64,000 nucleotides of DNA, from NCBI GenBank assembly GCA_017643585.1, contig JAEPND010000006.1:1-64000 (forward strand). Reading direction: 5' to 3'. The notes under the pieces were generated by a model that did no database searches, was not told the DNA's origin, and was given only the letters and a program-made list of their open reading frames with translations. The DNA comes from Maricaulis sp. GTDB taxonomy: Bacteria > Pseudomonadota > Alphaproteobacteria > Caulobacterales > Maricaulaceae. Of the stretch, positions 1-64,000 are shown piece by piece. The first letter of the stretch is position 1. Each line of letters starts with the position of its first letter. A program made the translations under genes and the position numbers.

Positions 1-46
1 TGACCGTGCGCGCGTCGAAGCCGAAGGCGACATGAACGACGAGTAA
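1..46 (+). CDS. 3' end of an upstream gene, possibly ribosomal protein L17
   Basis: An open frame enters the window at base 2 and encodes DRARVEAEGDMNDE before a TAA at 44-46. A strong intrinsic terminator follows 28 bases later, as expected for a real gene end. The acidic tail and the following protease and rarA genes would suit rplQ at the end of a ribosomal protein operon, but 14 residues cannot prove this. The identity is inference; the presence of a gene end is likely. Confidence 0.5.
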   Translation, partial: DRARVEAEGDMNDE

Positions 47-74
47 GTCGTTCGTCATTACAGGTTCAGGAGAA

Positions 75-104
75 GGCGGCTTAGCATTTGCGAGCCGCCT
101 TTTT
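75..104 (+). terminator. Rho-independent terminator after the first gene
   Basis: GGCGGCT (75-81) pairs perfectly with AGCCGCC (93-99) across an 11-base loop and is followed by five T residues. It separates the upstream gene from the protease gene at 126. Confidence 0.85.
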
Positions 105-125
105 CATGTCCGAAAGTGTGCCTAT

Positions 126-1511
126 ATGAACCCCATGATCAGATCACTTCTCATTCTTTCCTCGCTTGCCCTGACAACGCCCTCCCTGGCGCAGGACATT
201 CCCTTTGCGACCGATCGCGCGGTGCCCGAGAGCCAGGCGCAGATCCAGCTGTCTTTCGCCCCGATCGTGCGCGAGGCCGCGCCGGCGGTCGTCAACGTCT
301 ATTCCAGCCGTACGGTCCAGCAGCGGGTATCCTTCTTCTCTCGCCGGACGCGTGAACGCGAACAGAATTCGCTGGGATCCGGTGTGATCGTGGACGCCTC
401 CGGTGTGATCGTGACCAATAATCACGTCGTCCAGGGCGCAGACGAGTTGCGCGTGGTCCTGGCCGACCGGCGCGAGTACGAAGCGGTGATCCTGTTGACG
501 GACGAGGCGTCGGATCTCGCCATCCTGAAGGTTGAAACGGACGAACCGCTGCCGGTCCTGCCCTTCGACATGGGCGGTGAGGGCGAGGTCGGTGATCTGG
601 TCCTGGCCATTGGCAATCCGTTTGGTGTGGGCCAGACCGTCACCAGCGGCATTATTTCCGCCCTGGCGCGCACCGATGTGGGCGACACGGATTTTGCCTC
701 CTTCATCCAGACCGATGCCGCCATCAATCCGGGTAATTCCGGGGGCGCGCTGGTGAATATGGATGGCGAGCTGATTGGCGTGAACACGATGATCTTCTCG
801 CGCTCGGGTGGGTCGAACGGCATCGGTTTTGCCATTCCGGTCGAGCTGGTCAGCCGTGTCGTCGATACGGCGCTGAGCGAGGGCGAGCTGATCCGTCCCT
901 GGCTGGGCGCGCGCCTTCAGCCGGTCACCAGCGACCTGGCCCAGGCTTTTGGCCTGGATCGTCCGCGTGGTGCCCTGATCAACGAGATCTACCCGGATGC
1001 GGCAGCAGATGATGCCGGTCTGCGCCAGGGCGATATCGTGCTCGCGGTGGATGGCCACGAGGTCAATAATGACAGCGGCGCACGTTTCCGCCTCGCTACG
1101 CACGCGACCGGCGATGATGCGCGCTTCACCGTCCTGCGCGATGGTCGCGAGATTTCCCTGGATGTCCCGGTCCTGCCGGCTCCGGGCATCGCCGATCCGG
1201 TGCCTTATGAACCCCAGGGCGCCAACCCCTTCGTGGGCACCGCACTGCTGGAACTTTCACCGGCCTTCAACGAAAGCGTCGGGATCGATTCCTTTGAAGA
1301 GGGGCTGGTGGTTCGCAATGTCGTGCGCCGCTCCGTCGCGGCACGCTTCGGGTTCCGACCGGGCGACCGTATCGTCGAACTCGACGGACGCCGTATCGCT
1401 GACCTTGATGATTTCGAGGACGTGCTGGCCGTGCTCGATGGCGAGGAAGTCTGGCCCATCGCGGTCATCCGCCGAGGCCAGCGGATCGAGGCCAACATCC
1501 GACTGTATTGA
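126..1511 (+). CDS. DegP/DegQ-family periplasmic serine protease with two PDZ domains
   Basis: Trypsin-like HtrA protease expected to degrade or refold damaged envelope proteins. A signal peptide (about residues 1-22, ending SLAQ) directs it to the periplasm. The catalytic triad is visible as H100 (TNNHVV), D130 (DEASDLAIL) and S205 (GNSGGALVN). Two PDZ regions follow, at about 250-350 and 370-455, each with substrate-loop glycines such as RGALI and EEGLVV. The 461-aa length suits DegP/DegQ. It begins just downstream of a terminator, so it probably has its own promoter, and is followed 57 bases later by rarA. Which of DegP, DegQ or DegS it matches is not settled. The family call is secure. 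Confidence 0.93.
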   Translation: MNPMIRSLLILSSLALTTPSLAQDIPFATDRAVPESQAQIQLSFAPIVREAAPAVVNVYSSRTVQQRVSFFSRRTREREQNSLGSGVIVDASGVIVTNNHVVQGADELRVVLADRREYEAVILLTDEASDLAILKVETDEPLPVLPFDMGGEGEVGDLVLAIGNPFGVGQTVTSGIISALARTDVGDTDFASFIQTDAAINPGNSGGALVNMDGELIGVNTMIFSRSGGSNGIGFAIPVELVSRVVDTALSEGELIRPWLGARLQPVTSDLAQAFGLDRPRGALINEIYPDAAADDAGLRQGDIVLAVDGHEVNNDSGARFRLATHATGDDARFTVLRDGREISLDVPVLPAPGIADPVPYEPQGANPFVGTALLELSPAFNESVGIDSFEEGLVVRNVVRRSVAARFGFRPGDRIVELDGRRIADLDDFEDVLAVLDGEEVWPIAVIRRGQRIEANIRLY

Positions 1512-1568
1512 TGCGATTGCTCGGCGGTCGGAGTTTCCCGTCCGCCTGCCAACGCCTAGTCTGGGCGT

Positions 1569-2882
1569 ATGACGGATCTCTTCGAATCAGCCGGCCTGGA
1601 GGCCGGGGCACCCAGGCCCCTGGCCGAGCGGTTGCGGCCGCAGGCGCTGGACGAGGTGATCGGACAGGATCATCTGCTGGCCGGTGACGGCCCGATCGCG
1701 CGCATGCGCCGTCAGGGGCGCCTGGCTTCGCTGATCCTGTGGGGCCCGCCCGGTGTGGGCAAGACGACAATCGCGCGCCTGCTGGCCGAGGATAGCGGGC
1801 TGGAGTTTGAACCGCTCTCGGCCGTCTTCTCCGGCGTTGCCGATCTCAAGAAAGTTTTCGAGCGTGCGCGAGCCCGGCGGCAAACCGGCCGCGGAACCCT
1901 GCTGTTTGTCGACGAGATCCACCGCTTCAATCGCGCCCAGCAGGACGGGTTCCTGCCCGTGGTGGAGGAGGGGACGGTGACCCTGGTCGGGGCGACCAAC
2001 GAGAACCCGTCCTTCGAGCTCAATTCGGCGCTCCTGTCCCGCTGCCAGGTGCTTGTGCTCAAGGCGTTGGATGACGCAGCGCTGGAGGATTTGCTCAAGC
2101 GCGCCGAGGCCGAGACGGGCAAGCCGCTGCCGCTGGATGAAGGCGCGCGGACGGTTCTGCGTGGCATGGCGGACGGGGACGGGCGTTACCTGCTCAATCT
2201 TGTCGAGGAGCTGATCTCGCTCGAGATCGCTGAACCGCTTGATGCGCAGGCTCTGGCCGTACATCTCAACAAGCGCGCGCCCGCCTATGACAAGGATCGC
2301 GACGAGCACTACAACCTGATTTCTGCCTTGCACAAATCGGTGCGTGGCAGTGATCCGGACGCGGCGCTCTACTGGTTCGCACGCATGCTGGAGGGCGGAG
2401 AGGATCCGCTTTTTCTCGCGCGGCGCCTGGTGCGCATGGCATCCGAGGATATCGGCCTGGCTGATCCCACGGGTCTGATGATCGCCAATGAGGCTGCACG
2501 CACCTATGAGCGGCTGGGCTCGCCGGAAGGGGAGCTGGCGCTGGCACATGCCGTCGTGCACCTGGCCACGGCGCCGAAGTCCAATGCGGTCTACGTCGCC
2601 TATAAACGGGCCCGGCGGGCCGTAAAGCAGACCGGTTCGCTTATGCCTCCGGCGCATATCCTCAATGCACCGACGCAAATGATGAAAGAACAGGGTTATG
2701 GCTCGGGGTATGAATATGACCACGATGCCGAGGATGGTATTTCCGGCCAGGATTATTTCCCGGACGATATGCCCGAACGCCCTGTTTTTTATGAGCCTTT
2801 GGACCGCGGCCGAGAAGCCGCCATTGGCGAACGCCTGCGTGCATGGCGACAAAAACGCAACGCCAGGCGAAAAAAGAGCTGA
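1569..2882 (+). CDS. rarA: Replication-associated recombination protein A (RarA/MgsA AAA+ ATPase)
   Basis: Clamp-loader-like AAA+ ATPase that acts at stalled replication forks. Walker A GPPGVGKTT lies near residues 59-67 and Walker B LLFVDEIHRFN near 115. Sensor 1 is seen in GATNENPSFELN and the arginine-finger region in ALLSRC. The C-terminal part carries the family's tetramerisation signatures YWFARMLEGGEDPLFLARR and PKSNAVYVAYKRA. The 437-aa length is normal. ATG is the start, and the gene follows the protease gene at short distance on the same strand. Identification is confident from motif order and length. Confidence 0.96.
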   Translation: MTDLFESAGLEAGAPRPLAERLRPQALDEVIGQDHLLAGDGPIARMRRQGRLASLILWGPPGVGKTTIARLLAEDSGLEFEPLSAVFSGVADLKKVFERARARRQTGRGTLLFVDEIHRFNRAQQDGFLPVVEEGTVTLVGATNENPSFELNSALLSRCQVLVLKALDDAALEDLLKRAEAETGKPLPLDEGARTVLRGMADGDGRYLLNLVEELISLEIAEPLDAQALAVHLNKRAPAYDKDRDEHYNLISALHKSVRGSDPDAALYWFARMLEGGEDPLFLARRLVRMASEDIGLADPTGLMIANEAARTYERLGSPEGELALAHAVVHLATAPKSNAVYVAYKRARRAVKQTGSLMPPAHILNAPTQMMKEQGYGSGYEYDHDAEDGISGQDYFPDDMPERPVFYEPLDRGREAAIGERLRAWRQKRNARRKKS

Positions 2883-3020
2883 AGCATGACCTGCGTCACA
2901 CTTCGGCCACGCCAACCCGGTATACAAGCCTCTCTGATCCCGCTAGGCGGACATCCGGTCCTGCGCCAGACTTGCGGGCAAGATGCCGGATACCTATCTG
3001 GGATCCGGATAAAAAAGGGG

Positions 3021-3037
3021 CCTTCCCTCAAGGAAGG
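3021..3037 (+). promoter_or_regulatory. Small hairpin containing the ribosome-binding site of the next gene
   Basis: CCTTCC (3021-3026) pairs perfectly with GGAAGG (3032-3037) over a five-base loop. The 3' arm is also the purine-rich Shine-Dalgarno of the GTG start at 3046, so folding would mask it. Whether this regulates translation is inference. Confidence 0.45.
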
Positions 3038-3045
3038 TTGGTTCG

Positions 3046-3540
3046 GTGAAGTTATCGACGCGTACATTGCTGGCGAGCATCGCAATGGCCCTGACCGTTG
3101 CGCCGATGGTGTCTGCGCAGGACCGGCCAGCCAATGGCCTGTTCGCCGCGCAGGATGTGCCCGTCCGCATTGGCGGCGATGACGGTGGCGCCTGCCTGAC
3201 GGGGCGTATTGAACAGCGTGTGTCGCGCGGTGATGAGCGTGGTTTTGGTATCCTGGTGGTCCATACCGGACCGGGTGAGGATTACGCCCCGGTGGATACC
3301 GTCAGGTCCGGCGAGGTCGTCTATGGCTGCCAGGTGAGCTCGGACAGCGAAATGTCTGTGCAGTGGATTGGCGTTATCTACGGTCCGAACCTCGAGGCCT
3401 GTGGCGTGGACCCGCAGCCGGGTCGCGCGCGCAATTATTCCGGAACCTGCCGCAATGGCTGGATCAATGCCGAGGGTTTCTCTGCGTTTCAGTCGGGAAA
3501 CATGATGCTGGTCGGATCCGCCGACGATAATAACGACTAG
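3046..3540 (+). CDS. Secreted protein of unknown function, possible SH3b-like domain
   Basis: 164-aa protein with a clear signal peptide (basic MKLSTR, hydrophobic core, cleavage after VSAQ), so probably periplasmic. The segment VHTGPGEDYAPVDTVRSGE resembles the start of bacterial SH3 domains ('GPG..Y..v..l..G'). Four cysteines in the mature part (GACLTG, YGCQV, EACGV, GTCRNG) could form two disulphides. The GTG start is chosen for its GGAAGG ribosome-binding site eight bases upstream. It ends convergently with the next gene: the two stop codons share the palindrome CTAG at 3537-3540. Function unknown; the SH3b assignment is tentative. Confidence 0.7.
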   Translation: MKLSTRTLLASIAMALTVAPMVSAQDRPANGLFAAQDVPVRIGGDDGGACLTGRIEQRVSRGDERGFGILVVHTGPGEDYAPVDTVRSGEVVYGCQVSSDSEMSVQWIGVIYGPNLEACGVDPQPGRARNYSGTCRNGWINAEGFSAFQSGNMMLVGSADDNND

Positions 3541-4391
3541 CGTCCGGACGGCCAGAACCGGCCCAGAACAACGCCCAGAATCGCTGCGTAAAGGCCGAGG
3601 CCAGCCATCAGGCCCGCTTCACCCTCTGTCAGCATCGCGAGACCTGCCAGCGCCGCTATCAGGATGCCACCACGCACACGCAGTCCGGAGAGCGGCTCTC
3701 CTGTGGCGTCACCGACGCTGTGGACACGCCCCAGCAGCAGCGCGTGCAGGACACCCAGCACCAGCACGGCCAGAGTAGAATACAGCGCCATTTGCGGCAT
3801 GACCTCGACCGCGGACAGGAGCAGGGCCCGCAGATCGCCTTCCAGCTCGATCAGATGCCACATCGAAAATGCCACAGCGATCGTGGCTCCGACGAGGTTG
3901 AGGGTTCGCTTGCGGTCCAGAAACGCGTCGAGGGCGAGGGCAAGGCCAGCCACATAACCCATCTCGGAATAGCCGTCGCGGAAGACGGCGAGCGCGGCGA
4001 GGGCCAGGACCACGGCCATATCGCCGAGCCGGACCGGGTTGCCGACCGTCCGGTTGACCACGCGCGTGGCCATCAACACAAACGCCAGCGTCCACAGCGA
4101 CAGTTCATAATCCAGATAAACCAGGGGCAGGATGGCCGCCATGGCGATGAAGGCGCCGGGATTGCGATCCGGGTCCAGTTCCCTGCCGATGGCCCAGATC
4201 AGGAAGGCTCCGAACATCGCCTCGAGCCCGCCAAAGGCCGCCGTCATCAACGAAGTCTCTGCCTGGCTCATCCGCAGCGCCGCCGAGGCCAGCAGGATTA
4301 CCGGCAGCAGAATCAGCACGGCCCGATTGGAGGGATATTTCGCTTCCAGCGGGCGTGAAATCGATGATACGCGATAGATCGGCTTGCTCAT
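3537..4391 (-). CDS. Multi-pass inner-membrane protein of unknown function
   Basis: 284 aa from the ATG at 4391, which has a GGGGG ribosome-binding site five bases upstream; a longer frame to 4472 begins at a weak start with cysteine- and arginine-rich residues and is unlikely. About eight or nine hydrophobic stretches (for example AVLILLPVILLASAALRM and LYAAILGVVLGRFW) span most of the chain, with few charged loops and no enzymatic motif. It converges on the preceding secreted protein and diverges from the K+ channel gene. I do not recognise the family; integral membrane location is clear. Confidence 0.75.
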   Translation of the reverse strand: MSKPIYRVSSISRPLEAKYPSNRAVLILLPVILLASAALRMSQAETSLMTAAFGGLEAMFGAFLIWAIGRELDPDRNPGAFIAMAAILPLVYLDYELSLWTLAFVLMATRVVNRTVGNPVRLGDMAVVLALAALAVFRDGYSEMGYVAGLALALDAFLDRKRTLNLVGATIAVAFSMWHLIELEGDLRALLLSAVEVMPQMALYSTLAVLVLGVLHALLLGRVHSVGDATGEPLSGLRVRGGILIAALAGLAMLTEGEAGLMAGLGLYAAILGVVLGRFWPSGR

Positions 4392-4493
4392 TTTATCCCC
4401 CAAACGGATTGCCCGCGGTGCGCGGGCGCTTGCTTTGCCGGGACAAGTGCGGCAGTCGTCGGGTCTGACCACAGCTTGCCCCAGGGGCCTAGA

Positions 4494-4946
4494 ATGATCG
4501 CCGCGCTGTTTGTTTCAAGTCTTATGGCTGTTTCCACCGTCGCCATTCACATGGTCGGCCTGGTCTTCCTGACGGAAGTTATGCGCAAGCGCTCGCCCAA
4601 ACTGCGCCCGCACACAAGCCCGCTGCGGCAGATGATCTTTATCCTGCTGGTCGTGCTGGGACTGTTTTTGATCCATGCCGTGGAAATCTGGGCCTATGCC
4701 GGTGTCTACATGCTGTTGGGCGCTTTCGAGGATTTCGAAACGGCGCTCTATTTCTCCACCTCGACGTTTACGACGCTGGGCTATGGCGATGTCATCATCG
4801 ACAACAAATGGCGCCTGGTGGGCGCGATAGAGGGCTTTAACGGCTTTTTGCTGATCGGCTGGTCCACCGCCTTCCTGGTCTCGGTGATTGCACGCCTGAG
4901 AAGCACGGAAACGGATTGGCTGGACCATCTGGGTGAGGATGATTAA
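4494..4946 (+). CDS. Two-pore-helix type potassium channel protein (Ion_trans_2)
   Basis: Small K+ channel of about 150 aa. The selectivity-filter sequence TFTTLGYGDV sits in a re-entrant pore segment after YFST. It is preceded by hydrophobic helices ALFVSSLMAVSTVAIHMVG and IFILLVVLGLFLIHAVEIWA and followed by FLLIGWSTAFLVSVIARL. The protein should assemble as a tetramer in the inner membrane and conduct K+. The ATG at 4494 is preferred over a TTG at 4476 because AGGGG lies nine bases upstream of it. No cytoplasmic regulatory domain (RCK or cNMP) is present. Confident on the channel class. Confidence 0.9.
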   Translation: MIAALFVSSLMAVSTVAIHMVGLVFLTEVMRKRSPKLRPHTSPLRQMIFILLVVLGLFLIHAVEIWAYAGVYMLLGAFEDFETALYFSTSTFTTLGYGDVIIDNKWRLVGAIEGFNGFLLIGWSTAFLVSVIARLRSTETDWLDHLGEDD

Positions 4947-5038
4947 GCCTCGCGCATCTCTGCGCTTGATGCTGATGCCCAAGCCACGCTAAACCCCTCG
5001 GGAACCCGGGCATTCGCCTGTTTCAGTTTGGGGTCTCC

Positions 5039-7048
5039 ATGTTCAAAAAAATCCTCATCGCCAATCGCGGCGAGATCGCTGTTCGTGTCATCAAGACGTG
5101 CCGCAAGCTGGGCATTGCCACAGTGGCCGTCTACTCAGAGGCGGATGCCGACAGCCTGGCGATTGAGATGGCGGATGAGGCCGTGTTCATCGGGCCGCCG
5201 CCGCCGGGTGAGAGCTATCTGCGCATGGACGCGATTCTGGACGCCATCAAGCAGACGGGCGCCGATGCCGTGCATCCGGGCTTTGGCTTCTTGTCAGAGA
5301 ACGCCGCATTCCCCAAGGCGCTGGAAGAGATTGGCGTCGCCTGGATTGGGCCGAATGTGAACGCCATCGATGCGATGGGCGACAAGATCCGTTCCAAACA
5401 GCTCGCGGCCAAGGCCGGTGTCTCGACAATCCCCGGCGCGGATGGCGAGATCTCTGACGCCGAAACCGCTGTCGCCGCAGCCAATGCCATTGGTTATCCG
5501 GTGATGCTGAAAGCTTCCGCCGGTGGTGGTGGCAAGGGCATGCGCATCGCTCACAATGAAACCGAAGCGCGCGAAGGCTTCACCGCTGCGCGCAACGAGG
5601 CCAAGACCTCCTTTGGCGACGACCGCATCCTGATCGAGAAATTCATCGAGGAACCGCGCCATATCGAGATCCAGGTGCTCGGCGACAAACACGGCAATGT
5701 CGTCTACCTCAATGAGCGCGAATGTTCCGTTCAGCGCCGCAACCAGAAAGTCCTGGAAGAAGCCCCGTCGCCCTTCCTCGACAAGAAGACCCGCGAAGCC
5801 ATGGGCGCGCAGGCGGTCTCGCTGTCAGCAGCGGTGGACTATGACAGCGCGGGTACGGTCGAGTTCATCGTCGACAAGAACCGCAATTTCTACTTCCTGG
5901 AAATGAATACCCGCCTGCAGGTGGAACACCCGGTCACCGAGTTGATCTGTGGCCTCGACCTGGTTGAACAGATGATCCTGTCGGCTGCGGGCGAGAAGCT
6001 TTCGATCTCCCAGCGTGATGTCGGTATCGATGGCTGGGCTGTCGAGGCGCGTCTTTATGCCGAGGACCCGTATCGCGGCTTCCTGCCGTCTATTGGTCGC
6101 CTCAAGCGCTTTATCGAACCGGCGGAAGGCCCGCTGGGCAAGGGCGAGCTGCGCATCGACAGCGGTGTGCGCGAAGGCGACGAGATCTCGCTCTTCTATG
6201 ACCCGATGATCGCCAAGGTCATCGGTTACGGCAAAACCCGCGAAGACGCGATCGATACCCTGGCAGCGGCCATGGACCGCCTGCACGTGGAGGGCCTGCA
6301 GTCCAACGCGCCATTCCTGTCCGCAGTTCTGGACGAGGCGGATTTCCGCTCCGGACGTATTCATACCGGTTACATCCCGGAACACTTCCCCGAAGGCTTC
6401 AACGGCACGCGTCCGCGCGATGAGCAGCTGATCTACATGGCCAGCGCCGCGGCCTATATGCACGAAATGCTGACACGCCGGGCCGGCCAGACCTCCGGCC
6501 GTGTGGCCGAGATCGCTCAGCCGGAAACGCGCGAATGGATCGTGTTGATGGATGAGCGCCGGGTGCCGGTGGAAATTACCATGACCGGTGAGGGCGAAGC
6601 CCAGATCTGGTCGCCGGGCCTGACCCAGGAGCGCCAGACGCTGTCGACGGCCTGGACGCCGGGCTGCAGCCTGTTCGAAGCCAGCCTGAACGGCCAGGAC
6701 TTCTCGCTGGAGGCCTCAACCCGTACGGAGGGTTTTGCCCTGCGTCACCGGGGCTATGCCGCGACAGCAGTGGTCTGCACGCCGCGTGCGGCCGAGCTGC
6801 ACGCCTTGCTGCCGGTCAAGGAAAAGGCGGACACGGCCAAGCTGGTCATCTCTCCGATGCCGGGGCTCATCGTGAGCGTCGATGTGGAGACCGGACAGGA
6901 GGTCAAGGCCGGCGAGGCGCTGCTCGTGGTGGAAGCCATGAAGATGGAAAACGTCATCCGGGCCGAGAAGGACGGGGTGATCAAGTCCATCAATGTCGAG
7001 GCTGGCGCATCCGTTGCCGCTGACGAGCTGATGATCGAGTTCGAATAG
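5039..7048 (+). CDS. pccA: Propionyl/acetyl-CoA carboxylase alpha subunit (biotin carboxylase plus biotin carrier)
   Basis: ATP-dependent biotin carboxylation for acyl-CoA carboxylation, most likely propionyl-CoA to methylmalonyl-CoA. The 669-aa chain starts with the biotin carboxylase N-domain (KKILIANRGEIAVRV). It continues with the ATP-grasp glycine loop KASAGGGGKGMR, the catalytic region EMNTRLQVEHPVTE and the C-domain AVEARLYAEDP. A linker/BT domain (about 470-590) precedes the biotinyl domain with EAMKMEN, where K635 would be biotinylated. No beta subunit lies beside it, so the partner must be elsewhere. It closely resembles the MccA at 49,897 in layout, but the VVEAMKMENVI end and length favour PccA. 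Substrate assignment is inference. Confidence 0.88.
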   Translation: MFKKILIANRGEIAVRVIKTCRKLGIATVAVYSEADADSLAIEMADEAVFIGPPPPGESYLRMDAILDAIKQTGADAVHPGFGFLSENAAFPKALEEIGVAWIGPNVNAIDAMGDKIRSKQLAAKAGVSTIPGADGEISDAETAVAAANAIGYPVMLKASAGGGGKGMRIAHNETEAREGFTAARNEAKTSFGDDRILIEKFIEEPRHIEIQVLGDKHGNVVYLNERECSVQRRNQKVLEEAPSPFLDKKTREAMGAQAVSLSAAVDYDSAGTVEFIVDKNRNFYFLEMNTRLQVEHPVTELICGLDLVEQMILSAAGEKLSISQRDVGIDGWAVEARLYAEDPYRGFLPSIGRLKRFIEPAEGPLGKGELRIDSGVREGDEISLFYDPMIAKVIGYGKTREDAIDTLAAAMDRLHVEGLQSNAPFLSAVLDEADFRSGRIHTGYIPEHFPEGFNGTRPRDEQLIYMASAAAYMHEMLTRRAGQTSGRVAEIAQPETREWIVLMDERRVPVEITMTGEGEAQIWSPGLTQERQTLSTAWTPGCSLFEASLNGQDFSLEASTRTEGFALRHRGYAATAVVCTPRAAELHALLPVKEKADTAKLVISPMPGLIVSVDVETGQEVKAGEALLVVEAMKMENVIRAEKDGVIKSINVEAGASVAADELMIEFE

Positions 7049-7073
7049 ACCCGATACCGGGGGAGGATGAGGC

Positions 7074-7547
7074 ATGGATTGGCAATATCTGCTGTTCAAC
7101 CCGAATGGACGCATCGGCCAGGGCGATTTCTGGCGCGGCGTGGCTGTTCTCGTGCTGGCCAATCTGCTCGTGCACGTCATTCCGCTGCTCGGCGGGCTGA
7201 TCTGGCTGGTCCTCATCTGGGTCGGTATCGCGGTTTACGGCAAGCGTCTGCATGATGCCGGACGCTCTGCGCTCTGGCATGCTGTGCCGTGGCTGGTCGG
7301 CCTTGTCGCCTGGGGTTTTGCCATGGTCGTGCTCGGTGGCGCGATCCTGACAGCGGTATTCTCGGACGGAGATGTCAGCCCCTGGGCGATGATCTCGGCC
7401 GGCGGCAGCCTGCTGGGGGTTCTGGGCCTGACCAATCTGGTCTGGCTGGTCTATACGCTCTGGGTCGGCCTGGCTGTCGGTGACAGCGGCGACAATGCCT
7501 ATGGCGCAGCTCCGGCGATCAATGCCAGCGCGGTCGAGCGCGAATAA
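7074..7547 (+). CDS. DUF805 inner-membrane protein
   Basis: 157-aa membrane protein of the DUF805 family, recognised from the opening GRIGQGDFWRG and the KRLHDAGRSALWH turn between transmembrane helices. Four hydrophobic segments are visible (about 23-60, 70-95, 105-120, 125-145). Role unknown for the family. It follows pccA by 25 bases with the ribosome-binding site GGGGGAGG before the ATG, so it may be cotranscribed. The next two genes are similar small membrane proteins, suggesting local duplication. Confidence 0.85.
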   Translation: MDWQYLLFNPNGRIGQGDFWRGVAVLVLANLLVHVIPLLGGLIWLVLIWVGIAVYGKRLHDAGRSALWHAVPWLVGLVAWGFAMVVLGGAILTAVFSDGDVSPWAMISAGGSLLGVLGLTNLVWLVYTLWVGLAVGDSGDNAYGAAPAINASAVERE

Positions 7548-7622
7548 TTCGCCGTCTGCGCGAATGCGTGTTCCATGTTTCGCCTGACCGGCTAAGCTCG
7601 CCTTTCACACAGGGAGACTGTC

Positions 7623-8102
7623 ATGGACTTCAAGGCCTTCATTATCGATCCGAATGATATCACGCGCATCCTGTTCGGCGCGGGTGGCAAACTGTCACCG
7701 ATGGAGTTCGCGCAAGGGCTGGTCTTCATTGTGCTGGCGGGGATTGCGGTCAATTTCCTGTCTCTGGTGCCCGGGCTGGGCCTGATCATGGGCATCATCG
7801 GTCTGGTTGTCGGATTTGTCTTGATGTTCGGTTGGATCTGCATCTTCTCCAAGCGTTTCCATGATGCCGGCAAATCCGGATGGATGACGCTGCTGGCCAT
7901 CCTCGCCGCGATCGTCATCGGCATTCTCACCGGCTTGATTCTCGGACCGTTGTTCGGGCTACAGCTGAGCGCGGAAGCGGATTATGCCTCCTATCTGTCG
8001 ATGTCGCCGGGACGGATGTTCCAGAACGTGCTTCAGTCGGTGATCATCAATGGCGCGCTGGGCTATTACATGTTCAATCTCAAGCCTGTCGCGGCGGACT
8101 GA
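7623..8102 (+). CDS. DUF805-like inner-membrane protein, relative of the preceding gene
   Basis: 159 aa. It shares with its upstream neighbour the pattern of an opening charged segment (PMEFAQG), two membrane helices and the KRFHDAGKSGWM turn typical of DUF805, followed by two more helices. The ribosome-binding site AGGGAG lies seven bases before the ATG. Sequence likeness to the gene at 7074 suggests an old tandem duplication. Function unknown. Confidence 0.82.
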   Translation: MDFKAFIIDPNDITRILFGAGGKLSPMEFAQGLVFIVLAGIAVNFLSLVPGLGLIMGIIGLVVGFVLMFGWICIFSKRFHDAGKSGWMTLLAILAAIVIGILTGLILGPLFGLQLSAEADYASYLSMSPGRMFQNVLQSVIINGALGYYMFNLKPVAAD

Positions 8103-8184
8103 GACGCGTCCGCGATTTCGGATTGACGGCTCTCGGCTCTTGGCGGACAAAGCGTTCAAGTGATTTCGCCAAAGGGGCTGAGCG

Positions 8185-8976
8185 ATGAATCCCGGAGTAC
8201 TTTTCCTTCCCGTCTACCGCGCTTCGACGACCGCATTCCTGTTGGGATTGCTGGTTCTGGCGGTGATCGATTTCGCACGCATTTCGTCTGGCGTGCCGTT
8301 CCTGTCCGGCTGGCTCGGTTTGCTCGCGATGGCGTTCTTTGTCTACTCGCTGCACGCCAATCGCCTGCGTTATGCAGACCGGGGAACGGGCCTGGCCGCT
8401 CTGCCGCTGGGCATCGCCATTGTCATCAAGGGCATCGGCGCGGTGGTCGGTATTTTGCCTGGGGCGATCCAGAGCATGACCGATTTCGCAGCCTCGCGCG
8501 GTGTGAATACCGAGGACCAGCAGGCCCTCGCTGAAGCGATGCAGGATCCTGCCTTTGCGGAATCCTGGATGACGGCACTGGAAACCGACGAGGCGCTGCA
8601 GGCCAGCCTGCAGGCGGCTTCGGGCACAAGCTCCTTCATCGGTTTCTGGCTGGTCATTGCCCTGTTCGCGATCTGGTTCGCCCAGATGAAGCGCCTTGGC
8701 GGTTCGCTGGAAAGCGTACGCGACACGACCCCCTCCATGATGAATCCGGAGCCGCTGACACCGTCTGAGCCGACGGCGGCACCGGCCGAGGTCGCCGAGG
8801 AAACCGCGCCGGAAGCGGCTGAAGCAGCGCCAGCTGAGGAAGCTCCTGTGGAGGCGGCTCCCGTTGAGAACGAGCCCGTCGAGGAAGCTCCCACCGAAAA
8901 CGCCCAGGCTGAAGGCGCACCCGCTGAAGATGAAGCGCCCGAGGACACGGCCTCGGACGACAAGTCGAAAGACTAG
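8185..8976 (+). CDS. Membrane protein with a long Glu/Ala/Pro-rich cytoplasmic tail
   Basis: 263 aa. The first 175 residues form about four hydrophobic helices (FLLGLLVLAVIDFA, WLGLLAMAFFVYSL, LAALPLGIAIVIKGIGAVVG, FIGFWLVIALFAIWFAQ). The order, and the KRLGG motif after the last helix, recall DUF805 proteins. The last 80 residues are a repetitive acidic tail built from units such as EEAPVEAAPVENEPVEEAP and are surely disordered. Third in a row of small membrane proteins on this strand. No function can be assigned; the tail may tether a partner. Confidence 0.72.
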   Translation: MNPGVLFLPVYRASTTAFLLGLLVLAVIDFARISSGVPFLSGWLGLLAMAFFVYSLHANRLRYADRGTGLAALPLGIAIVIKGIGAVVGILPGAIQSMTDFAASRGVNTEDQQALAEAMQDPAFAESWMTALETDEALQASLQAASGTSSFIGFWLVIALFAIWFAQMKRLGGSLESVRDTTPSMMNPEPLTPSEPTAAPAEVAEETAPEAAEAAPAEEAPVEAAPVENEPVEEAPTENAQAEGAPAEDEAPEDTASDDKSKD

Positions 8977-8985
8977 TCCGAACGT

Positions 8986-9678
8986 CTAGGCGGCGGTCTG
9001 ATAGGCGCTGAGATCCGGTGCCTCGACGCGTTTCGCATCGCCGAAAATCTCGACAAAACTCAGATGGAGGGCTGTATCAAAGTCCTCCATCGTCGTGTTC
9101 AGGCCCAGATCATCCAGGCTGGTGACGCCGTAAAGCGGGTTTGAGATGCCGCAGGGCGTGATGCCGCCGAAATGCGTCAGATCGGGTGCCACATTGAAGG
9201 CGATGCCGTGAAAGCTCACCCAGCGGCGCAGGCGCACGCCGATGGCGGCGATCTTGTCCTCGCGGCCCCGACCCCGATCGACCCAGACCCCGACCCGGCC
9301 TTCACGCGGACCGGCCTCGACGCCAAAGGCGGCCGCCGTGCCGATCAGCCAGCGTTCCAGGTTCTGGATAAACTTGCGCACATCCTTGTCGCGCCGCGTC
9401 AGGTCCAGCATCACATAGGCCACGCGCTGGCCCGGCCCGTGATAGGTGTATTCTCCGCCGCGTCCGGTCTCGAAAACCGGGAATCGGTCCGGCGTCAGCA
9501 GGTCTTCCGGCTTGGAACTGGTGCCAGCGGTATAGAGCGGATCATGTTCCAGGAGCCAGACAAGCTCGTCTGCCTCGCCACGCGCGATCGCGGCAGCCCT
9601 GTCCTCCATGAAGGCCACAGCGGCTTCATAGGGGATTTTTTCAGTGGAAATGGCCCAATTCACGCTCGGTAATGTCAT
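8986..9678 (-). CDS. lipB: Lipoyl(octanoyl) transferase LipB
   Basis: Transfers octanoate from octanoyl-ACP to lipoyl domains, the first step of protein lipoylation. The substrate-pocket motif [13 protein letters not shown] and the catalytic pair of the family are present: lysine in [18 protein letters not shown] and cysteine in GITPCGI. From the ATG at 9678 it is 230 aa, normal for LipB; an upstream TTG at 9717 would add 13 residues outside the conserved domain. Transcribed divergently from the FliN-like gene, with about 80 bases between the starts. Confidence 0.95.
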
Positions 9679-9760
9679 ATCGCGTTGTCTTAACTCTCGT
9701 GAAACCGTATCGCGCAAACATCGTGATGATTATCCGTCAGGGCAAGTCCGGGAGTGATGT

Positions 9761-10009
9761 GTGAGTCAGATCAGCGCTGTCGAAGTGGAAATTGCTGTGC
9801 TGTTGGGCCGGTCCAAGATGCCGATCCAGCAATTTCTGCGCATGGGCCGTGGCGCAGTCATTCCCCTCGACTCAGGTGAGGAAGAGGAAGTCTGGATCCT
9901 GGCCAATAATCATCCCATCGCCCGGGGCGAGGTTGTCATCCAGGGCGACCGCATCGCTGTGTCCATTACGGGGCCTGCAGATGCCAACGAATTCTTTGCA
10001 GCTGCATAA
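9761..10009 (+). CDS. fliN: FliN-type flagellar motor switch (SpoA domain) protein
   Basis: 82-aa protein made of little more than one SpoA domain: VEVEIAVLLGRSKMPIQQFLRMGRGAVIPLD, then ILANNHPIARGEVVIQGDRIAVSI. The NxxPIARGEVV core is the FliN/FliM signature. FliN builds the C-ring of the flagellar switch with FliM and FliG and contacts the export apparatus. The GTG start has GGAG seven bases upstream. It is shorter than many FliN proteins because it lacks an N-terminal extension, and no other flagellar gene is in the window, so it could be a FliN paralogue. Confidence 0.82.
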   Translation: MSQISAVEVEIAVLLGRSKMPIQQFLRMGRGAVIPLDSGEEEEVWILANNHPIARGEVVIQGDRIAVSITGPADANEFFAAA

Positions 10010-10072
10010 GCTACCGCATTTTTCGCTTCACAAGCCGCGTCGTAGTTGTTATTCCCCGCGCCTCCAACACGG

Positions 10073-10159
10073 GCGGTCGTGGCGGAATTGGTAGACGCGC
10101 AGCGTTGAGGTCGCTGTGGGGTAAAACCCGTGGAAGTTCGAGTCTTCTCGACCGCACCA
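10073..10159 (+). tRNA. tRNA-Leu (anticodon GAG)
   Basis: Acceptor stem GCGGTCG (10073-10079) pairs with CGACCGC (10149-10155), followed by discriminator A and an encoded CCA (10157-10159). The anticodon stem CAGCG/CGCTG encloses loop TTGAGGT with anticodon GAG at 10107-10109, reading CUC. A long variable arm is present, as expected for class II tRNA-Leu. Its 3' half is duplicated at 28,018-28,069, showing that it served as integration site; the copy here is complete. Confidence 0.95.
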
Positions 10160-10164
10160 TTTTC
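10113..10164 (+). repeat. attL: 52-bp direct repeat, left end of the island
   Basis: Bases 10113-10164, covering the 3' half of tRNA-Leu plus ATTTTC-type flank, recur exactly at 28,018-28,069. Together with the adjacent integrase this marks the left boundary of an integrated element. Confidence 0.93.
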
Positions 10165-10217
10165 CTGGCAGATGTCTGAGGCATCACAGGGAAATCGGAT
10201 TTCAGATCAGCTCTCTC

Positions 10218-10236
10218 GGTACACAAAACGGTACAC
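10218..10236 (+). repeat. Paired GGTACAC sites inside attL (candidate integrase arm sites)
   Basis: GGTACAC occurs at 10218 and again at 10230, giving GGTACACAAAACGGTACAC. An equally spaced pair (12 bases start to start) lies at 27,927-27,945 beside attR in the same orientation. Placement just inside both att repeats suggests arm-type binding sites for the integrase or its directionality factor; this is inference. They also lie close to the integrase start and could affect its promoter. Confidence 0.55.
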
Positions 10237-10247
10237 GGGATTGAGCG

Positions 10248-11435
10248 ATGAATACCAAACTACCTTACCTCTTCCAAAAGAACGGCGCCTACTTCTTTCG
10301 TAGGCGCGTGCCAGAGCGCTTCCGCGCCCGCGCCGGGTGCCACGAGTGGAAACACCGTCTTGGCCCCTCGGCACGCGATGACGCTTCATTGCTGATGGAA
10401 CTGCGCGTTCTTACGGATGCAACCGATCGAGCGATTGCAGGTCTTGGGAGAGGAGCTGCCCCAGCGCAGGGTTTCCTGCAGGCTGCCTGGGTGGCGCTCT
10501 ATCCTGAATGCGCAGCCGAAGCTGTGCCCACTCTCTCGCAAGCTGCTGAGGTTTATGCGCGTCTGCGCGGCCTTGAGGTCCTGGATAAACCCGAGCAGAT
10601 GGCACTTGATCAGTTCATTGCCTTCATGGGTGATCTTCGGGTCGATGAAATCCAGCGCCGGACGGTGCGCGACTGGATTAGTTGGTTGGGTCAGGAACGC
10701 GGGCAGGGCAGTTCGACAATCAAGCGCCGTCTTTGTTCCGTCTCGGCCTTCTGCACGGCGGTGATAGATCAATATGAACTTGATATCGCCAATCCGTTCT
10801 CCAGGCATCGCGTTCGCACTGGGCCCGTTGGTTATCGAGAGCCATTCACGCGTGATCAGCTTGCGTTGATCAATTCGTGGCTGCTGACCCCATGGGGCGA
10901 TCGGACCAGCGGTTTGATCATCCGCTTTTTGAGAGCCACAGGCGCGAGGCCGCTTGAAATCGGGGGCCTGGCTGTTGCGGATGTGCGCCTCGATCATGAG
11001 CTGCCACACATCTTCATCCGGCCCAACGCGTTCCGGGGGCTGAAGACACCGGGTTCGTCGAGGTTATTACCCTTGGTCAGTGATGCTGTGACAGCAGCGG
11101 AGCGGGCGATCGAGAGAGCAGAAGGGGAGGCGCTCTTCCCCAGCGCTTGTCATGAAACCGGACGATTGTCCGCCAGGCTGAACAAGGCGATCCGATCGGC
11201 AGGTGTTCCCAAGCGTAGAGAGCTGACTGCGTACTCTTTCCGGCACACGGTGCAGGAAGCCATGCGGCTCAGCGGCGCTCCGTTCGATGTTCAACGCGCG
11301 GTGTTGGGGCACGCCAAGACGACAGTGACTGAGCGCTACGGCGCGCGGCAGGTGCCGTTGGAGTTGATGCGAAAGGCGCTGGATCAAGGCCTGCAATCAA
11401 TCACTCATGGAGATGTCACAGCATCACCACGTTGA
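10248..11435 (+). CDS. Tyrosine recombinase/integrase of the island
   Basis: 395-aa site-specific recombinase that would integrate and excise the island at tRNA-Leu. The N-terminal part (about 80-180) is the SAM-like core-binding domain. The catalytic domain shows R234 (TGARPLEIGGL), K266, R332 in YSFRHT, H355 (LGHAKTT) and nucleophile Y364 (TERYGA). The usual first histidine of HxxR is a tyrosine (Y329), a substitution seen in related integrases. It starts 88 bases after the tRNA and reads into the island, the common arrangement for tRNA-targeting integrases. All catalytic residues are present, so it is probably active. Confidence 0.94.
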   Translation: MNTKLPYLFQKNGAYFFRRRVPERFRARAGCHEWKHRLGPSARDDASLLMELRVLTDATDRAIAGLGRGAAPAQGFLQAAWVALYPECAAEAVPTLSQAAEVYARLRGLEVLDKPEQMALDQFIAFMGDLRVDEIQRRTVRDWISWLGQERGQGSSTIKRRLCSVSAFCTAVIDQYELDIANPFSRHRVRTGPVGYREPFTRDQLALINSWLLTPWGDRTSGLIIRFLRATGARPLEIGGLAVADVRLDHELPHIFIRPNAFRGLKTPGSSRLLPLVSDAVTAAERAIERAEGEALFPSACHETGRLSARLNKAIRSAGVPKRRELTAYSFRHTVQEAMRLSGAPFDVQRAVLGHAKTTVTERYGARQVPLELMRKALDQGLQSITHGDVTASPR

Positions 11436-11529
11436 GGGCGCGTCACGTGCTGTGACAGCTTTTGTCATTGGTCGCAGCTATACCGATGGCTTCTGGTCAC
11501 AGACGGCAAACTGTCGTCTTATCAACATC

Positions 11530-11577
11530 TTGAATAAAGCCATTCTTGCCTTAGGCGCGTGTGTGGAGTTTATTCAA
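11530..11577. promoter_or_regulatory. Inverted repeat upstream of the defence operon
   Basis: TTGAATAAA (11530-11538) and TTTATTCAA (11569-11577) are a perfect 9-bp inverted repeat 30 bases apart, ending 31 bases before hsdM. The region 11,436-11,608 holds no gene. It is a reasonable place for the operon promoter and a regulator-binding site; no regulator is identified. Confidence 0.4.
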
Positions 11578-11608
11578 CCTTAAAGAATAACAAGGGGGCG
11601 ATGCGTCG

Positions 11609-13627
11609 ATGACGCCAACACCAAATAACGTGCAGGGCCTGGCGAACTTTGCCTGGTCTATCGCTGAACTTCTGCGGGGGGACTTCAAGCAGTCCGAATA
11701 CGGCAAGGTGGTGCTTCCCTTCGTGGTGATGCGTCGTCTGGATGCGATCCTGGAGCCGACGAAGGACGATGTTCTCTCGGCAGCGGCGAACCTTCCCCAG
11801 GACATCGATGATGAGACCCTGCGGATGATCCTGCTCGGGGCCGTGGGAAGCGATATCAAGGTCTACAACACCTCGCGCTTCACTTTCACCAAGCTGAAGC
11901 AACAGGACCCCGGTCAACTCCACGAGAACCTGATCGACTATCTGCAGGGCTTCCCTCCTGATGTTCAGGATGTCTTCCTGGAGAAATTCCTCATCACCGA
12001 CCAGCTCAAGCGTCTCAATGATGCCGGGCTGCTCTGGAAGGTGTTTGAACGCTTCACCGAGATCGACCTTCACCCCTCCAAGGTCTCCAACCTGGAGATG
12101 GGCTATCTGTTCGAGGAACTGATCCGCCGCTTCTCGGAGATTTCCAACGAGACCGCTGGTGAACACTTCACTCCGCGTGAAGTCATCCGATTGATCGTCG
12201 ATCTCCTGGTCGAACCGGACAAGGACAAGCTCTCCGGCCTGGGTGTCATCCGTCAGGTTTACGACCCGGCTTGTGGAACCGGAGGTATGCTGGCCCTCAC
12301 TGAGGAGGCCTTGAAAGAGATCAACGCGGACATGCGTGTGGAACTCTTCGGACAGGAGCTAAATGGCGAGTCCTTCGCTATCTGCCGGTCAGACATGTTG
12401 GTGACGGGCCACGACCCCGACCAGATCGCTTATGGCAATACACTCACCCAAGACGCCCACACCTCCCGCAAGTTCCACTACATGATTTCCAACCCGCCCT
12501 ATGGGGTGGACTGGAAGAAGTACAAGGAACCCATCGTCGCTGAGGCGGATGACATGGGCCATGATGGTCGTTTCGGTGCAGGCACACCGCGTGTCTCCGA
12601 TGGCCAGCTTCTCTTCCTCCAGCACATGATTTCCAAGATGCGCCAGGACGAGGCTGGTTCGCGGATTGGGATCGTCATGAATGGATCGCCACTCTTCACG
12701 GGTGGAGCTGGCTCTGGCGAGAGTGAAATCCGGCGTTGGATGCTGGAGAATGACTGGGTTGAGGCGATCATCGCCCTGCCAACCGATCTCTTCTACAACA
12801 CGGGCATCCAGACCTATGTTTGGCTGTTGTCCAATCGCAAGTCTGCGGAACGCCGTGGCAAGGTCCAGCTCATCGACGCCTCAGGCGAAGCCTTTTGGAA
12901 ATCTATGCGTAAATCGCTGGGGTCCAAGCGCCGGGAAATCCCTGATGAAGCCCGCGCGGAGATCGTGCGCAATTACACCCTCTTTGACGCTGCAGACGAC
13001 AAGATCTCCAAGATCTTCCCGCGCGAGGCGTTCGGCTATCGGGAAATCCGGGTCGAACGACCGCTCCAACTCGCTTTTGAGGTGACGGACGAGAAGATCG
13101 AAGCCCTCAAGGCCGAGAAGGCCATCCAGAAGCTGAAGGATGATGAGGTCGGAGCCTTGCTGGCTACATTGGAAGGGCTGCCCAGGGATCATCGCTGGAT
13201 GTCTCGGGATGGCTTAGAGGCCGACTTGCAGAAGGTTCTGAAGGCCTCTGGGATCAAGATCGGAGCGCCTGTGAAGAAGGCTGTCCTCTCTGTTTTCGGA
13301 GAACGCGATGAAGAGGCGGAAGTCTGCCGTGACAAGAAAGGCCAGATGGAAGCCGACAGCGATCTGAGGGACACTGAACTCGTACCTCTGGACGAGAGCT
13401 GGGAGACCTACGTCGAACGCGAGGTGAAGCCCTTCGTGCCGGATGCATGGGTGGACGAGAGTCACAAGGATGACAGCGACGGCGAGGTGGGCCGGGTCGG
13501 CTATGAGATCAACTTCAACCGGTATTTCTACGAGTATGTCCCCCCGAGACCGCTGGAAGAGATCGACGCGGAACTGAAGGCGCTGGAAGCGGAAATCGCC
13601 GGTCTTCTGAAGGAGGTCGCGGCGTGA
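11609..13627 (+). CDS. hsdM: Type I restriction-modification methyltransferase subunit HsdM
   Basis: N6-adenine methyltransferase subunit of a type I system; with HsdS it methylates the recognition site to protect self DNA. The AdoMet-binding motif I DPACGTGGML is near residue 220 and the catalytic motif IV NPPYGVDW near 294. The N-terminal helical domain (FAWSIAELLRG...YGKVVLPFVVMRRLD) is typical. At 672 aa it is longer than classical HsdM, with a charged C-terminal region ending in coiled-coil-like ELKALEAEIAGLLKEV that may hold HsdS. It opens the operon, and its stop overlaps the hsdS GTG start (GTGA). Confidence 0.95.
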   Translation: MTPTPNNVQGLANFAWSIAELLRGDFKQSEYGKVVLPFVVMRRLDAILEPTKDDVLSAAANLPQDIDDETLRMILLGAVGSDIKVYNTSRFTFTKLKQQDPGQLHENLIDYLQGFPPDVQDVFLEKFLITDQLKRLNDAGLLWKVFERFTEIDLHPSKVSNLEMGYLFEELIRRFSEISNETAGEHFTPREVIRLIVDLLVEPDKDKLSGLGVIRQVYDPACGTGGMLALTEEALKEINADMRVELFGQELNGESFAICRSDMLVTGHDPDQIAYGNTLTQDAHTSRKFHYMISNPPYGVDWKKYKEPIVAEADDMGHDGRFGAGTPRVSDGQLLFLQHMISKMRQDEAGSRIGIVMNGSPLFTGGAGSGESEIRRWMLENDWVEAIIALPTDLFYNTGIQTYVWLLSNRKSAERRGKVQLIDASGEAFWKSMRKSLGSKRREIPDEARAEIVRNYTLFDAADDKISKIFPREAFGYREIRVERPLQLAFEVTDEKIEALKAEKAIQKLKDDEVGALLATLEGLPRDHRWMSRDGLEADLQKVLKASGIKIGAPVKKAVLSVFGERDEEAEVCRDKKGQMEADSDLRDTELVPLDESWETYVEREVKPFVPDAWVDESHKDDSDGEVGRVGYEINFNRYFYEYVPPRPLEEIDAELKALEAEIAGLLKEVAA

Positions 13628-14880
13628 GTTTTGCGTCCACAAGGCTAAAACGCGTTGCGCGAGTGGTAGCAGGGCAAGCGCCCAGCTCCGATGCAGTGTC
13701 CGACAACGGTGCGATGCCTTTCATCCAAGGCTGCGCTGAGTTTGGCGCGTCTAATCCTCAGGCCGACAAGTTCTGCGACCATGCGCCGAAGCGCGCGGAC
13801 AAAGGCGACTGGTTGATCTCGGTGCGCGCGCCCGTTGGACGCCTGAACATAGCAGATCAGCGATACGGTATTGGGCGCGGCTTGGCCGCAGTGAAGCCGG
13901 AAAGGATCAATGGACGCTTCCTTGGGTACGCGATCACGCACGCCGCACCGAAGCTCTCAGGCGTCGCCACCGGAAGCACCTACGAGGCAGTGAGCGGAAG
14001 CGATATCGGGAACATGCTGGTCCCGCTCCCCGACCTCGACACCCAGAAGGCTATCGCGGACTTCCTCGACAAGGAAACCGCCCGGATCGACCAGCTGATC
14101 GAGAAGAAGCAGCGCCTGGTGGAGCTATTGGGGGAGCGGGAACTCAACCAAGTTTCCCTATTGGTCTCTGGCCGCGTTGATCATGCAGTCCAGTTGGTCC
14201 CTAGTGGGCTGTCGTGGCTACCTGAAATCCCAGTGCATTGGTCGCGTGAAAAAGGGATGCGGATCGGAGCAATCATTGGTTCCTCACAAGGAGCGGAAGT
14301 CGAAGCAGAAGTTCCAGGAACGATACCATACCTGAAGGTTTCCGACTTGTTGGATTTTGATGGGCGCAAGGTTGAGAGAACTAACTCTAGTCTAGTCCCA
14401 AGCGGCGAGGTGGTGTCTAGAGGCCCTACAATCGTTTTTCCTAAGCGCGGCGCTGCCATCTTCACCAACAAAGCATCGCTAATTGAAGGGAGGTTCGCGC
14501 TCGACCCTAACCTCATGGGATGGAGCATGCGCCCTGGGTTCGCCGCAGAATACTATCTTGCGGTTTTGAAGTGCCGAAGGCTCGATGATTTGGCCGATGT
14601 GTCGACTGTTCCGCAGATCAACAACAAGCACATCTACCCTCAGTGGTTCCCCAAGCCGCCACTCAACGAGCAGCATTCGATAGCTCGGCGCCTTCAAAGC
14701 TTGCAGGGCCCGTTCGCGTCTATACGTAGCAGAATTTTCATCTCTATCGACCGCCTCAAAGAATACCGCTCGGCCCTCATCACAGCTGCCGTCACAGGCC
14801 AGATCGACGTGACCCGCTGGGGCCAGACTGGCGAAGGCGACAAGCGCCTCGATCAGATCCAAGAGGAGATGGCGGGATGA
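13624..14880 (+). CDS. hsdS: Type I restriction-modification specificity subunit HsdS
   Basis: 418-aa DNA-recognition subunit with two target recognition domains (about residues 5-130 and 195-350). Each is followed by a helical conserved spacer: LPDLDTQKAIADFLDKETARI...LVELLGERE, then PPLNEQHSIARRLQSLQG...LKEYRSALITAAVTGQIDV. The first spacer ends in the family-typical FLDKETARIDQLIEKK. It begins with GTG overlapping hsdM by four bases and ends ATGA into the next gene, so expression is coupled. The recognition sequence cannot be predicted from sequence alone. Confidence 0.93.
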   Translation: MSFASTRLKRVARVVAGQAPSSDAVSDNGAMPFIQGCAEFGASNPQADKFCDHAPKRADKGDWLISVRAPVGRLNIADQRYGIGRGLAAVKPERINGRFLGYAITHAAPKLSGVATGSTYEAVSGSDIGNMLVPLPDLDTQKAIADFLDKETARIDQLIEKKQRLVELLGERELNQVSLLVSGRVDHAVQLVPSGLSWLPEIPVHWSREKGMRIGAIIGSSQGAEVEAEVPGTIPYLKVSDLLDFDGRKVERTNSSLVPSGEVVSRGPTIVFPKRGAAIFTNKASLIEGRFALDPNLMGWSMRPGFAAEYYLAVLKCRRLDDLADVSTVPQINNKHIYPQWFPKPPLNEQHSIARRLQSLQGPFASIRSRIFISIDRLKEYRSALITAAVTGQIDVTRWGQTGEGDKRLDQIQEEMAG

Positions 14881-15263
14881 CCTCGTATTCAATCGATGAT
14901 CTTCGACGGACCATCGAGGCGTTCTTCGACGCTCACCCCCAGATCCGGTCCGAGACAACATCGCGGGGTGTCCACCTCCGTGTATTCCGGACGCAGTCGG
15001 GACTGCCCATTGGTCATGAACACCAGCAGACAACGATGCAGGGCATCTGGGTTCGGCGCGATAGTGTAAGGTTGGATCGCCTCAAGCATCTCGACTGGCG
15101 CTTAAAGACAGAGTTGGACCAGCACCGCGCTACAACGGATGGCGTGGTTGGGCGCAACAGCAACCTCGAAAGCGTCGACGGGTTTGCAGGGGATGCGTTG
15201 ATCTACTTCCGCGTCAAAGACCCTGCCGAGTTTAGCACAATTATGGGAGAGCTTCTGGGATGA
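14877..15263 (+). CDS. Unknown 128-aa protein inside the type I R-M operon
   Basis: I do not recognise this protein. It is a mixed alpha/beta chain, rich in Arg, Asp and His, without signal peptide or membrane helix; landmarks are IDDLRRTIEAFFDAHP at the start and DALIYFRVKDPAEFSTIMGELLG at the end. Its ATG overlaps the hsdS stop (ATGA), and its own stop overlaps the next start the same way. It is therefore a true cistron of the operon and probably made in step with HsdS. Its place between hsdS and hsdR suggests an accessory of the restriction complex or a separate two-gene defence module with the next gene. Confidence 0.75.
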   Translation: MTSYSIDDLRRTIEAFFDAHPQIRSETTSRGVHLRVFRTQSGLPIGHEHQQTTMQGIWVRRDSVRLDRLKHLDWRLKTELDQHRATTDGVVGRNSNLESVDGFAGDALIYFRVKDPAEFSTIMGELLG

Positions 15264-15805
15264 AAAAGATCATCGAAAGCCTACCGAACAAAACCCCCGC
15301 TGAACGTTCTGCGATGCGCGAGAATGCTCGCAAGATGGCTGAAAGCGGAGACCCCAAGAAGCTTGAGCAGGCCGAGGCTTTTCTCGCAGCACTGGACGAG
15401 TATGAGGCGGGCCTAGCTGCAGCTGAATATGACCGGCTCTCTTCGCTTGATGATGTAGGGAAAATAAGAGAAGCGTTCGAGCGGGTCCCACCCTCGGACA
15501 CTGAAATAAACCTTATCAAGGTACTCGCGGAAAATCCCGGCGGAACCTCCGGGCAGCTATCAGCCGCGATGGGGTGGAAGGGGTTAACCTGGCATCTGCA
15601 CTTTGGCTACATGGGCAAGGATCGGGAGGCATATCTCTGGCCCGCTCCACCATCTAAGACACGCCGTAAACCGGACGGCGAGCCCGAGAAATTCTACAGC
15701 GGTATGTTTGCAAGTTATGATGCGGAAACGAGCGGGTTCACGTTGAAGCCAGAAGCGCGCGCCGCCTTTGTTGCGCTGGGTTTGATCAAGGGAGAGGCCT
15801 CATGA
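15260..15805 (+). CDS. Unknown 181-aa protein with a possible winged-helix segment
   Basis: Not recognised. The first 85 residues are strongly helical and charged (KTPAERSAMRENARKMAESG, KLEQAEAFLAALDEYEAGLAAAEYDRL), likely coiled coil. Residues 90-120 (DTEINLIKVLAENPGGTSGQLSAAMGWK) look like a helix-turn-helix: a helix, a glycine turn, then SGQLSAAMGW as recognition helix. The C-terminal part has LKPEARAAFVALGLI. The ATG overlaps the previous stop by four bases and the stop overlaps the next ATG. A DNA-binding or sensor role within the defence operon is inference. Confidence 0.72.
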   Translation: MKKIIESLPNKTPAERSAMRENARKMAESGDPKKLEQAEAFLAALDEYEAGLAAAEYDRLSSLDDVGKIREAFERVPPSDTEINLIKVLAENPGGTSGQLSAAMGWKGLTWHLHFGYMGKDREAYLWPAPPSKTRRKPDGEPEKFYSGMFASYDAETSGFTLKPEARAAFVALGLIKGEAS

Positions 15806-16095
15806 CCCGTCTGTGGCTCGTCCGTGCTGGCCGTCAAGGTGAGCGGGAGCGCGATGCTCTGGAAAGCGGACGTGCCATCCTTGGCTTTCTTGAGGTTGGC
15901 GATTTGACCGATAAGGGCGACCGCGAGGCGATCCTCGGCCAGCTTGAGCAGAATATGCCGGAGGCCGGTGAGAACCGACGCCGCAATTTCGCGGCCCAGC
16001 TCAACCAGTTCGTCAATACGATGCAGATTGGCGACCTCGTGGTTCTTCCCCTGAAGATTGCCGAGGGCATCGCAATTGGCGAGGTCACTGGTTAG
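15802..16095 (+). pseudogene. N-terminal half of an EVE-like/Mrr endonuclease, ended by an in-frame amber codon
   Basis: 97 aa running MTRLWLVRAGRQGERE to IAIGEVTG, then TAG at 16093-16095. The same frame continues without other interruption (YRYMDDERTPHSRPIKW...) to 16,851, so the ancestral protein was one chain of about 349 aa. The N-terminal half reads as a PUA/EVE-like domain: NFAAQLNQFVNTMQIGDLVVLPLK and AIGEVTG-YRY, the strand pattern of modified-base readers. The domain call is from pattern, not alignment. The break falls inside this domain, just before its last strands. The element is either a nonsense-mutated gene or one needing amber readthrough. Confidence 0.75.
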
Positions 16096-16104
16096 TACCG
16101 CTAC

Positions 16105-16851
16105 ATGGATGACGAGCGCACACCGCACTCCAGGCCGATCAAGTGGCTAATCGAAAGCACGCCGCGCGACACTTTCAAGCAGGACCTCAGGCATTCCTTC
16201 GGGGCCTTCATGACGGTCTGTGAAATCTCCCGCAACGAGGCTCTCAAGCGGGTCCAGGCGGTGGTTGAGGCCGGGAAGGACCCGGGGCCGACTCTCGGCA
16301 AGACTGGGCAGGTGGTGAGGCAAGTCGTTGCAGACGACAGCACAGAGGCGTCCGAGGTCGAGACTGATATCGAGGACCTGGCAAACCAGCAGATCATCTC
16401 CCTGATCAAGTCCGAGTTCGCCGGGCATGACCTCGCAACGCTTGTCGCTGAAATCCTGGAGGCTGAGGGATACACCACGAAGGTGGCACCACCAGGCCCC
16501 GATGGCGGTCGCGACATTCTCGCAGCGGGTGGCACACTGGGGCTGGGTGAGGACCGTATCTGCGTTGAGGTAAAATCCCATGATGGCCCAGCCAATCAGG
16601 AGGTCGTCCTGAAGCTGCTGGGCGCAGTGCATACCTCGGGTGCGCAAACAGGACTTCTGGTAAGCATCGGCGGTGTGAACGGACCAGCCCGCAACCTGAT
16701 CGACGATAACTTCTTCAAGCTCCGCCTCTGGCAGATGCAGGACCTTCTGAAGGCGCTTTTCCGAAACTATGACCAGCTTTCAGAGACGACACGAGCGAAA
16801 TTGCCAATAAGGCGGATATGGGCGCCGGTGTCTGAAGCAGGGGAAGCCTAA
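16105..16851 (+). CDS. C-terminal Mrr-type restriction endonuclease half, downstream of the amber codon
   Basis: 248 residues from the first ATG after the stop, in the same frame as the preceding half. The Mrr catalytic fold (PD-(D/E)xK) is clear: a helix LVAEILEAEGYTTKVAPPG, D in PDGGRDILA, then E and K in CVEVKSH, followed by VVLKLLGAVHTSGAQTGLLVSIGG. Such enzymes cleave DNA bearing foreign methylation. No ribosome-binding site precedes this ATG, so independent translation would be weak, though reinitiation after the nearby stop is possible. Its stop overlaps the next start as TAATG. The catalytic residues are intact. Confidence 0.78.
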   Translation: MDDERTPHSRPIKWLIESTPRDTFKQDLRHSFGAFMTVCEISRNEALKRVQAVVEAGKDPGPTLGKTGQVVRQVVADDSTEASEVETDIEDLANQQIISLIKSEFAGHDLATLVAEILEAEGYTTKVAPPGPDGGRDILAAGGTLGLGEDRICVEVKSHDGPANQEVVLKLLGAVHTSGAQTGLLVSIGGVNGPARNLIDDNFFKLRLWQMQDLLKALFRNYDQLSETTRAKLPIRRIWAPVSEAGEA

Positions 16852-19800
16852 TGAGCGACGACGAACAAACGCTCGATAAGCATGATGTTTCAACTAGGCC
16901 AAGCCATAAAAAAGGCGGACCTGCGGATGAAGCATCGGACAGGTCCATTGGGGCGAGTGGGATGTCAGACACTGCCGAAGCTGTGTTTGCGTCCCAAGCG
17001 GTCGAAGAGCAGCTTCCCAAAAACACCGCCGCCGCTGTCGATTTTCTGCGTCAAAAGCTACTCGATATCGGCAAGCGCAATCGCTTGATAAATACGCCAC
17101 TGAAGAGCTCACGCGCAAAGCAACTGCGTATCTTCGACGAATTGTCGGACGAGGTTTTTCAGATACTGGTTGGTGACGGAAAGCAGATGTCCTTCCTTCC
17201 AGTCGCTCGGTCAGAGGAAGGTGCCGAAGATGACACAGGGGAGGAAGTTTATGTTCCCCCACCGGACGATGATGTCGGTGAAGATGGTATTGCTTCAAGG
17301 CACACCGACCTTTTTTTGCAAACTAATTACAAGCCCGAACCTCTCCAAAAGCGATTGCTAGGTTTATCGCGAGACGCCAAGACGCTGGAGGAGGAGCAAG
17401 GGGTTAGTGTGCTCTTCCTCGCCCTTGGTTTTCTCAAGTGGTTTGAGAGCGATAGTTCGGATGTCGAGCGATACGCGCCGCTGATTGTTCTCCCGGTCAA
17501 TCTAATACGTGATGACGTTCGAGGCCGGTTCAAGCTGGCGCTCCGAGAAGAGGATTTGCAGGTCAATCTATCGCTGCAGGCCATGCTCGAGTCGGATTTC
17601 GGGCTGTCCCTGCCCGACCTTCCGGAGGAGGAGGGCTGGAAGCCGTCTGAATATTTCGAGAAGGTCACTGACCTCGTTTCTAACAAGAACAAGTGGACTG
17701 TCGAGGCCGATGAAATCGTTCTCGGCTTCTATTCCTTCGCCAAATTCCTGATGTGGCGCGACCTCGATCCGAAGAACTGGCCGGACGGCAAGGGGATCGC
17801 TGGCAATGGGTTGCTGGACAAGTTGTTGGTGGATGGGTTTGAGATCGAAGAGAAAGTTATCTCTGAAGATCAAAACCTGGATGAGGCGTTCCCTGATCCT
17901 GCAGAACTTGGACATATCATGGACGCGGACGCGTCACAGGCCCAGGTGATCGCGGCTGCACGGGCAGGCAAGAACCTTGCCGTGCAGGGGCCGCCAGGGA
18001 CAGGCAAGTCTCAAACCATCGCCAACATTATCGCCACAGCGGTGGCTGATGAAAAGCGTGTGCTGTTTGTGGCGGAGAAGCTAACGGCCCTTACTGTCGT
18101 GCACGACAGACTGGTTGATTGCGGTCTGGCTGATATTTGCCTCGAGCTCCACTCACATAAGGCCAATAAGAAGGCTCTGCTAGAGGAATTGGACAGGACG
18201 CTGAAAGCAGGTCGCCCGAGAGCGGCTGACACGGCGGCGTACAAGGAAGTACGTGAGTATCGTGACGAGCTCAACAAGCTTTCAACGCTTCTGCACGAGC
18301 GTGACAGTCAATCCGAACGCTCACCCTATGAGGTAATCAGTGAGCTGGTTAAGCTGAAGGAGGACGGAGCTGAGACGCCGAGTTTCGAGCTGCCAGATAC
18401 CGCGCAGTGGAGCCGCAACCAAGTTAGTGCTGGTGTGGTCGACGCGAGTGCATTCTCCGAGGCGATTGAGCAATACGGGAAAGTTACGGAACATCCTTGG
18501 CGCGGCGTAACAAAGCGTCTTAGCCCGATGGACCGTGACAGGCTCCGGGAGGAGATCGAGGCAGCGACCGGTGCAGCGGTAACCTTGAGTGACCTGGCAC
18601 GCGAGGCGGCGAAACTATGTGGTTGGGAAGCTCCGCTTACCGCGACCTCATGTGACAGGCTTGTCGCCTGTCTTGAGGCTCTGGACGCGATGCCTGAGGA
18701 GGCACCGGTGTTGACCGGGAATGCCGAAGCCTTGGACGACTTAGATCGGGTTGAGGCCCTCTGTGAGACGATATTTGACCATCGTTCGCAGACCGCCGCT
18801 CTGAGTGCGAAGGTCATCGACAGCGCGTTTGACATGGATTGGGCTGAAGTACGAGGGACGATCGCTGGCCATGGCAACTCAATCCTTCGTTTCTTGAACG
18901 GCAATTACCGCGCTGCCGTTGAAAAGTTGAAGTCTGTTAGCAAAACGACCTTGTCCAATGTTCAAGCAGAGCGCTTGAGTTTGTTAGATGCACTGATCGC
19001 TCAAAAAAAGTCGTCGGAACGACTTGGGCGCGAGAGTGCTTTCGGGAGCTTGGTGTTTTCGTCGAAATGGCGTCAGGAAGAGACAGAGCAGTCGGGTGTT
19101 GCAAAGAGCGTTAAATGGTTGCGCAAGTACCAGGAACGCTTCGATGGGGCCTCGGCCCTGGCTGAAGTCGCGAATGCCGCTGCGGCGCGATCTGAGTTGC
19201 CGAACGACCGGGAACTGGCAGGCGTTTTGCGCGCTTGGCAGGACGCCGTACGTGTAGTGCTGGCGCGCCTGGGACTTGATCTGAAAGTAGCTTTTAACGC
19301 AGCGGAACAGGACGAGATTGTCTTAGATGATTTTCGGTCACGTTTTGATGAATGGCTGTCTGATCCAGAAGGGATCGTAACCTGGTTCCATGTGAGCCAA
19401 GCGGAAGAGCGGTGCCGACAGAAGGGGTTGGGCGAGCTGTGTGACCGAGTGAACTCGGGCCAGCTTTCGCCGGATTGTGTGGTCGGTCAATTCAAGTATG
19501 CCTGGGCGGAGGCACTGTGGAAGCGTCTGATCGACAAGCGTATTGAGCTTAATGACATCGACGGCTCGAAGCGTCATGAGATTGTATCCAAGTTCCGGCG
19601 CCTGGACGACAATCTGAAGGAACTGGCAGCACAAGAGGTCGCGCTTGCCCATCACCAACGAATGCCAAAGGGCGGCGCGGGTGCCATGGGAGTTGTTCGC
19701 TCTGAAATAGCAAAGCGTCGCCGACATATGCCCGTCAGAAAGCTAATGGATCTTGCGGGTGATGCCATTGCTCAGCTGAAACCGGTTTTCATGATGAGTC

Positions 19801-21785
19801 CGCTTTCCGTGTCGCAATACCTGAAACCTGGCAACCTGCGTTTCGATCTGCTCGTGATTGACGAAGCTAGTCAGGTAAAGCCTGAAGACGCGCTCGGAGC
19901 TATTGTTCGTGCCGATCAGATTATTGTTGTCGGTGACCAAAAACAGCTGCCCCCGACCTCATTTTTTGACCGTTCGATGGCTGGTGGCGACGATGCTGAG
20001 CAGTATGATGACGAGCTAGATAGTGAAGAGGCTCTCGCCAGAATAGCGGCACAGCAGGTGTCCAGCATGGAAAGTGTGCTGAGCCTCTGCCATGCGCGTG
20101 ACATGCATGGTGATATTTTGCGATGGCACTATCGATCTCAACACCCTTCGTTGATCGAAGTCTCCAACCATCAATTCTATGATGATCGGCTGATTTATCC
20201 GCCAAGCCCGACCCATGAGGCGCGTGACATTGGGATGATCTTCGAGAAGGTGGACGGCGTTTACGACAGAGGGCGTACTCGTCAGAACCAAATTGAGGCG
20301 AAAGCTATTGCCGAGGCTGTTATTCGGCATGCCCGTGAACATGCGAACTTGTCGCTAGGGGTCGCGACCTTCTCGACTAACCAACGCGACGCGATCCTGA
20401 ATAGCCTTGAGTTTTTGCGTTCTGAAAACCCTGAATTGGAAGCTTTCTTCAGCGAAAATAAGCGCGAGCGGTTTTTTGTGAAAAGCCTGGAAAACGTTCA
20501 GGGCGACGAACGCGACGTCATCTTCGTGTCTGTCGGCTATGGCCGCGACGGAAACGGTTATATGACCCAAGGCTTTGGGCCAGTAACACAAGAGGGTGGC
20601 GAACGGCGCCTAAATGTTCTTTTTACGCGAGCGAAGCGGATCTGCCGCGTTTTCTCCTCCATCACTTACAATGATATTCGTCTCGACGGTGACGTTCCGC
20701 CGGGACGAAAGGCGCTCGCTCGGTTCCTTAAATATGCCGAACTGGGAGACTTGGACATCCCGCAGATTACCGGACAAGGAACCGACAGTCCTTTCGAGGA
20801 TGCCGTCGCGGCAGCGCTAGTCAGGCACGGATATGAAGTCGCAACGCAGGTTGGATCGGCCGGGTTCCGTATTGATTTGGCGATCAGTGATCCAAAACGA
20901 AAAGGTCATTTCGCTCTTGGGATCGAGTGTGATGGGGCCACGTATCACTCGTCTCGTTGGGCTCGGGAGCGAGACCGATTGAGGCAAACGGTTCTGGAAG
21001 CGAAGGGGTGGAGAATTCACCGCATCTGGAGTACCGACTGGTTTGAACAGCCTGAAAAAGAGCTCAACCGACTTCTTGCCGCGGTTGAAGACAGTCTTGC
21101 GGGATCCTCTGGTGTTGCCGCATCGAATTCTCCGGAAAAAGAGAAGGTGCAGATCGAACGTGAACTCGTTCATGAGCCTGAACCGATGGAACGCCAAGTT
21201 TACAAGCAGGCGGACTTTGTGCCTCCGGGCAGCAATTCCCAACCTTTGCACGAGGTCTCGGCTGGCGTTTTAGCCAGTTCAATTCAAAAAATTGTGGAAG
21301 CAGAAGCGCCAATTCATCAGGAAGAGGTTGCACGTCGCCTGAGCTCTCTTTGGGGATACAACAGAACTGGGGCGCGGATACAGGCAGCGGTAGCCCGTGG
21401 CGTTGGTTTGTTGTTGCGTGAACGCAAGCTCGAAACGTGTCCTTTTGAGCCTAGTGATGTTCTTGATACAGCACGGAGCGCCTACGACCTACCAGCATGC
21501 AGAGACAGATCGAATGTCGAGTCTGCGACGCTCCGCAAACCTAAATACATTCCTCTCATTGAGATCGCCTCGGGCCTTGTGCAGGTAGTTGATCTTAACG
21601 CAGCCATTGATGACGATGACGCTGCGCGGGAAGTCGCGAGAATGCTCGGCTTCAAATCAACGAGCCAGGACTTTCGAGATCGTTATACGGAAGCTCGAGA
21701 TATCGCGGCCGATGAGTCCTATTTGATTTTCGAGGCTGGCGCTTTGAGGTCGTCACCCCAAGACCCACGCAAGATAGAAAACTAG
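16851..21785 (+). CDS. DUF4011-helicase-nuclease-DUF3320 defence protein (Hhe type)
   Basis: 1644-aa SF1 helicase-nuclease. The N-terminal DUF4011 region includes FLRQKLLDIGKRNRLINTPL (about 62-85). Walker A GPPGTGKSQTIANII is near 380, and Walker B DLLVIDEASQ with GDQKQLPPT near 1000. Later helicase motifs include WHYRSQHPSLIEVSN and the block from ENVQGDERDVIFVS to RRLNVLFTRAKR. A Vsr/DUF559-like nuclease follows at about 1310-1410 (FRIDLAI...GIECDGATYHSS, ending GWRIHRIWSTDW), then DUF3320 (about 1460-1530). This order is known from a single-gene anti-phage system predicted among bacterial defence islands. It lies inside the type I operon and abuts hsdR with no gap. Target and trigger unknown. 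Confidence 0.9.
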   Translation: MSDDEQTLDKHDVSTRPSHKKGGPADEASDRSIGASGMSDTAEAVFASQAVEEQLPKNTAAAVDFLRQKLLDIGKRNRLINTPLKSSRAKQLRIFDELSDEVFQILVGDGKQMSFLPVARSEEGAEDDTGEEVYVPPPDDDVGEDGIASRHTDLFLQTNYKPEPLQKRLLGLSRDAKTLEEEQGVSVLFLALGFLKWFESDSSDVERYAPLIVLPVNLIRDDVRGRFKLALREEDLQVNLSLQAMLESDFGLSLPDLPEEEGWKPSEYFEKVTDLVSNKNKWTVEADEIVLGFYSFAKFLMWRDLDPKNWPDGKGIAGNGLLDKLLVDGFEIEEKVISEDQNLDEAFPDPAELGHIMDADASQAQVIAAARAGKNLAVQGPPGTGKSQTIANIIATAVADEKRVLFVAEKLTALTVVHDRLVDCGLADICLELHSHKANKKALLEELDRTLKAGRPRAADTAAYKEVREYRDELNKLSTLLHERDSQSERSPYEVISELVKLKEDGAETPSFELPDTAQWSRNQVSAGVVDASAFSEAIEQYGKVTEHPWRGVTKRLSPMDRDRLREEIEAATGAAVTLSDLAREAAKLCGWEAPLTATSCDRLVACLEALDAMPEEAPVLTGNAEALDDLDRVEALCETIFDHRSQTAALSAKVIDSAFDMDWAEVRGTIAGHGNSILRFLNGNYRAAVEKLKSVSKTTLSNVQAERLSLLDALIAQKKSSERLGRESAFGSLVFSSKWRQEETEQSGVAKSVKWLRKYQERFDGASALAEVANAAAARSELPNDRELAGVLRAWQDAVRVVLARLGLDLKVAFNAAEQDEIVLDDFRSRFDEWLSDPEGIVTWFHVSQAEERCRQKGLGELCDRVNSGQLSPDCVVGQFKYAWAEALWKRLIDKRIELNDIDGSKRHEIVSKFRRLDDNLKELAAQEVALAHHQRMPKGGAGAMGVVRSEIAKRRRHMPVRKLMDLAGDAIAQLKPVFMMSPLSVSQYLKPGNLRFDLLVIDEASQVKPEDALGAIVRADQIIVVGDQKQLPPTSFFDRSMAGGDDAEQYDDELDSEEALARIAAQQVSSMESVLSLCHARDMHGDILRWHYRSQHPSLIEVSNHQFYDDRLIYPPSPTHEARDIGMIFEKVDGVYDRGRTRQNQIEAKAIAEAVIRHAREHANLSLGVATFSTNQRDAILNSLEFLRSENPELEAFFSENKRERFFVKSLENVQGDERDVIFVSVGYGRDGNGYMTQGFGPVTQEGGERRLNVLFTRAKRICRVFSSITYNDIRLDGDVPPGRKALARFLKYAELGDLDIPQITGQGTDSPFEDAVAAALVRHGYEVATQVGSAGFRIDLAISDPKRKGHFALGIECDGATYHSSRWARERDRLRQTVLEAKGWRIHRIWSTDWFEQPEKELNRLLAAVEDSLAGSSGVAASNSPEKEKVQIERELVHEPEPMERQVYKQADFVPPGSNSQPLHEVSAGVLASSIQKIVEAEAPIHQEEVARRLSSLWGYNRTGARIQAAVARGVGLLLRERKLETCPFEPSDVLDTARSAYDLPACRDRSNVESATLRKPKYIPLIEIASGLVQVVDLNAAIDDDDAAREVARMLGFKSTSQDFRDRYTEARDIAADESYLIFEAGALRSSPQDPRKIEN

Positions 21786-24767
21786 ATGCCGAATATTGCA
21801 CTTGCTTCACTCCACCGCGAGATCGCCGTCCAGGAACACTTCGTTCAGCAACTGGTCGCAGAACAAGGCTATCGCGAACGTCGCCCTGAAGACCACGACA
21901 AGCCTCTGGCCCTCGACGTCGAACTGGTCTGCGAGTTTCTGAAGGCTTCCCAGCCGGAAGCTTGGAAAGCTCTTGAAGCCCAATACCCAGGCTCCGCCCA
22001 ACGCACCGTCATCGACCAGCTCTCCAAGATGCTGAAACGGGTCGGGACACTGGAAGTCCTGCGCCAGGGCATCAAGCTGGTTCCGAACATCAAATTCCAG
22101 CTGTGTGCTTTCAAGCCTGCCTCGTCGATCAACTGGGACCTGGTGCGGCTCTATGAGGCCAACATCCTCTCGGTGATCCAGGAAGTCGAATATTCGACCA
22201 AGAACGGTAACCGGATCGACACAGTCCTCTATGTGAACGGCATCCCGGTCGCGACATGCGAATTCAAGAACACGCTGACGGGGTCGAACTACAAGACAGC
22301 CGAGAAGCAATATAAGAAGGATCGTTCTCCGGCTGGGGAACCCCTTCTGACGTTCAAGCGAGGCGCACTCGTCCACTTCGCGCTGGACCAGGACTATGTC
22401 TCCATGGCGACCCGCCTGGCCAACGGGAAGACATTCTTCCTGCCTTTCAACCGAGGCCGTGATGGGGGAGGCGGGAACCCCGATGTGAAACTGGAAGATG
22501 GGACGGACGAGTTCCGTATCGCCTATCTCTATCGGGATCTTCCGAACGGCCGGGCGATCTTCTCACGGGAAGTCCTGCTCGACATCATTGGTCGCTTCAT
22601 CCACCTCAACGAAGACGGTGTGATGATCTTCCCGCGCTTCCAGCAACTCGATGCTGTACGCAAGCTAATGGCCCATGCTCGCGATCACGGGAGTGGACAG
22701 AACTACCTGATCCAGCACTCTGCTGGCTCCGGCAAGTCGAACACTATCGGCTGGACGGCCCACCAGGCGATCAAGCTGCACACCGAGAGCGACCAGTCGG
22801 TCTTCGATACAGCGATCATTTTGACCGACCGGCGAGTCCTGGACAGGCAACTTCAGAAAACTCTCACGGAACTGGAACAGACGCCTGGTGTGGTGCGGGC
22901 TATCGATGGCACCTCACGCCAACTCAAGGAGGCTCTGGAAGCTGGAGCGAAGATCATTGTCTCCACCATCCAGAAGTTCAGCACCGAGCATCTCACTGCC
23001 ATTTCGGCCCAGGCTCACAAGCAGTTCGCTGTGATCATGGATGAAGCCCACAGTTCACAATCGGGCAAGGCTGCGGAAGCTGTCTCCAAGGCACTCACAG
23101 CCAAGGAGGTCGATGAGGACGAGCGCTCTGCAGAGGACATCATCCTCGCGTTCCAGAACGAGCGGGGACCACAGGCCAACATCTCCTACTTTGCGTTCAC
23201 GGCGACACCCAGAAATGTCACGCTGGAGCGCTTCGGTGTGACTGGCGAAGACGGAAAGCCGCATCCTTTCCATCTCTACTCCATGCGGCAGGCCATCGAG
23301 GAAGGTTTCATCCTTGATGTGCTGAAGAACTATTCGACCTACCAGGCCTATTACGAGCTGGAAAAGACCATTGAGGATGACCCGCGCTTCGAAGGATCCA
23401 AAGCCCAGCGCAAGGTCGCCAAGTTTGCCCACCTTCATGACGATGCCATAGATCAGAAGGTCGAGGTGATGGTTGAACATTTCCGTCGCCATGTGATGCA
23501 GGAACTCGGTGGTGAAGCCAAGGCCATGGTGGTCACAGCCAGCCGGGATGCTGCTCTTAAGTATTTCCGTGGCGTAGAGCGCTATCTGGCGTCAAAGAAC
23601 TATGATGACCTGGGGGTTCTGGTGGCTTTCTCCGGGGCTTTGCCGGATGGAGCAGGCGGCGAGATCACTGAGCCGGAACTCAATGGCTTTGCCGAGACAG
23701 AACTGCCCAAGAAGTTCGATGGGTCTGACTATCACCTGCTCATCGTGGCAGAGAAATACCAGACCGGCTTTGACCAGCCTAAGCTGTGCGCCATGTATGT
23801 CGACCGCAAGCTGGCGGGGCTTCAGGCCGTACAGACCTTGTCCAGGCTCAACAGGACCAAGCGGGGCAAGGAGCGTACCTTCGTCCTCGACTTCCAGAAC
23901 TCCATCGAGGACATCCAGGAAGCCTTCAAGCCCTTCTTTGAGACTACGACGCTGGAAGAACGCTCCGACCCGAACCAGATCTACGAGCTTGAGCAGAAGA
24001 TCATCGGTTATGGCTTCATCGACCGCGCTGAGATCGACCGCTTCTGCGAGATCTTCTTTAGGGAGGAGGGGGTGACGACAGCTGACCGCCCAGCCCTCGA
24101 GGCCATTGTCCGTAATGCAGTCGACAGATGGCAGGCTGAAGATGATGAAGGACGTCGCGAGGAGTTTCGTCAGCTCCTCAAGAGTTATCAGCGCTTCTAC
24201 GTATTCCTGGCCCAAATCATGACCCTTGGGGACACCTGGCTGGAGAAGCTCTACGTCTACGCCTCTTGGGTTGACCGGAAGCTCCCAGACCGAGAGCAGC
24301 CCGAGGACCCGGACATCACCGATGACATGCTCCGTCTGACGGCCTTTAAAGTGGAACACAAAGCCGAAGGGTCAGCTTCCCTTCACGCTGGGGAAACTAC
24401 AGAGCTGAAGCCCATCAGCGAGTTTGCTGCCAAGCCCTTTACGGAGAAGGAAGCCAAGACCCTCCAAGAGATCATCGATGCCTTTAACGAGCGGCATGGG
24501 ACGAAGTTTTCCGAAGCGGATTATCTTCGCTTCTTCGCGGCCTCCGAGAAGGTCATGGAAGACCCGAATATGCAGGCGACCTTGAAGAACAATCCGCCTG
24601 ATGTTTCCAGAGGGTCATTCGAGAAGGCTGTCTACCCGGAGATCATCCAGGCCTTCCAGCGTGATCGAGAGATGTCGAATATTATCCTGACCGACGGAGA
24701 AGCACGAGCGAAGGTCTTCGATCTTCTTTTCTCGATGGCTTTGAGGCAGGTGAAGGAAACCGCTTAG
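21786..24767 (+). CDS. hsdR: Type I restriction endonuclease subunit HsdR
   Basis: 993-aa motor and nuclease subunit. The N-terminal PD-(D/E)xK nuclease has D145 (NRIDTVLYVNG) and E159/K161 (CEFKN). SF2 translocase motifs follow: Walker A HSAGSGKSNT near 312, DEAH box VIMDEAHSSQSG, motif III YFAFTATPRNVTLERFG and motif VI LQAVQTLSRLNRTKRGK. The C-terminal helical domain would bind the HsdM/HsdS core. All key residues are present, so the type I system looks complete and active. It directly follows the helicase gene stop, ending the coupled operon, and is separated from hsdM/hsdS by about 6.9 kb of other genes. Confidence 0.95.
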   Translation: MPNIALASLHREIAVQEHFVQQLVAEQGYRERRPEDHDKPLALDVELVCEFLKASQPEAWKALEAQYPGSAQRTVIDQLSKMLKRVGTLEVLRQGIKLVPNIKFQLCAFKPASSINWDLVRLYEANILSVIQEVEYSTKNGNRIDTVLYVNGIPVATCEFKNTLTGSNYKTAEKQYKKDRSPAGEPLLTFKRGALVHFALDQDYVSMATRLANGKTFFLPFNRGRDGGGGNPDVKLEDGTDEFRIAYLYRDLPNGRAIFSREVLLDIIGRFIHLNEDGVMIFPRFQQLDAVRKLMAHARDHGSGQNYLIQHSAGSGKSNTIGWTAHQAIKLHTESDQSVFDTAIILTDRRVLDRQLQKTLTELEQTPGVVRAIDGTSRQLKEALEAGAKIIVSTIQKFSTEHLTAISAQAHKQFAVIMDEAHSSQSGKAAEAVSKALTAKEVDEDERSAEDIILAFQNERGPQANISYFAFTATPRNVTLERFGVTGEDGKPHPFHLYSMRQAIEEGFILDVLKNYSTYQAYYELEKTIEDDPRFEGSKAQRKVAKFAHLHDDAIDQKVEVMVEHFRRHVMQELGGEAKAMVVTASRDAALKYFRGVERYLASKNYDDLGVLVAFSGALPDGAGGEITEPELNGFAETELPKKFDGSDYHLLIVAEKYQTGFDQPKLCAMYVDRKLAGLQAVQTLSRLNRTKRGKERTFVLDFQNSIEDIQEAFKPFFETTTLEERSDPNQIYELEQKIIGYGFIDRAEIDRFCEIFFREEGVTTADRPALEAIVRNAVDRWQAEDDEGRREEFRQLLKSYQRFYVFLAQIMTLGDTWLEKLYVYASWVDRKLPDREQPEDPDITDDMLRLTAFKVEHKAEGSASLHAGETTELKPISEFAAKPFTEKEAKTLQEIIDAFNERHGTKFSEADYLRFFAASEKVMEDPNMQATLKNNPPDVSRGSFEKAVYPEIIQAFQRDREMSNIILTDGEARAKVFDLLFSMALRQVKETA

Positions 24768-24792
24768 TAGATAGCGGTGGGACGTTGACGAC

Positions 24793-24847
24793 ATTTGGTG
24801 CAAACGGCGCAATAAAATTACGAATTTGGTGCAAATGCTGCAATAAA
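24793..24847 (+). repeat. Two iteron-like direct repeats upstream of the primase gene
   Basis: A 24-base unit, ATTTGGTGCAAA then a variable stretch and GCAATAAA, occurs at 24793-24816 and 24824-24847 with three differences. The period of 31 bases is close to three helical turns. Each contains the imperfect dyad TTTG-GTG-CAAA. Position before a PrimPol/helicase gene suggests an origin or a regulator-binding site; this is inference. Confidence 0.55.
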
Positions 24848-24849
24848 TC

Positions 24850-24863
24850 GGCCTAATTAGGCC
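24850..24863. promoter_or_regulatory. Perfect 14-bp palindrome upstream of the primase gene
   Basis: GGCCTAATTAGGCC is a perfect palindrome two bases after the second iteron-like repeat and about 106 bases before the primase start. It could be an operator or part of a replication origin. Confidence 0.45.
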
Positions 24864-24969
24864 CAAATGGCGCGTCTTGCCTGTTCCAATACTCGGAATT
24901 GTGCGGCTAATAGGTGGCTCCCACCAACCAAGAGGGGCTGCGGCTCCTCAGATATTTGTCGGAGCTAAA

Positions 24970-27327
24970 ATGCAAATTCAGTCCAATCCAGTCCCTAATG
25001 TTGGGGGCGGTAAGCGCTGCGTCACCGAAATGGACAGCGAGTACTTTTTTGAGCTTTATGAACCGTTCGCAGGTCGAGGCTACCTCGCGGTCAGCGAGCT
25101 CGACGAGAGCAAACCACCTCGAACGCGTTGGTTCTCAACTGCTGACCTCAAATCAGCGTATGATCACATGCTCGAGTGCGCTCGTAATCGTCAGGTTTAT
25201 CATAGTTGGGGCGTGTATGCGGGCATTCCGGCGTCGGGGCGAGGGCGCGGTTCTGATATCCTTGGGCTGCCGGGTATTTTCATAGATGCAGACGTTCTTT
25301 CTCCCGATGAAGGGGTTCATGCGCAGAAGAAATTGCCGGAAACTCAACAACTGTGCCTGGAGTGGCTGAAGCAATCGCAGCTCCCGACCCCAAGCGCTGT
25401 GCGCTCTTCAGGTAACGGTCTCTACTTCGACTGGGTATTCAAGCAGCCGCTGACTTTCGAAACTGAAAAGGAGCGCGCGTCCCTTCACAAGGAAGTGCAG
25501 CGTTTCCATCAAGTCGTTCGAGAACTCGCAAATTCGGACCGCGGTTGGGTCTTTGACAACGTTTCAGATCTTGCGCGAATTACGCGGGCTCCTGGCACTC
25601 AAAATCACAAGACTTGTCCCTCGAAGCCCGTCACAGTTTTGACCTCTTACGACCAGCTGCGAGACAACAAATATGACCTCGATGAATTGATGTTGGAGGT
25701 CGAGCCTCTTGTGAAGAAAGACGACGCCGAGCTTAAAGAAACGAAGCAGCTCGAACTCGAAGAGCCAGTGGATTTCGGTGGCGTGAAGCGCGCGAATTTT
25801 GTGGCTATCGAGAAGGGATGTGGCGCTGTTTCGAAATGGGTGAGAAATCCGCAGGAGCAGAGCTACGAAGACTGGCTGGCCCTCCTCCGTGTGCTTTCTC
25901 GCTGTGAGCGCGGTGAGGATCTCGCGCATAAAATTTCTCGCAACGACGCTCGCCGCTATGACCCGTCTGAGACCAGCAAGAAATATGAGGAGGCCACAAA
26001 GAGTATGTCGCCTCCGACGTGCGGATATATCTCAAGTGAACTTGGGGAAGCCGCGTGTAATGATTGTCCAATGAAAGGTACAATTCATAGTCCGATGTCT
26101 CTTGGGTATATGGATCCCCAGGTCGCGGGGTTGCACGGCGAGTTTGTTCTCGACGTTGTTACTTCAAAATGCGTCTCGATGAAAACCGGGCAAGCCTATT
26201 CCGAGAAGGGGTTCAACAATCGTTTCAATCATCTAGTTGATAAGGGAAACGTGCATAACGAGCTCGTGCGATCGAAGAAGGCTGGAAAGGTCGAGATGAT
26301 CGACTACCAGCCCGGTGTGGATGATCGTCTGATCAAGACAGAGGCGGGACAGGTTTTTAATTCCTGGCGCGACGGGGGCGTGGAGCCGGTCGAAGGCGAT
26401 TGCTCAACAATTCTCTCTCATCTTGAGAAGCTCACGAACAATCGAGCGGAATTCGATCACATTTTGCGCTATCAGGCCGAGCTGCTGCAAAATGGCGCGT
26501 CAAAAATCTTGCACTGTCTCCTGATCACCAGCAATCAGGGCGTAGGAAAAAGCGTGTTGATCGATATTTGGCGTAACATGATCGGCAGCGACAACGTCCA
26601 CGATGTGCCCCCGGACCAAGCTAATACCAAGTATCGTGCGAGCTGGGCAAATAATCAGATCCTTTTCTTCGAGGAACTTCGTGTTGGAAACAAGGGCGCG
26701 GAGTTTAGCAACGAATTGAAGCCCTGGATTACTCAAGAATTTATCGAGGTTGAAGAAAAGCATATCGCAGTCTCCTCCGCACGAACTCCGCGCGGCATGT
26801 TCGCGTTTTCCAATTTCCGCTCGCCACTCGAAATTTCGAAAGATGACCGCCGTTACTACGTAGTGCATTCTAAGATGCAAAAGCGCGAGCCGGAGTATTA
26901 TGAAAAGCTTTGGATTGCAGTCCACAGCGAGGCAGCTGCCTTCAAGCACTTTCTGTTGAACCTGGATACTTCAGGGTTTAATCCGAAAGGCCCTCCGCCG
27001 GTAACTGAGTCGAAGTTGGAGATGCTCGAAAACGCACGTCCGGCGTTGGAGCTCGAATTGGAACGACTTATCGCGACCAAGCGGGGGTGCTTCGCGAAGG
27101 ATCTGGTTACTCGTGATCAAATCCATGATGCGCTCTCAATCTCGATGCTCGGTAACTGGCAATACAGAGAGTTGACTGAAGCAATTCACGCTGTTGGTCT
27201 GGTGCGTCGCGACACGCAGATTGCGCTTTCTGATGGTTCGCGTCCTCGATTATGGATTGTACGAAACATTGACAGCTGGGGTTCTGCGACTCCGCAAAGA
27301 ATAAGAGAGCACCTCGGTGATCATTAA
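24970..27327 (+). CDS. Primase-polymerase / SF3 helicase of the island
   Basis: 785 aa, expected to start and unwind replication of the excised element. The N-terminal archaeo-eukaryotic primase-like domain shows GIFIDADV near 102, RSSGNGLYFDWVF, and SDLARITRAPGTQNHKT. A cysteine cluster CGYISSELGEAACNDCPMKG near 350 probably binds zinc or Fe-S. The C-terminal DUF5906-like helicase carries Walker A SNQGVGKSVLID near 520, Walker B ILFFEEL near 565, and FSNFRSPLEISKDDRRYYV. The ATG at 24970 is chosen for the GGAG five bases upstream; a TTG 31 codons earlier adds no conserved sequence. More A/T-rich than the core genes. A terminator follows. Confidence 0.87.
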   Translation: MQIQSNPVPNVGGGKRCVTEMDSEYFFELYEPFAGRGYLAVSELDESKPPRTRWFSTADLKSAYDHMLECARNRQVYHSWGVYAGIPASGRGRGSDILGLPGIFIDADVLSPDEGVHAQKKLPETQQLCLEWLKQSQLPTPSAVRSSGNGLYFDWVFKQPLTFETEKERASLHKEVQRFHQVVRELANSDRGWVFDNVSDLARITRAPGTQNHKTCPSKPVTVLTSYDQLRDNKYDLDELMLEVEPLVKKDDAELKETKQLELEEPVDFGGVKRANFVAIEKGCGAVSKWVRNPQEQSYEDWLALLRVLSRCERGEDLAHKISRNDARRYDPSETSKKYEEATKSMSPPTCGYISSELGEAACNDCPMKGTIHSPMSLGYMDPQVAGLHGEFVLDVVTSKCVSMKTGQAYSEKGFNNRFNHLVDKGNVHNELVRSKKAGKVEMIDYQPGVDDRLIKTEAGQVFNSWRDGGVEPVEGDCSTILSHLEKLTNNRAEFDHILRYQAELLQNGASKILHCLLITSNQGVGKSVLIDIWRNMIGSDNVHDVPPDQANTKYRASWANNQILFFEELRVGNKGAEFSNELKPWITQEFIEVEEKHIAVSSARTPRGMFAFSNFRSPLEISKDDRRYYVVHSKMQKREPEYYEKLWIAVHSEAAAFKHFLLNLDTSGFNPKGPPPVTESKLEMLENARPALELELERLIATKRGCFAKDLVTRDQIHDALSISMLGNWQYRELTEAIHAVGLVRRDTQIALSDGSRPRLWIVRNIDSWGSATPQRIREHLGDH

Positions 27328-27330
27328 TCA

Positions 27331-27352
27331 AAGGCGCCTTCGGGCGCCTTTT
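27331..27352 (+). terminator. Rho-independent terminator after the primase gene
   Basis: AAGGCGCC (27331-27338) pairs perfectly with GGCGCCTT (27343-27350) over the stable tetraloop TTCG, followed by TT and an A/T-rich stretch. It ends four bases after the primase stop region. Confidence 0.85.
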
Positions 27353-27402
27353 ATATTCAATTTTTACTTCAACTAAATTATCCTGAGTGAGTTGAGTTGT
27401 GA

Positions 27403-27777
27403 GTGTTGAATGTGAATATTTGCGAAAGGGTTCCTTGGGATTTTCTGTCCAGCCGAGAGCTTGCGGAACTTCTTGGAGTGAACGTGCAGGTGCTCGCGAA
27501 TTGGCGTTTTAGAGGGAAGGGGCCTGCACCCGCACCCGCTGCGTGTTTCCGGGGTAAGTCCAGATACTACCCGGTGTGCAATGTAATCGCGTGGCGATTG
27601 GGCAAAGAGCCTTGGGAGGCTGCCGCGCAATGGCTGCGGGAGCGTTTCATTTTCCCAAAGCCTTTGGAAACCGAAGAGCGCACCTGGCGTATTATTGAGC
27701 AACAACAGGGGTGGGGGGTGCATCAGCTCGCTCACCAACCAATTGTCCCTTGTTGTCTGAATTTTGAGTGTAAGTAG
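27403..27777 (+). CDS. Small helix-turn-helix protein, candidate excisionase/AlpA-like regulator
   Basis: About 120 aa. Residues 13-62 look like a MerR/excisionase-type winged helix: LSSRELAELLGVNVQVLANWRFRGKGP, then the wing CFRGKSRYYPVCNVIAWRLG. Proteins of this sort commonly act as recombination directionality factors or island regulators, which fits its place between the primase and attR. The frame opens with GTG-TTG-AAT-GTG and has no ATG, and no clear ribosome-binding site, so the exact start is uncertain (27403 or 27412). The tail after residue 90 has no recognisable feature. Confidence 0.72.
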   Translation: MLNVNICERVPWDFLSSRELAELLGVNVQVLANWRFRGKGPAPAPAACFRGKSRYYPVCNVIAWRLGKEPWEAAAQWLRERFIFPKPLETEERTWRIIEQQQGWGVHQLAHQPIVPCCLNFECK

Positions 27778-27926
27778 CGGTATTCAACCTCCTCCAGGGG
27801 GACGAAATGAAATGATCCCGAATTTTCGAAATCTTCCCCGACGTGTGTGTGATGCCCGTGGCCTGAGCCCGGCCGTCAACCTGTAAAAAAGTGTGGTGCC
27901 CGTTCCCGCGACCGCTTGACCAACCG

Positions 27927-27945
27927 GGTACACAATTTGGTACAC
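27927..27945 (+). repeat. Paired GGTACAC sites inside attR (candidate integrase arm sites)
   Basis: GGTACACAATTTGGTACAC repeats GGTACAC at 27927 and 27939, with the same 12-base spacing as the pair at 10,218. It lies 72 bases inside attR. The stretch 27,778-28,017 holds no gene. Confidence 0.55.
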
Positions 27946-28017
27946 AGAGTGCTTGGAGAGCGTGATCTGAGCCGTTTTTCCAGGTGCTAAAGTCCTGAGA
28001 ACACCAGACAGGAGCTA

Positions 28018-28069
28018 GCTGTGGGGTAAAACCCGTGGAAGTTCGAGTCTTCTCGACCGCACCATTTTC
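28018..28069 (+). repeat. attR: 52-bp direct repeat, right end of the island
   Basis: Exact copy of 10113-10164, containing the 3' part of tRNA-Leu (from the end of the anticodon stem through CCA) but no 5' half, so it is not a functional tRNA. It marks the right boundary of the island. Confidence 0.93.
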
Positions 28070-28191
28070 TCAAGAAAATGAATTGATGAAACCGGATGCC
28101 GGTGTGTTCGTAGCGAACGCACTGGGCGGGGCTGGTGTGTTCGGGGTTCTTTTGTGGATACCCTCGAGTTGTTCCGTTACCCTGTTTCTTA

Positions 28192-28989
28192 CTAACGAGC
28201 TTTGTCTCGCCCGGTATTTGTTTGCCTGAGTTGCGTTGAGTAGAGATAGGCTTGGGACACACAGCCGATGCTGATCAGTGCGTGCATGACGACCAGCGGG
28301 ATGGTGAGGATGGTGTCGCGCCAGTCTTGGAAAACCTGATATAGCGCGATGCCGAGTGCGAGAGAGATCAGCCCGACAATCCACAATGCGCCGGTCAGCG
28401 AGTACTTGACGGGAGTTGAGCGTTTCCAAGCCGTCACGAGCCAGGACAAATCGCCAAGTATCGCTGCGGGGAAGATCAGGCAGGCTGCCGCGAGGGGCAA
28501 GGTAAGCAGAACTCCGGTCACCGTCGCGAGGCCCACGCTTAGGGCCAAATTTTGTGTGGTTTGGAACGCGACCCAATAGACGCCTAGGGTGACGATAAAG
28601 AACAGTAACGACAGAAGAAAGTATGCGAACACCCTGAGGAAGATGGACGTAATGGGCGTGCGCTCATCTCCGGTCAGTGGGCCATCTGTCAGAAAAAGAC
28701 GGTGTCCGATGACTATCGTGCAGAATTGAAGGCCGATTGCAGTGCCGGTCGTGACGCCTGAGCCCAGCCAAAGGCCTGCGATCTCCAGAGCGATATTGAG
28801 GCCGCCTAAAATGAGTACTGCGCGGCTCGCCCGTGCTTGGCGTTGATGAAAGCCCTTCAGGCTTTGCCAGATTAATGAGAAAGCTCCGGGCTCATCCGGA
28901 TCATGGTCGGCCATGCTGGCTATGTAGAGGAGCAGGAAGCCACCAAGCCCACCAATGGCCACGGCGGTCAGGACGTTGATGTGCATCAT
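28192..28989 (-). CDS. Multi-pass membrane protein of unknown function, paralogue of the one at 29,464
   Basis: 265 aa from the ATG at 28989, chosen because AGAGGT lies just upstream; a longer frame to 29187 adds unconvincing sequence. About seven hydrophobic segments. Matching landmarks in the neighbour at 29,464-30,420 are GHRLFLTDGPL versus GHRILLADTAR, LVTAWKRS versus FVTALQRS followed by ALWIVG/ALWLIG, and LISIGCVSQAY versus LVSIACVSAAY. The two are therefore paralogues. First gene outside the island's right end. Family not recognised. Confidence 0.75.
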   Translation of the reverse strand: MMHINVLTAVAIGGLGGFLLLYIASMADHDPDEPGAFSLIWQSLKGFHQRQARASRAVLILGGLNIALEIAGLWLGSGVTTGTAIGLQFCTIVIGHRLFLTDGPLTGDERTPITSIFLRVFAYFLLSLLFFIVTLGVYWVAFQTTQNLALSVGLATVTGVLLTLPLAAACLIFPAAILGDLSWLVTAWKRSTPVKYSLTGALWIVGLISLALGIALYQVFQDWRDTILTIPLVVMHALISIGCVSQAYLYSTQLRQTNTGRDKAR

Positions 28990-29293
28990 ATTTACCTCTG
29001 TAGACACCTGCTCGGAGTAGGGGAGGCGGGAGTTTTCGGCAACGGTGGTGTGAAGAACCGAAGACGCGCCGACGAATTTGGGAAGTATACATATTTCGAG
29101 CCACAAACTAGCGCCCTGCTGCTGATCGACAGCGCAGAAAAATCGGAAAAAGCGTGACGGTCCCATTTCTTTCCGCCCCACGCCCAACCCGCTGAGTTTT
29201 CTCCCTCACCCCCCCATTCTCCCACTCGCCACGAATCGGGCCACCGCCTAGGCTGCGCGCAACATCACTGAAACCCGTCAAATCGAGACCGTA

Positions 29294-29409
29294 AGGAGAG
29301 CCGCATGAGCGATACCGCTTTTGAAGACGAACTCCTTGCCGATACGTCCGGCCGGCAGAAAACAGGGACACACACTTATAGAAAACAGGGACACGCACTT
29401 ATAATCTAG
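29294..29409 (+). pseudogene. Duplicated 5' fragment of mgtE fused to short repeats
   Basis: Bases 29294-29354 match 33237-33297 (ribosome-binding site, ATG and first 17 codons of mgtE) with two differences. The reading frame MSDTAFEDELLADTSGR then runs into repeat sequence and stops at 29407, giving a 34-codon chimera. The bases just upstream also resemble the mgtE leader (TGCGCGC...ATC in both). This is a remnant, not a working transporter. Confidence 0.85.
29358..29403 (+). repeat. Tandem pair of the dispersed GAAAACAGGGACAC repeat
   Basis: Two adjacent 23-base units (29358-29380 and 29381-29403), each GAAAACAGGGACAC, A or G, CACTTATA, differing at one base. Related single copies lie at 30,584 and 31,653. 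The repeats begin four bases after the break in the mgtE fragment. Confidence 0.75.
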
Positions 29410-29463
29410 TTCAAATGCCGGCCCTCGCGCTGCCTTTAGCGCAATGGCTTGGGCGTACAGGTG

Positions 29464-30420
29464 TCAGGTGGTGTGCATATCTGTTTTTTCGGTCCGTTGC
29501 CCTTCGGTTTCGATCTTGCTGAGGACCACCTGGTCGTAGGCCGCAGAGACGCAGGCGATGCTGACCAGAGAATAGGCGCTGAGAAGGCTCATGAGCACGA
29601 ACTGAGTGCCCAGGAAGAGTGTAATGCCGCTGCTCATCGCGCTGGCACTTGGGTCATTCGCCGCGACCAAATTCAGCATTCCCGTGCCAGCGGCGGTCAG
29701 GGAAGCGACTGCCAGGAGTACCAGGACAAACAGCAAGCTGAGCGCACCGATTAGCCAAAGCGCGGCGGCGAGGGCGGTGCCTTCCGAACGCGATCGCTGC
29801 AGAGCTGTCACAAACCATCGGCGTTCACCTAGGGCTGTCGAGGGATAAACGAAGCTCAGACGCGCCAGGTACACCGATCCCACCATCGCCGCGATACCGG
29901 TCGCCGCACCCAGAAGCCACTCGGTGTAGGAACTTCCCGGGGCCACAGAGGCGAGGATGTAGCTCGTGCCGGCGCCCAGTGTGAGGGCGAGCAGCAGGAT
30001 AGCGAAAACGATGAGCCCCAATACAATGCCGCGAAGAAAGACTGCACCGATCCCTCTCTCGCCGATATCCATACCTTTTTGCCGGGCGGTGTCCGCAAGA
30101 AGAATGCGATGTCCGATAAAAACGAGGCCCGCCCAGATGAAGAGGTCAAGAAGGCTCGTGAGCCTGCCGGCAAAAAAAGCTGTGATGGCACTGATCGAGT
30201 AGAGGGCGCCGCCAAGCAGCGACAATCCCAACAGGCGCCAGCCATGTTTTGCGATGCGGGCGAACGTGCTGCCGATTAGCCGAAAGGTTCGCAATTCGCC
30301 TTGTGTACGCAGGAGGCCGGTCGAGCCGCTGACGACAAGAATGATGAGGGTCAGCGAAGCCGTTAGCAATGCGGCGCTCGTAAACGCCGACACACCGGAC
30401 GACATTGGATCATAATTCAA
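29464..30420 (-). CDS. Multi-pass membrane protein of unknown function, paralogue of the one at 28,192
   Basis: 318 aa with about seven transmembrane segments (for example LLTASLTLIILVVSG, LLDLFIWAGLVFIGHRILL, GIVLGLIVFAILLLALTLGAG). The TTG start at 30420 is supported by GGGGGAAG a few bases upstream; an ATG at 30405 has none. It shares motifs with the protein at 28,192 (see that entry). The mgtE fragment and tandem repeats separate the pair. No enzymatic motif. Function unknown. Confidence 0.75.
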   Translation of the reverse strand: MNYDPMSSGVSAFTSAALLTASLTLIILVVSGSTGLLRTQGELRTFRLIGSTFARIAKHGWRLLGLSLLGGALYSISAITAFFAGRLTSLLDLFIWAGLVFIGHRILLADTARQKGMDIGERGIGAVFLRGIVLGLIVFAILLLALTLGAGTSYILASVAPGSSYTEWLLGAATGIAAMVGSVYLARLSFVYPSTALGERRWFVTALQRSRSEGTALAAALWLIGALSLLFVLVLLAVASLTAAGTGMLNLVAANDPSASAMSSGITLFLGTQFVLMSLLSAYSLVSIACVSAAYDQVVLSKIETEGQRTEKTDMHTT

Positions 30421-30855
30421 TTGGACTTCCCCCGATGTTAAGCTTTGGTTGTAATTCTCCCTGATGATCGGTCAAGCTTTTCGGCGAGATGAGCGCGTTC
30501 GTTCCAAATTTTACCTCAATCGAGTCTTAGCCAGTTTTGAGCGCTTGGACCAACGGTGGTTTCCAGATGAAATCCCGTCGCGAGAAAAACAGGGACACAC
30601 ACAATATTCCCCAAGATAGACGTCAGTCGCGGTGGCAGCGAGTAGGCCGCGCCGGCATCACCGGCTAGTGGCCTGGGGCTGCCTCTGGTCGCCTCGGGCG
30701 CACTGCTACCTCCTGCGTCAGCGCGGCTGCAGTGCCCAGGCGTCGTCTGGTTTGCAGGGTGGGCCGAGAAAACGGCGCCTCTCCATCACAATCACCTTGC
30801 CTGGCACGCCCGGCATGCCTCACTGTGCAGCAGCGATAATCCGGGAGGGGTGCGG
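30421..30855. other. Gene-free stretch with one copy of the dispersed repeat
   Basis: No convincing coding frame on either strand. GAAAAACAGGGACACACACAAT lies at 30584-30606, a relative of the tandem repeats at 29358. The part from 30,630 is very GC-rich and could be a decayed coding sequence, but I cannot identify one. The GGGAGG at 30843-30848 serves the GST gene. Confidence 0.5.
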
Positions 30856-31623
30856 GTGAGAGACGTCAAGTTATACGGCTACGCGACAAGTCCGTTTGTG
30901 CGCAAAACAGCGTGTTTTCTTTACTTCAAGGGGATCGATTTTACCCATGTTCCGGTCAATCCCGTCGATCCCGCCGCCACGATCGGTCATACGGGCGGGA
31001 CGTCGGTGCCGGTGCTGGAGATCGACGGTGAGGTTCGCCGCGAATCCTCTCACCACGCACACTGGCTGGACGAGGTGTTTGCCGAAAAGCCAATCTATCC
31101 TGAAGCGCACCGGGAGGTGATCGACACGATCGACGCCTGGGTCAGCAACACATTCCTGCTCAATATCTTCCGGCCGGCGCTGGAGCCGGAGATGACGCTG
31201 GAGCGGCGCTTCCGATTCTGGCGACTTGCTGCGCTGGTCAGCGCACACACGCCCCTGCCGGAAGAGGTGCGCCATCACTGGCCGGATTTTGTCGGGCGTG
31301 CGCCCTTCATCCAGGCGATGGCCCAGCACATGGATCTTACCGAAAGCGTCAAACGGGCGCAGATGCGTGTCGGGCTGGAGCTGGCCCAACAGATTGGTGG
31401 GGGGCCCTATATGGGTGGTCTGGATCAGCCGTCCATGCTCGATCTGGCCGTCTTCCCGCAGCTTGTCTTCGGTTACATGTTCGGACTGGAACCTACCCTC
31501 AGCGCGGCCGCTCACCCGGTCATCAAGGATTGGCTGGTTCGAATGGCTGACCACCTCCCGGAAAACCCGACGCTGGTGGCCGACAACATGCAGGTGAACA
31601 CGTTGAGGTCAGGGCTGGGGTGA
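30856..31623 (+). CDS. Glutathione S-transferase family protein
   Basis: 255-aa cytosolic GST-like protein. The N-terminal thioredoxin fold shows LYGYATSPFVRKTACFLYFKGIDF, where S or Y near the start would activate glutathione. The glutathione-binding TSVPVLEIDG follows with its cis-proline, then a helical C-terminal domain with QPSMLDLAVFPQLVF. The GTG at 30856 is chosen over the GTG at 30850 because GGGAGG is at proper spacing. The substrate is unknown. It lies in the rearranged stretch between the island and mgtE, between two copies of the dispersed repeat. Confidence 0.85.
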   Translation: MRDVKLYGYATSPFVRKTACFLYFKGIDFTHVPVNPVDPAATIGHTGGTSVPVLEIDGEVRRESSHHAHWLDEVFAEKPIYPEAHREVIDTIDAWVSNTFLLNIFRPALEPEMTLERRFRFWRLAALVSAHTPLPEEVRHHWPDFVGRAPFIQAMAQHMDLTESVKRAQMRVGLELAQQIGGGPYMGGLDQPSMLDLAVFPQLVFGYMFGLEPTLSAAAHPVIKDWLVRMADHLPENPTLVADNMQVNTLRSGLG

Positions 31624-31652
31624 TGGCGTGTGTCTTCGTTTTTGGGGAACCT

Positions 31653-31678
31653 GGATAAACTGGGACAGACACAATTTT
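31653..31678 (+). repeat. Diverged copy of the dispersed repeat
   Basis: GGATAAACTGGGACAGACACAATTTT resembles the copy at 30584 (AACAGGGACACACACAATAT) in its GGGACA-ACACAAT core. It lies 29 bases after the GST stop. Confidence 0.55.
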
Positions 31679-31790
31679 CGGGCTGTGATCTCGCCCTCTG
31701 CCGCTTATCGATAGGGCAGGAGGATCAGAGGAAATAGTGTTTGTCCCGGCGATTTCGGTTTATACTGTTTGCCCAGACGGAGATTAGTCT

Positions 31791-32084
31791 ATGGAATACA
31801 ATCGAGAAGAGTTGGTGAGACTTCTTGAGGCTGTTCTGGCAAGAGATAATATTGGCGTCGACTGGGATGACTTGGCGCTACACTTGAACAGCAAAGACGA
31901 TTTTGCGCGATATTGGGCGCGGAAGATTATTGCTGTCGAAGAGCTCTATCCTTCATCAAAGCGCACTGAGTTGTTCAATCCGGATGGGCTTCGTTATCTG
32001 AAAGCTCTTCTTGATGAGCTTTTGTCGCTAGGGGCGACGGTGAAAGCTGGCGGCGGCGTTATTCCGAAGGTCCTGCCAGATTAG
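31791..32084 (+). CDS. Orphan 97-aa protein of unknown function
   Basis: Small soluble, mostly helical, acidic protein (EYNREELVRLLEAVLARDNIGVDWDDL; FARYWARKIIAVEELYPSSKR). No known motif. ATG preceded by GGAG seven bases upstream, and a TATACT box about 25 bases before the start could be a -10 element. Its A/T-rich codons contrast with the GC-rich neighbours, pointing to recent transfer. It resembles in size and style small immunity or antitoxin-like proteins, but nothing confirms that. Confidence 0.6.
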   Translation: MEYNREELVRLLEAVLARDNIGVDWDDLALHLNSKDDFARYWARKIIAVEELYPSSKRTELFNPDGLRYLKALLDELLSLGATVKAGGGVIPKVLPD

Positions 32085-32265
32085 GAACCGTCTCGAGCGT
32101 GACACCTGGAAAACCCGCTCATCCACCTTCTCCCAACCACCCGGTACGCGATCACCGGCATCATAAAATCCGCCGCGCAGCACGTCGCGATTATCCCCGG
32201 TCGCTGCGTTGATTGATCGGCACGGGCTGTGCGCTACTTCCCCGACGGCAGTGGAGGAGTTGAGC

Positions 32266-33132
32266 ATGCGCAAGACGGCGGCGGATTTTGATCCGCGTAT
32301 CCTGGATTTGTTTGACGGCTATGTCCATGGCCGCATTTCCAAGCGAGATTTCCTGAAGATGGCCGGGGCAGGGGGCGCGGTCGCGCTTGCCGCCCTTTCG
32401 CCGGATTATGCCCTGGCGCAGCAGGTGTCGCCCGATGACCCGGCGATCCGTCACCAGCGGGTGCGTTATGCCTCGCCGGACGGTCATGGAGAGGTCGAGG
32501 GCCTGATGGCGTGGCCGGCCGAGCCAGCCGGGCCGCTGGGCGCCGTCCTGGTGGTGCACGAGAACCGTGGACTGAACCCCTATGTCGAAGATGTCGTCCG
32601 CCGCGTGGCCAAGGCGGGTTATCTGGCGCTGGGACCGGATGGGCTGAGTTCGCTGGGCGGTTATCCCGGAAATGATGATGACGGGCGGGTCATGCAACGC
32701 TCTCTCGAGCCCCAACGCCTGCTCGCGGACTTCTTCGCGGGCTTCGAATACCTGCGTGATCATGAGCAGAGCTCGGGCCGCGTGGGCGCGGTCGGGTTCT
32801 GCTATGGCGGCGGGGTCTGCAATGCCCTCGCGGTGGCCTATCCGGAGATGGCCTGTTCCGTGCCCTATTATGGGCGCCAGGCCCCGGCGTCGGATGTTGC
32901 GCTGATCCGCGCGCCACTCCTGTTGCACTATGCGGGCAATGATCAGCGCATCAATGCGGGCTGGCCGGCCTATGAGGCTGCGCTGGACGCCGCAGACAAA
33001 TCGTTCGAGGCGCATTTCTATGACGGCGCCAATCACGGTTTCCACAATGACAGCACGCCGCGTTTCGATGGGGATGCGGCGGCATTGTCCTGGTCACGTA
33101 CGCTGCGCTGGTTTGAGCGGTATCTGACCTGA
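32266..33132 (+). CDS. Exported dienelactone hydrolase family protein
   Basis: 288-aa alpha/beta hydrolase. A twin-arginine-like signal is present at residues 24-50 (SKRDFLKMAGAGG, then ALAQ), suggesting folded export to the periplasm, although the first arginine is lysine. The catalytic triad is the nucleophile cysteine in GFCYGGGVCN, an aspartate in GNDQRIN and a histidine in NHGFHND, all typical of dienelactone hydrolases. ATG at 32266 is supported by GGAGG eight bases upstream. Substrate unknown. Confident on family. Confidence 0.9.
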   Translation: MRKTAADFDPRILDLFDGYVHGRISKRDFLKMAGAGGAVALAALSPDYALAQQVSPDDPAIRHQRVRYASPDGHGEVEGLMAWPAEPAGPLGAVLVVHENRGLNPYVEDVVRRVAKAGYLALGPDGLSSLGGYPGNDDDGRVMQRSLEPQRLLADFFAGFEYLRDHEQSSGRVGAVGFCYGGGVCNALAVAYPEMACSVPYYGRQAPASDVALIRAPLLLHYAGNDQRINAGWPAYEAALDAADKSFEAHFYDGANHGFHNDSTPRFDGDAAALSWSRTLRWFERYLT

Positions 33133-33157
33133 TTTTTCAGTCAAAATGAGGACTTTA

Positions 33158-33180
33158 CCCCTCGCTATCGAGGCGAGGGG
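33158..33180. promoter_or_regulatory. Perfect hairpin between the hydrolase and mgtE
   Basis: CCCCTCGC (33158-33165) pairs with GCGAGGGG (33173-33180) over seven bases. No T-tract follows, so it is not a classical terminator. It could be the end of the hydrolase mRNA or part of the mgtE leader. It does not resemble the long Mg2+ M-box riboswitch. Confidence 0.45.
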
Positions 33181-33247
33181 CGCATAAAGTGCGCGCCATA
33201 TCCAGAGCGAATCTGCCCCCCATTCCGAAGCCGTTGAGGAGAGCCCC

Positions 33248-34639
33248 ATGAGCGATGCCGCTTTTGAAGACGAACTCCTTGCCGATACGTCCGGCCGTGT
33301 GAATACCGATCCGGAATTTGTCGCCGAACTGGTCGAGGCGATCCTGGAGCGGGATGCGGACCTGGTTCGTCGGCTGCTCACACCGCTGCATGAAGCCGAT
33401 ATCGCCGATGTCATCGAGCAATTATCCTCGGCCAAGCAGGAGGCGCTGGCCGAGCTGACGCCGGATATCTTTACCGGTGATGTGCTGGCCGAGCTGGAGC
33501 CGGACACGCGTGAAGCGGTGATGGAGCATCTTGATGCCTCTCACCTGGCCGCTGCGATTGTCGATCTGGACAGTGATGATGCCACCGAGGTTCTTGAAGA
33601 GCTTGACGAGGATGTGCGTGAAGCCGTCCTGGCCGAAGTTCCCGATGCGGATCGCGAGGCCGTCGAACAGAGCCTGGCCTTTGACGAGGAGACGGCCGGT
33701 CGCCTCATGCAGCGCGAATTTGTGGCAGCACCGGACTTCTGGACGGTTGGCCATGCGCTGGATCATATGCGCGACAGCGCCGAGGAGATGCCGGACAAGT
33801 TCTTCGACCTGTTTGTGGTCGATGCCGGTTTCCGTCCCGTGGGTGAGATCCCGGTCTGTCGCCTGCTGGGCGCGCCGCGCGACCTTCAACTCACCGAGAT
33901 CATGGAAAAGCCGCGCATTCTCGTTGCGCCGGAAACCGACCAGGAAGAGGTCGCCTATGTCTTCCACAAATACCACCTGGTCTCGACCCCGGTGGTGGAC
34001 GGGGCCGGGCGGCTGACCGGCATGCTGACGCTGGATGATATCGTCGATGTCATCCAGGAAGAGAACAAGGAAGACATGCTGGCCCTGGCCGGTGTGAATG
34101 ATGCGGGCCTGTCCGATACGGTCGTCCAGTCCGTGCGCTCGCGCGCGCCCTGGTTGCTGGTCAACCTGGCCACCGCGGTCCTGGCCTCCGGGGTGATTGC
34201 CCTGTTCGAGGGCGCTATCAATGAATATGTCGCCCTGGCCGTGCTGATGCCCATCGTGGCGTCGATGGGCGGTAATGCTGGAACGCAATCGCTCGCCGTC
34301 GCCGTTCGAGCCATCGCCGAACGCGATCTGACGGCGGCCAACTCCCTGCGCGTGATCTGGCGCGAGCTGGCCACGGGCACGCTTAACGGTCTTATTTTTG
34401 CCGTCGTGATGGGCTTGGTAACCATGCTCTGGTTCCAGGATTTGCAGCTAGCCGGCGTGATCGCGCTGGCCATGGTGCTCAATCTCGCTTGTGCGGGGTT
34501 GTCCGGCATTCTGATTCCCCTGGGGCTTGTGCGCGCCGGTGCAGACCCGGCCGTTGCCTCCTCTGTATTCGTGACCACGGTGACGGATGTGGTGGGATTT
34601 CTTGCATTCCTGGGGTTGGCGACACTCGTGCTTCTGTGA
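33248..34639 (+). CDS. mgtE: MgtE-family magnesium transporter
   Basis: 463-aa Mg2+ channel/transporter. The N-terminal MgtE superhelical domain (LLTPLHEADIADVIEQL, DVLAELEPDTREAVMEHL, RLMQREFV) is rich in acidic residues that sense Mg2+. Two CBS motifs follow (about 140-265, including MLTLDDIVDVIQEENKEDM), then five transmembrane helices with VLMPIVASMGGNAGTQSLAVAVRAI, the family's pore signature. The length is normal. ATG with GGAGAG upstream. A 61-bp copy of its beginning lies 3.9 kb upstream. The gene itself is intact. Confidence 0.95.
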   Translation: MSDAAFEDELLADTSGRVNTDPEFVAELVEAILERDADLVRRLLTPLHEADIADVIEQLSSAKQEALAELTPDIFTGDVLAELEPDTREAVMEHLDASHLAAAIVDLDSDDATEVLEELDEDVREAVLAEVPDADREAVEQSLAFDEETAGRLMQREFVAAPDFWTVGHALDHMRDSAEEMPDKFFDLFVVDAGFRPVGEIPVCRLLGAPRDLQLTEIMEKPRILVAPETDQEEVAYVFHKYHLVSTPVVDGAGRLTGMLTLDDIVDVIQEENKEDMLALAGVNDAGLSDTVVQSVRSRAPWLLVNLATAVLASGVIALFEGAINEYVALAVLMPIVASMGGNAGTQSLAVAVRAIAERDLTAANSLRVIWRELATGTLNGLIFAVVMGLVTMLWFQDLQLAGVIALAMVLNLACAGLSGILIPLGLVRAGADPAVASSVFVTTVTDVVGFLAFLGLATLVLL

Positions 34640-34667
34640 TGATATCCCGAGGGCTGGGGAGCTAAGG

Positions 34668-35627
34668 GTGGTAGAAAACGTGCGACAGAGTGTGCTTTCG
34701 CTTGCGTGTATGATGGCAGTGATCACTCCTGCGGCCTGGGCCGAGGGGGAGTGGCAACCTGCTGCGCGCCTGGACGCGCCCCGCGCCGGCCTGTCTGTGG
34801 TCGTGCTGGACGGACGCCTGTATGCGGCGGGTGGCGCCGGCCTTACGGACCCCCGGTCCGAATTTGAATCCTATGACCTCGAGTTTGACCGCTGGATGCC
34901 CGAACAGCCGCTGCCGCGCGGGCTGGAACGGTTCGGCATGGCAGTGGTCGGCGGACGGATCTATGCCGCCGGCGGGTATGCGCCCGGCGAGCTGGGTGTT
35001 GGCCCGTCTGCCTCGATGTGGTCCTGGGGCGCTGAACACGCCGTCTGGCAGAGCGAATCCGCCATGCCCGGCGCCAAGGCAGATTTCAGCCTGACCGAAG
35101 TGGGCGGACAGCTCTACGCCATTGGCGGCAATCGCGATGATGGCCAGATTTTTGTGTTCGATCCCGAAACCCGTGAATGGGACAGCCGGGATGCGCCTGA
35201 GGGCGTGACGCGCGCTGCCGCGGCCGCAGTCGCCCTGGATGATGAAATCCTGATCGTGGGCGGATTTTATGAAGGACGTCCGACAGCCCGGACCAATCTC
35301 TACAATCCCGAGACCGGCGAATGGCGGTCGGGGCCGGACCTGCCGTCACCGCGCAGCGGCGTTGCCATCGCCTTTGACGGCGACAGCGTCCATGTGTTCG
35401 GCGGCCAGGGTGGTACGGGCAATACCACGCTCGACGAGCATCTGGTGTGGACACCGGGCAGCGCGGACTGGCTGCCGTCCGAAGACCTGCCATCGCCTCG
35501 CACCAATGCCGCAGCGGCGATCCTGCAGGACGGGATCTATATCGTCGGCGGTGGTAGTGGAGGCGGGTTCTTTGCGCCGTTCACCGCGCTGGACGTCACG
35601 GATGTCTACCTGGAAAGCGAGGGCTGA
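34668..35627 (+). CDS. Secreted Kelch-repeat beta-propeller protein
   Basis: 319 aa with a signal peptide (VLSLACMMAVITPAAWAEG), so periplasmic or secreted. Six Kelch repeats are marked by the double glycine after a hydrophobic strand: RLYAAGGAG, RIYAAGGYA, QLYAIGGNR, EILIVGGFY, SVHVFGGQG and GIYIVGGGS. They should close into a six-bladed propeller. The GTG at 34668 has GGAG six bases upstream and starts just before the signal peptide; a longer frame overlapping mgtE is not needed. Similar proteins bind sialic acid or other ligands, but none can be assigned here. Confidence 0.85.
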   Translation: MVENVRQSVLSLACMMAVITPAAWAEGEWQPAARLDAPRAGLSVVVLDGRLYAAGGAGLTDPRSEFESYDLEFDRWMPEQPLPRGLERFGMAVVGGRIYAAGGYAPGELGVGPSASMWSWGAEHAVWQSESAMPGAKADFSLTEVGGQLYAIGGNRDDGQIFVFDPETREWDSRDAPEGVTRAAAAAVALDDEILIVGGFYEGRPTARTNLYNPETGEWRSGPDLPSPRSGVAIAFDGDSVHVFGGQGGTGNTTLDEHLVWTPGSADWLPSEDLPSPRTNAAAAILQDGIYIVGGGSGGGFFAPFTALDVTDVYLESEG

Positions 35628-35694
35628 CGCGCTCGCGGCGCCGGACTTGCAGTAGGGGCCAGGACCCCTGTGTGCCGTGTCAGAATTGAACAAG

Positions 35695-38073
35695 ATGAAA
35701 CCGCAACTCAAATCCTCCGCTGCTGCCCGCGCTCTCATCAAGCGGTTCGAGCCGTTCAATGGAACGTCCGTTCGGGCTGCAGACGGGCGCTGGGTGATTG
35801 GCTATGGCCACCGCGCTGCTGCCAAGCCGGGTGCCGAGGTGACGCCGGAAGAAGCGGACCTCCTGCTGATCTATGACGTGCTCAATGCCGAAACGGCGAT
35901 TGATGATGTCGTCAACACACCTCTGAAAACACCGCAACGTGATGCCCTTGTCTCCTTCGTGCACGACATCGGCGGGGATGCCTTCAAGCGGTCTGACGTG
36001 GCGCGATACCTGTTCGAGGGGCGGGCGATGGCCGCCGGTGAGGCATTGGCCATATACGGTGATACGCAGCTGGACCGGCGCGAGGCCGAGAATGCGCTAT
36101 TCATGACGGCGTTTGCGCCGCCGGCATCCAAGCGCGCCGAAGAGCGCGAGCAATCCACGGTCGAGCTGGTCATCAAGGTCGAGCATCCCGATCAGGACGT
36201 GGTCGAAACACCGGCCCGGGAGCCTGCGCTTGCCGAGACGTCGGGCGATGATGCACTGCCACCGCCGCCATCGGCGCGGGATATTGCGGCCCGGCGCGCG
36301 GCCGAGGACGAGATTTCGCGCATTCTGGTCGCTGTTGGCGAAATGCCGCTCGAGGCGCTGCAGCCTGAACTCGACACGGCCCCGGAGCCGGTTGAAGCGA
36401 CCCCGCCGGTTATGCCCGGTGCCGAGCATGATCCTTCAGCCTCGGACGATACACCGGACATCATCGCGGAGATCGAGGTCGTTGAAGCCCTGGTCGAGTC
36501 GGAGCCTGCATCTGATCCGGCTGCTGACGATACGCCGGATGATACACCAAGCAGCGAAACTGATACCGCTGTCGAGGTGGTGGGCGATCGGTCAGACGAC
36601 GACAGCGCTGCGGCTAAACCGGTTAGCGAGGAGCAGGCGCCAGCCGAGGGCTATGACCGGTCCGCAGACGTATCCTTTGACCTGCCTAGCACTGGCGCGC
36701 GTCGCCTTGTCTTCGACAGCTATGGCAGTTCGCCGCTCACTGCCCTGATGCCGTCGTCGCGCGTCACCTCGATGCCAGATCCGACCCCTGCGCCCGATGC
36801 GCAGGATGAGGCTGACGAGCCGACCGCTGACAGTCCCGCTGCCAGCATTCCTCTCAGCGCTGTGCAGGATGCCGTGGACACGGATCCGGTCGACGAGGCA
36901 GTGCATGCTTTTGATGTACCGGCTGAAGTGAGCGAGGACGCAGTGGCACAGACCGAAGAGGCGGACGGGTCTGACCCGGCCGCGGCCCAGGTCATCGCCC
37001 GCATGTCCCAGGAAATCGCCGCCCAGGTCGAGCCTGTCGAACAACAACGCGGTCGTGCGAGTGTTCACAGCTATGATGAAAGCCTGCCGGAGGGCGCAAC
37101 GCTCGGATTTGTCATTGCCGGCGAGCTGGCTGCGCATTTCGATGATGAGCCGGACCTTGATGCTGCCACAGATGCCGCCCTCGAGGCCGAGGCGCCGGAG
37201 TCGACGGACGTTGACCCCAATGTCGAGCAGGAATTTGCCCGCCTGGCCGAAGTGATGACGGAGGAGGAAGCGTCCACCGAGCCAGAAACTGCGCTGGAGG
37301 AAGCCCCTGCGACCGAGCTTGAGGCGGTCGCTGAGACAGAGGCCACGCCGGAGAAGGACGATGAGCCACGCTTCATCGCCCCGGCCGAGAGCGCCGACAT
37401 CAGCGCCGAGGACACGTCCACACAGGATGAGCTGGAAGAGGGCGTGGAGCCGCTCGTCGAAGCCGTCGCGGAGCAAGAGGATGCGCCTACCGCGGGTGCA
37501 GATGAGCCATCCCAGCCTGAAACGGGTGAGGTCGAAGCTGCCGAGCCGGTGGCTGAAACGGCGGATACGCCGGATACGATTGTGGCCCAGGTCCATGATG
37601 TGGTCGAACAGGCGATCGCCGTTGCCGGTCAGGACTCTCCGCCGCCGCACCCGTCTTTCGAGGCGGCTGAAGCCAGCGGAGCTGTTGGCGAGATCGGCGC
37701 GGACGAAACGCTGAGCCGTGCACCGGTTCATATCGAGGATGAGCTGGTGGACTCGCGAGAGGTCGCTGAACTCGATGATGATTTTTCACCGGCGGACCTG
37801 GCGGGCGAGGATGATCTCTACACCGATACCCGCACCATCGAGCCACACAAGGATCGCAGCGCAGGCTGGTTCATCCTGGTCCTGCTGGCCGGACTGACCC
37901 TGTCGGTCTATGGCGGGCTTTTCACCTATCTGGAATGGGACCGGGTCTGGGGCGCGCGTGAGTTGACCTCCGGGGCCTGGGCGCTGATCGCTGGTAGCTT
38001 CTTCTCGGTCATGGCGCTCTGGCAGCTCCTTTCCATCTGGGCGGAGAAGCGGAAAGAAAAAGCCCCGATTTAG
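35695..38073 (+). CDS. spmX: SpmX-like polar muramidase-fold membrane protein with very long acidic linker
   Basis: Three-part layout. Residues 1-140 are a GH24 phage-lysozyme-like domain ([35 protein letters not shown]), with glutamate in RFEPF at the catalytic position. About 570 residues of Asp/Glu/Ala/Pro-rich disordered sequence follow. Two C-terminal helices ([19 protein letters not shown] and [21 protein letters not shown]) anchor it. Caulobacter SpmX has this architecture and recruits DivJ to the stalked pole. Here the linker is much longer (about 790 aa in all). The ATG at 35695 puts the glutamate at residue 19; a GTG at 35677 is an alternative. Neither has a good ribosome-binding site. 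Orthology is inferred from architecture. Confidence 0.8.
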
Positions 38074-38150
38074 CGCTAACGCAGCAGCTCTTTCCGCTTG
38101 CGGCCGTCTTGCCGCTTGACCCATGCCGCGCGCGTGATACATCGCGCGGC

Positions 38151-39323
38151 ATGATACCGAACCAATATCCCTCCCTCGACTTCAATCTCGGTGAAACTGC
38201 GGACATGATCCGCGACACCGTTCGTTCCTTTGCAGCCGACGAGATCGCGCCGCGTGCGGCCGAGATCGACGAGAGCGATGTCTTCCCGCCGGATCTCTGG
38301 CAGAAAATGGGTGAGCTCGGCCTTCTGGGCATTACCGTGTCAGAAGAAGACGGTGGCTCGGGCCTTGGATATCTGGAACATGTGATCGCCATGGAAGAAA
38401 TCAGCCGGGCCTCGGCCTCGGTCGGCCTGTCCTATGGCGCGCATTCCAATCTCTGCGTGAACCAGATCCGTCGCTGGGCGACGCCGGAGCAAAAGGCGAA
38501 ATACCTGCCCAAGCTGATGTCCGGTGAACATGTCGGTGCGCTGGCCATGTCCGAACCGGGCGCCGGTTCCGATGTTGTCGGCATGCGCCTGAAAGCGGAA
38601 AAGCGCGGCGATCGCTACGTGCTCAACGGTTCGAAGATGTGGATCACCAATGCGCCGGCTGCGGATACGCTGGTGGTTTATGCCAAGACCGATATGGATG
38701 CCCATTCCCGAGGCATCACGGCCTTCCTGATCGAGAAGGGTTTCAAAGGCTTCTCGGTCGCCCAGAAGCTCGACAAGCTGGGTATGCGCGGCTCGGAAAC
38801 CGGTGAGTTGGTCTTCGAGGACTGCGAAGTCCCGGAAGAAAACATCATGGGCCCGCTCAATGGCGGTGTGAAAGTCCTGATGTCCGGCCTCGATTACGAG
38901 CGTGCAGTCCTGGCGTCCGGCCCGGTGGGTATCATGCAGTCCTGCATGGATGTTGTGATGCCGTACATTCGCGAGCGTCAGCAGTTCGGCAAGTCCATTG
39001 GCGAGTTTCAGCTGGTCCAGGGCAAGGTCGCGGACATGTATGTGCGCATGAACGCCACACGCGCCTATGTCTATGCCGTCGCCCAGGCCTGTGACCGCGG
39101 CGAGACCACCCGCAAGGACGCTGCAGGTGCCATTCTCTACGCGGCTGAAAACGCAACCCAGATGGCGCTGGACGCGATCCAGCTGCTGGGTGGCAATGGC
39201 TATATCAATGAATACCCGACCGGCCGCCTGCTGCGGGACGCCAAACTTTATGAGATCGGCGCCGGCACGTCGGAAATCCGCCGCTGGCTGATCGGCCGCG
39301 AACTGTTCGGCGAAACCGCCTGA
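38151..39323 (+). CDS. ivd: Isovaleryl-CoA dehydrogenase
   Basis: FAD-dependent acyl-CoA dehydrogenase, 390 aa, converting isovaleryl-CoA to 3-methylcrotonyl-CoA in leucine breakdown. Family marks are [58 protein letters not shown] and the C-terminal [14 protein letters not shown]...[10 protein letters not shown]. The catalytic glutamate of isovaleryl-CoA dehydrogenases lies in [10 protein letters not shown], which separates them from short-chain enzymes whose base is near the C-terminus. The ATG at 38151 begins the conserved PSLDFNLGE. Genes for the next steps lie at 44,502, 48,232 and 49,897. Confidence 0.92.
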
Positions 39324-39350
39324 TCTGATCAATCGTCTGATGACGAACGC

Positions 39351-39389
39351 TCCCGGCTTGGATATCGTTTGCGTATCCAGCCCGGGAGT
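39351..39389 (+). promoter_or_regulatory. Long hairpin carrying the ribosome-binding site of the next gene
   Basis: CTCCCGGCTTGGATA (39351-39365) pairs with TATCCAGCCCGGGAG (39375-39389) with two mismatches. The GGGAG at its 3' end is the ribosome-binding site of the ATG at 39395. It may act as attenuator or end of the ivd mRNA, or as a switch on translation; only weak T residues follow. Confidence 0.5.
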
Positions 39390-39394
39390 TCTCC

Positions 39395-39904
39395 ATGATC
39401 AACCAGTCCCTGACCGCGCTTTCCAGCCTGGCGCTGCTGTGCGCCTGTGCTTCTGCGCAAAAACCGTCGGCGGCGGGTCAGATGGATATTCTGTCTGCCC
39501 AAGACACGCTGGAGGTCTGTCTCAATCGCACCTCAAATGCAGGTCCCGCCGAACAGCAAACCTGTATCGGTGAATATTCCCAGGCCTGCATGACGCTCCG
39601 TCCTGACGGGGAAACCACCGTCGGAATGGTCCAGTGCACGACCGAGGAGCTGGAAGCCTGGGATGTTGTGCTCAATGCCAGCTATATCAGTCTGCGCCAG
39701 CGTCATGAGGGCATGATGGCGGCCGATGCCTTGCTGGATGCGCAACGCGCCTGGATTACCTTCCGCGATGCAGACTGCCTGGCCGAGCGTGCCGTGTTTG
39801 ATGGCGGAACCATTGCCCAGATCATTCATGCCAGCTGTCAGATGGACCATACCGCCCGACGGGCGCTGGTTCTGAGAGGGCGCCTCGACGACCTGCCGAA
39901 CTGA
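39395..39904 (+). CDS. LprI-like (DUF1311) secreted protein, possible lipoprotein
   Basis: 169 aa. The C-terminal half matches the DUF1311/LprI pattern: an early cysteine region, LNASYISLRQRH, LLDAQRAWITFRDADCLAE, then GGTIAQIIHASCQMDHTARRALVLRGRL. LprI-type proteins are linked to lysozyme inhibition. A signal sequence MINQSLTALSSLALLCAC ends in cysteines that could be a lipobox, though LCAC is atypical. A possible functional tie to the muramidase-like gene two places upstream is speculative. The ATG has GGGAG six bases upstream, inside a hairpin. Confidence 0.8.
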   Translation: MINQSLTALSSLALLCACASAQKPSAAGQMDILSAQDTLEVCLNRTSNAGPAEQQTCIGEYSQACMTLRPDGETTVGMVQCTTEELEAWDVVLNASYISLRQRHEGMMAADALLDAQRAWITFRDADCLAERAVFDGGTIAQIIHASCQMDHTARRALVLRGRLDDLPN

Positions 39905-39920
39905 TCGGCGTCGCGACGCG

Positions 39921-41666
39921 TTACATCATGGGAAGCGGCAGGTGGAGCTTGCGGCGCATGGTTTCGGAAATGCCCGTCAGCATGCCCTGGGCGGCCTCGT
40001 AACCGGCCTCGACGGATTCGTCGTAGCGCTCCCAGTCGCGCATATCCACACGGGTTTCGGGAAGGATGAGCAGGTCGGCTGCACTGCGTCCGATATCCCG
40101 GTGATCGGCAACGCCGACCGTGGCTGCGCGCATCAGCAGTGAGGCGATCGGGGGCGGGGATTTCAGGCCATTATCCTTGACCCAGCAGAGAAAGCCGGGC
40201 GGATCGATGAAATCGGCCGGATTGAGCCCCTGGGCGCGTGTGACATCCACGCCGACCACGGCACCGCGATGGAAGGCCCGCATCTGCTGGGCCGGGAAAT
40301 TGGTGAAGACGGCACCATCGACCAGGATCTGGCCATTGTGCACAACCGGCGGCAACAGGCCTGGGATGGCGATCGAGGCGCGCAGTGCGTCCCTCAGCCG
40401 TCCGTCGCGGTGCACATAGGGCCGGCCATTGGCCAGGTTCGAGGACAGGCAGAAGAAGGGGCGTTTGAGATCGGCGATCTCGACATCTCCGAAATGATGT
40501 TTCAGGCGCTCATCCACCTTTTCGCCCTTGACCAGCGACACCACTGGCAGGGCCCAGTCATCCAGCGGGTGGCTGTCGACAAAGGCTTCGCGGACGCGCG
40601 CTTCCAGCTCGTCATCGCTCCATTCCAGACCAATGCCCGCGGCGATGATCGCCCCCATGGAGGCACCGCCGACAAAATCGATCGGCATGCCCGCCTCACG
40701 CAGGGCGCGGATCGCCCCGATATGGGCGTAGGCGCGGGCGCCGCCCCCGGACACAATCAGGCCTACCGACTTTCCGGCGATCGTGCGGGCCAGCCTGTCG
40801 GCGTCCGCGCGGGCATGATCCTGGCGCCAGTGGAAGATGCGTGCCGCTTCGGCCGCTTCGATCCATTCCTGCGGTCGGGCGGCCTGTCTGATCCCGCCCA
40901 GGTGCAGCAGAACCACATCGAGCAGTTTCAGCTTGGCGGCAGGAGAGGGGTCGTCCGGCAGGAGCGGGCTGGACGGCCGGGCATCGGCCCGTGCGAACAC
41001 CCACATGCGATCGGCCCGGCCCATGGCGCGGCGGGCCCAGGACGGGTTGGCGAGGCGCGCGGTCAGCAGGACGATGTCATGCTCGGCCTCGATGGCGTCC
41101 AGCTTCTGCCCGCTCCATTCAGAGCAGGCCTCATCGCCGATATAACAACTCAGTCCCAGGCGTTTCAGCGCGTCGCGGAGCTCGTTGGCACGATAATCCA
41201 GATCAATCGTCGGCGAGGTCGAGACCATCGCGAAGACCTTGGGCTCTGACCCGGTCGAGCGATCCGAGCTGCGCAGCCGCGCCAGCATCATGCGGGCAAG
41301 CTCGCGCATTAGGCTGGCATGTTTGCGGGTCAGGCGTTCAAAACTGGCCTTGGGCAAGCGCACCAGCTCACTGTCGCGCAGGGCATAGACGCTGGCGCTG
41401 TGAGGAGTTTCGTCCAAGAGGGACATCTCGCCCACCGGCTCGCCGGCGCGGATATAGCCGATCAGGTCCGGCCGACCGAGCGCGCCGTTTCGAAACGCGG
41501 CCAGCGCACCGGAACGCACCAGATAGAAGGCGTCCGCATCATCGCCCTCGCGAAACAGCATCTGCCCAGCCGGCAGGCAAAACCATTCAACCTCATGCTC
41601 GACCGCGTCCAGCGCAGTCTTCTCGACACGATTGAGGAAGGGCAGGAATGAGAGATTTAACGGCAT
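39921..41666 (-). CDS. Patatin-like phospholipase with N-terminal cyclic-nucleotide-binding domain (NTE family)
   Basis: 581 aa. Residues 10-125 form a cNMP-binding/Crp-like fold (AGQMLFREGDDADAFYLVRSGALAAF, GEMSLLDETPHSASVYAL). The patatin lipase domain begins near 300 with the oxyanion motif SGGGARAYAHIGAIRAL, the serine nucleophile in GGASMGAI, and the aspartate in LVDGAVFTNFP. Such enzymes hydrolyse phospholipids at the membrane and may be gated by a ligand. The ATG at 41666 has no strong ribosome-binding site. It lies 113 bases downstream of, and on the same strand as, the possible TIR-like/Sel1 gene, so the two may share a transcript. Confidence 0.92.
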   Translation of the reverse strand: MPLNLSFLPFLNRVEKTALDAVEHEVEWFCLPAGQMLFREGDDADAFYLVRSGALAAFRNGALGRPDLIGYIRAGEPVGEMSLLDETPHSASVYALRDSELVRLPKASFERLTRKHASLMRELARMMLARLRSSDRSTGSEPKVFAMVSTSPTIDLDYRANELRDALKRLGLSCYIGDEACSEWSGQKLDAIEAEHDIVLLTARLANPSWARRAMGRADRMWVFARADARPSSPLLPDDPSPAAKLKLLDVVLLHLGGIRQAARPQEWIEAAEAARIFHWRQDHARADADRLARTIAGKSVGLIVSGGGARAYAHIGAIRALREAGMPIDFVGGASMGAIIAAGIGLEWSDDELEARVREAFVDSHPLDDWALPVVSLVKGEKVDERLKHHFGDVEIADLKRPFFCLSSNLANGRPYVHRDGRLRDALRASIAIPGLLPPVVHNGQILVDGAVFTNFPAQQMRAFHRGAVVGVDVTRAQGLNPADFIDPPGFLCWVKDNGLKSPPPIASLLMRAATVGVADHRDIGRSAADLLILPETRVDMRDWERYDESVEAGYEAAQGMLTGISETMRRKLHLPLPMM

Positions 41667-41779
41667 GAATGACGCGAACCATTTGATTGCACGCCAACAT
41701 TAGGCCGGTTCGCGAGTTGGGAGAAGGGGGAAGAGACGTGAGACAAGCCCGGTCGGTCTCGCCACTACTGAAGAAGGCG

Positions 41780-43384
41780 CTACTCGTCGACCTCCTCCAG
41801 TCTCTGTTCGCAGATATCGACTATTTCAGGATCGTCGGAGTTTGAGCCTGCTTTCCGGTAGAGTTTCGCCGCCTGCTTTTTATCCTGTTTCAGTCCGCCT
41901 GTGCCGTCGCGATAACAATCGCCAAGGGCGATGGCTGATGCCTCATGAAACTCACCGCTTCTGACGGCCCGCAAGCGAATGGCCGTGGCCAGTGCTTTGT
42001 CTTCAACTCCAAACTCGCCCGTCCAGAAGGCTTCGGCAAACACCTCAGCATCAATGCCAAGGCTGACTTTTTTGTTTTCGAGTTCAGTGATGATCGTGAT
42101 GGCCCGCTGGCCGTCTGTGTCATCTGCCAGTCCATCCAGGCATGCCCAGGCGAGCTCGATGGATGCATCATAATCTCCCTGTGTGTGAGCTCGCTCGAGA
42201 TAAAAATCCGCTTTCTCCGCATTCACCGCCATGGCGGGATGGAAGCGTTTGGACAGCCCGAACATGGAGAGGAGACCCTGTGCGAAGGAAAGGTTCGAGC
42301 TGGGGCGTGGGGACGCTTCTTCTCCACGGTAAATCCTGACCAGGGCCCGGCTGGCCTGGGAGCTACCCGCCTCGGACGCGATTTCGAGAATCTCTCTTTG
42401 CCGGATATGATCTTCGACGCTTGTGATGTTCATACGCATCGCTGCATTTGCGCGCTGTGCCGGATTATCCGATATCAGAGCCATCGCCTGAGCAAACTCG
42501 GGCGCGGGCAGCCGCTGACAGCTCTCAGGTGCCTCAGCACGTTTCAAACCGTTCGTCAGCCCGGTGCGTAGGGCACTCCACTGGCGACGCGTCAGGAGCA
42601 GGTCTTTGGGCGATGACGTGGCGTCGGCCAGGCTCTTAAGGTGGCTCAAAAGCGCCGCCGGCCCTAGTTCGCGTGCCGTGTTGAATTCTTGCCCCAGTCG
42701 CTGCCAGATCTGGGCGTTTTTTGTCCAGTCGGCAAGCGACAACTCGAGGTCAACCAACCCAGTCGGACTGGTGGTTGGTGTTTGAAGTGTCTGTATCAAC
42801 AGTACGTTGGCTCGTCTTGCGAGATTGCCGACGGAGGGTGACAGCTTCAGCGCCTCTTTGAGCTCTTGTCCTGCTTGCTGTGCAGCAACCACCCGGACAT
42901 TTTCTTCTTCAGCGAGAGTCAGTCTCCAGGAGCGCTGGCGAAGGCGGGATTGCAAGTCGGGGACGACGGCGATCAGGTTTTCGATGAGTTTCAACCTGGC
43001 AGTCAGATGGCCAATCAGGGCCGGTTCATCGACCAGTTCTGGTGATGAGAGATCGATCGGTCGTTCTTCGAAGAGTAATTGGTGAAGCGGACCTGCGCCA
43101 ACTCTTGTCTGCGAGTGCAATGATTGGGGTGTGGCCGTTGAACGGGCTTGCGATATCCGGTGCCCGACCGCGTCTACTTCGAGATCAAGATAAAGCGGAT
43201 GCTGGCTGGTCTGTGATTGGAAATCCGCATCTTCCAGAGCTGCCTCACTCCACAGGAAGAGACAGATCGATGCGGCATCTTGCGGTGCGCTGACCGGGTA
43301 GCCGGCCTGGCTCAGAATACCTTTCAGTCTTTCTGCCACCGCTTCATCATCGCGGGTGAAACAAAGTTGGACTTGTGTGGACAT
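41780..43384 (-). CDS. 534-aa protein with a possible TIR-like start and C-terminal Sel1-like repeats
   Basis: The first 55 residues (VQLCFTRDDEAVAERLKGILSQAGYPVSAP, then ASICLFLWSEAALED) follow the strand-helix-strand layout of TIR domains: a charged turn after the first strand and a W-S-E-x-x-L segment after a later strand. It is shorter than a full TIR. The middle (100-330) is helical. The end holds tetratricopeptide-like Sel1 repeats (KADFYLERAHTQGDYDASIELAWACLDG; ASAIALGDCYRDGTGGLKQDKKQAAKLYRKAG). Cytosolic, no signal peptide. Sel1 repeats are fairly clear; the TIR call is tentative. Partner and function unknown. Confidence 0.7.
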   Translation of the reverse strand: MSTQVQLCFTRDDEAVAERLKGILSQAGYPVSAPQDAASICLFLWSEAALEDADFQSQTSQHPLYLDLEVDAVGHRISQARSTATPQSLHSQTRVGAGPLHQLLFEERPIDLSSPELVDEPALIGHLTARLKLIENLIAVVPDLQSRLRQRSWRLTLAEEENVRVVAAQQAGQELKEALKLSPSVGNLARRANVLLIQTLQTPTTSPTGLVDLELSLADWTKNAQIWQRLGQEFNTARELGPAALLSHLKSLADATSSPKDLLLTRRQWSALRTGLTNGLKRAEAPESCQRLPAPEFAQAMALISDNPAQRANAAMRMNITSVEDHIRQREILEIASEAGSSQASRALVRIYRGEEASPRPSSNLSFAQGLLSMFGLSKRFHPAMAVNAEKADFYLERAHTQGDYDASIELAWACLDGLADDTDGQRAITIITELENKKVSLGIDAEVFAEAFWTGEFGVEDKALATAIRLRAVRSGEFHEASAIALGDCYRDGTGGLKQDKKQAAKLYRKAGSNSDDPEIVDICEQRLEEVDE

Positions 43385-43465
43385 GGCGGAGGAGCTCTCG
43401 CTGGAGTTTGTGGCACCGTAAGGCGCTCATCCGCTGGAGCAAGTTCAGAATATCGACGACCTGGC

Positions 43466-44098
43466 CTAGAACCGTCGCCGCAGGACGAAGTGTCCGACCG
43501 GGCGGACCGAGCGGGCGTGGGTGTCGCCGATGGCTTCGCGGTCGACCTTGTCCAGATCATCGAGCAGGACCTGCGTCTCGCCCGTTTCCGGATCGTAGAT
43601 CTGCATCTGGTCGGCACGATTATCGCCAAAATAGGCGCCGCCTTCCAGGGTCAGGTCCCAGGCGTTGATCGTGCGCACTGTCACGCCGGCACCGAAATAG
43701 CGTGTCATCTCGGCCAGCCGGTTGGAGCCTTCGATTTCAGAGAGCTGGGAGAGGGGGATGAGATCGTACTGGTATTCGCTTTCCGACAGCGCCCAGTCCG
43801 GCGCATCGGTCTCGAAACTCTGCCGGGCTCCCGCGGACAGGTAGAATTCATCGCCGAACGGGTGGATCTCGATCTCGCCGGTCAGCGCAGAGATTTCCGC
43901 TGTCTCGCCAAAATCGCCCGTCAGCGCATTGCCGGACAGGTCGATCTGTTCCGTGGCAAAGCGCCAGCGCACATTCTCGTCGTTTTCCTCGATGCTCAGG
44001 CCGGTCTGCCAGGCAAGCGAATCGCTCGATTGCGCCATCGCCGGCGACGCCGAAACTGCCGAAATGGCAAGTGTGGCCAGAGATATACTCTTACGCAT
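43466..44098 (-). CDS. Secreted or outer-membrane beta-rich protein of unknown function
   Basis: 210 aa from the ATG at 44098 (GGGAGG six bases upstream). A signal peptide MRKSISLATLAISAVSASPAMAQ is followed by alternating hydrophobic strands (ISALTGEIEIHPFGDEFYLSAGARQSF, YFGAGVTVRTINAWDLTLEGGAYFG). It ends VGHFVLRRRF, with terminal phenylalanine typical of outer-membrane barrels. The length and pattern suit a small beta-barrel. Family not identified. Neighbours give no functional clue. Confidence 0.72.
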   Translation of the reverse strand: MRKSISLATLAISAVSASPAMAQSSDSLAWQTGLSIEENDENVRWRFATEQIDLSGNALTGDFGETAEISALTGEIEIHPFGDEFYLSAGARQSFETDAPDWALSESEYQYDLIPLSQLSEIEGSNRLAEMTRYFGAGVTVRTINAWDLTLEGGAYFGDNRADQMQIYDPETGETQVLLDDLDKVDREAIGDTHARSVRPVGHFVLRRRF

Positions 44099-44104
44099 AA
44101 ACAC

Positions 44105-44501
44105 CTCCCAACTGGCCCAGTCCCCTGTGGGCGTTCCCCTGTACGAAAAGCGTGAGCGTCAGCTCTGAATCAGTCGTTAAAACGGGTATTACAATTCTCT
44201 CGATTAGACAGGCTCTCGATCGTAACGCGACGAATAATGAATCAAAGCCCGTCCTCCAAATGATCTGGGGAGAATGTGACCGGCGCCTTGTCCTGCAAGG
44301 ACGAAGCGCCGGTCTGATCCGCGCCCGGCTGGGGTGTGGGAGGCGCGAAATATTTTATTTACTATGTTGGCACGGGAGGGAGGGGCGCCCGGTCAACACA
44401 AGTGTGATGCGCCCGCGACCGCATTTGGATGCATGCGAGATGGATTTTCTTCATTGGGCGGGTTAAGCAGCGCCCAACCACCCGCTACTTCTAGGTTTTC
44501 C
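44105..44501. promoter_or_regulatory. Intergenic region with a strong hairpin between divergent genes
   Basis: About 400 bases without a convincing gene, between the divergent starts at 44098 and 44502. At 44278-44314, GACCGGCGC pairs perfectly with GCGCCGGTC, and an inner GTCC/GGAC pair closes the loop, giving a nearly continuous 16-bp stem. No T-run follows, so it may be a structured leader of the carboxylase mRNA or a protein-binding site. The rest shows nothing I can name. Confidence 0.5.
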
Positions 44502-46109
44502 ATGACCCAGCTTGTTTCCGCGATCGATACGAATTCCGAGAGCTTCAACGCCAACCAGGCCGCGATGGATGCGCTTCTGAGCGAACTCCAGAGCAAGACG
44601 GCCGAGGCCGCCCTGGGCGGATCGGAGCGCTCTCGTGAGAAACACCTGTCGCGCGGCAAGCTGTTGCCTCGTGAACGTGTCGAGCGCCTGCTGGATCCGG
44701 GTTCGGCCTTCATGGAGATCGGGGCCCTGGCGGCCAATGGCATGTATGAGGGCAATGTCCACGGTGCGGGCATGATCGCCGGCATTGGCCGCGTCTCCGG
44801 CCGCGAAGTGATGGTCGTCTGCAACGACCCGACCATCAAGGGTGGCGCCTATTATCCGATCACGGTGAAGAAGCATTTGCGGGCGCAGGAAATCGCCATG
44901 CAGAACCGTCTGCCCTGTGTGTATCTGGTCGATAGTGGCGGCGCGAACCTGCCGCACCAGGCGGACGTCTTCCCGGATCGCGAGCATTTCGGACGGATTT
45001 TCTACAACCAGGCCAACATGTCCGCGCAGGGTATTCCGCAGATCGCCGTGGTCATGGGCTCTTGTACGGCTGGCGGTGCCTATGTGCCGGCCATGTCCGA
45101 CGAGACCATTATCGTGCGCAAGCAGGGCACCATCTTCCTGGGCGGCCCGCCGCTGGTGAAGGCCGCCACGGGCGAGATAATCTCGGCTGAGGATCTGGGC
45201 GGTGCCGACGTGCATGCGCGTACGTCCGGCGTGGCCGACCATTACGCCGCCAATGACGAGCACGCCCTGCACATGGCGCGTCGCATCGTGGCCAATCTCA
45301 ACACGGTGAAAAACGTCGATCTGGACGTCACGGCCAGCATTGAACCGAAATATGATCCCAGCGAGCTGGGCGGGGTGATCCCGGCCGATATCCGCGCGCC
45401 CTATGATGTGCGCGAAGTGATCGCCCGCATCGTCGACAATTCCGAATTCGACGAGTTCAAGAAACTCTATGGCGAGACGCTGGTCACCGGATTTGCGCGC
45501 CTTTGCGGCATGCCGATCGGCATTATCGCCAATAATGGCATCCTGTTCTCGGAAAGCGCTCAAAAGGGGGCGCACTTCATCGAGCTGTGTGCCCAGCGCG
45601 GTATCCCGCTGGTCTTCCTGCAGAATATCACCGGTTTCATGGTCGGCTCGAAATACGAGGCCGGCGGTATTGCCAAGGACGGCGCCAAGCTGGTGACGGC
45701 GGTATCGACCTATGCCGGGCCGAAATTCACCGTCATCATCGGTGGCTCCTATGGCGCGGGCAATTACGGCATGTGTGGCCGGGCCTATTCGCCGCGTTTC
45801 CTGTTCATGTGGCCCAATGCCCGCATCTCCGTCATGGGCGGCGAGCAGGCAGCCTCCGTTCTGGCCACCGTCAAGCGCGACGCCATGGAGCATCGCGGCG
45901 AGGACTGGTCTGCCGAGGAAGAGGCGAGTTTCAAGGAACCGATCCGTGAAGCCTATGAAGCCGAGGGTAATCCCTATTATTCCACGGCCCGCCTGTGGGA
46001 TGACGGCATTATCGCCCCGGGCGATACCCGCCGGGTGCTGAGCCTCAGCCTGTCTGCTTCACTGAACGCACCGATCGAGAAGACCAAGTTCGGCGTCTTC
46101 CGGATGTAG
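44502..46109 (+). CDS. mccB: Methylcrotonyl-CoA carboxylase beta subunit (carboxyltransferase)
   Basis: 535-aa biotin-dependent carboxyltransferase that carboxylates 3-methylcrotonyl-CoA with carboxybiotin from MccA. Acyl-CoA-site loop [31 protein letters not shown] and the [15 protein letters not shown] oxyanion region lie in the N-half. [27 protein letters not shown] and [20 protein letters not shown] in the C-half are strongly MCC-like rather than PCC-like. The ATG at 44502 opens the conserved N-terminus; upstream in-frame sequence is not protein-like. It matches the alpha subunit at 49,897, 3.8 kb downstream on the same strand. Confidence 0.93.
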
Positions 46110-46112
46110 GTC

Positions 46113-46421
46113 ATGAGCAGGCCGCGCATCACCATCGAGATTCAGCCGGGCGAAAACGGTGGAGTGGGCGAGTTGCTCGTGCATTTCAATGCAGCCGGTC
46201 GAGATGTGTTGGTAAGCCAGCTTTCACGGCTGGACGAGCATTGGGACCACGAGCATTTTGATGCGGTGACCATATCGCCGGACGCCAAGCTGGATGAAGT
46301 CGCGTATCGACCAGACAGCGAGATCGTGCGGCGGGCGACGTTTACCTTGCGCAGTGACGAGATGGACGCGGAGCATTGTCCGCACGTTCTGTCTGACCAG
46401 CCTGCCTCTCCCTACGACTAG
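46113..46421 (+). CDS. Small 102-aa protein, possibly Imm32-like
   Basis: Soluble protein starting three bases after the mccB stop, so probably cotranslated. The pattern GELLVHFNAAGRDVLVSQLSRLDEHWDHEHFD resembles Imm32-type immunity proteins ('l..yfn..gr..Li..L..L....HeH'). The rest is acidic with RRATFTLRSDEM. No toxin gene is adjacent, so an immunity role is not indicated by context. The family call is tentative; the gene itself is likely real from its tight coupling. Confidence 0.6.
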   Translation: MSRPRITIEIQPGENGGVGELLVHFNAAGRDVLVSQLSRLDEHWDHEHFDAVTISPDAKLDEVAYRPDSEIVRRATFTLRSDEMDAEHCPHVLSDQPASPYD

Positions 46422-46478
46422 ATTCTAATCCAGCCGGGTCATCGCAACGTATACGGGATATGCAACCTGGAGCTTTCC

Positions 46479-47099
46479 ATGACCCGTTTTTTCGCATTCC
46501 TGGCTTTTTTCAGCCTGTCCACTGCCGCCATGGCGGAGGATGAACCCGCCCACACAGTCGTTCTGCGCGCCGGCGCGTTCGAGATTCGCGACTATGACGC
46601 CATGTTGATGGCCGAGGTTGAAGTTGGCACGACCCAGATGTCGCGCGCCGGTAATGCCGGCTTCCGCCCGCTCGCGGATTTCATTTTCGGCAATAACACA
46701 GCGCCGCAGGGCGGGTCCGGTGAAATCGCCATGACCACCCCGGTGGTCCAGCAGCGCTCTGAAGAGATCGCCATGACCACGCCCGTTGTCCAGGGGCGCG
46801 AGGGCGATACCTGGCGCGTGGGATTCGTCATGCCGGCTGAATACACAATGGACACCTTGCCCCGGCCCAATAATCCCAATGTCCAGATCCGGGAACAGGA
46901 AGCGCGCCGCATGGCGATTGTCCGTTTCAGCGGTGGCGCTCGGGAATCGCGCTTCATGACGTATGAAACAGAGCTGCGCGCCTGGTTGAGCGAGCAGGGG
47001 TATGAGGTGCGCGGAGAGGCCGTTTATGCACGTTATGATCCCCCCTGGGTGCCCACACCCTTCCGACGCAATGAAGTGATGCTGGAAATCGCCCGATAG
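46479..47099 (+). CDS. SOUL-family haem-binding-type protein, exported, with an internal duplication
   Basis: 206 aa. Signal peptide MTRFFAFLAFFSLSTAAMAE. The SOUL fold shows AFEIRDYDAMLMAEVEV, GFRPLADFIFGNN, IAMTTPVVQ, WRVGFVMPAEYTMDTLPRPNNPNV and ARRMAIVRFSG, all family landmarks. The motif EIAMTTPVVQ occurs twice in tandem, 14 residues apart (DNA 46722 and 46764), where the family has it once. The role of bacterial periplasmic SOUL proteins is poorly known; haem binding is a family property, not shown here. Confidence 0.88.
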   Translation: MTRFFAFLAFFSLSTAAMAEDEPAHTVVLRAGAFEIRDYDAMLMAEVEVGTTQMSRAGNAGFRPLADFIFGNNTAPQGGSGEIAMTTPVVQQRSEEIAMTTPVVQGREGDTWRVGFVMPAEYTMDTLPRPNNPNVQIREQEARRMAIVRFSGGARESRFMTYETELRAWLSEQGYEVRGEAVYARYDPPWVPTPFRRNEVMLEIAR

Positions 47100-47174
47100 T
47101 TGTAAATCGAGCGAAAAAGACGGCGGCCCCGTAACTGTGCCGTCGTAGGCATCGATTTCAGGCGGTGACAAAGT

Positions 47175-47189
47175 CTAAACTTTGGTTAA
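47175..47189 (+). promoter_or_regulatory. Near-match to a CtrA site upstream of the small membrane protein
   Basis: CTAA-N7-TTAA at 47175-47189 differs by one base from the alphaproteobacterial cell-cycle regulator CtrA consensus TTAA-N7-TTAA. It lies 48 bases before the start at 47237. One-mismatch sites occur by chance, so this is weak. Confidence 0.3.
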
Positions 47190-47236
47190 TACTTTTTCCC
47201 GACGCCCAGCGAGCAAGGCGGGTTCAGGGGGAGTAG

Positions 47237-47557
47237 ATGCCAGAGTTTGTACAAGACGCGTTGACGTTCGCCCGGGAAGGTTTTGCAGAGGTCAATGCCG
47301 TTCAGGGTCTGGTCATCGCAGTCATTGCAGCCTTGGCGCTATCGAACTGGTCCCGGCTTTTTGTGGTCGCTCTGACCGCTGTGCTCGCTCATATCGGCCT
47401 GGATGCCCTGGTTCCCGTGCTTGCGGAGATTGGTCCTTTCCGGATCCCGGAAGTGCTTGAGCCCTGGTTCTGGCGGTATGTGGGACTGTTGTTTGTTGGA
47501 TACCTGATTGCAGTGGGAATTCTCTTCGCTGTGAAAAGGGTTGTGATTAAAGGCTAA
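47237..47557 (+). CDS. Small membrane protein, paralogue of the one at 47,678
   Basis: 106 aa with about three transmembrane helices (LVIAVIAALALSNWSRLFVVALTAVLAHIGL, then YVGLLFVGYLIAVGILFAVKRVVIKG). Start ATG preceded by GGGGGAG. The end of the chain lines up with the next gene: HIGLDALVPVL versus HVIVDNVMPMV, and YVGLLFVGYLIAVGILFAVK versus YLGALATGYFLSIIVLSIVK. It is therefore one of a pair of paralogues. Family and function unknown. Confidence 0.7.
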   Translation: MPEFVQDALTFAREGFAEVNAVQGLVIAVIAALALSNWSRLFVVALTAVLAHIGLDALVPVLAEIGPFRIPEVLEPWFWRYVGLLFVGYLIAVGILFAVKRVVIKG

Positions 47558-47603
47558 GAAAATTCCCCTGAGAGGAGAACTCGCTTTCCTGAAGGGAATT
47601 TTC
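47558..47603. promoter_or_regulatory. Inverted repeat between the two paralogous membrane protein genes
   Basis: GAAAATTCCC (47558-47567), starting immediately after the first gene's TAA, and GGGAATTTTC (47594-47603) are a perfect 10-bp inverted repeat. The second arm ends in TTTTC, so this may serve as a terminator in both directions. It could instead be a regulator site before the second gene. Confidence 0.5.
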
Positions 47604-47677
47604 AATGAATCGTTAACCTCAGGAACGCGTCTTGGGGTAAGAGTGTTCAGCTTGGTTAGGCGGGAGGGGACCGCGAC

Positions 47678-48073
47678 ATGGAATTTTTGGATCAAATCAT
47701 GGGCTATCTTCAGCCCGTAATCGACTTCTTCATGCCGGGTCTCGCGGCCCATGCAGGTGATGGATCAGTCGTAAACTGGATGCCGCTCGGTATTCAGCTC
47801 GGCGTGATTGCTCTCGTCTTGGCGCTTTTGATGCGCGAGTTCGGTGCCATCCTGATCTTCACCGTTGTGGGTGTGATCATTCACGTCATCGTCGACAATG
47901 TCATGCCGATGGTGCGTGGCGGTGCAAGCGCTGCAGACTTCGAGTTCGCAGCGTTCGGCGCACAGTTCACCCAGACAGATTATCTGCTGTATCTCGGCGC
48001 GCTGGCGACAGGTTATTTCCTGTCCATCATCGTGCTGTCGATCGTCAAGGGCATTTTCTTCCGCGGCGAATAA
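47678..48073 (+). CDS. Small membrane protein, paralogue of the one at 47,237
   Basis: 131 aa with three or four transmembrane helices (LGIQLGVIALVLALLM, FGAILIFTVVGVIIHVIVDNVMP, YLLYLGALATGYFLSIIVLSIVKGIFF). The N-terminus FLDQIMGYLQPVIDFFMPG is amphipathic. The similarity to the preceding gene covers the central and last helices. A strong terminator follows. No function can be assigned. Confidence 0.72.
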   Translation: MEFLDQIMGYLQPVIDFFMPGLAAHAGDGSVVNWMPLGIQLGVIALVLALLMREFGAILIFTVVGVIIHVIVDNVMPMVRGGASAADFEFAAFGAQFTQTDYLLYLGALATGYFLSIIVLSIVKGIFFRGE

Positions 48074-48112
48074 GCCCGGTCATTTGCTCTGACACAATTA
48101 CCGATGACTTCG

Positions 48113-48142
48113 GGCCGCTGGCGTTTGCCGGCGGCCTTTTTT
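48113..48142 (+). terminator. Rho-independent terminator after the small membrane protein gene
   Basis: GGCCGC (48113-48118) and GCGGCC (48131-48136) form the base of a 10-bp stem (inner TGGC/GCCG) with a GTTT loop, followed by six T residues. It ends the transcript before the hydratase gene. Confidence 0.9.
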
Positions 48143-48231
48143 CTGTTCGCTGCGGCAATCGCGCTCTTGGCGCATGGCCCGGGCGGCTTTAATTAGGGGC
48201 AGGTTTCCAAGCGCATAGAAGGAAATGGCCC

Positions 48232-49026
48232 ATGTCGGATGCCCCCGTTCTCCTCGACGTTTCTCCCGCCGGTGTTGCTGTCATCACGCTCAACCGGCCG
48301 GACAAGCACAATGCCTTCAATGCCGAGGTAATCGAGCGCCTGTCCGATATCTTCGAGACCTTGCGCGCCAATACCGACGAGGCCCGCGTGGTTTTCCTGC
48401 GCGGCAATGGGCCGAGTTTTTCCGCCGGTGCCGACCTGGACTGGATGAAGGCGGCGGCGCACTACACCGAAACCGACAATGTCGAGGACGCAATGGGCCT
48501 GGCGACCATGCTCAAGCGTCTTTATGACCTGCCCCAGATGACGGTCGCCCTTGTGCATGGCGCGGCCATGGGTGGGGGTGCCGGCCTGCTGGCCGCCTGT
48601 GATGTTGGTGTGGTGATGAAGGATACCAAGATCTCCTTCTCCGAGGTTCGCCTCGGTCTGACCCCGGCCACGATTTCTCCTTATGTTGTCCGCGCCATCG
48701 GCCCGAAATGGTCACGCGCGCTGTTTACCTCCGGGGAGCGTTTCGACGGCGCCTTTGCCGAGCAGATCGGCCTGGCCCAGTACGCGGTCGAAACCATGGA
48801 GGAGATGACACAGATGGAAGAACACCTCGCAAAGCTAGCCTTTGGTGCCGCGCCGGGCGCAGTCGCGGATGCCAAGGCGCTGGTCGATGATGTGGCCGGG
48901 CGCGAGATCGATCACGGCTTGCTGACACATACGGCCAGGGCCATTGCGCATCGCCGGTCCTCTGAAGAGGGCCGGGAAGGCCTGGCAGCCTTCCTCGAAC
49001 GCCGCAAGCCGAAATGGGCGGAGTAG
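48232..49026 (+). CDS. Enoyl-CoA hydratase/isomerase family protein, probable methylglutaconyl-CoA hydratase
   Basis: 264-aa crotonase-fold enzyme. Substrate and oxyanion sites appear in GNGPSFSAGADLDWMK and LVHGAAMGGGAGLLAACDVGVVMKDTKISFSEVRLGLTPATISPYVVRAIG. The SEVRLGLTPATISPYV form is typical of the methylglutaconyl-CoA hydratases encoded with methylcrotonyl-CoA carboxylase. That fits its place between mccB and mccA: it would convert 3-methylglutaconyl-CoA to HMG-CoA in leucine catabolism. Substrate is inferred from context and motif; family is certain. Confidence 0.87.
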   Translation: MSDAPVLLDVSPAGVAVITLNRPDKHNAFNAEVIERLSDIFETLRANTDEARVVFLRGNGPSFSAGADLDWMKAAAHYTETDNVEDAMGLATMLKRLYDLPQMTVALVHGAAMGGGAGLLAACDVGVVMKDTKISFSEVRLGLTPATISPYVVRAIGPKWSRALFTSGERFDGAFAEQIGLAQYAVETMEEMTQMEEHLAKLAFGAAPGAVADAKALVDDVAGREIDHGLLTHTARAIAHRRSSEEGREGLAAFLERRKPKWAE

Positions 49027-49900
49027 TGCGCTGCTGAGCGGGTTTGATCCTCACACAGTCCTGCATGAACGCCGCGAGGCGTTTCGCCGGGCCTTTGTCA
49101 AAGGCCCCTGGACGCAGGGCCTGTTCGAGTTTCTCGCCTTTGGCATAAAACAGGCCTGGGCCTGCCTTTTTGGCGGGCTGATGCTGGCGCTCTTGCTGGT
49201 GACCTTTCTCTGGTATCCGCAGGACGCACCCTTGCCCCGTTACGACTTCCTCACCCTGGCCGCGCTGGCGATCCAGGTCGGGCTCATTGCCAGCAGGCTG
49301 GAGACCTGGGAGGAGGCCAGGGTCATCGCCGTCTTTCACGTGGTCGGCACGGTGATGGAAATTTTCAAGACCTATGCCGGCAGCTGGATCTATCCGGAGG
49401 AGAGCTTTCTGCGCATTGCCGGTGTGCCGCTTTTCTCCGGCTTCATGTATGCCGCGGTGGGGTCCTATCTCGCGCGGGTCTGGCGAATATTCGACTTCCG
49501 GTATGACCGGTTCCCGCCGCTTTGGATGCAGGGGCTGCTGGCGCTGGCGATCTATATCAATTTTTTCGCCCATCATTACCTGCCCGATATCCGGACGGGG
49601 CTCTTCATTGCGACCGTGTTGATTTATGGGCCCTGTATGGTCTGGTTTCGACCGGATGCCGCGCACCGACCCATGCCGTTGGTCATCGGCTTTGTCCTGG
49701 TCGCGTTGTTCATCTGGTTTGCCGAGAATATCGGCACCTTTGCACGCGCCTGGTCCTATCCCGGGCAGGAGGTTGAGTGGCACATGGTGTCGCTGGCCAA
49801 GCTCGGCTCGTGGTATCTTCTGATGATCATCAGTTTCGTCCTGGTCGCGGCTGTGCAATACAACGCTCCAAACCTGCCTGAGGACCGAGATTCTCCATGA
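48944..49900 (+). CDS. DUF817 integral membrane protein
   Basis: About 290-318 aa with eight or so transmembrane helices. The DUF817 marks are FEFLAFGIKQAWACLFGGLMLALLL, ETWEEARVIAVFHVVGTVMEIFKTYAGSWIYPE, FSGFMYAAVGSYLARVWR, YINFFAHHYLPDIR and WFAENIGTFARAWSYPGQ. The start is unclear: no ATG or GTG lies between the hydratase stop and the first helix. A TTG at 48944 overlaps the hydratase gene by 83 bases, and a CTG near 49031 is an alternative. It ends overlapping the mccA ATG (ATGA), so it is in the same operon. Function of the family unknown. Confidence 0.82.
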   Translation: MRIAGPLKRAGKAWQPSSNAASRNGRSSALLSGFDPHTVLHERREAFRRAFVKGPWTQGLFEFLAFGIKQAWACLFGGLMLALLLVTFLWYPQDAPLPRYDFLTLAALAIQVGLIASRLETWEEARVIAVFHVVGTVMEIFKTYAGSWIYPEESFLRIAGVPLFSGFMYAAVGSYLARVWRIFDFRYDRFPPLWMQGLLALAIYINFFAHHYLPDIRTGLFIATVLIYGPCMVWFRPDAAHRPMPLVIGFVLVALFIWFAENIGTFARAWSYPGQEVEWHMVSLAKLGSWYLLMIISFVLVAAVQYNAPNLPEDRDSP

Positions 49901-51897
49901 TCAATTCGCTGCTTATTGCCAATCGGGGCGAGATCGCCCGCCGTGTCATGAGAACCGCCCAGCGTATGGGCATTCGTTGTATCGCTGTCTATTCGGAAGC
50001 CGACGCCCAGGCACCGCATGTGCGTGAGGCCGACGAAGCCGTGCTGATCGGCCCTGCTGCTGCGTCTGAAAGCTATCTGCTCGGCGAAAAGATCATCGAA
50101 GTGGCCAAACAGACCGGCGCGGATGCGATCCACCCCGGTTATGGTTTCCTGTCCGAAAATGCGGAGTTCGCCGAGGCCTGTGCCGCCAATGACATCATCT
50201 TTGTCGGACCGTCTGCGGATGCGATCCGGGCGATGGGGTTGAAAGACCAGGCCAAAGCTTTGATGGAACGTGCAGAGGTTCCGGTAACGCCAGGATATCA
50301 CGAAGAAAACCAGGACCCGGACGTGCTCAAGGCTGCTGCAGACAAGATCGGATATCCGGTCCTGATCAAGGCTGTGGCCGGCGGCGGCGGCAAGGGTATG
50401 CGCAAGGTCGACGCGGCTGAGGATTTCCTGTCCTCCCTGGAAAGCTGCAAGCGCGAAGCGAGCAAGAGCTTCAGCGATGATCGCGTTCTGATCGAGAAAT
50501 TCATCACCAATCCGCGCCATATCGAAGTGCAGGTCTTCGGTGATAGCCGGGGGCGCGTCATTCACCTCTATGAGCGCGACTGCTCCCTGCAGCGCCGCCA
50601 CCAGAAAGTGATCGAGGAAGCGCCTGCGCCAGGCATGACGCCGGCCGTGCGCGCAGCCATGTGTTCTGCCGCGATCAATGCGGCCAAGGCCGTCAATTAT
50701 GTCGGAGCCGGCACGGTGGAATTCATCGTCGATGGCTCCGGACCGCTTCGCGAAGATGGCTTTTATTTCATGGAGATGAATACACGTCTTCAAGTGGAGC
50801 ATCCGGTGACCGAGGAGGTCACGGGCCTCGACCTTGTCGAACTCCAGCTGCATGTTGCCTCCGGTGGCAGCGTGCCCGAGCAGAACGAGATCAGCCTGCA
50901 GGGCCATGCCATGGAAGCGCGTCTTTACGCCGAGGACCCGCAATCGGGTTTCCTGCCATCGACGGGCCCGCTGAATATCCTGCGCCTGCCCGACGAGGAT
51001 GACGGCGTGCGCGTGGATACCGGTGTTGAGGAGGGCGGAGAGGTCTCGCTCTACTATGATCCGATGATTGCCAAGGTCATCACCTATGATCACGACCGGG
51101 TCTCCGCGGCCTATCTGATGGCCGAGGCCCTGGAAGAACTCGCGGTCTGGCCGGTCAAGACGAATGGTGGCTTCCTGCGCAATTGTGTGCTGCACCCCGA
51201 TTTCCTGGACGAAAAGCTGACGACGGGTTTCATTGGCGAGCGCGAGGCCGATCTGATCCCGCCGCGCGTTGACCTGGTGGCTGCCGGTTTCGCAGCGCTG
51301 ACCTCCATCCTCGAGAATGGCGATGGCAGTGACTATGCGGATCCGTTCGCAGTCGCAGACGGCTGGCGCATGAATACGAGCGCGCGCCTGGGCGACCGCT
51401 TCGAGGTGGGTGAGGAGACCGTCTCGGTCGCGCTGAGCTTGCATGACGAGGATATGAGCGTCAGCATCGGCGATGAAACCCTGTCGCTGGAGGGGATTGA
51501 TGGCAGTGGCGGGGAGGAGGGTTATTTCTTCCAGGCCGCTGTGGACGATGCTGCAGTCAGCGCCGAAGTCGATTTCCTGGAAGAGGGCTATCTGGTCTCT
51601 TCCTGCGGGCATTCCGAACTCTACGCCTTCCCGCATCCCGATGCCGCAGCGGATGCCGCCGAGGCCGGCGGCGTGATCAAGGCGCCTATGCCCGGCAAGG
51701 TGCTCGCCCTGAACGTCTCCTCGGGTGATACCGTCACCAAGGGCCAGGCGCTGGTCGTGCTGGAGGCGATGAAGATGGAACACTCCCTGCCGGCACCGCG
51801 TGATGGCGTGATCGGCGAGGTGGCAGTCTCAACGGGAGACCAGGTGGCCGAGGGTGATATTCTCGTCGCCATGCAGGAAGAAACGGCAGAGGCCTGA
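49897..51897 (+). CDS. mccA: Methylcrotonyl-CoA carboxylase alpha subunit (biotin carboxylase/biotin carrier)
   Basis: 666 aa. Biotin carboxylase (NSLLIANRGEIARRVMRTAQRMGIRC, ATP loop KAVAGGGGKGMR, EMNTRLQVEHPVTEEVTGLDLVELQL), then a linker with the MCC-type BT region, and a biotinyl domain in which K626 of LEAMKMEHS is the biotin site. It donates carboxybiotin to MccB in leucine catabolism. The VSTGDQVAEGDILV end and the neighbouring hydratase favour MCC over propionyl-CoA carboxylase. Its ATG overlaps the preceding stop by four bases. Confidence 0.92.
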   Translation: MINSLLIANRGEIARRVMRTAQRMGIRCIAVYSEADAQAPHVREADEAVLIGPAAASESYLLGEKIIEVAKQTGADAIHPGYGFLSENAEFAEACAANDIIFVGPSADAIRAMGLKDQAKALMERAEVPVTPGYHEENQDPDVLKAAADKIGYPVLIKAVAGGGGKGMRKVDAAEDFLSSLESCKREASKSFSDDRVLIEKFITNPRHIEVQVFGDSRGRVIHLYERDCSLQRRHQKVIEEAPAPGMTPAVRAAMCSAAINAAKAVNYVGAGTVEFIVDGSGPLREDGFYFMEMNTRLQVEHPVTEEVTGLDLVELQLHVASGGSVPEQNEISLQGHAMEARLYAEDPQSGFLPSTGPLNILRLPDEDDGVRVDTGVEEGGEVSLYYDPMIAKVITYDHDRVSAAYLMAEALEELAVWPVKTNGGFLRNCVLHPDFLDEKLTTGFIGEREADLIPPRVDLVAAGFAALTSILENGDGSDYADPFAVADGWRMNTSARLGDRFEVGEETVSVALSLHDEDMSVSIGDETLSLEGIDGSGGEEGYFFQAAVDDAAVSAEVDFLEEGYLVSSCGHSELYAFPHPDAAADAAEAGGVIKAPMPGKVLALNVSSGDTVTKGQALVVLEAMKMEHSLPAPRDGVIGEVAVSTGDQVAEGDILVAMQEETAEA

Positions 51898-51968
51898 TTA
51901 TTTCGCGCCAGCGGTGAAAACGGCACGCTCCTTGCTGCTTCCTGAGTGAACAAGCACGGAGCGGATCA

Positions 51969-52922
51969 ATGCGCGACACTCACATGCTACGCTTTTCAAG
52001 CCAGTGGTCGTTGGAAGCCAAACGGGACTTCCGCAACACGCCGGTCGTCGTTCAGCATAACTATCACGAACATCACGCTTTTTCCGATGTCGCCCTCGCT
52101 GCACTCATCGATCGCCATCCGCGTGATCTGTGCGATTTCTGCACGATGGGAGAGGATGCCACAGATCGGGACAGCTGGCGCGCCGGTGATCCGGGTGATC
52201 TGTCCGGGGAACAGCTGATCGAGGCCGTACGCAATGGCAAGCTGTGGATCAATCTGCGTCACGCCATGGATCGTGATCCGGAATATCGCCCGATCTATGA
52301 CGCCATGCTGGACGATATGCGCAAGGCTGATCCGAGTTTCAAACCGCTCTCTGCGGAGGCCGGCATCCTGATTTCTTCACCGACGGCCCAGGTCTTCTGT
52401 CACTCCGATGTGTCCGAAACCATGTTGTGGCACATGCGCGGCGTGAAGCGTTTCCGGACCTATCCGCCGCAAATGCCCTACCTCAATCGCGATGATGTCG
52501 AGGCTGTGCTTCACCATGACCAGACCGAGGATATCCCGTTCGACCCGGCGTGGGATGCGGATGCCTTCACCATCGACCTCCAGCCTGGCATGGCTGCCAA
52601 CTGGCCGCTTCATGGTCCGCACCGGATCGAGAATCAGAGCGGTTTGAATGTCTCTGTGCCGTTCGAGATCTCGACGCCGCAATCGCGTCAGCTGAACGCC
52701 ATCCTGTTTGCCAATGGGGTCTTGCGCCGCCAGTTTGGGTACACACCCAAATCCACTGCAACGACAGGGCTGGGCGCGCAGTTCAAAGGGGTCATCAACC
52801 TGGCCTGGAAGCTCAAGGTCAAGGTCTTCGGCGATGGCAAAAAGCCGATGCCCAAAAGCGAGACGACCTTCGATATCGACCTCGACAGCTCCAACGGTTT
52901 TGTTGATCGCAACGCTGCGTGA
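51969..52922 (+). CDS. JmjC/cupin_8-like protein, possible Fe(II)/2-oxoglutarate oxygenase
   Basis: 317 aa, soluble. A double-stranded beta-helix fold is suggested by the metal triad HSD (TAQVFCHSDVSETMLWHMRGVKRFRTYPP) and a distal histidine in GMAANWPLHGPHRIENQSG. Both are at cupin/JmjC spacing, and the lysine in GVKRF might bind 2-oxoglutarate. The N-terminal part (FCTMGEDATDRDSWRAGDPGDLSGEQLIEAV) is typical of the group. Similar proteins are often labelled transcriptional regulators without proof. Start ATG with GGAGCGG upstream. Substrate unknown. Confidence 0.75.
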   Translation: MRDTHMLRFSSQWSLEAKRDFRNTPVVVQHNYHEHHAFSDVALAALIDRHPRDLCDFCTMGEDATDRDSWRAGDPGDLSGEQLIEAVRNGKLWINLRHAMDRDPEYRPIYDAMLDDMRKADPSFKPLSAEAGILISSPTAQVFCHSDVSETMLWHMRGVKRFRTYPPQMPYLNRDDVEAVLHHDQTEDIPFDPAWDADAFTIDLQPGMAANWPLHGPHRIENQSGLNVSVPFEISTPQSRQLNAILFANGVLRRQFGYTPKSTATTGLGAQFKGVINLAWKLKVKVFGDGKKPMPKSETTFDIDLDSSNGFVDRNAA

Positions 52923-52989
52923 TTTTTCGCAAGACGACCCGCCCAGCTTGTGTCTATAACAAGGCGGGGCAGGGGAATGGAGAGCGCGC

Positions 52990-53685
52990 ATGTTTGCGAC
53001 CACAGCCCTGAGTCTGCTCGTTTTCGGAGCAGCGATTACCCTTGATGACACCGCACTGCCACAGCCCGTCGCCGAAGCGCTCAGCGCCAGCGTGAATGAC
53101 GGTCAGCGCGATGACTGGCGGTTCAGCATTTCCATTACCAGCGGTGAGACAGCCGTCCTGGGGCGTTTTGACGGAACCCTGCCCGAGGTCGAGCAATGGA
53201 CGCTGATCTCACCCTCGCAAGAGGAGATGGATGATGAGCTGCGCGCCATCTGGGAAGACATCATTGATCCCAGCGAGGACGAAGACGAAGGCTCGGGGCT
53301 GTTTTTCTCTACCAGTGATTTTGAGTATGAGCCGGGGTCGCTCAACCTGCTCGAAGCAAATGGTGGGCTGAGCCATTTCTCCTTCACACCCGTGCTGGAT
53401 GCCGAGGAAGCCGAGATGGCGGAGCACCTGACAGGCGTGCTCACCATTTCCGACGACCCGGCCCGTGTGCAGCAGATTCGCATCTATGCCGAGGAAAGCT
53501 TCAAGCCAAACTTCGCTGTCCGGGTGAACGCGTTTGAACTGCGGCAATACTATCAGCAGTTCGAAGGGCTGCCGGCACCGGTGATGACCCGCATGGTCCA
53601 GCATGTCGAAGCCAGCGCGGCCTTCCAGACCTTTGAACAGGGCATCGAGATCGAGTTCTCGGATATCGAATACCTGGCCGAGTAA
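52990..53685 (+). CDS. Exported acidic protein of unknown function
   Basis: 231 aa with a short N-terminal hydrophobic segment (MFATTALSLLVFGAAITLD) that may be a signal peptide. The body is very acidic (EEMDDELRAIWEDIIDPSEDEDEGSG) with beta-type strands (RFSISITSGETAVLGRFDG; GGLSHFSFTPVL; QIRIYAEESFKPNFAVRVNAFELRQYYQQ). I do not recognise the family. A hairpin terminator follows. Confidence 0.65.
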   Translation: MFATTALSLLVFGAAITLDDTALPQPVAEALSASVNDGQRDDWRFSISITSGETAVLGRFDGTLPEVEQWTLISPSQEEMDDELRAIWEDIIDPSEDEDEGSGLFFSTSDFEYEPGSLNLLEANGGLSHFSFTPVLDAEEAEMAEHLTGVLTISDDPARVQQIRIYAEESFKPNFAVRVNAFELRQYYQQFEGLPAPVMTRMVQHVEASAAFQTFEQGIEIEFSDIEYLAE

Positions 53686-53700
53686 TCCACGACTGAACTG

Positions 53701-53730
53701 CCGGGCCAGCTTTGACCCTGGCCCGGTTGT
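53701..53730 (+). terminator. Hairpin terminator, weak T-tract
   Basis: CCGGGCCAG (53701-53709) pairs perfectly with CTGGCCCGG (53718-53726), followed by TTGT. Located 16 bases after the preceding stop and 21 before the next start. Confidence 0.65.
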
Positions 53731-53746
53731 GTCCTAGATCGGGTGC

Positions 53747-54184
53747 ATGGTCATGCATCTGGTAAAACTCTGCGTCGGGGTCAGTTCGATCGAACAGCTC
53801 GAGCGCTGGCGAACCGAGGAGTGCGCGCGTCGTCGTGCCGTCGGAGAACCCGAGGTCATTGTGCATGTGACTCGCATGTTTCCGACCAAGCAGACCGAGA
53901 TTGAAAGTGGCGGGTCGCTCTACTGGGTAATCAACGGATCGATCCAGTGCCGCTCGGAGATCATTTCGCTGGAGCGCGTTCAGGGTGAAGATGGCATCAA
54001 GCGCTGCGCCATTGTGATGGCGCCGGAGGTGATCCGCACAGCGCCATCTCCGAAACGTCCCTTCCAGGGATGGCGCTATCTCAAGCCCGAAGATGCGCCT
54101 CGTGACCTCTCCGGACCCGGCGAAGGTGGCGAAGATCTGCCAGATGATTTGCGTGCGAAGTTAATGGAACTGGGCGCCTGGTAA
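53747..54184 (+). CDS. DUF1489 family protein
   Basis: 145-aa protein of an alphaproteobacterial DUF family: LVKLCVGVSSIEQLERW, VIVHVTRMFPTKQTEIESGGSLYWVINGSIQCRSEII, then RPFQGWRYLKPEDAPRDL. Soluble, no known catalytic motif. Its function is unknown. It converges on the cyclotransferase gene: the two stop codons (TAA at 54182-54184 and TGA read from 54187-54185) abut with no gap. ATG at 53747 or 53753. Confidence 0.88.
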   Translation: MVMHLVKLCVGVSSIEQLERWRTEECARRRAVGEPEVIVHVTRMFPTKQTEIESGGSLYWVINGSIQCRSEIISLERVQGEDGIKRCAIVMAPEVIRTAPSPKRPFQGWRYLKPEDAPRDLSGPGEGGEDLPDDLRAKLMELGAW

Positions 54185-54955
54185 TCAGTCGTCTGAGCCA
54201 GGCAGTCTGACTTCATAAAGCACCGGCCAGAGCTTGCCCGTCAGATAGATCTGTCCGGTGTCGGCGTTGTAGGCAATACCGTTGGGTACGGCGTCGCGGT
54301 CATTGCGCAGGCTGGGCGGCACCAGTTCGCGAACATCAACAATGCCGGTGACATTACCGTCTTGCGGATTGATGCGGACGATGTGATTGGTCAGCCAGAC
54401 ATTGGCCCAGATCTCACCTTCGATCCATTCCAGTTCATTGAGCCGCCGGACCGGGCGTCCATTCAGGGTCACATCCAGTTCGCGGGTGAGTTCGAGCGTT
54501 TGAGGATCCATGAAGCGAAGCTGCGCCGTGCCGTCGCTCATGATCAGCTGTTCGCCGTCTGTCGTCAGGCCCCAGCCTTCGCCGGGATAGGTGAAGTTCT
54601 CGATCGGCTCCAGTGTGTCGGCATTGTAGATGAAGCCCTGCTGGGCACGCCAGGTGAGCACGAAAATCTCGTCGCCGATACGCGTGCTGCCCTCGCCGAA
54701 AACCCGGCCGGGAAGGTCGCGCTGCTCGATCACGCTACCGGTTTCCAGATCAACCAGGCGGAGATTGGATTCGCCGATCTGTCCGGTGCTTTCAAACAAA
54801 CGGTTCTCGGTGATGAACAGGCCCTGGGTATAGGCCGAGGTGTCGTGCGGAAACTGGGCGACGATTTCGGGCCGCACGATGCTCGCACGGTTTTGCGCGA
54901 TGGCGCTTCCCGATAGGCCTGCAAGCAGGCTGGCCGTCAGCAAAATACGCAGCAT
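54185..54955 (-). CDS. Glutaminyl-peptide cyclotransferase (glutamine cyclotransferase)
   Basis: 256-aa exported beta-propeller enzyme that turns N-terminal glutamine into pyroglutamate. Signal peptide MLRILLTASLLAGLSGSAIAQ. Family marks are FPHDTSAYTQGLFI, LFESTGQIGESNLRLVDL, VFGEGSTRIGDEIFVLTWR, NFTYPGEGWGLTTDGEQLIMSDGTAQLRFMDP, LNELEWIEGEIWANVW and PNGIAYNADTGQIYLTGKLWPVLYEV. Length and motif order match the bacterial enzymes. It reads in the same direction as panC, 60 bases downstream of it. Confidence 0.93.
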   Translation of the reverse strand: MLRILLTASLLAGLSGSAIAQNRASIVRPEIVAQFPHDTSAYTQGLFITENRLFESTGQIGESNLRLVDLETGSVIEQRDLPGRVFGEGSTRIGDEIFVLTWRAQQGFIYNADTLEPIENFTYPGEGWGLTTDGEQLIMSDGTAQLRFMDPQTLELTRELDVTLNGRPVRRLNELEWIEGEIWANVWLTNHIVRINPQDGNVTGIVDVRELVPPSLRNDRDAVPNGIAYNADTGQIYLTGKLWPVLYEVRLPGSDD

Positions 54956-55015
54956 GTCTGGGTCCCCGATGGTGTCGCGTGTGTCAGATTAGCGGCAATT
55001 CGGGCAGGAGAAAGG

Positions 55016-55870
55016 CTAGATTGCGCAATTATCCAAAAGCCGGGTCTCGCCCAGGCGTACGGTCGCCAGCACCCGTGCCGGTTCGTTCACCGTCTCGCTG
55101 TCGATGCGGGCAAGGGTCTGGGCATTGCGCACTTCAAGATAATCCACGGCGTCAAACGCGTTCTCGGCGCTCGCACGCGCAGCTTCAAGCGCTTCGGCCA
55201 ACACCGCACCCGCCTTCAGCTCTGTCGCCAGAGCGAAGATGATCTTGTTGAGTTCTGCAGCGCGGACCCGATCGGCTTCCGAGAGATAGGCGTTGCGCGA
55301 GGACATGGCGAGGCCATCACGTTCGCGGACAATTTCGGCGGGAATGATATCGATGCCGAAATCGAGATCCCGAACCATTTGCCGGATAACTTGGAGCTGC
55401 TGGTAGTCCTTTTCACCAAAGACGGCGACATCCGGACGAACCTGGTTGAACAGCTTGCACACCACCGTGGCAACGCCGTGGAAGAAATGCGGGCGGTTAT
55501 CGCTCTCCAGGCCTTGCGCTGCGCCCTTGACCACGAGTTCGGTCGCGAACCCGTCCGGATACATGGCCTCACGCTCGGGCAGGTAGACGAGGTCGCACTT
55601 TTCCAGGGCGAGTTTTGCAGAGTCATCAATGACCGAGCGCGGATAGGAATCAAAGTCCTCGCCCTCGGCAAACTGGGCCGGGTTCACAAAGACGCTGGCA
55701 ACCACCTTGTCACAATGGGCCTTGGCCAGGCGCACCAGCGAAAGGTGGCCGTCGTGCAGGGCTCCCATGGTTGGAACAAAGCCAACGCTCAAGCCATCCT
55801 GGCGCCAGGACTTGATGCGGGTGCGCAGGGCGGAGAGCGTTGTGGCATGCGGGATTTGCTGGGTAAGCAT
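55016..55870 (-). CDS. panC: Pantothenate synthetase
   Basis: 284-aa ATP-dependent ligase joining pantoate and beta-alanine to form pantothenate. PTMGALHDGHLSLV carries the HxGH nucleotide motif. The KMSKS-equivalent lies in GLAMSSRNAYLSEADR, and the pantoate site in VFVNPAQFAEGEDFDSYPRS and GEKDYQQLQVIRQMVRDL. ATG at 55870. Divergent from the lipoprotein at 55955. Confidence 0.96.
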   Translation of the reverse strand: MLTQQIPHATTLSALRTRIKSWRQDGLSVGFVPTMGALHDGHLSLVRLAKAHCDKVVASVFVNPAQFAEGEDFDSYPRSVIDDSAKLALEKCDLVYLPEREAMYPDGFATELVVKGAAQGLESDNRPHFFHGVATVVCKLFNQVRPDVAVFGEKDYQQLQVIRQMVRDLDFGIDIIPAEIVRERDGLAMSSRNAYLSEADRVRAAELNKIIFALATELKAGAVLAEALEAARASAENAFDAVDYLEVRNAQTLARIDSETVNEPARVLATVRLGETRLLDNCAI

Positions 55871-55954
55871 GGTGGTCTCGTAACACGGATCGACACGGCT
55901 TACTCATAAGCGATGAGGGAGGCAAGACGAACGACTCGGTCTAGAAGCACTCTT

Positions 55955-56518
55955 ATGAAAAGAATTGCAGTTACAGCCAGTTTGCTCCTCGTCACCGGAT
56001 GCATGACGACTGCGGAGACGCCGCAGCTCGTGCCGCAGCCTACTGTCGCGCCGACTCACACGGCGGCGCTGGCGGATCGGACAGCCGAGGAGCTCGCGCA
56101 TCTGGCCCGGTTCGACCCCGAGCGCCTGGAGGAGGTGGGGCCAGAGTTGACGGCACTGGCGGATATGCTCTTCCCGTCGGACCCCGCAGTGGCCAGTCCG
56201 CAACCGGTCGAGCCGGCTGCGCCGCCAGCGGACCTGCTGGCCGGCCCGAGCCTGCGCCATGGTGTGCACCTGGCGTCTTATCGGCTGGAGCAGAATGCGG
56301 TCTCCGGTTGGACCGAATTGGTGGAAGAACATCAGCAACTTGCTACTCTTGAAGCCCGCCTGGAGCGACGCCATATTGGAGATCAGGGCGAATTCTTGCG
56401 CCTGAAAGCCGGGCCGTTCGACAGCCGGGCGGAAGCTGAGGCGATGTGTGCGAGTCTGCGGAATGGCGAACTCTATTGCATGCCCGTTGACTTTTCCGGC
56501 CACGCACTGCCCGAATAA
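55955..56518 (+). CDS. Lipoprotein with a SPOR-like C-terminal domain
   Basis: 187 aa from the ATG at 55955. The lipobox LLVTGC at residues 13-18 gives a lipidated cysteine. A proline/alanine-rich linker leads to a C-terminal domain with SPOR-like strands: GVHLASYRLEQNAVSGWTELVEEH and FLRLKAGPFDSRAEAEAMCASLRNGELYCMPV. SPOR domains bind denuded peptidoglycan at the division site, which would fit the mipZ neighbour 79 bases downstream. The SPOR assignment is by pattern only. Confidence 0.8.
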   Translation: MKRIAVTASLLLVTGCMTTAETPQLVPQPTVAPTHTAALADRTAEELAHLARFDPERLEEVGPELTALADMLFPSDPAVASPQPVEPAAPPADLLAGPSLRHGVHLASYRLEQNAVSGWTELVEEHQQLATLEARLERRHIGDQGEFLRLKAGPFDSRAEAEAMCASLRNGELYCMPVDFSGHALPE

Positions 56519-56597
56519 TCCCGCGGAACGCTGGAAATACAGTCCGATGTGCATCGGGCGGTATTGATCAGAGGCCGCTCGAAGTAGTGTTTCGGAC

Positions 56598-57485
56598 ATG
56601 ACGGTGCATTCGAATTTCAAACTGCCATCTCGCCCCATAAGCCGCGTTCGTGACGGCGTTACCGCCGCACACGTGATCGTCGTGGGCAATGAGAAGGGCG
56701 GGGCCGGCAAGTCTACGGTCGCCATGCATCTGGCGATTGCGCTCTTGCGAATGGGCAAACGTGTGGGCGCGATTGATCTCGATCTGCGCCAGAGAACCTT
56801 TGGCCGCTATCTTTCCAATCGCCGCGAATGGTCTGACCGCCGCAAGGTGGAATTGCCCCAGCCGTCCGAAGTCTTGCTCAGTCCCAGTTCCGCGCGGGAT
56901 CTCGATGTCGCTGAAGCGGAAGAGGTCGAGCGTTTCTCCGACCTGCTGACAGAACTGAAATCCCATTGCGATTTCATCATCATCGACTCTCCGGGCGCGG
57001 ATACGCACTACGCCCGTCTGGCCCATTCGATTGCCGACAGCATCATAACGCCGGTCAATGACAGTTTTGTCGATTTTGACCTGCTTGCTGAAGTGGACCC
57101 GGACACCTACCAGGTCGGCAAGCCAAGTGTTTACAGCGAGATGGTCTGGGAGTGTCGCAAGCGCAAGGCAGCTCTCGAAAAGACTTCGATCGACTGGGTC
57201 GTCATGCGCAATCGCATGTCCATGCTTGATGCCCGCAACAAGCGCCGGGTTGGCGAGGGTCTCAAAATGCTCTCGCAACGCATCGGTTTCCGGCTCGCGC
57301 CGGGATTCGCAGAGCGTGTCATCTATCGCGAGCTGTTTCCGCTCGGCCTGACCTTGCTGGATCTGACGGAAGACGGCTCCGCCGTGCCGTTCACAATGAG
57401 CCACGTCGCTGCGCGCCAGGAATTGCGCGACCTGCTGATCGTTCTCAAACTGCCCGGTCTGGAAGGACAATCCATCCCGTTCTGA
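56598..57485 (+). CDS. mipZ: MipZ, division-site positioning ParA-family ATPase
   Basis: 295-aa ATPase that in Caulobacter forms a gradient from the ParB/parS pole and inhibits FtsZ polymerisation. The deviant Walker A GNEKGGAGKST is at 30-40 and is followed by IDLDLRQRTFGRYLSNRR, a MipZ hallmark. IIIDSPGADTHYARLAHSIAD, NDSFVDFDLLAEVDP, KPSVYSEMVWECRKRKA, DWVVMRNRMSMLDARNKRR and RVIYRELFPLGLTLLDL all match MipZ rather than ParA. The N-terminus is about 20 residues longer than Caulobacter MipZ as I recall it. A J-domain gene follows one base after its stop. Confidence 0.95.
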   Translation: MTVHSNFKLPSRPISRVRDGVTAAHVIVVGNEKGGAGKSTVAMHLAIALLRMGKRVGAIDLDLRQRTFGRYLSNRREWSDRRKVELPQPSEVLLSPSSARDLDVAEAEEVERFSDLLTELKSHCDFIIIDSPGADTHYARLAHSIADSIITPVNDSFVDFDLLAEVDPDTYQVGKPSVYSEMVWECRKRKAALEKTSIDWVVMRNRMSMLDARNKRRVGEGLKMLSQRIGFRLAPGFAERVIYRELFPLGLTLLDLTEDGSAVPFTMSHVAARQELRDLLIVLKLPGLEGQSIPF

Positions 57486-57486
57486 T

Positions 57487-57951
57487 ATGACCGCACTTGC
57501 TTTAGGCCTGCTTGCATTGATGGGATTTCTGGGCGCTGCCTGGTGGTTTTCGCGAATGAAGACCGAAAAGGCGGCACGGATGGTTCGTTATCTGCTTGCC
57601 GGCGGAGCGATCACCGCGGGCGTCTTGCTGAGTTTGCGTGGCGCACCGGTTCTTGGCGGCCCGATCGGTCTGATGGGGCTGGGCATGTTGACCCAGGCCA
57701 TGCGGCGTGGCGCAGGAGCGGCGTCCGGCGAACAATCTCCGCCACCTCAAAGCCCGTCTGGCCGTATGACCATCGATGAGGCGTTCGAGGTGCTTGGCCT
57801 GGATCGCACCGCGACCGAGGATGAAGTGATGGCAGCTCATCGGCGCCTTATGAAGAAACTGCACCCCGATACCGGCGAGGGGTCGCCGGCCTTGGCCCGC
57901 CAGGTCCAGGAAGCGCGGGAAATCGCCCTGGGCTATTTGCGCATGCGCTAG
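57487..57951 (+). CDS. Membrane-anchored J-domain protein (DnaJ-like)
   Basis: 154 aa. One or two N-terminal helices (ALALGLLALMGFLGAAWWF; YLLAGGAITAGVLLSL) anchor it, with a further glycine-rich hydrophobic stretch. A C-terminal J domain (about 93-150) follows: MTIDEAFEVLGLDRTATEDEVMAAHRRLMKKLHPDTGEGS, with the HPD tripeptide that stimulates Hsp70. No Gly/Phe or zinc-finger region, so it is a type III co-chaperone. It starts one base after mipZ, so the two are cotranscribed. Confidence 0.9.
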   Translation: MTALALGLLALMGFLGAAWWFSRMKTEKAARMVRYLLAGGAITAGVLLSLRGAPVLGGPIGLMGLGMLTQAMRRGAGAASGEQSPPPQSPSGRMTIDEAFEVLGLDRTATEDEVMAAHRRLMKKLHPDTGEGSPALARQVQEAREIALGYLRMR

Positions 57952-58018
57952 GTCGCGAGAGGCTTGCGGAGCGCACGCAAAGATTGTATTCCTGTTCAGG
58001 CAAAGCCTGGAGGGGAAA

Positions 58019-58240
58019 ATGAGCCTGTCGCGTCTGTTTCAGCGTCGTGCGTCTTTGGGTACCGATCTGTTCGGAAAGAAGCTGCCGCCCGCCATCTCTG
58101 CGCGGGAAGAAACCATCGACCTGGCAGAAGATCTGCGTCGGATGAGCGAGCGCGCCTATCATGCGGGGCTTGACCGGTCCTGTAGCCTGATCGAGGTCGC
58201 GGCCCAGATGGTCGAAATGGAAGGCGTGGAGGGGCGCTAG
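58019..58240 (+). CDS. Small conserved-looking 73-aa protein of unknown function
   Basis: Soluble protein with a basic start (MSLSRLFQRRASLGTDLFGKKLPPAISAREETIDL) and a helical end (LAEDLRRMSERAYHAGLDRSCSLIEVAAQMVEMEG). GGAGGGG upstream of the ATG supports translation. No known family is recognised. It follows the J-domain gene on the same strand and precedes an inverted repeat. Confidence 0.6.
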   Translation: MSLSRLFQRRASLGTDLFGKKLPPAISAREETIDLAEDLRRMSERAYHAGLDRSCSLIEVAAQMVEMEGVEGR

Positions 58241-58312
58241 TCCCGGCCGCATTCCTTCGCCACACATAGCAGAAGCGATTTGGCGTCTGGCGCAAGACGT
58301 CAGCGGCCGGGA
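58241..58312. promoter_or_regulatory. Inverted repeat between convergent genes, possible structured RNA or terminator
   Basis: TCCCGGCCGC (58241-58250), starting immediately after a stop codon, pairs perfectly with GCGGCCGGGA (58303-58312). Inside, CGTCT and AGACG could form a second hairpin. It lies between genes that converge. No T-tract follows on either side, so a classical terminator is not certain. Confidence 0.45.
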
Positions 58313-58374
58313 ATCTGCTGTCAGGTGTCAGACTTCAGGTGCCGCGGGCTGGTTGCGGGCTTAGCTGCTGCTGG

Positions 58375-59523
58375 TTAGCCGTCGGCGTTTCGCTGAACGA
58401 GCCCACCCGCTGTCACGGCGATCTCGCCTTGCAGCTCCAGTTCCAGTAATTCCGCCTGGACCTCGCCGAGCGGGCGACCGGTCTGACGGGCCAGTTCGTC
58501 CACGGAGACCGGGGCCATCGACAGCATCGCCTGCAGACCTGCCCCATCCGCGCTGTCGTGGGCGAGCGGATCCGGCAAATCGAACTCCGGAGCGTCGTCA
58601 TCCGGCCCAGGAAATAGCGCGCCCTGGTCCTGTTCACTCAATCCTTGCGGTGTCAGGCGACAGGATTTGAGAATGTCGAGAATATCATCGGCCGTTTCCA
58701 CTAGGTGCGCGCCGTCACGCAAAAGCCGGTTGGTTCCGCGTGCGCGCGGGTCCAGCGGCGAACCGGGCAGGGCCATGACCTCGCGTCCCTGTTCGCCGGC
58801 CAGACGGGCGGTGATCAGCGATCCGGATTGCAGCGCAGCTTCTACCACCAGTGTCGCCAGCGACAGGCCGGAAATGATCCGGTTGCGACGGGGGAAATCC
58901 CGCGCAACCGGCCGCGTGCCGAGCGCCTGTTCCGAAATGACCAAGCCCTGTTCGGCGATGGCCTGTTGCAGTTCGGCATGTTCGGGCGGGTAGATGATGT
59001 CCGCGCCTCCGGCCACGGCGGCGATCGTGCCTGTTTCCAGCGCGCCGCGATGCGCTGCGCCATCGATGCCGCGCGCCAGGCCGGAGACGGTCACCACGTC
59101 ATGGCTTGCAAGTGCCCGGGCGAGATCACGCGCCTGGCGGGCCCCGGCGGCTGACGCGTTGCGGGAGCCGACAATCGCACAGGCCGGGCGCTCAAGCAGA
59201 TCGCATCGACCCCGGGCAATCAGCGCGATCGGTGGGTCGGGAATAAGCGACAGGGCTTCGGGATAATCGCTGTCGCCCAGCAGATAGAGGGCATCTCCCG
59301 AACAGGCCAGCGCTTCAAGCTCGGTTTCAGCTGCACCCTCTGACGGTGTGGAAAACGGCCGCAGGCGTTTTTGCCGGACCAGGTCGGGCAGGGCATTGAG
59401 GGCGTCGGCGGGTGAGCCGAAGCGGCGCAGTAGTTTGAGATAGGTGGCAGGGCCGAGGCGCGGGGTTCGGGCCAGCCGGAGTGCGGCGATCCGATTGCGG
59501 TCGTCGAGCGGTTGCTGGCTCAA
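58375..59523 (-). CDS. dprA: DNA-processing protein DprA
   Basis: 382 aa. It loads RecA on incoming single-stranded DNA during natural transformation. An N-terminal SAM-like segment (RLARTPRLGPATYLKLLRRFG) is followed by the Rossmann core: AIVGSRNASAAGARQARDLARALASHDVVTVSGLARGIDGAAHRGAL, then PRRNRIISGLSLATLVVEAALQSGSLITARLAGEQGREVMALPGS. The C-terminal winged helix (VDELARQTGRPLGEVQAELLELELQGEI) is present. The TTG start at 59523 overlaps the plsY stop by four bases, ending a pyrB-pyrC-plsY-dprA operon. Confidence 0.96.
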   Translation of the reverse strand: MSQQPLDDRNRIAALRLARTPRLGPATYLKLLRRFGSPADALNALPDLVRQKRLRPFSTPSEGAAETELEALACSGDALYLLGDSDYPEALSLIPDPPIALIARGRCDLLERPACAIVGSRNASAAGARQARDLARALASHDVVTVSGLARGIDGAAHRGALETGTIAAVAGGADIIYPPEHAELQQAIAEQGLVISEQALGTRPVARDFPRRNRIISGLSLATLVVEAALQSGSLITARLAGEQGREVMALPGSPLDPRARGTNRLLRDGAHLVETADDILDILKSCRLTPQGLSEQDQGALFPGPDDDAPEFDLPDPLAHDSADGAGLQAMLSMAPVSVDELARQTGRPLGEVQAELLELELQGEIAVTAGGLVQRNADG

Positions 59524-60152
59524 TTCTCCTCCGTTTCTGCCCCGTTTTCCTGTTCAGATTTTTTCTTGTCGCCAATGCGCGGTTCCTCGCCCTTGAGGAT
59601 GCGCTGGATATTGGCGCGGTGAAGCCAGTAGATCAAAGCCGCCAGCAGGCCGGACATGATAGCGACATCGGGTCGGCCCAGTGCATAGGCGGCGATCGGT
59701 GCCGCCAGCGCGGCGATCAGCGCGCTGAGAGAGGAAATGCGGAAAATGGCGGCCATGGCCAGCCAGGTGGCGATGACAATCAGTCCAACGGGCCAGTACA
59801 CGACCAGCATGGTGCCGACGAAGGTTGCCACTCCCTTGCCGCCCTTGAAACCGAGCCAGACCGGGAAACAATGCCCGGCAAACGCAAAGCCGCCAGCGAT
59901 CAGGCCGGCGACCGGTCCGAACAGGGCGCCGAAAATGGCGGCCGCAATGCCCGCCTTGCCCGCGTCGAGCACCAGCGTGGCGACCGCCAGGTCCTTGCGG
60001 CCGGTGCGCAGGACATTGGTCGCTCCGATATTTCCCGAACCGATATCACGAATATCGCCCAGTCCGGCCAGTTGGGTCAGGACAAGCCCGAACGGGATGG
60101 AGCCGAGCAGATAGCCGCCAATGGCGGAGAGGGCTGGAATAAGCAGATCCAT
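59520..60152 (-). CDS. plsY: Acyl-phosphate glycerol-3-phosphate acyltransferase PlsY
   Basis: 210-aa inner-membrane enzyme of phospholipid synthesis with about five helices. The family's three loops are clear: YLLGSIPFGLVLTQ, DIRDIGSGNIGATNVLRTGRKD, and FPVWLGFKGGKGVATFVGTML. The end is charged (KKSEQENGAETEEN). It starts four bases after the pyrC stop and is translationally close to both neighbours. Confidence 0.95.
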   Translation of the reverse strand: MDLLIPALSAIGGYLLGSIPFGLVLTQLAGLGDIRDIGSGNIGATNVLRTGRKDLAVATLVLDAGKAGIAAAIFGALFGPVAGLIAGGFAFAGHCFPVWLGFKGGKGVATFVGTMLVVYWPVGLIVIATWLAMAAIFRISSLSALIAALAAPIAAYALGRPDVAIMSGLLAALIYWLHRANIQRILKGEEPRIGDKKKSEQENGAETEEN

Positions 60153-60156
60153 GGCG

Positions 60157-61440
60157 TCACCCGTTATAGTTGTAAATGGATTGTCCGTCGACGAAAGTTT
60201 GTGTCACGCGGCCAATAAAGCGACGTCCGGCCCAGGCGCTGTTGCCACGCGGAGAGTGGAAGTCATCGGGATGGCAGACCCACGGTGTATCGCCATCAAT
60301 CAGGACAAGGTCTGCGGGCGCACCGGTTGTCAGGCGCCCCTGTGGCAGGCCCAGCAGATCCGCCGGCCCCGCCGTGAGCGGGCGAAGGGCCTCAACCAGG
60401 CTGAGTTCCTCGTCATGCACGAGCGCAAGCAGCGAGGCGAGCAGGGTTTCCAGCGCCAGCGTCCCGGCGATGGCCATGGCAAACGGCTCGCCCTTGTCGT
60501 CAAACGGGGTGGGACGGTGGTCTGAAACAATGGCGTCGACCTCGCCGGCGGCAATGGCTTCAACCAGCGCCCGGCGGTCCGCTTCAACACGCAGTGGCGG
60601 GTCGACACGGAAGGCACTGTCCAGTCCCCCGGCATCAACCTCGTTGAGGGTCAGGTGGGCGATGGCACTTGTGGCAGCGATCTCTATATCGCGCTTGCGT
60701 GCATCCCGGATGGCGGCCAGCCCGTCTGCGGTCGAGACGCGATCCACCATCAGCTTGCCGCCGGAGAGGGCGGCGACAGAGGCGGCACGATCAATGGCGA
60801 TGCGCTCGGCCATGGTGGGTTCCGAAGGCAGTCCGAAACGTGCTGACCAGTCACTCTCCGTGGCCACCGCGCCGCAGCTCAGCCCCGGCTCCGCAGCACG
60901 CAGCGACAGCCAGAGATCAAACTGGCTGGCATAGCTCATCACCCGGCGCAGGACCCGGGTATCGGCGATCGGGTTGTCGCCATTGGACACGTAGACTGCC
61001 CCGGCCTTCGCCATCAGGCCGATCTCGGCCATGCTCTCGCCGGCCAGGTCCTGGGTCGCGGCGGCTGCTGAAAGGACGCGTACACCGTGTTGGCCGAGCG
61101 CGCGGGTCATGCCGGCAAATCCGCCCGCTGTCTGCAGGGGGGAGTGTTCGTTCGGCGCCAGCACCACTGTGCCAAAGCCACCGGCGGCTGCACCGGCCGC
61201 CAGGCTGGACTGGTTCTCCCCATCCGGTGTCAGGGCCGGTTCCTTGGAGGCGCGCAGATCGATCAGCGCCGGTGCCAGGACCTTGCCGCCGGCATCGATG
61301 ACTTCGTCGGCCGAATTGAGATCCAGCTCTTCACCGATCTGGGCAATCAGCCCGTTCTCGACGAGGATGCCGCCAGGGCCGTCATGACCGCTCTCCGGGT
61401 CGACCAGCCGCGCATTGGTGATGGCAAAACTCGCACTCAT
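60157..61440 (-). CDS. pyrC: Dihydroorotase homologue lacking the metal-binding HxH (PyrC'/PyrX-like)
   Basis: 427-aa amidohydrolase-fold protein. Active dihydroorotases carry HxH after PGxID; here that stretch reads APALIDLRASKEPAL, with no histidine. The expected carboxylated-lysine and first His regions are also changed (YVSNGDNPI, SAIAHLTLNE), while the aspartate region VSDHRPTPFDDK remains. The protein is therefore probably inactive but structural: in several bacteria such a PyrC' is needed to assemble aspartate transcarbamoylase. It overlaps pyrB by four bases, which supports a complex. A true dihydroorotase should exist elsewhere. Confidence 0.88.
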   Translation of the reverse strand: MSASFAITNARLVDPESGHDGPGGILVENGLIAQIGEELDLNSADEVIDAGGKVLAPALIDLRASKEPALTPDGENQSSLAAGAAAGGFGTVVLAPNEHSPLQTAGGFAGMTRALGQHGVRVLSAAAATQDLAGESMAEIGLMAKAGAVYVSNGDNPIADTRVLRRVMSYASQFDLWLSLRAAEPGLSCGAVATESDWSARFGLPSEPTMAERIAIDRAASVAALSGGKLMVDRVSTADGLAAIRDARKRDIEIAATSAIAHLTLNEVDAGGLDSAFRVDPPLRVEADRRALVEAIAAGEVDAIVSDHRPTPFDDKGEPFAMAIAGTLALETLLASLLALVHDEELSLVEALRPLTAGPADLLGLPQGRLTTGAPADLVLIDGDTPWVCHPDDFHSPRGNSAWAGRRFIGRVTQTFVDGQSIYNYNG

Positions 61441-62399
61441 GCCGCGGCCTCCTTGCGGATATTGGCACCGATCAGCTCCAGGATCGCCATGCGCACGGCG
61501 ACGCCGTTTTCCACCTGCTCCATGATCACCGAGTGTTTGGGATCGTCGGCCAGCTTGGTGTGGATTTCCACGCCACGGTTCATCGGTCCCGGATGCATGA
61601 CCAGAACGTCCGGCTTGGCGCGCTTGATGGTGTCATGGCTGAGGCCGAAGAGATGGAAGAATTCGCGGCCGGAAGGGATGAAACCTCCGGACATGCGTTC
61701 CCTTTGCTGGCGCAGCGCCATGACGGCATCACAGTCGATGACCGCCTCGGACAGGTCGTGGAAGACGTCCACGCCCCATTGATCGATATCGGTGGGCAGC
61801 AGTGTCGGCGGTGCGCAGACGCGGATCTCAGCCCCCAGCATGGACAACAGACCGATATTGGAGCGGGCCACGCGGCTGTGCAGGATATCCCCGACGATCA
61901 GGATGCGGCGGCCGCCGACCGAGCCCCAGTGGCGGTTCATGGTGAACACGTCCAGCAGCCCCTGGGTCGGATGCTGGTGCATGCCATCACCGGCATTGAT
62001 GACCGACAGGCCCGTCCGCTCTGCCAGGAATTGCGGCGCTCCGGTTGCGGAGTGCCTGACAACCATGATGTCAGGCTGCATGGCGGCGAGATTGCGTGCC
62101 GTATCCGACAGGCTCTCGCCTTTCTTGGCCGAGGAATGGGCGATGGCGAAATTGACGACGTCTGCACCGAGGCGCTTGGCGGCCATTTCGAAACTGCCCT
62201 GGGTTCGGGTGGAGTTTTCGAAGAACAGGTTCAGTACCGTCATTCCCTTCAAGGCATCGGAGGATTTGTCCGGTGTCTTGTTGACCGCGCGCCAGTGCTC
62301 GGCGCGTTCAAAGATCAGGGAAATATCAACGGGGTTGAGATCAGCCACCGAGACGAGGTGGCGGTGCGGGAAATCATAGGAGAATGCCGCGCGGGTCAT
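61437..62399 (-). CDS. pyrB: Aspartate carbamoyltransferase catalytic subunit PyrB
   Basis: 320-aa enzyme joining carbamoyl phosphate and aspartate in pyrimidine synthesis. The carbamoyl-phosphate loop FFENSTRTQGSFEMAAKRLGADV, HSSAKKGESLSDTARN, INAGDGMHQHPTQGLLD and VLVMHPGPMNRGVEI are all present. The ATG at 62399, with GGGAGG just upstream, is preferred to an extended frame from 62468. It begins the operon with the inactive dihydroorotase partner. Confidence 0.95.
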   Translation of the reverse strand: MTRAAFSYDFPHRHLVSVADLNPVDISLIFERAEHWRAVNKTPDKSSDALKGMTVLNLFFENSTRTQGSFEMAAKRLGADVVNFAIAHSSAKKGESLSDTARNLAAMQPDIMVVRHSATGAPQFLAERTGLSVINAGDGMHQHPTQGLLDVFTMNRHWGSVGGRRILIVGDILHSRVARSNIGLLSMLGAEIRVCAPPTLLPTDIDQWGVDVFHDLSEAVIDCDAVMALRQQRERMSGGFIPSGREFFHLFGLSHDTIKRAKPDVLVMHPGPMNRGVEIHTKLADDPKHSVIMEQVENGVAVRMAILELIGANIRKEAAA

Positions 62400-62511
62400 C
62401 CTGCCTCCCAATTCACAAAGGCCCAAAAATGTTTGCGGCGGTATAGGGGGCGTTGCGCTCGGAGGCAAGAGCAGCCAAATCTGAAAGCTCAGGAATCACG
62501 GGGCCAGGACC

Positions 62512-63024
62512 ATGCCGAACATTCGCGCCATGACGGACAGGGACGCCGGAGCTGTCCTGGATATCTACCAGCAGGGTATTGATACCGGTCACGCGACGTT
62601 TGAAAGCACCGTGCCGGGCTGGGCGGATTTCGATGCCGGAAAGCTGAAAGCGCCGCGACTGGTCGCCGAGGGCGCAGATGGCGAGGTCGTCGGCTGGGCG
62701 GTGCTCAGCCCGACATCATCGCGCTGCGTTTATGGCGGCGTGGCCGAGATCACGATCTATGTGGCGAGTGCTGCGCAGGGACAGGGTGTTGGACGAACCC
62801 TGCTGACAGCGATGGCGGAGGCGTCGGAAGCGGAAGGCATCTGGACGCTGGTCGCCGGGATCATGCGTGAAAATGAAGCCTCGATCCGGCTGCACCGGAC
62901 CTGCGGCTTCGAGCTCCTGGGCTATCGCAAGCGTTTGGGCAAGATGAGCTATGGACCGATGCAGGGCCAGTGGCGGGACATCGCCTGGATGGAACGGCGC
63001 AGTGATGTGGTGGGCGTGGACTAG
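62512..63024 (+). CDS. GNAT-family N-acetyltransferase (phosphinothricin/methionine acetyltransferase-like)
   Basis: 170 aa. The opening IRAMTDRDAGAVLDIYQQGIDTGHATFES is characteristic of the PAT/YncA-like group. The acetyl-CoA loop is AEITIYVASAAQGQGVGRTLLTAM, followed by NEASIRLHRTCGFELLGYRKRLGKM. Substrates in this group include amino-acid analogues such as methionine sulfone; the actual one here is unknown. Divergent from pyrB. Confidence 0.9.
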   Translation: MPNIRAMTDRDAGAVLDIYQQGIDTGHATFESTVPGWADFDAGKLKAPRLVAEGADGEVVGWAVLSPTSSRCVYGGVAEITIYVASAAQGQGVGRTLLTAMAEASEAEGIWTLVAGIMRENEASIRLHRTCGFELLGYRKRLGKMSYGPMQGQWRDIAWMERRSDVVGVD

Positions 63025-63095
63025 GAGGTCGTTCTGATCAGGACCGTAGTGCTTCGGCTTGACCTGCACGCCTTGCCCGGCGCACGGTCTCGTTC

Positions 63096-64000
63096 ATGTT
63101 GAGTCTTATTGCCTCCCTGGCCATCGCCACGCTGCAGCCGGATACCTTGCCGGTCTGTACTGTTGAACTCGTTGTCTTGGGCGTGGCCCAGGATGCCGGC
63201 GCGCCGCAAATCGGCAATTCCGATGACCCGGCCTGGCAGGACCCCAGCCTGAGGCGCCTGGCCAGCTCTGTCGCCGTGGTCAATCGCCAGACGGGGGAGC
63301 GGGTGCTGTTCGATGCGACGCCGGACCTGCGCGAACAGCTCTATCGCCTCGACCAGTTCATGCCGGTTGAGACCACGCCCGGCCTTGATGGAATTTTCCT
63401 GACCCACGGCCATATGGGGCACTATACCGGCTTGATGTTCCTGGGCTTTGAAAGCATGGGCGCCCGGGATGTGCCGGTCTACGCCATGCCGGACATGGCA
63501 AACTTCCTGTTCTCGAATGGTCCATGGGAACAATTGGTGCGTTACGACAATATCGAGCTGGAACCGCTGGAAGCGTCCATCGGCGTCGAGATTGCCGGAT
63601 TGACGGTGACCCCATTCCTGGTGCCGCATCGCCAGGAATATACCGAAGTGGTCGGGTTCAGCATTGACGGACCGGATCGTTCCGCGCTGTTCCTGCCCGA
63701 TATCGACAGCTGGGAGGAATGGGACGAGGAAGGCACCCGCATCGAGGACATGATCGCCTCGGTCGATGTGGCCTATCTGGACGCGACGTTTTTCGCCAAT
63801 GGGGAAATCCCCGGGCGCGATATGAGCGGTTTCCCGCATCCGTTCATCACACACTCTATGGCGCGGTTTGCCGATCTGCCGGCGACGGAGAAGGCCAAGG
63901 TGCGCTTCATCCATTTCAACCACACCAATCCGGTGCGCTTTCCCGACAGTCCCGAGCGTCAGCAGGTGCTCGATGCCGGTTTCGGCTTGGCGGATGAAGG
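63096..64000 (+). CDS. Metallo-beta-lactamase-fold protein, PqqB-like (3' end outside window)
   Basis: At least 301 residues, open to the window end. N-terminal hydrophobic start MLSLIASLAIATLQP is probably a signal peptide. LVVLGVAQDAGAPQIG matches the PqqB group opening, and LTHGHMGHYTGL is the HxHxxH zinc motif of the fold. Later metal-ligand regions are VPHRQEY, LPDIDSW and IHFNHTNP. It may be a periplasmic hydrolase; no other pqq gene is near, so a PQQ role is not supported by context. Incomplete at the right edge. Confidence 0.82.
   Translation, partial: MLSLIASLAIATLQPDTLPVCTVELVVLGVAQDAGAPQIGNSDDPAWQDPSLRRLASSVAVVNRQTGERVLFDATPDLREQLYRLDQFMPVETTPGLDGIFLTHGHMGHYTGLMFLGFESMGARDVPVYAMPDMANFLFSNGPWEQLVRYDNIELEPLEASIGVEIAGLTVTPFLVPHRQEYTEVVGFSIDGPDRSALFLPDIDSWEEWDEEGTRIEDMIASVDVAYLDATFFANGEIPGRDMSGFPHPFITHSMARFADLPATEKAKVRFIHFNHTNPVRFPDSPERQQVLDAGFGLADE

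Follow-up and report, generated by a model that had tools for sequence, protein, structure and literature searches.

A Maricaulis type I restriction-modification operon on an integrative element, with probably interchangeable defence genes between hsdS and hsdR

A published operon carries DarTG2 between hsdS and hsdR; in the same report, another gene pair takes the DarTG2 position in four genomes and the site is called a potential recombination hotspot (PMC12255303). The PDC candidate families of PADLOC are described as having been found by "guilt-by-embedding" (PMC12988326). Among single proteins, the anti-phage proteins Hhe and ProA (NCBIfam) share a domain family, with long matches, with the helicase-nuclease of the locus studied here, although the latter falls below the curated cut-offs of both.

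Here, we describe a locus in a stretch of 64,000 nucleotides of Maricaulis DNA (the whole stretch is called the window), where a type I restriction-modification (R-M) operon holds candidate defence genes between hsdS and hsdR. The reading that we prefer, with a probability of about 0.82, is that of co-expressed, interchangeable defence modules in a type I R-M operon on an integrative element.

The operon and its integrative element

The operon is the cargo of an element of about 17.9 kb (10165-28069) in the tRNA-Leu(GAG) gene of Maricaulis. Its anatomy, observed directly, is as follows.

10073..10159, + strand: tRNA-Leu (GAG), the attachment gene (ARAGORN; Rfam tRNA)
10107..10164, + strand: 58-bp attachment repeat, left copy (direct repeat; 97% identity with the copy at 28012-28069)
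10248..11435, + strand: tyrosine-type integrase (Phage_integrase 4.7e-13; phrog_1 integrase)
11609..13627, + strand: hsdM, type I methyltransferase (HsdM_N/N6_Mtase domains; DPACGTG and NPPY motifs)
13624..14880, + strand: hsdS, specificity subunit, GTG start (Methylase_S 3.2e-20; Specificity_I)
14877..15263, + strand: orf128 (family match absent; likeness to the N-terminal region of the HNH protein of the Henriciella marina slot)
15260..15805, + strand: orf181, small protein, family unknown (among 385 genomes searched, 4 others have a homologue, as does one viral contig)
15802..16095, + strand: mrr (PDC-S02), 5' part, 97 aa (terminates at an in-frame TAG)
16105..16851, + strand: mrr (PDC-S02), 3' part, 248 aa (complete Mrr_cat domain, D...EVK motif)
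16851..21785, + strand: helicase-nuclease, 1644 aa, PDC-S37-like, relative of Hhe and ProA (DUF4011/AAA_11/AAA_12/MTES_1575/DUF3320)
21786..24767, + strand: hsdR (HSDR_N/SWI2_SNF2; D...EFK nuclease motif, GSGKS, DEAH)
24877..27327, + strand: primase-like protein (DUF5906; TTG start uncertain; phrog_1156 DNA primase 1.5e-22)
27403..27777, + strand: small excisionase- or regulator-like protein, weak match (phrog_66 1.5e-5)
28012..28069, + strand: right copy of the attachment repeat, element end (the empty site in G188 joins 10164 to 28070)

HsdM, HsdS and HsdR have the methylase, specificity and nuclease-motor domains of a type I R-M system, and by gene order the genes of candidate systems sit between the genes of this other system. 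The expected catalytic motifs are retained in HsdM, HsdR and Mrr, as is GPPGTGKS in the helicase-nuclease, and we take these motifs to have catalytic roles. The gene order and the six tight junctions claimed by the sequence-only reading were confirmed on the open frames and on the junction letters, which from hsdM to hsdR are GTGA, ATGA, ATGA, ATGA, TAATG and direct contact. It had also counted seven cistrons; the order stands, and the count becomes eight open frames because of a TAG in the Mrr frame. Over the operon, promoter-like patterns (4, against a shuffle mean of 5.0) and terminator-like patterns (14, against 13.0) showed no excess and are therefore uninformative, and direct repeats in 13500-22000 comprised nothing beyond chance-like copies of 17-33 nt.

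The borders of the element and its empty site were likewise observed directly. The 58-bp repeat is a repeat of the tRNA-Leu end, and the relative G188 has the exact empty site, with window 9001-10164 corresponding to C4 390236-391399 (96%) and window 28070-28149 to C4 390156-390235 (94%), the two flanks being contiguous at 390236/390235. With an integrase, an attachment repeat and an empty site, this is a tRNA-targeting integrative element. GC content is 51-59% over 10-32 kb, with its minimum inside the element, as compared to 60-64% in the preceding 10 kb. The kinds of genes present (integrase, primase and, by a weak match, an excisionase-like gene) appear to match those of P4-like phage satellites; viral scans with the primase-like gene found no relative. 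Next to the element, a 70-bp direct repeat (91%) lies at 29294-29363 and 33237-33306, its second copy running across the point where MgtE begins (33248), which suggests a duplicated MgtE gene start and further rearrangement adjoining the element.

The slot between hsdS and hsdR in related loci

When 84,980 genomes were scanned by pattern with an HsdR alignment, 19 loci emerged, six of them near-identical over 10 kb. The 17 distinct loci that we compared comprise the genome-scan loci, the window, one viral-contig locus and one plasmid locus, no other of the 750 plasmid records matched by HsdR reaching 60% identity. HsdR relatives were thus drawn from two collections, scanned by pattern, and from one plasmid match, and in this partial sample the slot is empty at 4 of 17 loci (L064, L074, L077 and L121) and loaded at 13, window included. 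As far as comparison of sequences can carry it, this variety supports the earlier description of type I R-M genes set apart by a defence cassette placed between them. In the empty slots, hsdS and hsdR overlap at ATGA (L077, L121), stand 3 bases apart (L074), or stand 67 bases apart with hsdS as two frames (L064).

The variability of the slot was observed directly, and its loads are of at least four unrelated gene kinds. PDC-S02 Mrr occupies five slots (window, L059, L060, L075 and L123) and GmrSD four, recognised by Pfam scan in L066 and the L062 group (scanned in L062) and by sequence similarity to L062 in L061 and L070; the L066 slot additionally has an Abi_C/AbiJ-like gene, and L070 has one of similar sequence. 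An HNH protein occupies one slot (L073), while three hold other genes, namely small gene pairs in L065 and L067 and a 754-aa protein in L072. The small gene pairs are presumably toxin-antitoxin-like; the L067 slot genes gave no PADLOC match, and the L072 protein gave no Pfam match and weak, HsdS-like PADLOC matches. Tight overlaps are not peculiar to the window locus, as ATGA forms a four-base overlap at the left seam of 11 of the 13 loaded loci, the window among them, with L072 and L073 as the exceptions. The loci form a natural series, from an empty slot through one, two and three to four genes, of defence-gene loading into a restriction operon.

Several of these loci have features of their own. 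Six records, L062, L063, L068, L069, L071 and L076, have in common at 99.96-100% identity a 10-kb stretch comprising an R-M operon with GmrSD and AbiD genes. Their labels are Hyphomonas, Henriciella (2), Ponticaulis and Hyphomonadaceae (2), and either recent transfer or shared contamination would account for the identity. L065 has a 126-aa frame (5016-5396) after its slot genes and before hsdR; this frame resembles the HsdS end (profile E 6.1e-11) and is a possible scar of an insertion with duplication of that end. In two IMG/VR contigs (L099 and L102), PDC-S02 Mrr follows hsdR in one and precedes hsdM in the other. The Salipiger abyssi plasmid pPABY8 has the order hsdM-hsdS-PDC-S02-x-y-hsdR with overlapping genes, as in the window, but it is plasmid-borne and neither of its two small genes matches orf128 or orf181 by blastp. 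After Mrr, its slot (L123:6176-7242) encodes two proteins, one of 174 aa with a weak HEPN-type match and one of 181 aa that matched nothing.

Maricaulis parjimensis DSM 16078 (L044/L059) resembles the window in having a tRNA-Leu, an integrase upstream of the operon and an Mrr gene between hsdS and hsdR. It differs in its tRNA-Leu(CAG), its distant Mrr (40%) and a 134-aa gene, and none of orf128, orf181 and the helicase-nuclease was found at its locus. For the INDEPENDENCE of parts, the proteins of the window and M. parjimensis are 94% identical in HsdM and 87% in HsdR, as compared to 40% in the 3' part of Mrr; this same part is 66-68% identical to its counterparts in L060, L075 and L040. A conflict between the trees was observed directly, since HsdR pairs the window with L059 (support 1.0), whereas Mrr groups it with L060, L075 and L040 (0.997). 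At the DNA level, a 139-bp block 94% similar to M. parjimensis runs to window 14881, one base beyond the hsdS stop, where the similarity breaks off; it resumes at window 21810, 24 bases into hsdR; further upstream, hsdS diverges too, except for a 114-bp block at 98%. The slot borders are thereby mapped to the base against a close relative, in a mobile element with a known empty site. This pattern would be consistent with cassette exchange by homologous recombination via the hsdS end.

The same observations bear on the composite machine, one of two options put forward by the sequence-only reading. Spelled out here, the cassette proteins would bind the HsdMS core, whose DNA recognition would direct Mrr and the helicase-nuclease. 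The tight coupling at every gene speaks for such a machine, as does the recurrence of Mrr, which was seen in 5 of 17 slots and also next to type I operons on two viral contigs. Against it, the order hsdM-hsdS-orf128-orf181-Mrr-Hhe-hsdR, whose conservation the earlier reading had in view, is absent from all other loci examined, the Mrr and HsdR trees conflict, and the Mrr gene of the window is interrupted by a stop. Among 200 genomes of the order, own included and with at most two candidates per genome scored for PDC-S37, only the own genome has both PDC-S02 and PDC-S37 at E<=1e-100; at this threshold, PDC-S02 occurs in six other genomes and PDC-S37-type proteins in 16 others. Four of the six other strong PDC-S02 genes (L040, L042, L043 and L045) showed no HsdM, HsdS or HsdR by profile within the 20 kb examined, while the remaining two sit in the hsdS-hsdR slot. 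With the helicase-nuclease and Mrr each occurring apart from the seven-gene order, the composite machine was set aside as the best reading, and we consider it very unlikely.

The genes of the cassette

The Mrr frame is interrupted by a TAG at 16093-16095, a stop observed directly, and restarts at 16105-16851 (248 aa). The PDC-S02 profile match spans 1-343 of 346 across this one TAG, so that it is not a continuous full-profile match; the gene is a PDC-S02 member by descent, interrupted, and it is the one PDC-S02 match in its own genome. In the predicted model of the intact homologue from L060 (mean pLDDT 76, pTM 0.47), the stop corresponds to residue 98, within a strand (90-101) of the N-terminal domain, and Mrr activity would presumably be lost or reduced. 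Intact copies are present in related loci. Broken PDC-S02 copies are not unique to the window, because a PDC-S02 gene in G024, a genome of the same family as the host (L010, G024:C3:351029-352027), also has in-frame stops (2 TAA).

A sequencing or assembly error, with the operon in fact intact, could have produced the stop. Downstream of it the gene is open, 66-68% identical to its nearest relatives and still in possession of the D...EVK active-site motif, as expected for a very recent or a false stop; the TAG is nevertheless present in the assembly, and the G024 gene of the same family likewise has in-frame stops. We hold such an error to be possible, if rather doubtful.

The earlier reading called this nuclease EVE-like, which found no support. 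Pfam gave just Mrr_cat and a weak, below-cut-off model of a related nuclease in the two pieces, and neither an EVE nor an ASCH structure was among the best 50 of 716 fold matches of the homologue. The intact homologue resembles AspBHI and MspJI in fold (E 2-3e-6, TM 0.30-0.32 by query length, partial), and MspJI we take to be a modification-dependent enzyme. By its PDB title, AspBHI is modification-dependent. The likeness is counted as partial because EcoT38I and the RNA polymerase subunit RPB5 are also among the fold matches listed and the TM-scores are low. On this structural model, Mrr is presumably a modification-dependent (type IV) nuclease.

The helicase-nuclease matches PDC-S37 in full length (1752.4 bits over 6-1534 of 1550, for a profile without a curated cut-off), whereas it misses the NCBIfam cut-offs of Hhe (NF042953; 1024.7 against 2000 bits) and ProA (NF058533; 1404.6 against 1500 bits). 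The previous label "Hhe-type" accordingly named the right domain family, but as a label it is imprecise, PDC-S37 being the best match. Its viral scans found no relative. We sampled 26 regions with such genes, from 6 of 16 in the order, 16 of 28 in the class and 4 of 869 plasmid records, and none had HsdM, HsdS, HsdR or Mrr by profiles at E<=1e-8; several of these regions end at contig ends, and L111 and L113, both shorter than 5 kb, consist almost wholly of the gene itself. Because the profiles came from the study loci, a control set was made without the three most divergent loci (L051, L099 and L102); it recovered 7 of the 9 hsd genes there. The two that it missed were an HsdS and an HsdR, so remote hsd genes could escape the profiles.

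The least explained part of the locus is orf128 and orf181, which have no family match in four libraries and no plasmid match. In a two-sequence comparison with the 456-aa HNH protein that fills the same slot in an R-M operon of Henriciella marina, orf128 showed 33% identity over 85 residues (E 1e-7), aligned with the N-terminal region of the HNH protein. The orf128 alignment matched nothing in viral contigs and its own locus alone among 372 class genomes, and the predicted structure of orf128 was set aside (mean pLDDT 56). For orf181, a search of genome contigs found no relative. The L052 homologue, a weak match in a single-sequence search (E 1.6e-4), is followed 137 bases downstream by an 848-aa protein whose N terminus gives a PDC-S02-type match and which also has nuclease-like and AAA-like matches, the one in L051 adjoins a type I operon on the opposite strand, and those in L083 and L084 had no defence-like neighbour in ORF lists read without a family scan. 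Such likenesses hint weakly at a role of orf128 and orf181 alongside modification-dependent nucleases, which makes the two proteins candidate partners of these enzymes.

From the same evidence, orf128, orf181 and Mrr might form a split modification-dependent nuclease, with the helicase-nuclease as an independent neighbour. This idea draws on the resemblance of orf128 to part of the same-slot HNH protein, on the orf181 homologue upstream of the PDC-S02-type protein in L052 and on the partly AspBHI- and MspJI-like fold of the intact Mrr homologue. However, four of the five loci with Mrr in the slot have no detected orf128 or orf181, the L083 and L084 homologues lack such a neighbour on the ORF-list reading, and the fold resemblance is incomplete (TM 0.32 by query length), with EcoT38I and RPB5 in the same list. 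We regard it as unlikely. Similarly improbable is a wider proposal, namely that the hsdS-hsdR seam is a true cassette-exchange site, where the hsdS end and hsdR serve as recombination arms and ATGA keeps the coupling, and that orf128, orf181 and Mrr arrived there as a previously unrecognised three-part modification-dependent nuclease.

Probably interchangeable modules and known systems

In the preferred reading of interchangeable modules, the seam from the hsdS stop to the hsdR start would act as a cassette slot, where inserted defence genes are presumably translated in line with the R-M genes. Slot genes would be swapped, with hsdM, hsdR and the conserved end of hsdS left in place. The window slot now holds an interrupted PDC-S02 Mrr-type nuclease, a PDC-S37-like helicase-nuclease and two small proteins. 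The parts would most likely act as separate layers: HsdMSR would cut DNA without its methyl mark, Mrr would cut wrongly modified DNA, and the helicase-nuclease would attack foreign DNA by some other route, with all layers switched on together and moved together. The other option of the sequence-only reading, that independent systems were selected for co-expression, is supported, to the extent that sequence comparison allows, by the variety of slots and the conflicting Mrr and HsdR trees. Parts of the cassette may still co-operate, given that Mrr occurs in 5 of 17 slots and orf128 is like part of the HNH protein of another slot.

In our literature search, no paper was recognised as describing the exact seven-gene set; outside that search lie the contents of the Payne et al. 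2024 preprint, in which PDC-S02 and PDC-S37 reportedly originate. Both of these PADLOC families are strongly matched in profile by proteins of the window cassette, with the contrast that the window Mrr is broken by a TAG and that the four libraries gave no match for orf128 or orf181. The DarTG2 operon shares with the window an unrelated defence system between hsdS and hsdR; it differs in the cargo itself and in its RptR regulator, and the two are likened here by slot position (PMC12255303). The earlier suggestion that the arrangement may be undescribed would hold at most for the exact gene set, whereas the principle is on record already (PMC12255303, PMC12988326). Since different genes fill this position in related operons, the window locus looks like a new example of a known embedding pattern rather than a new machine.
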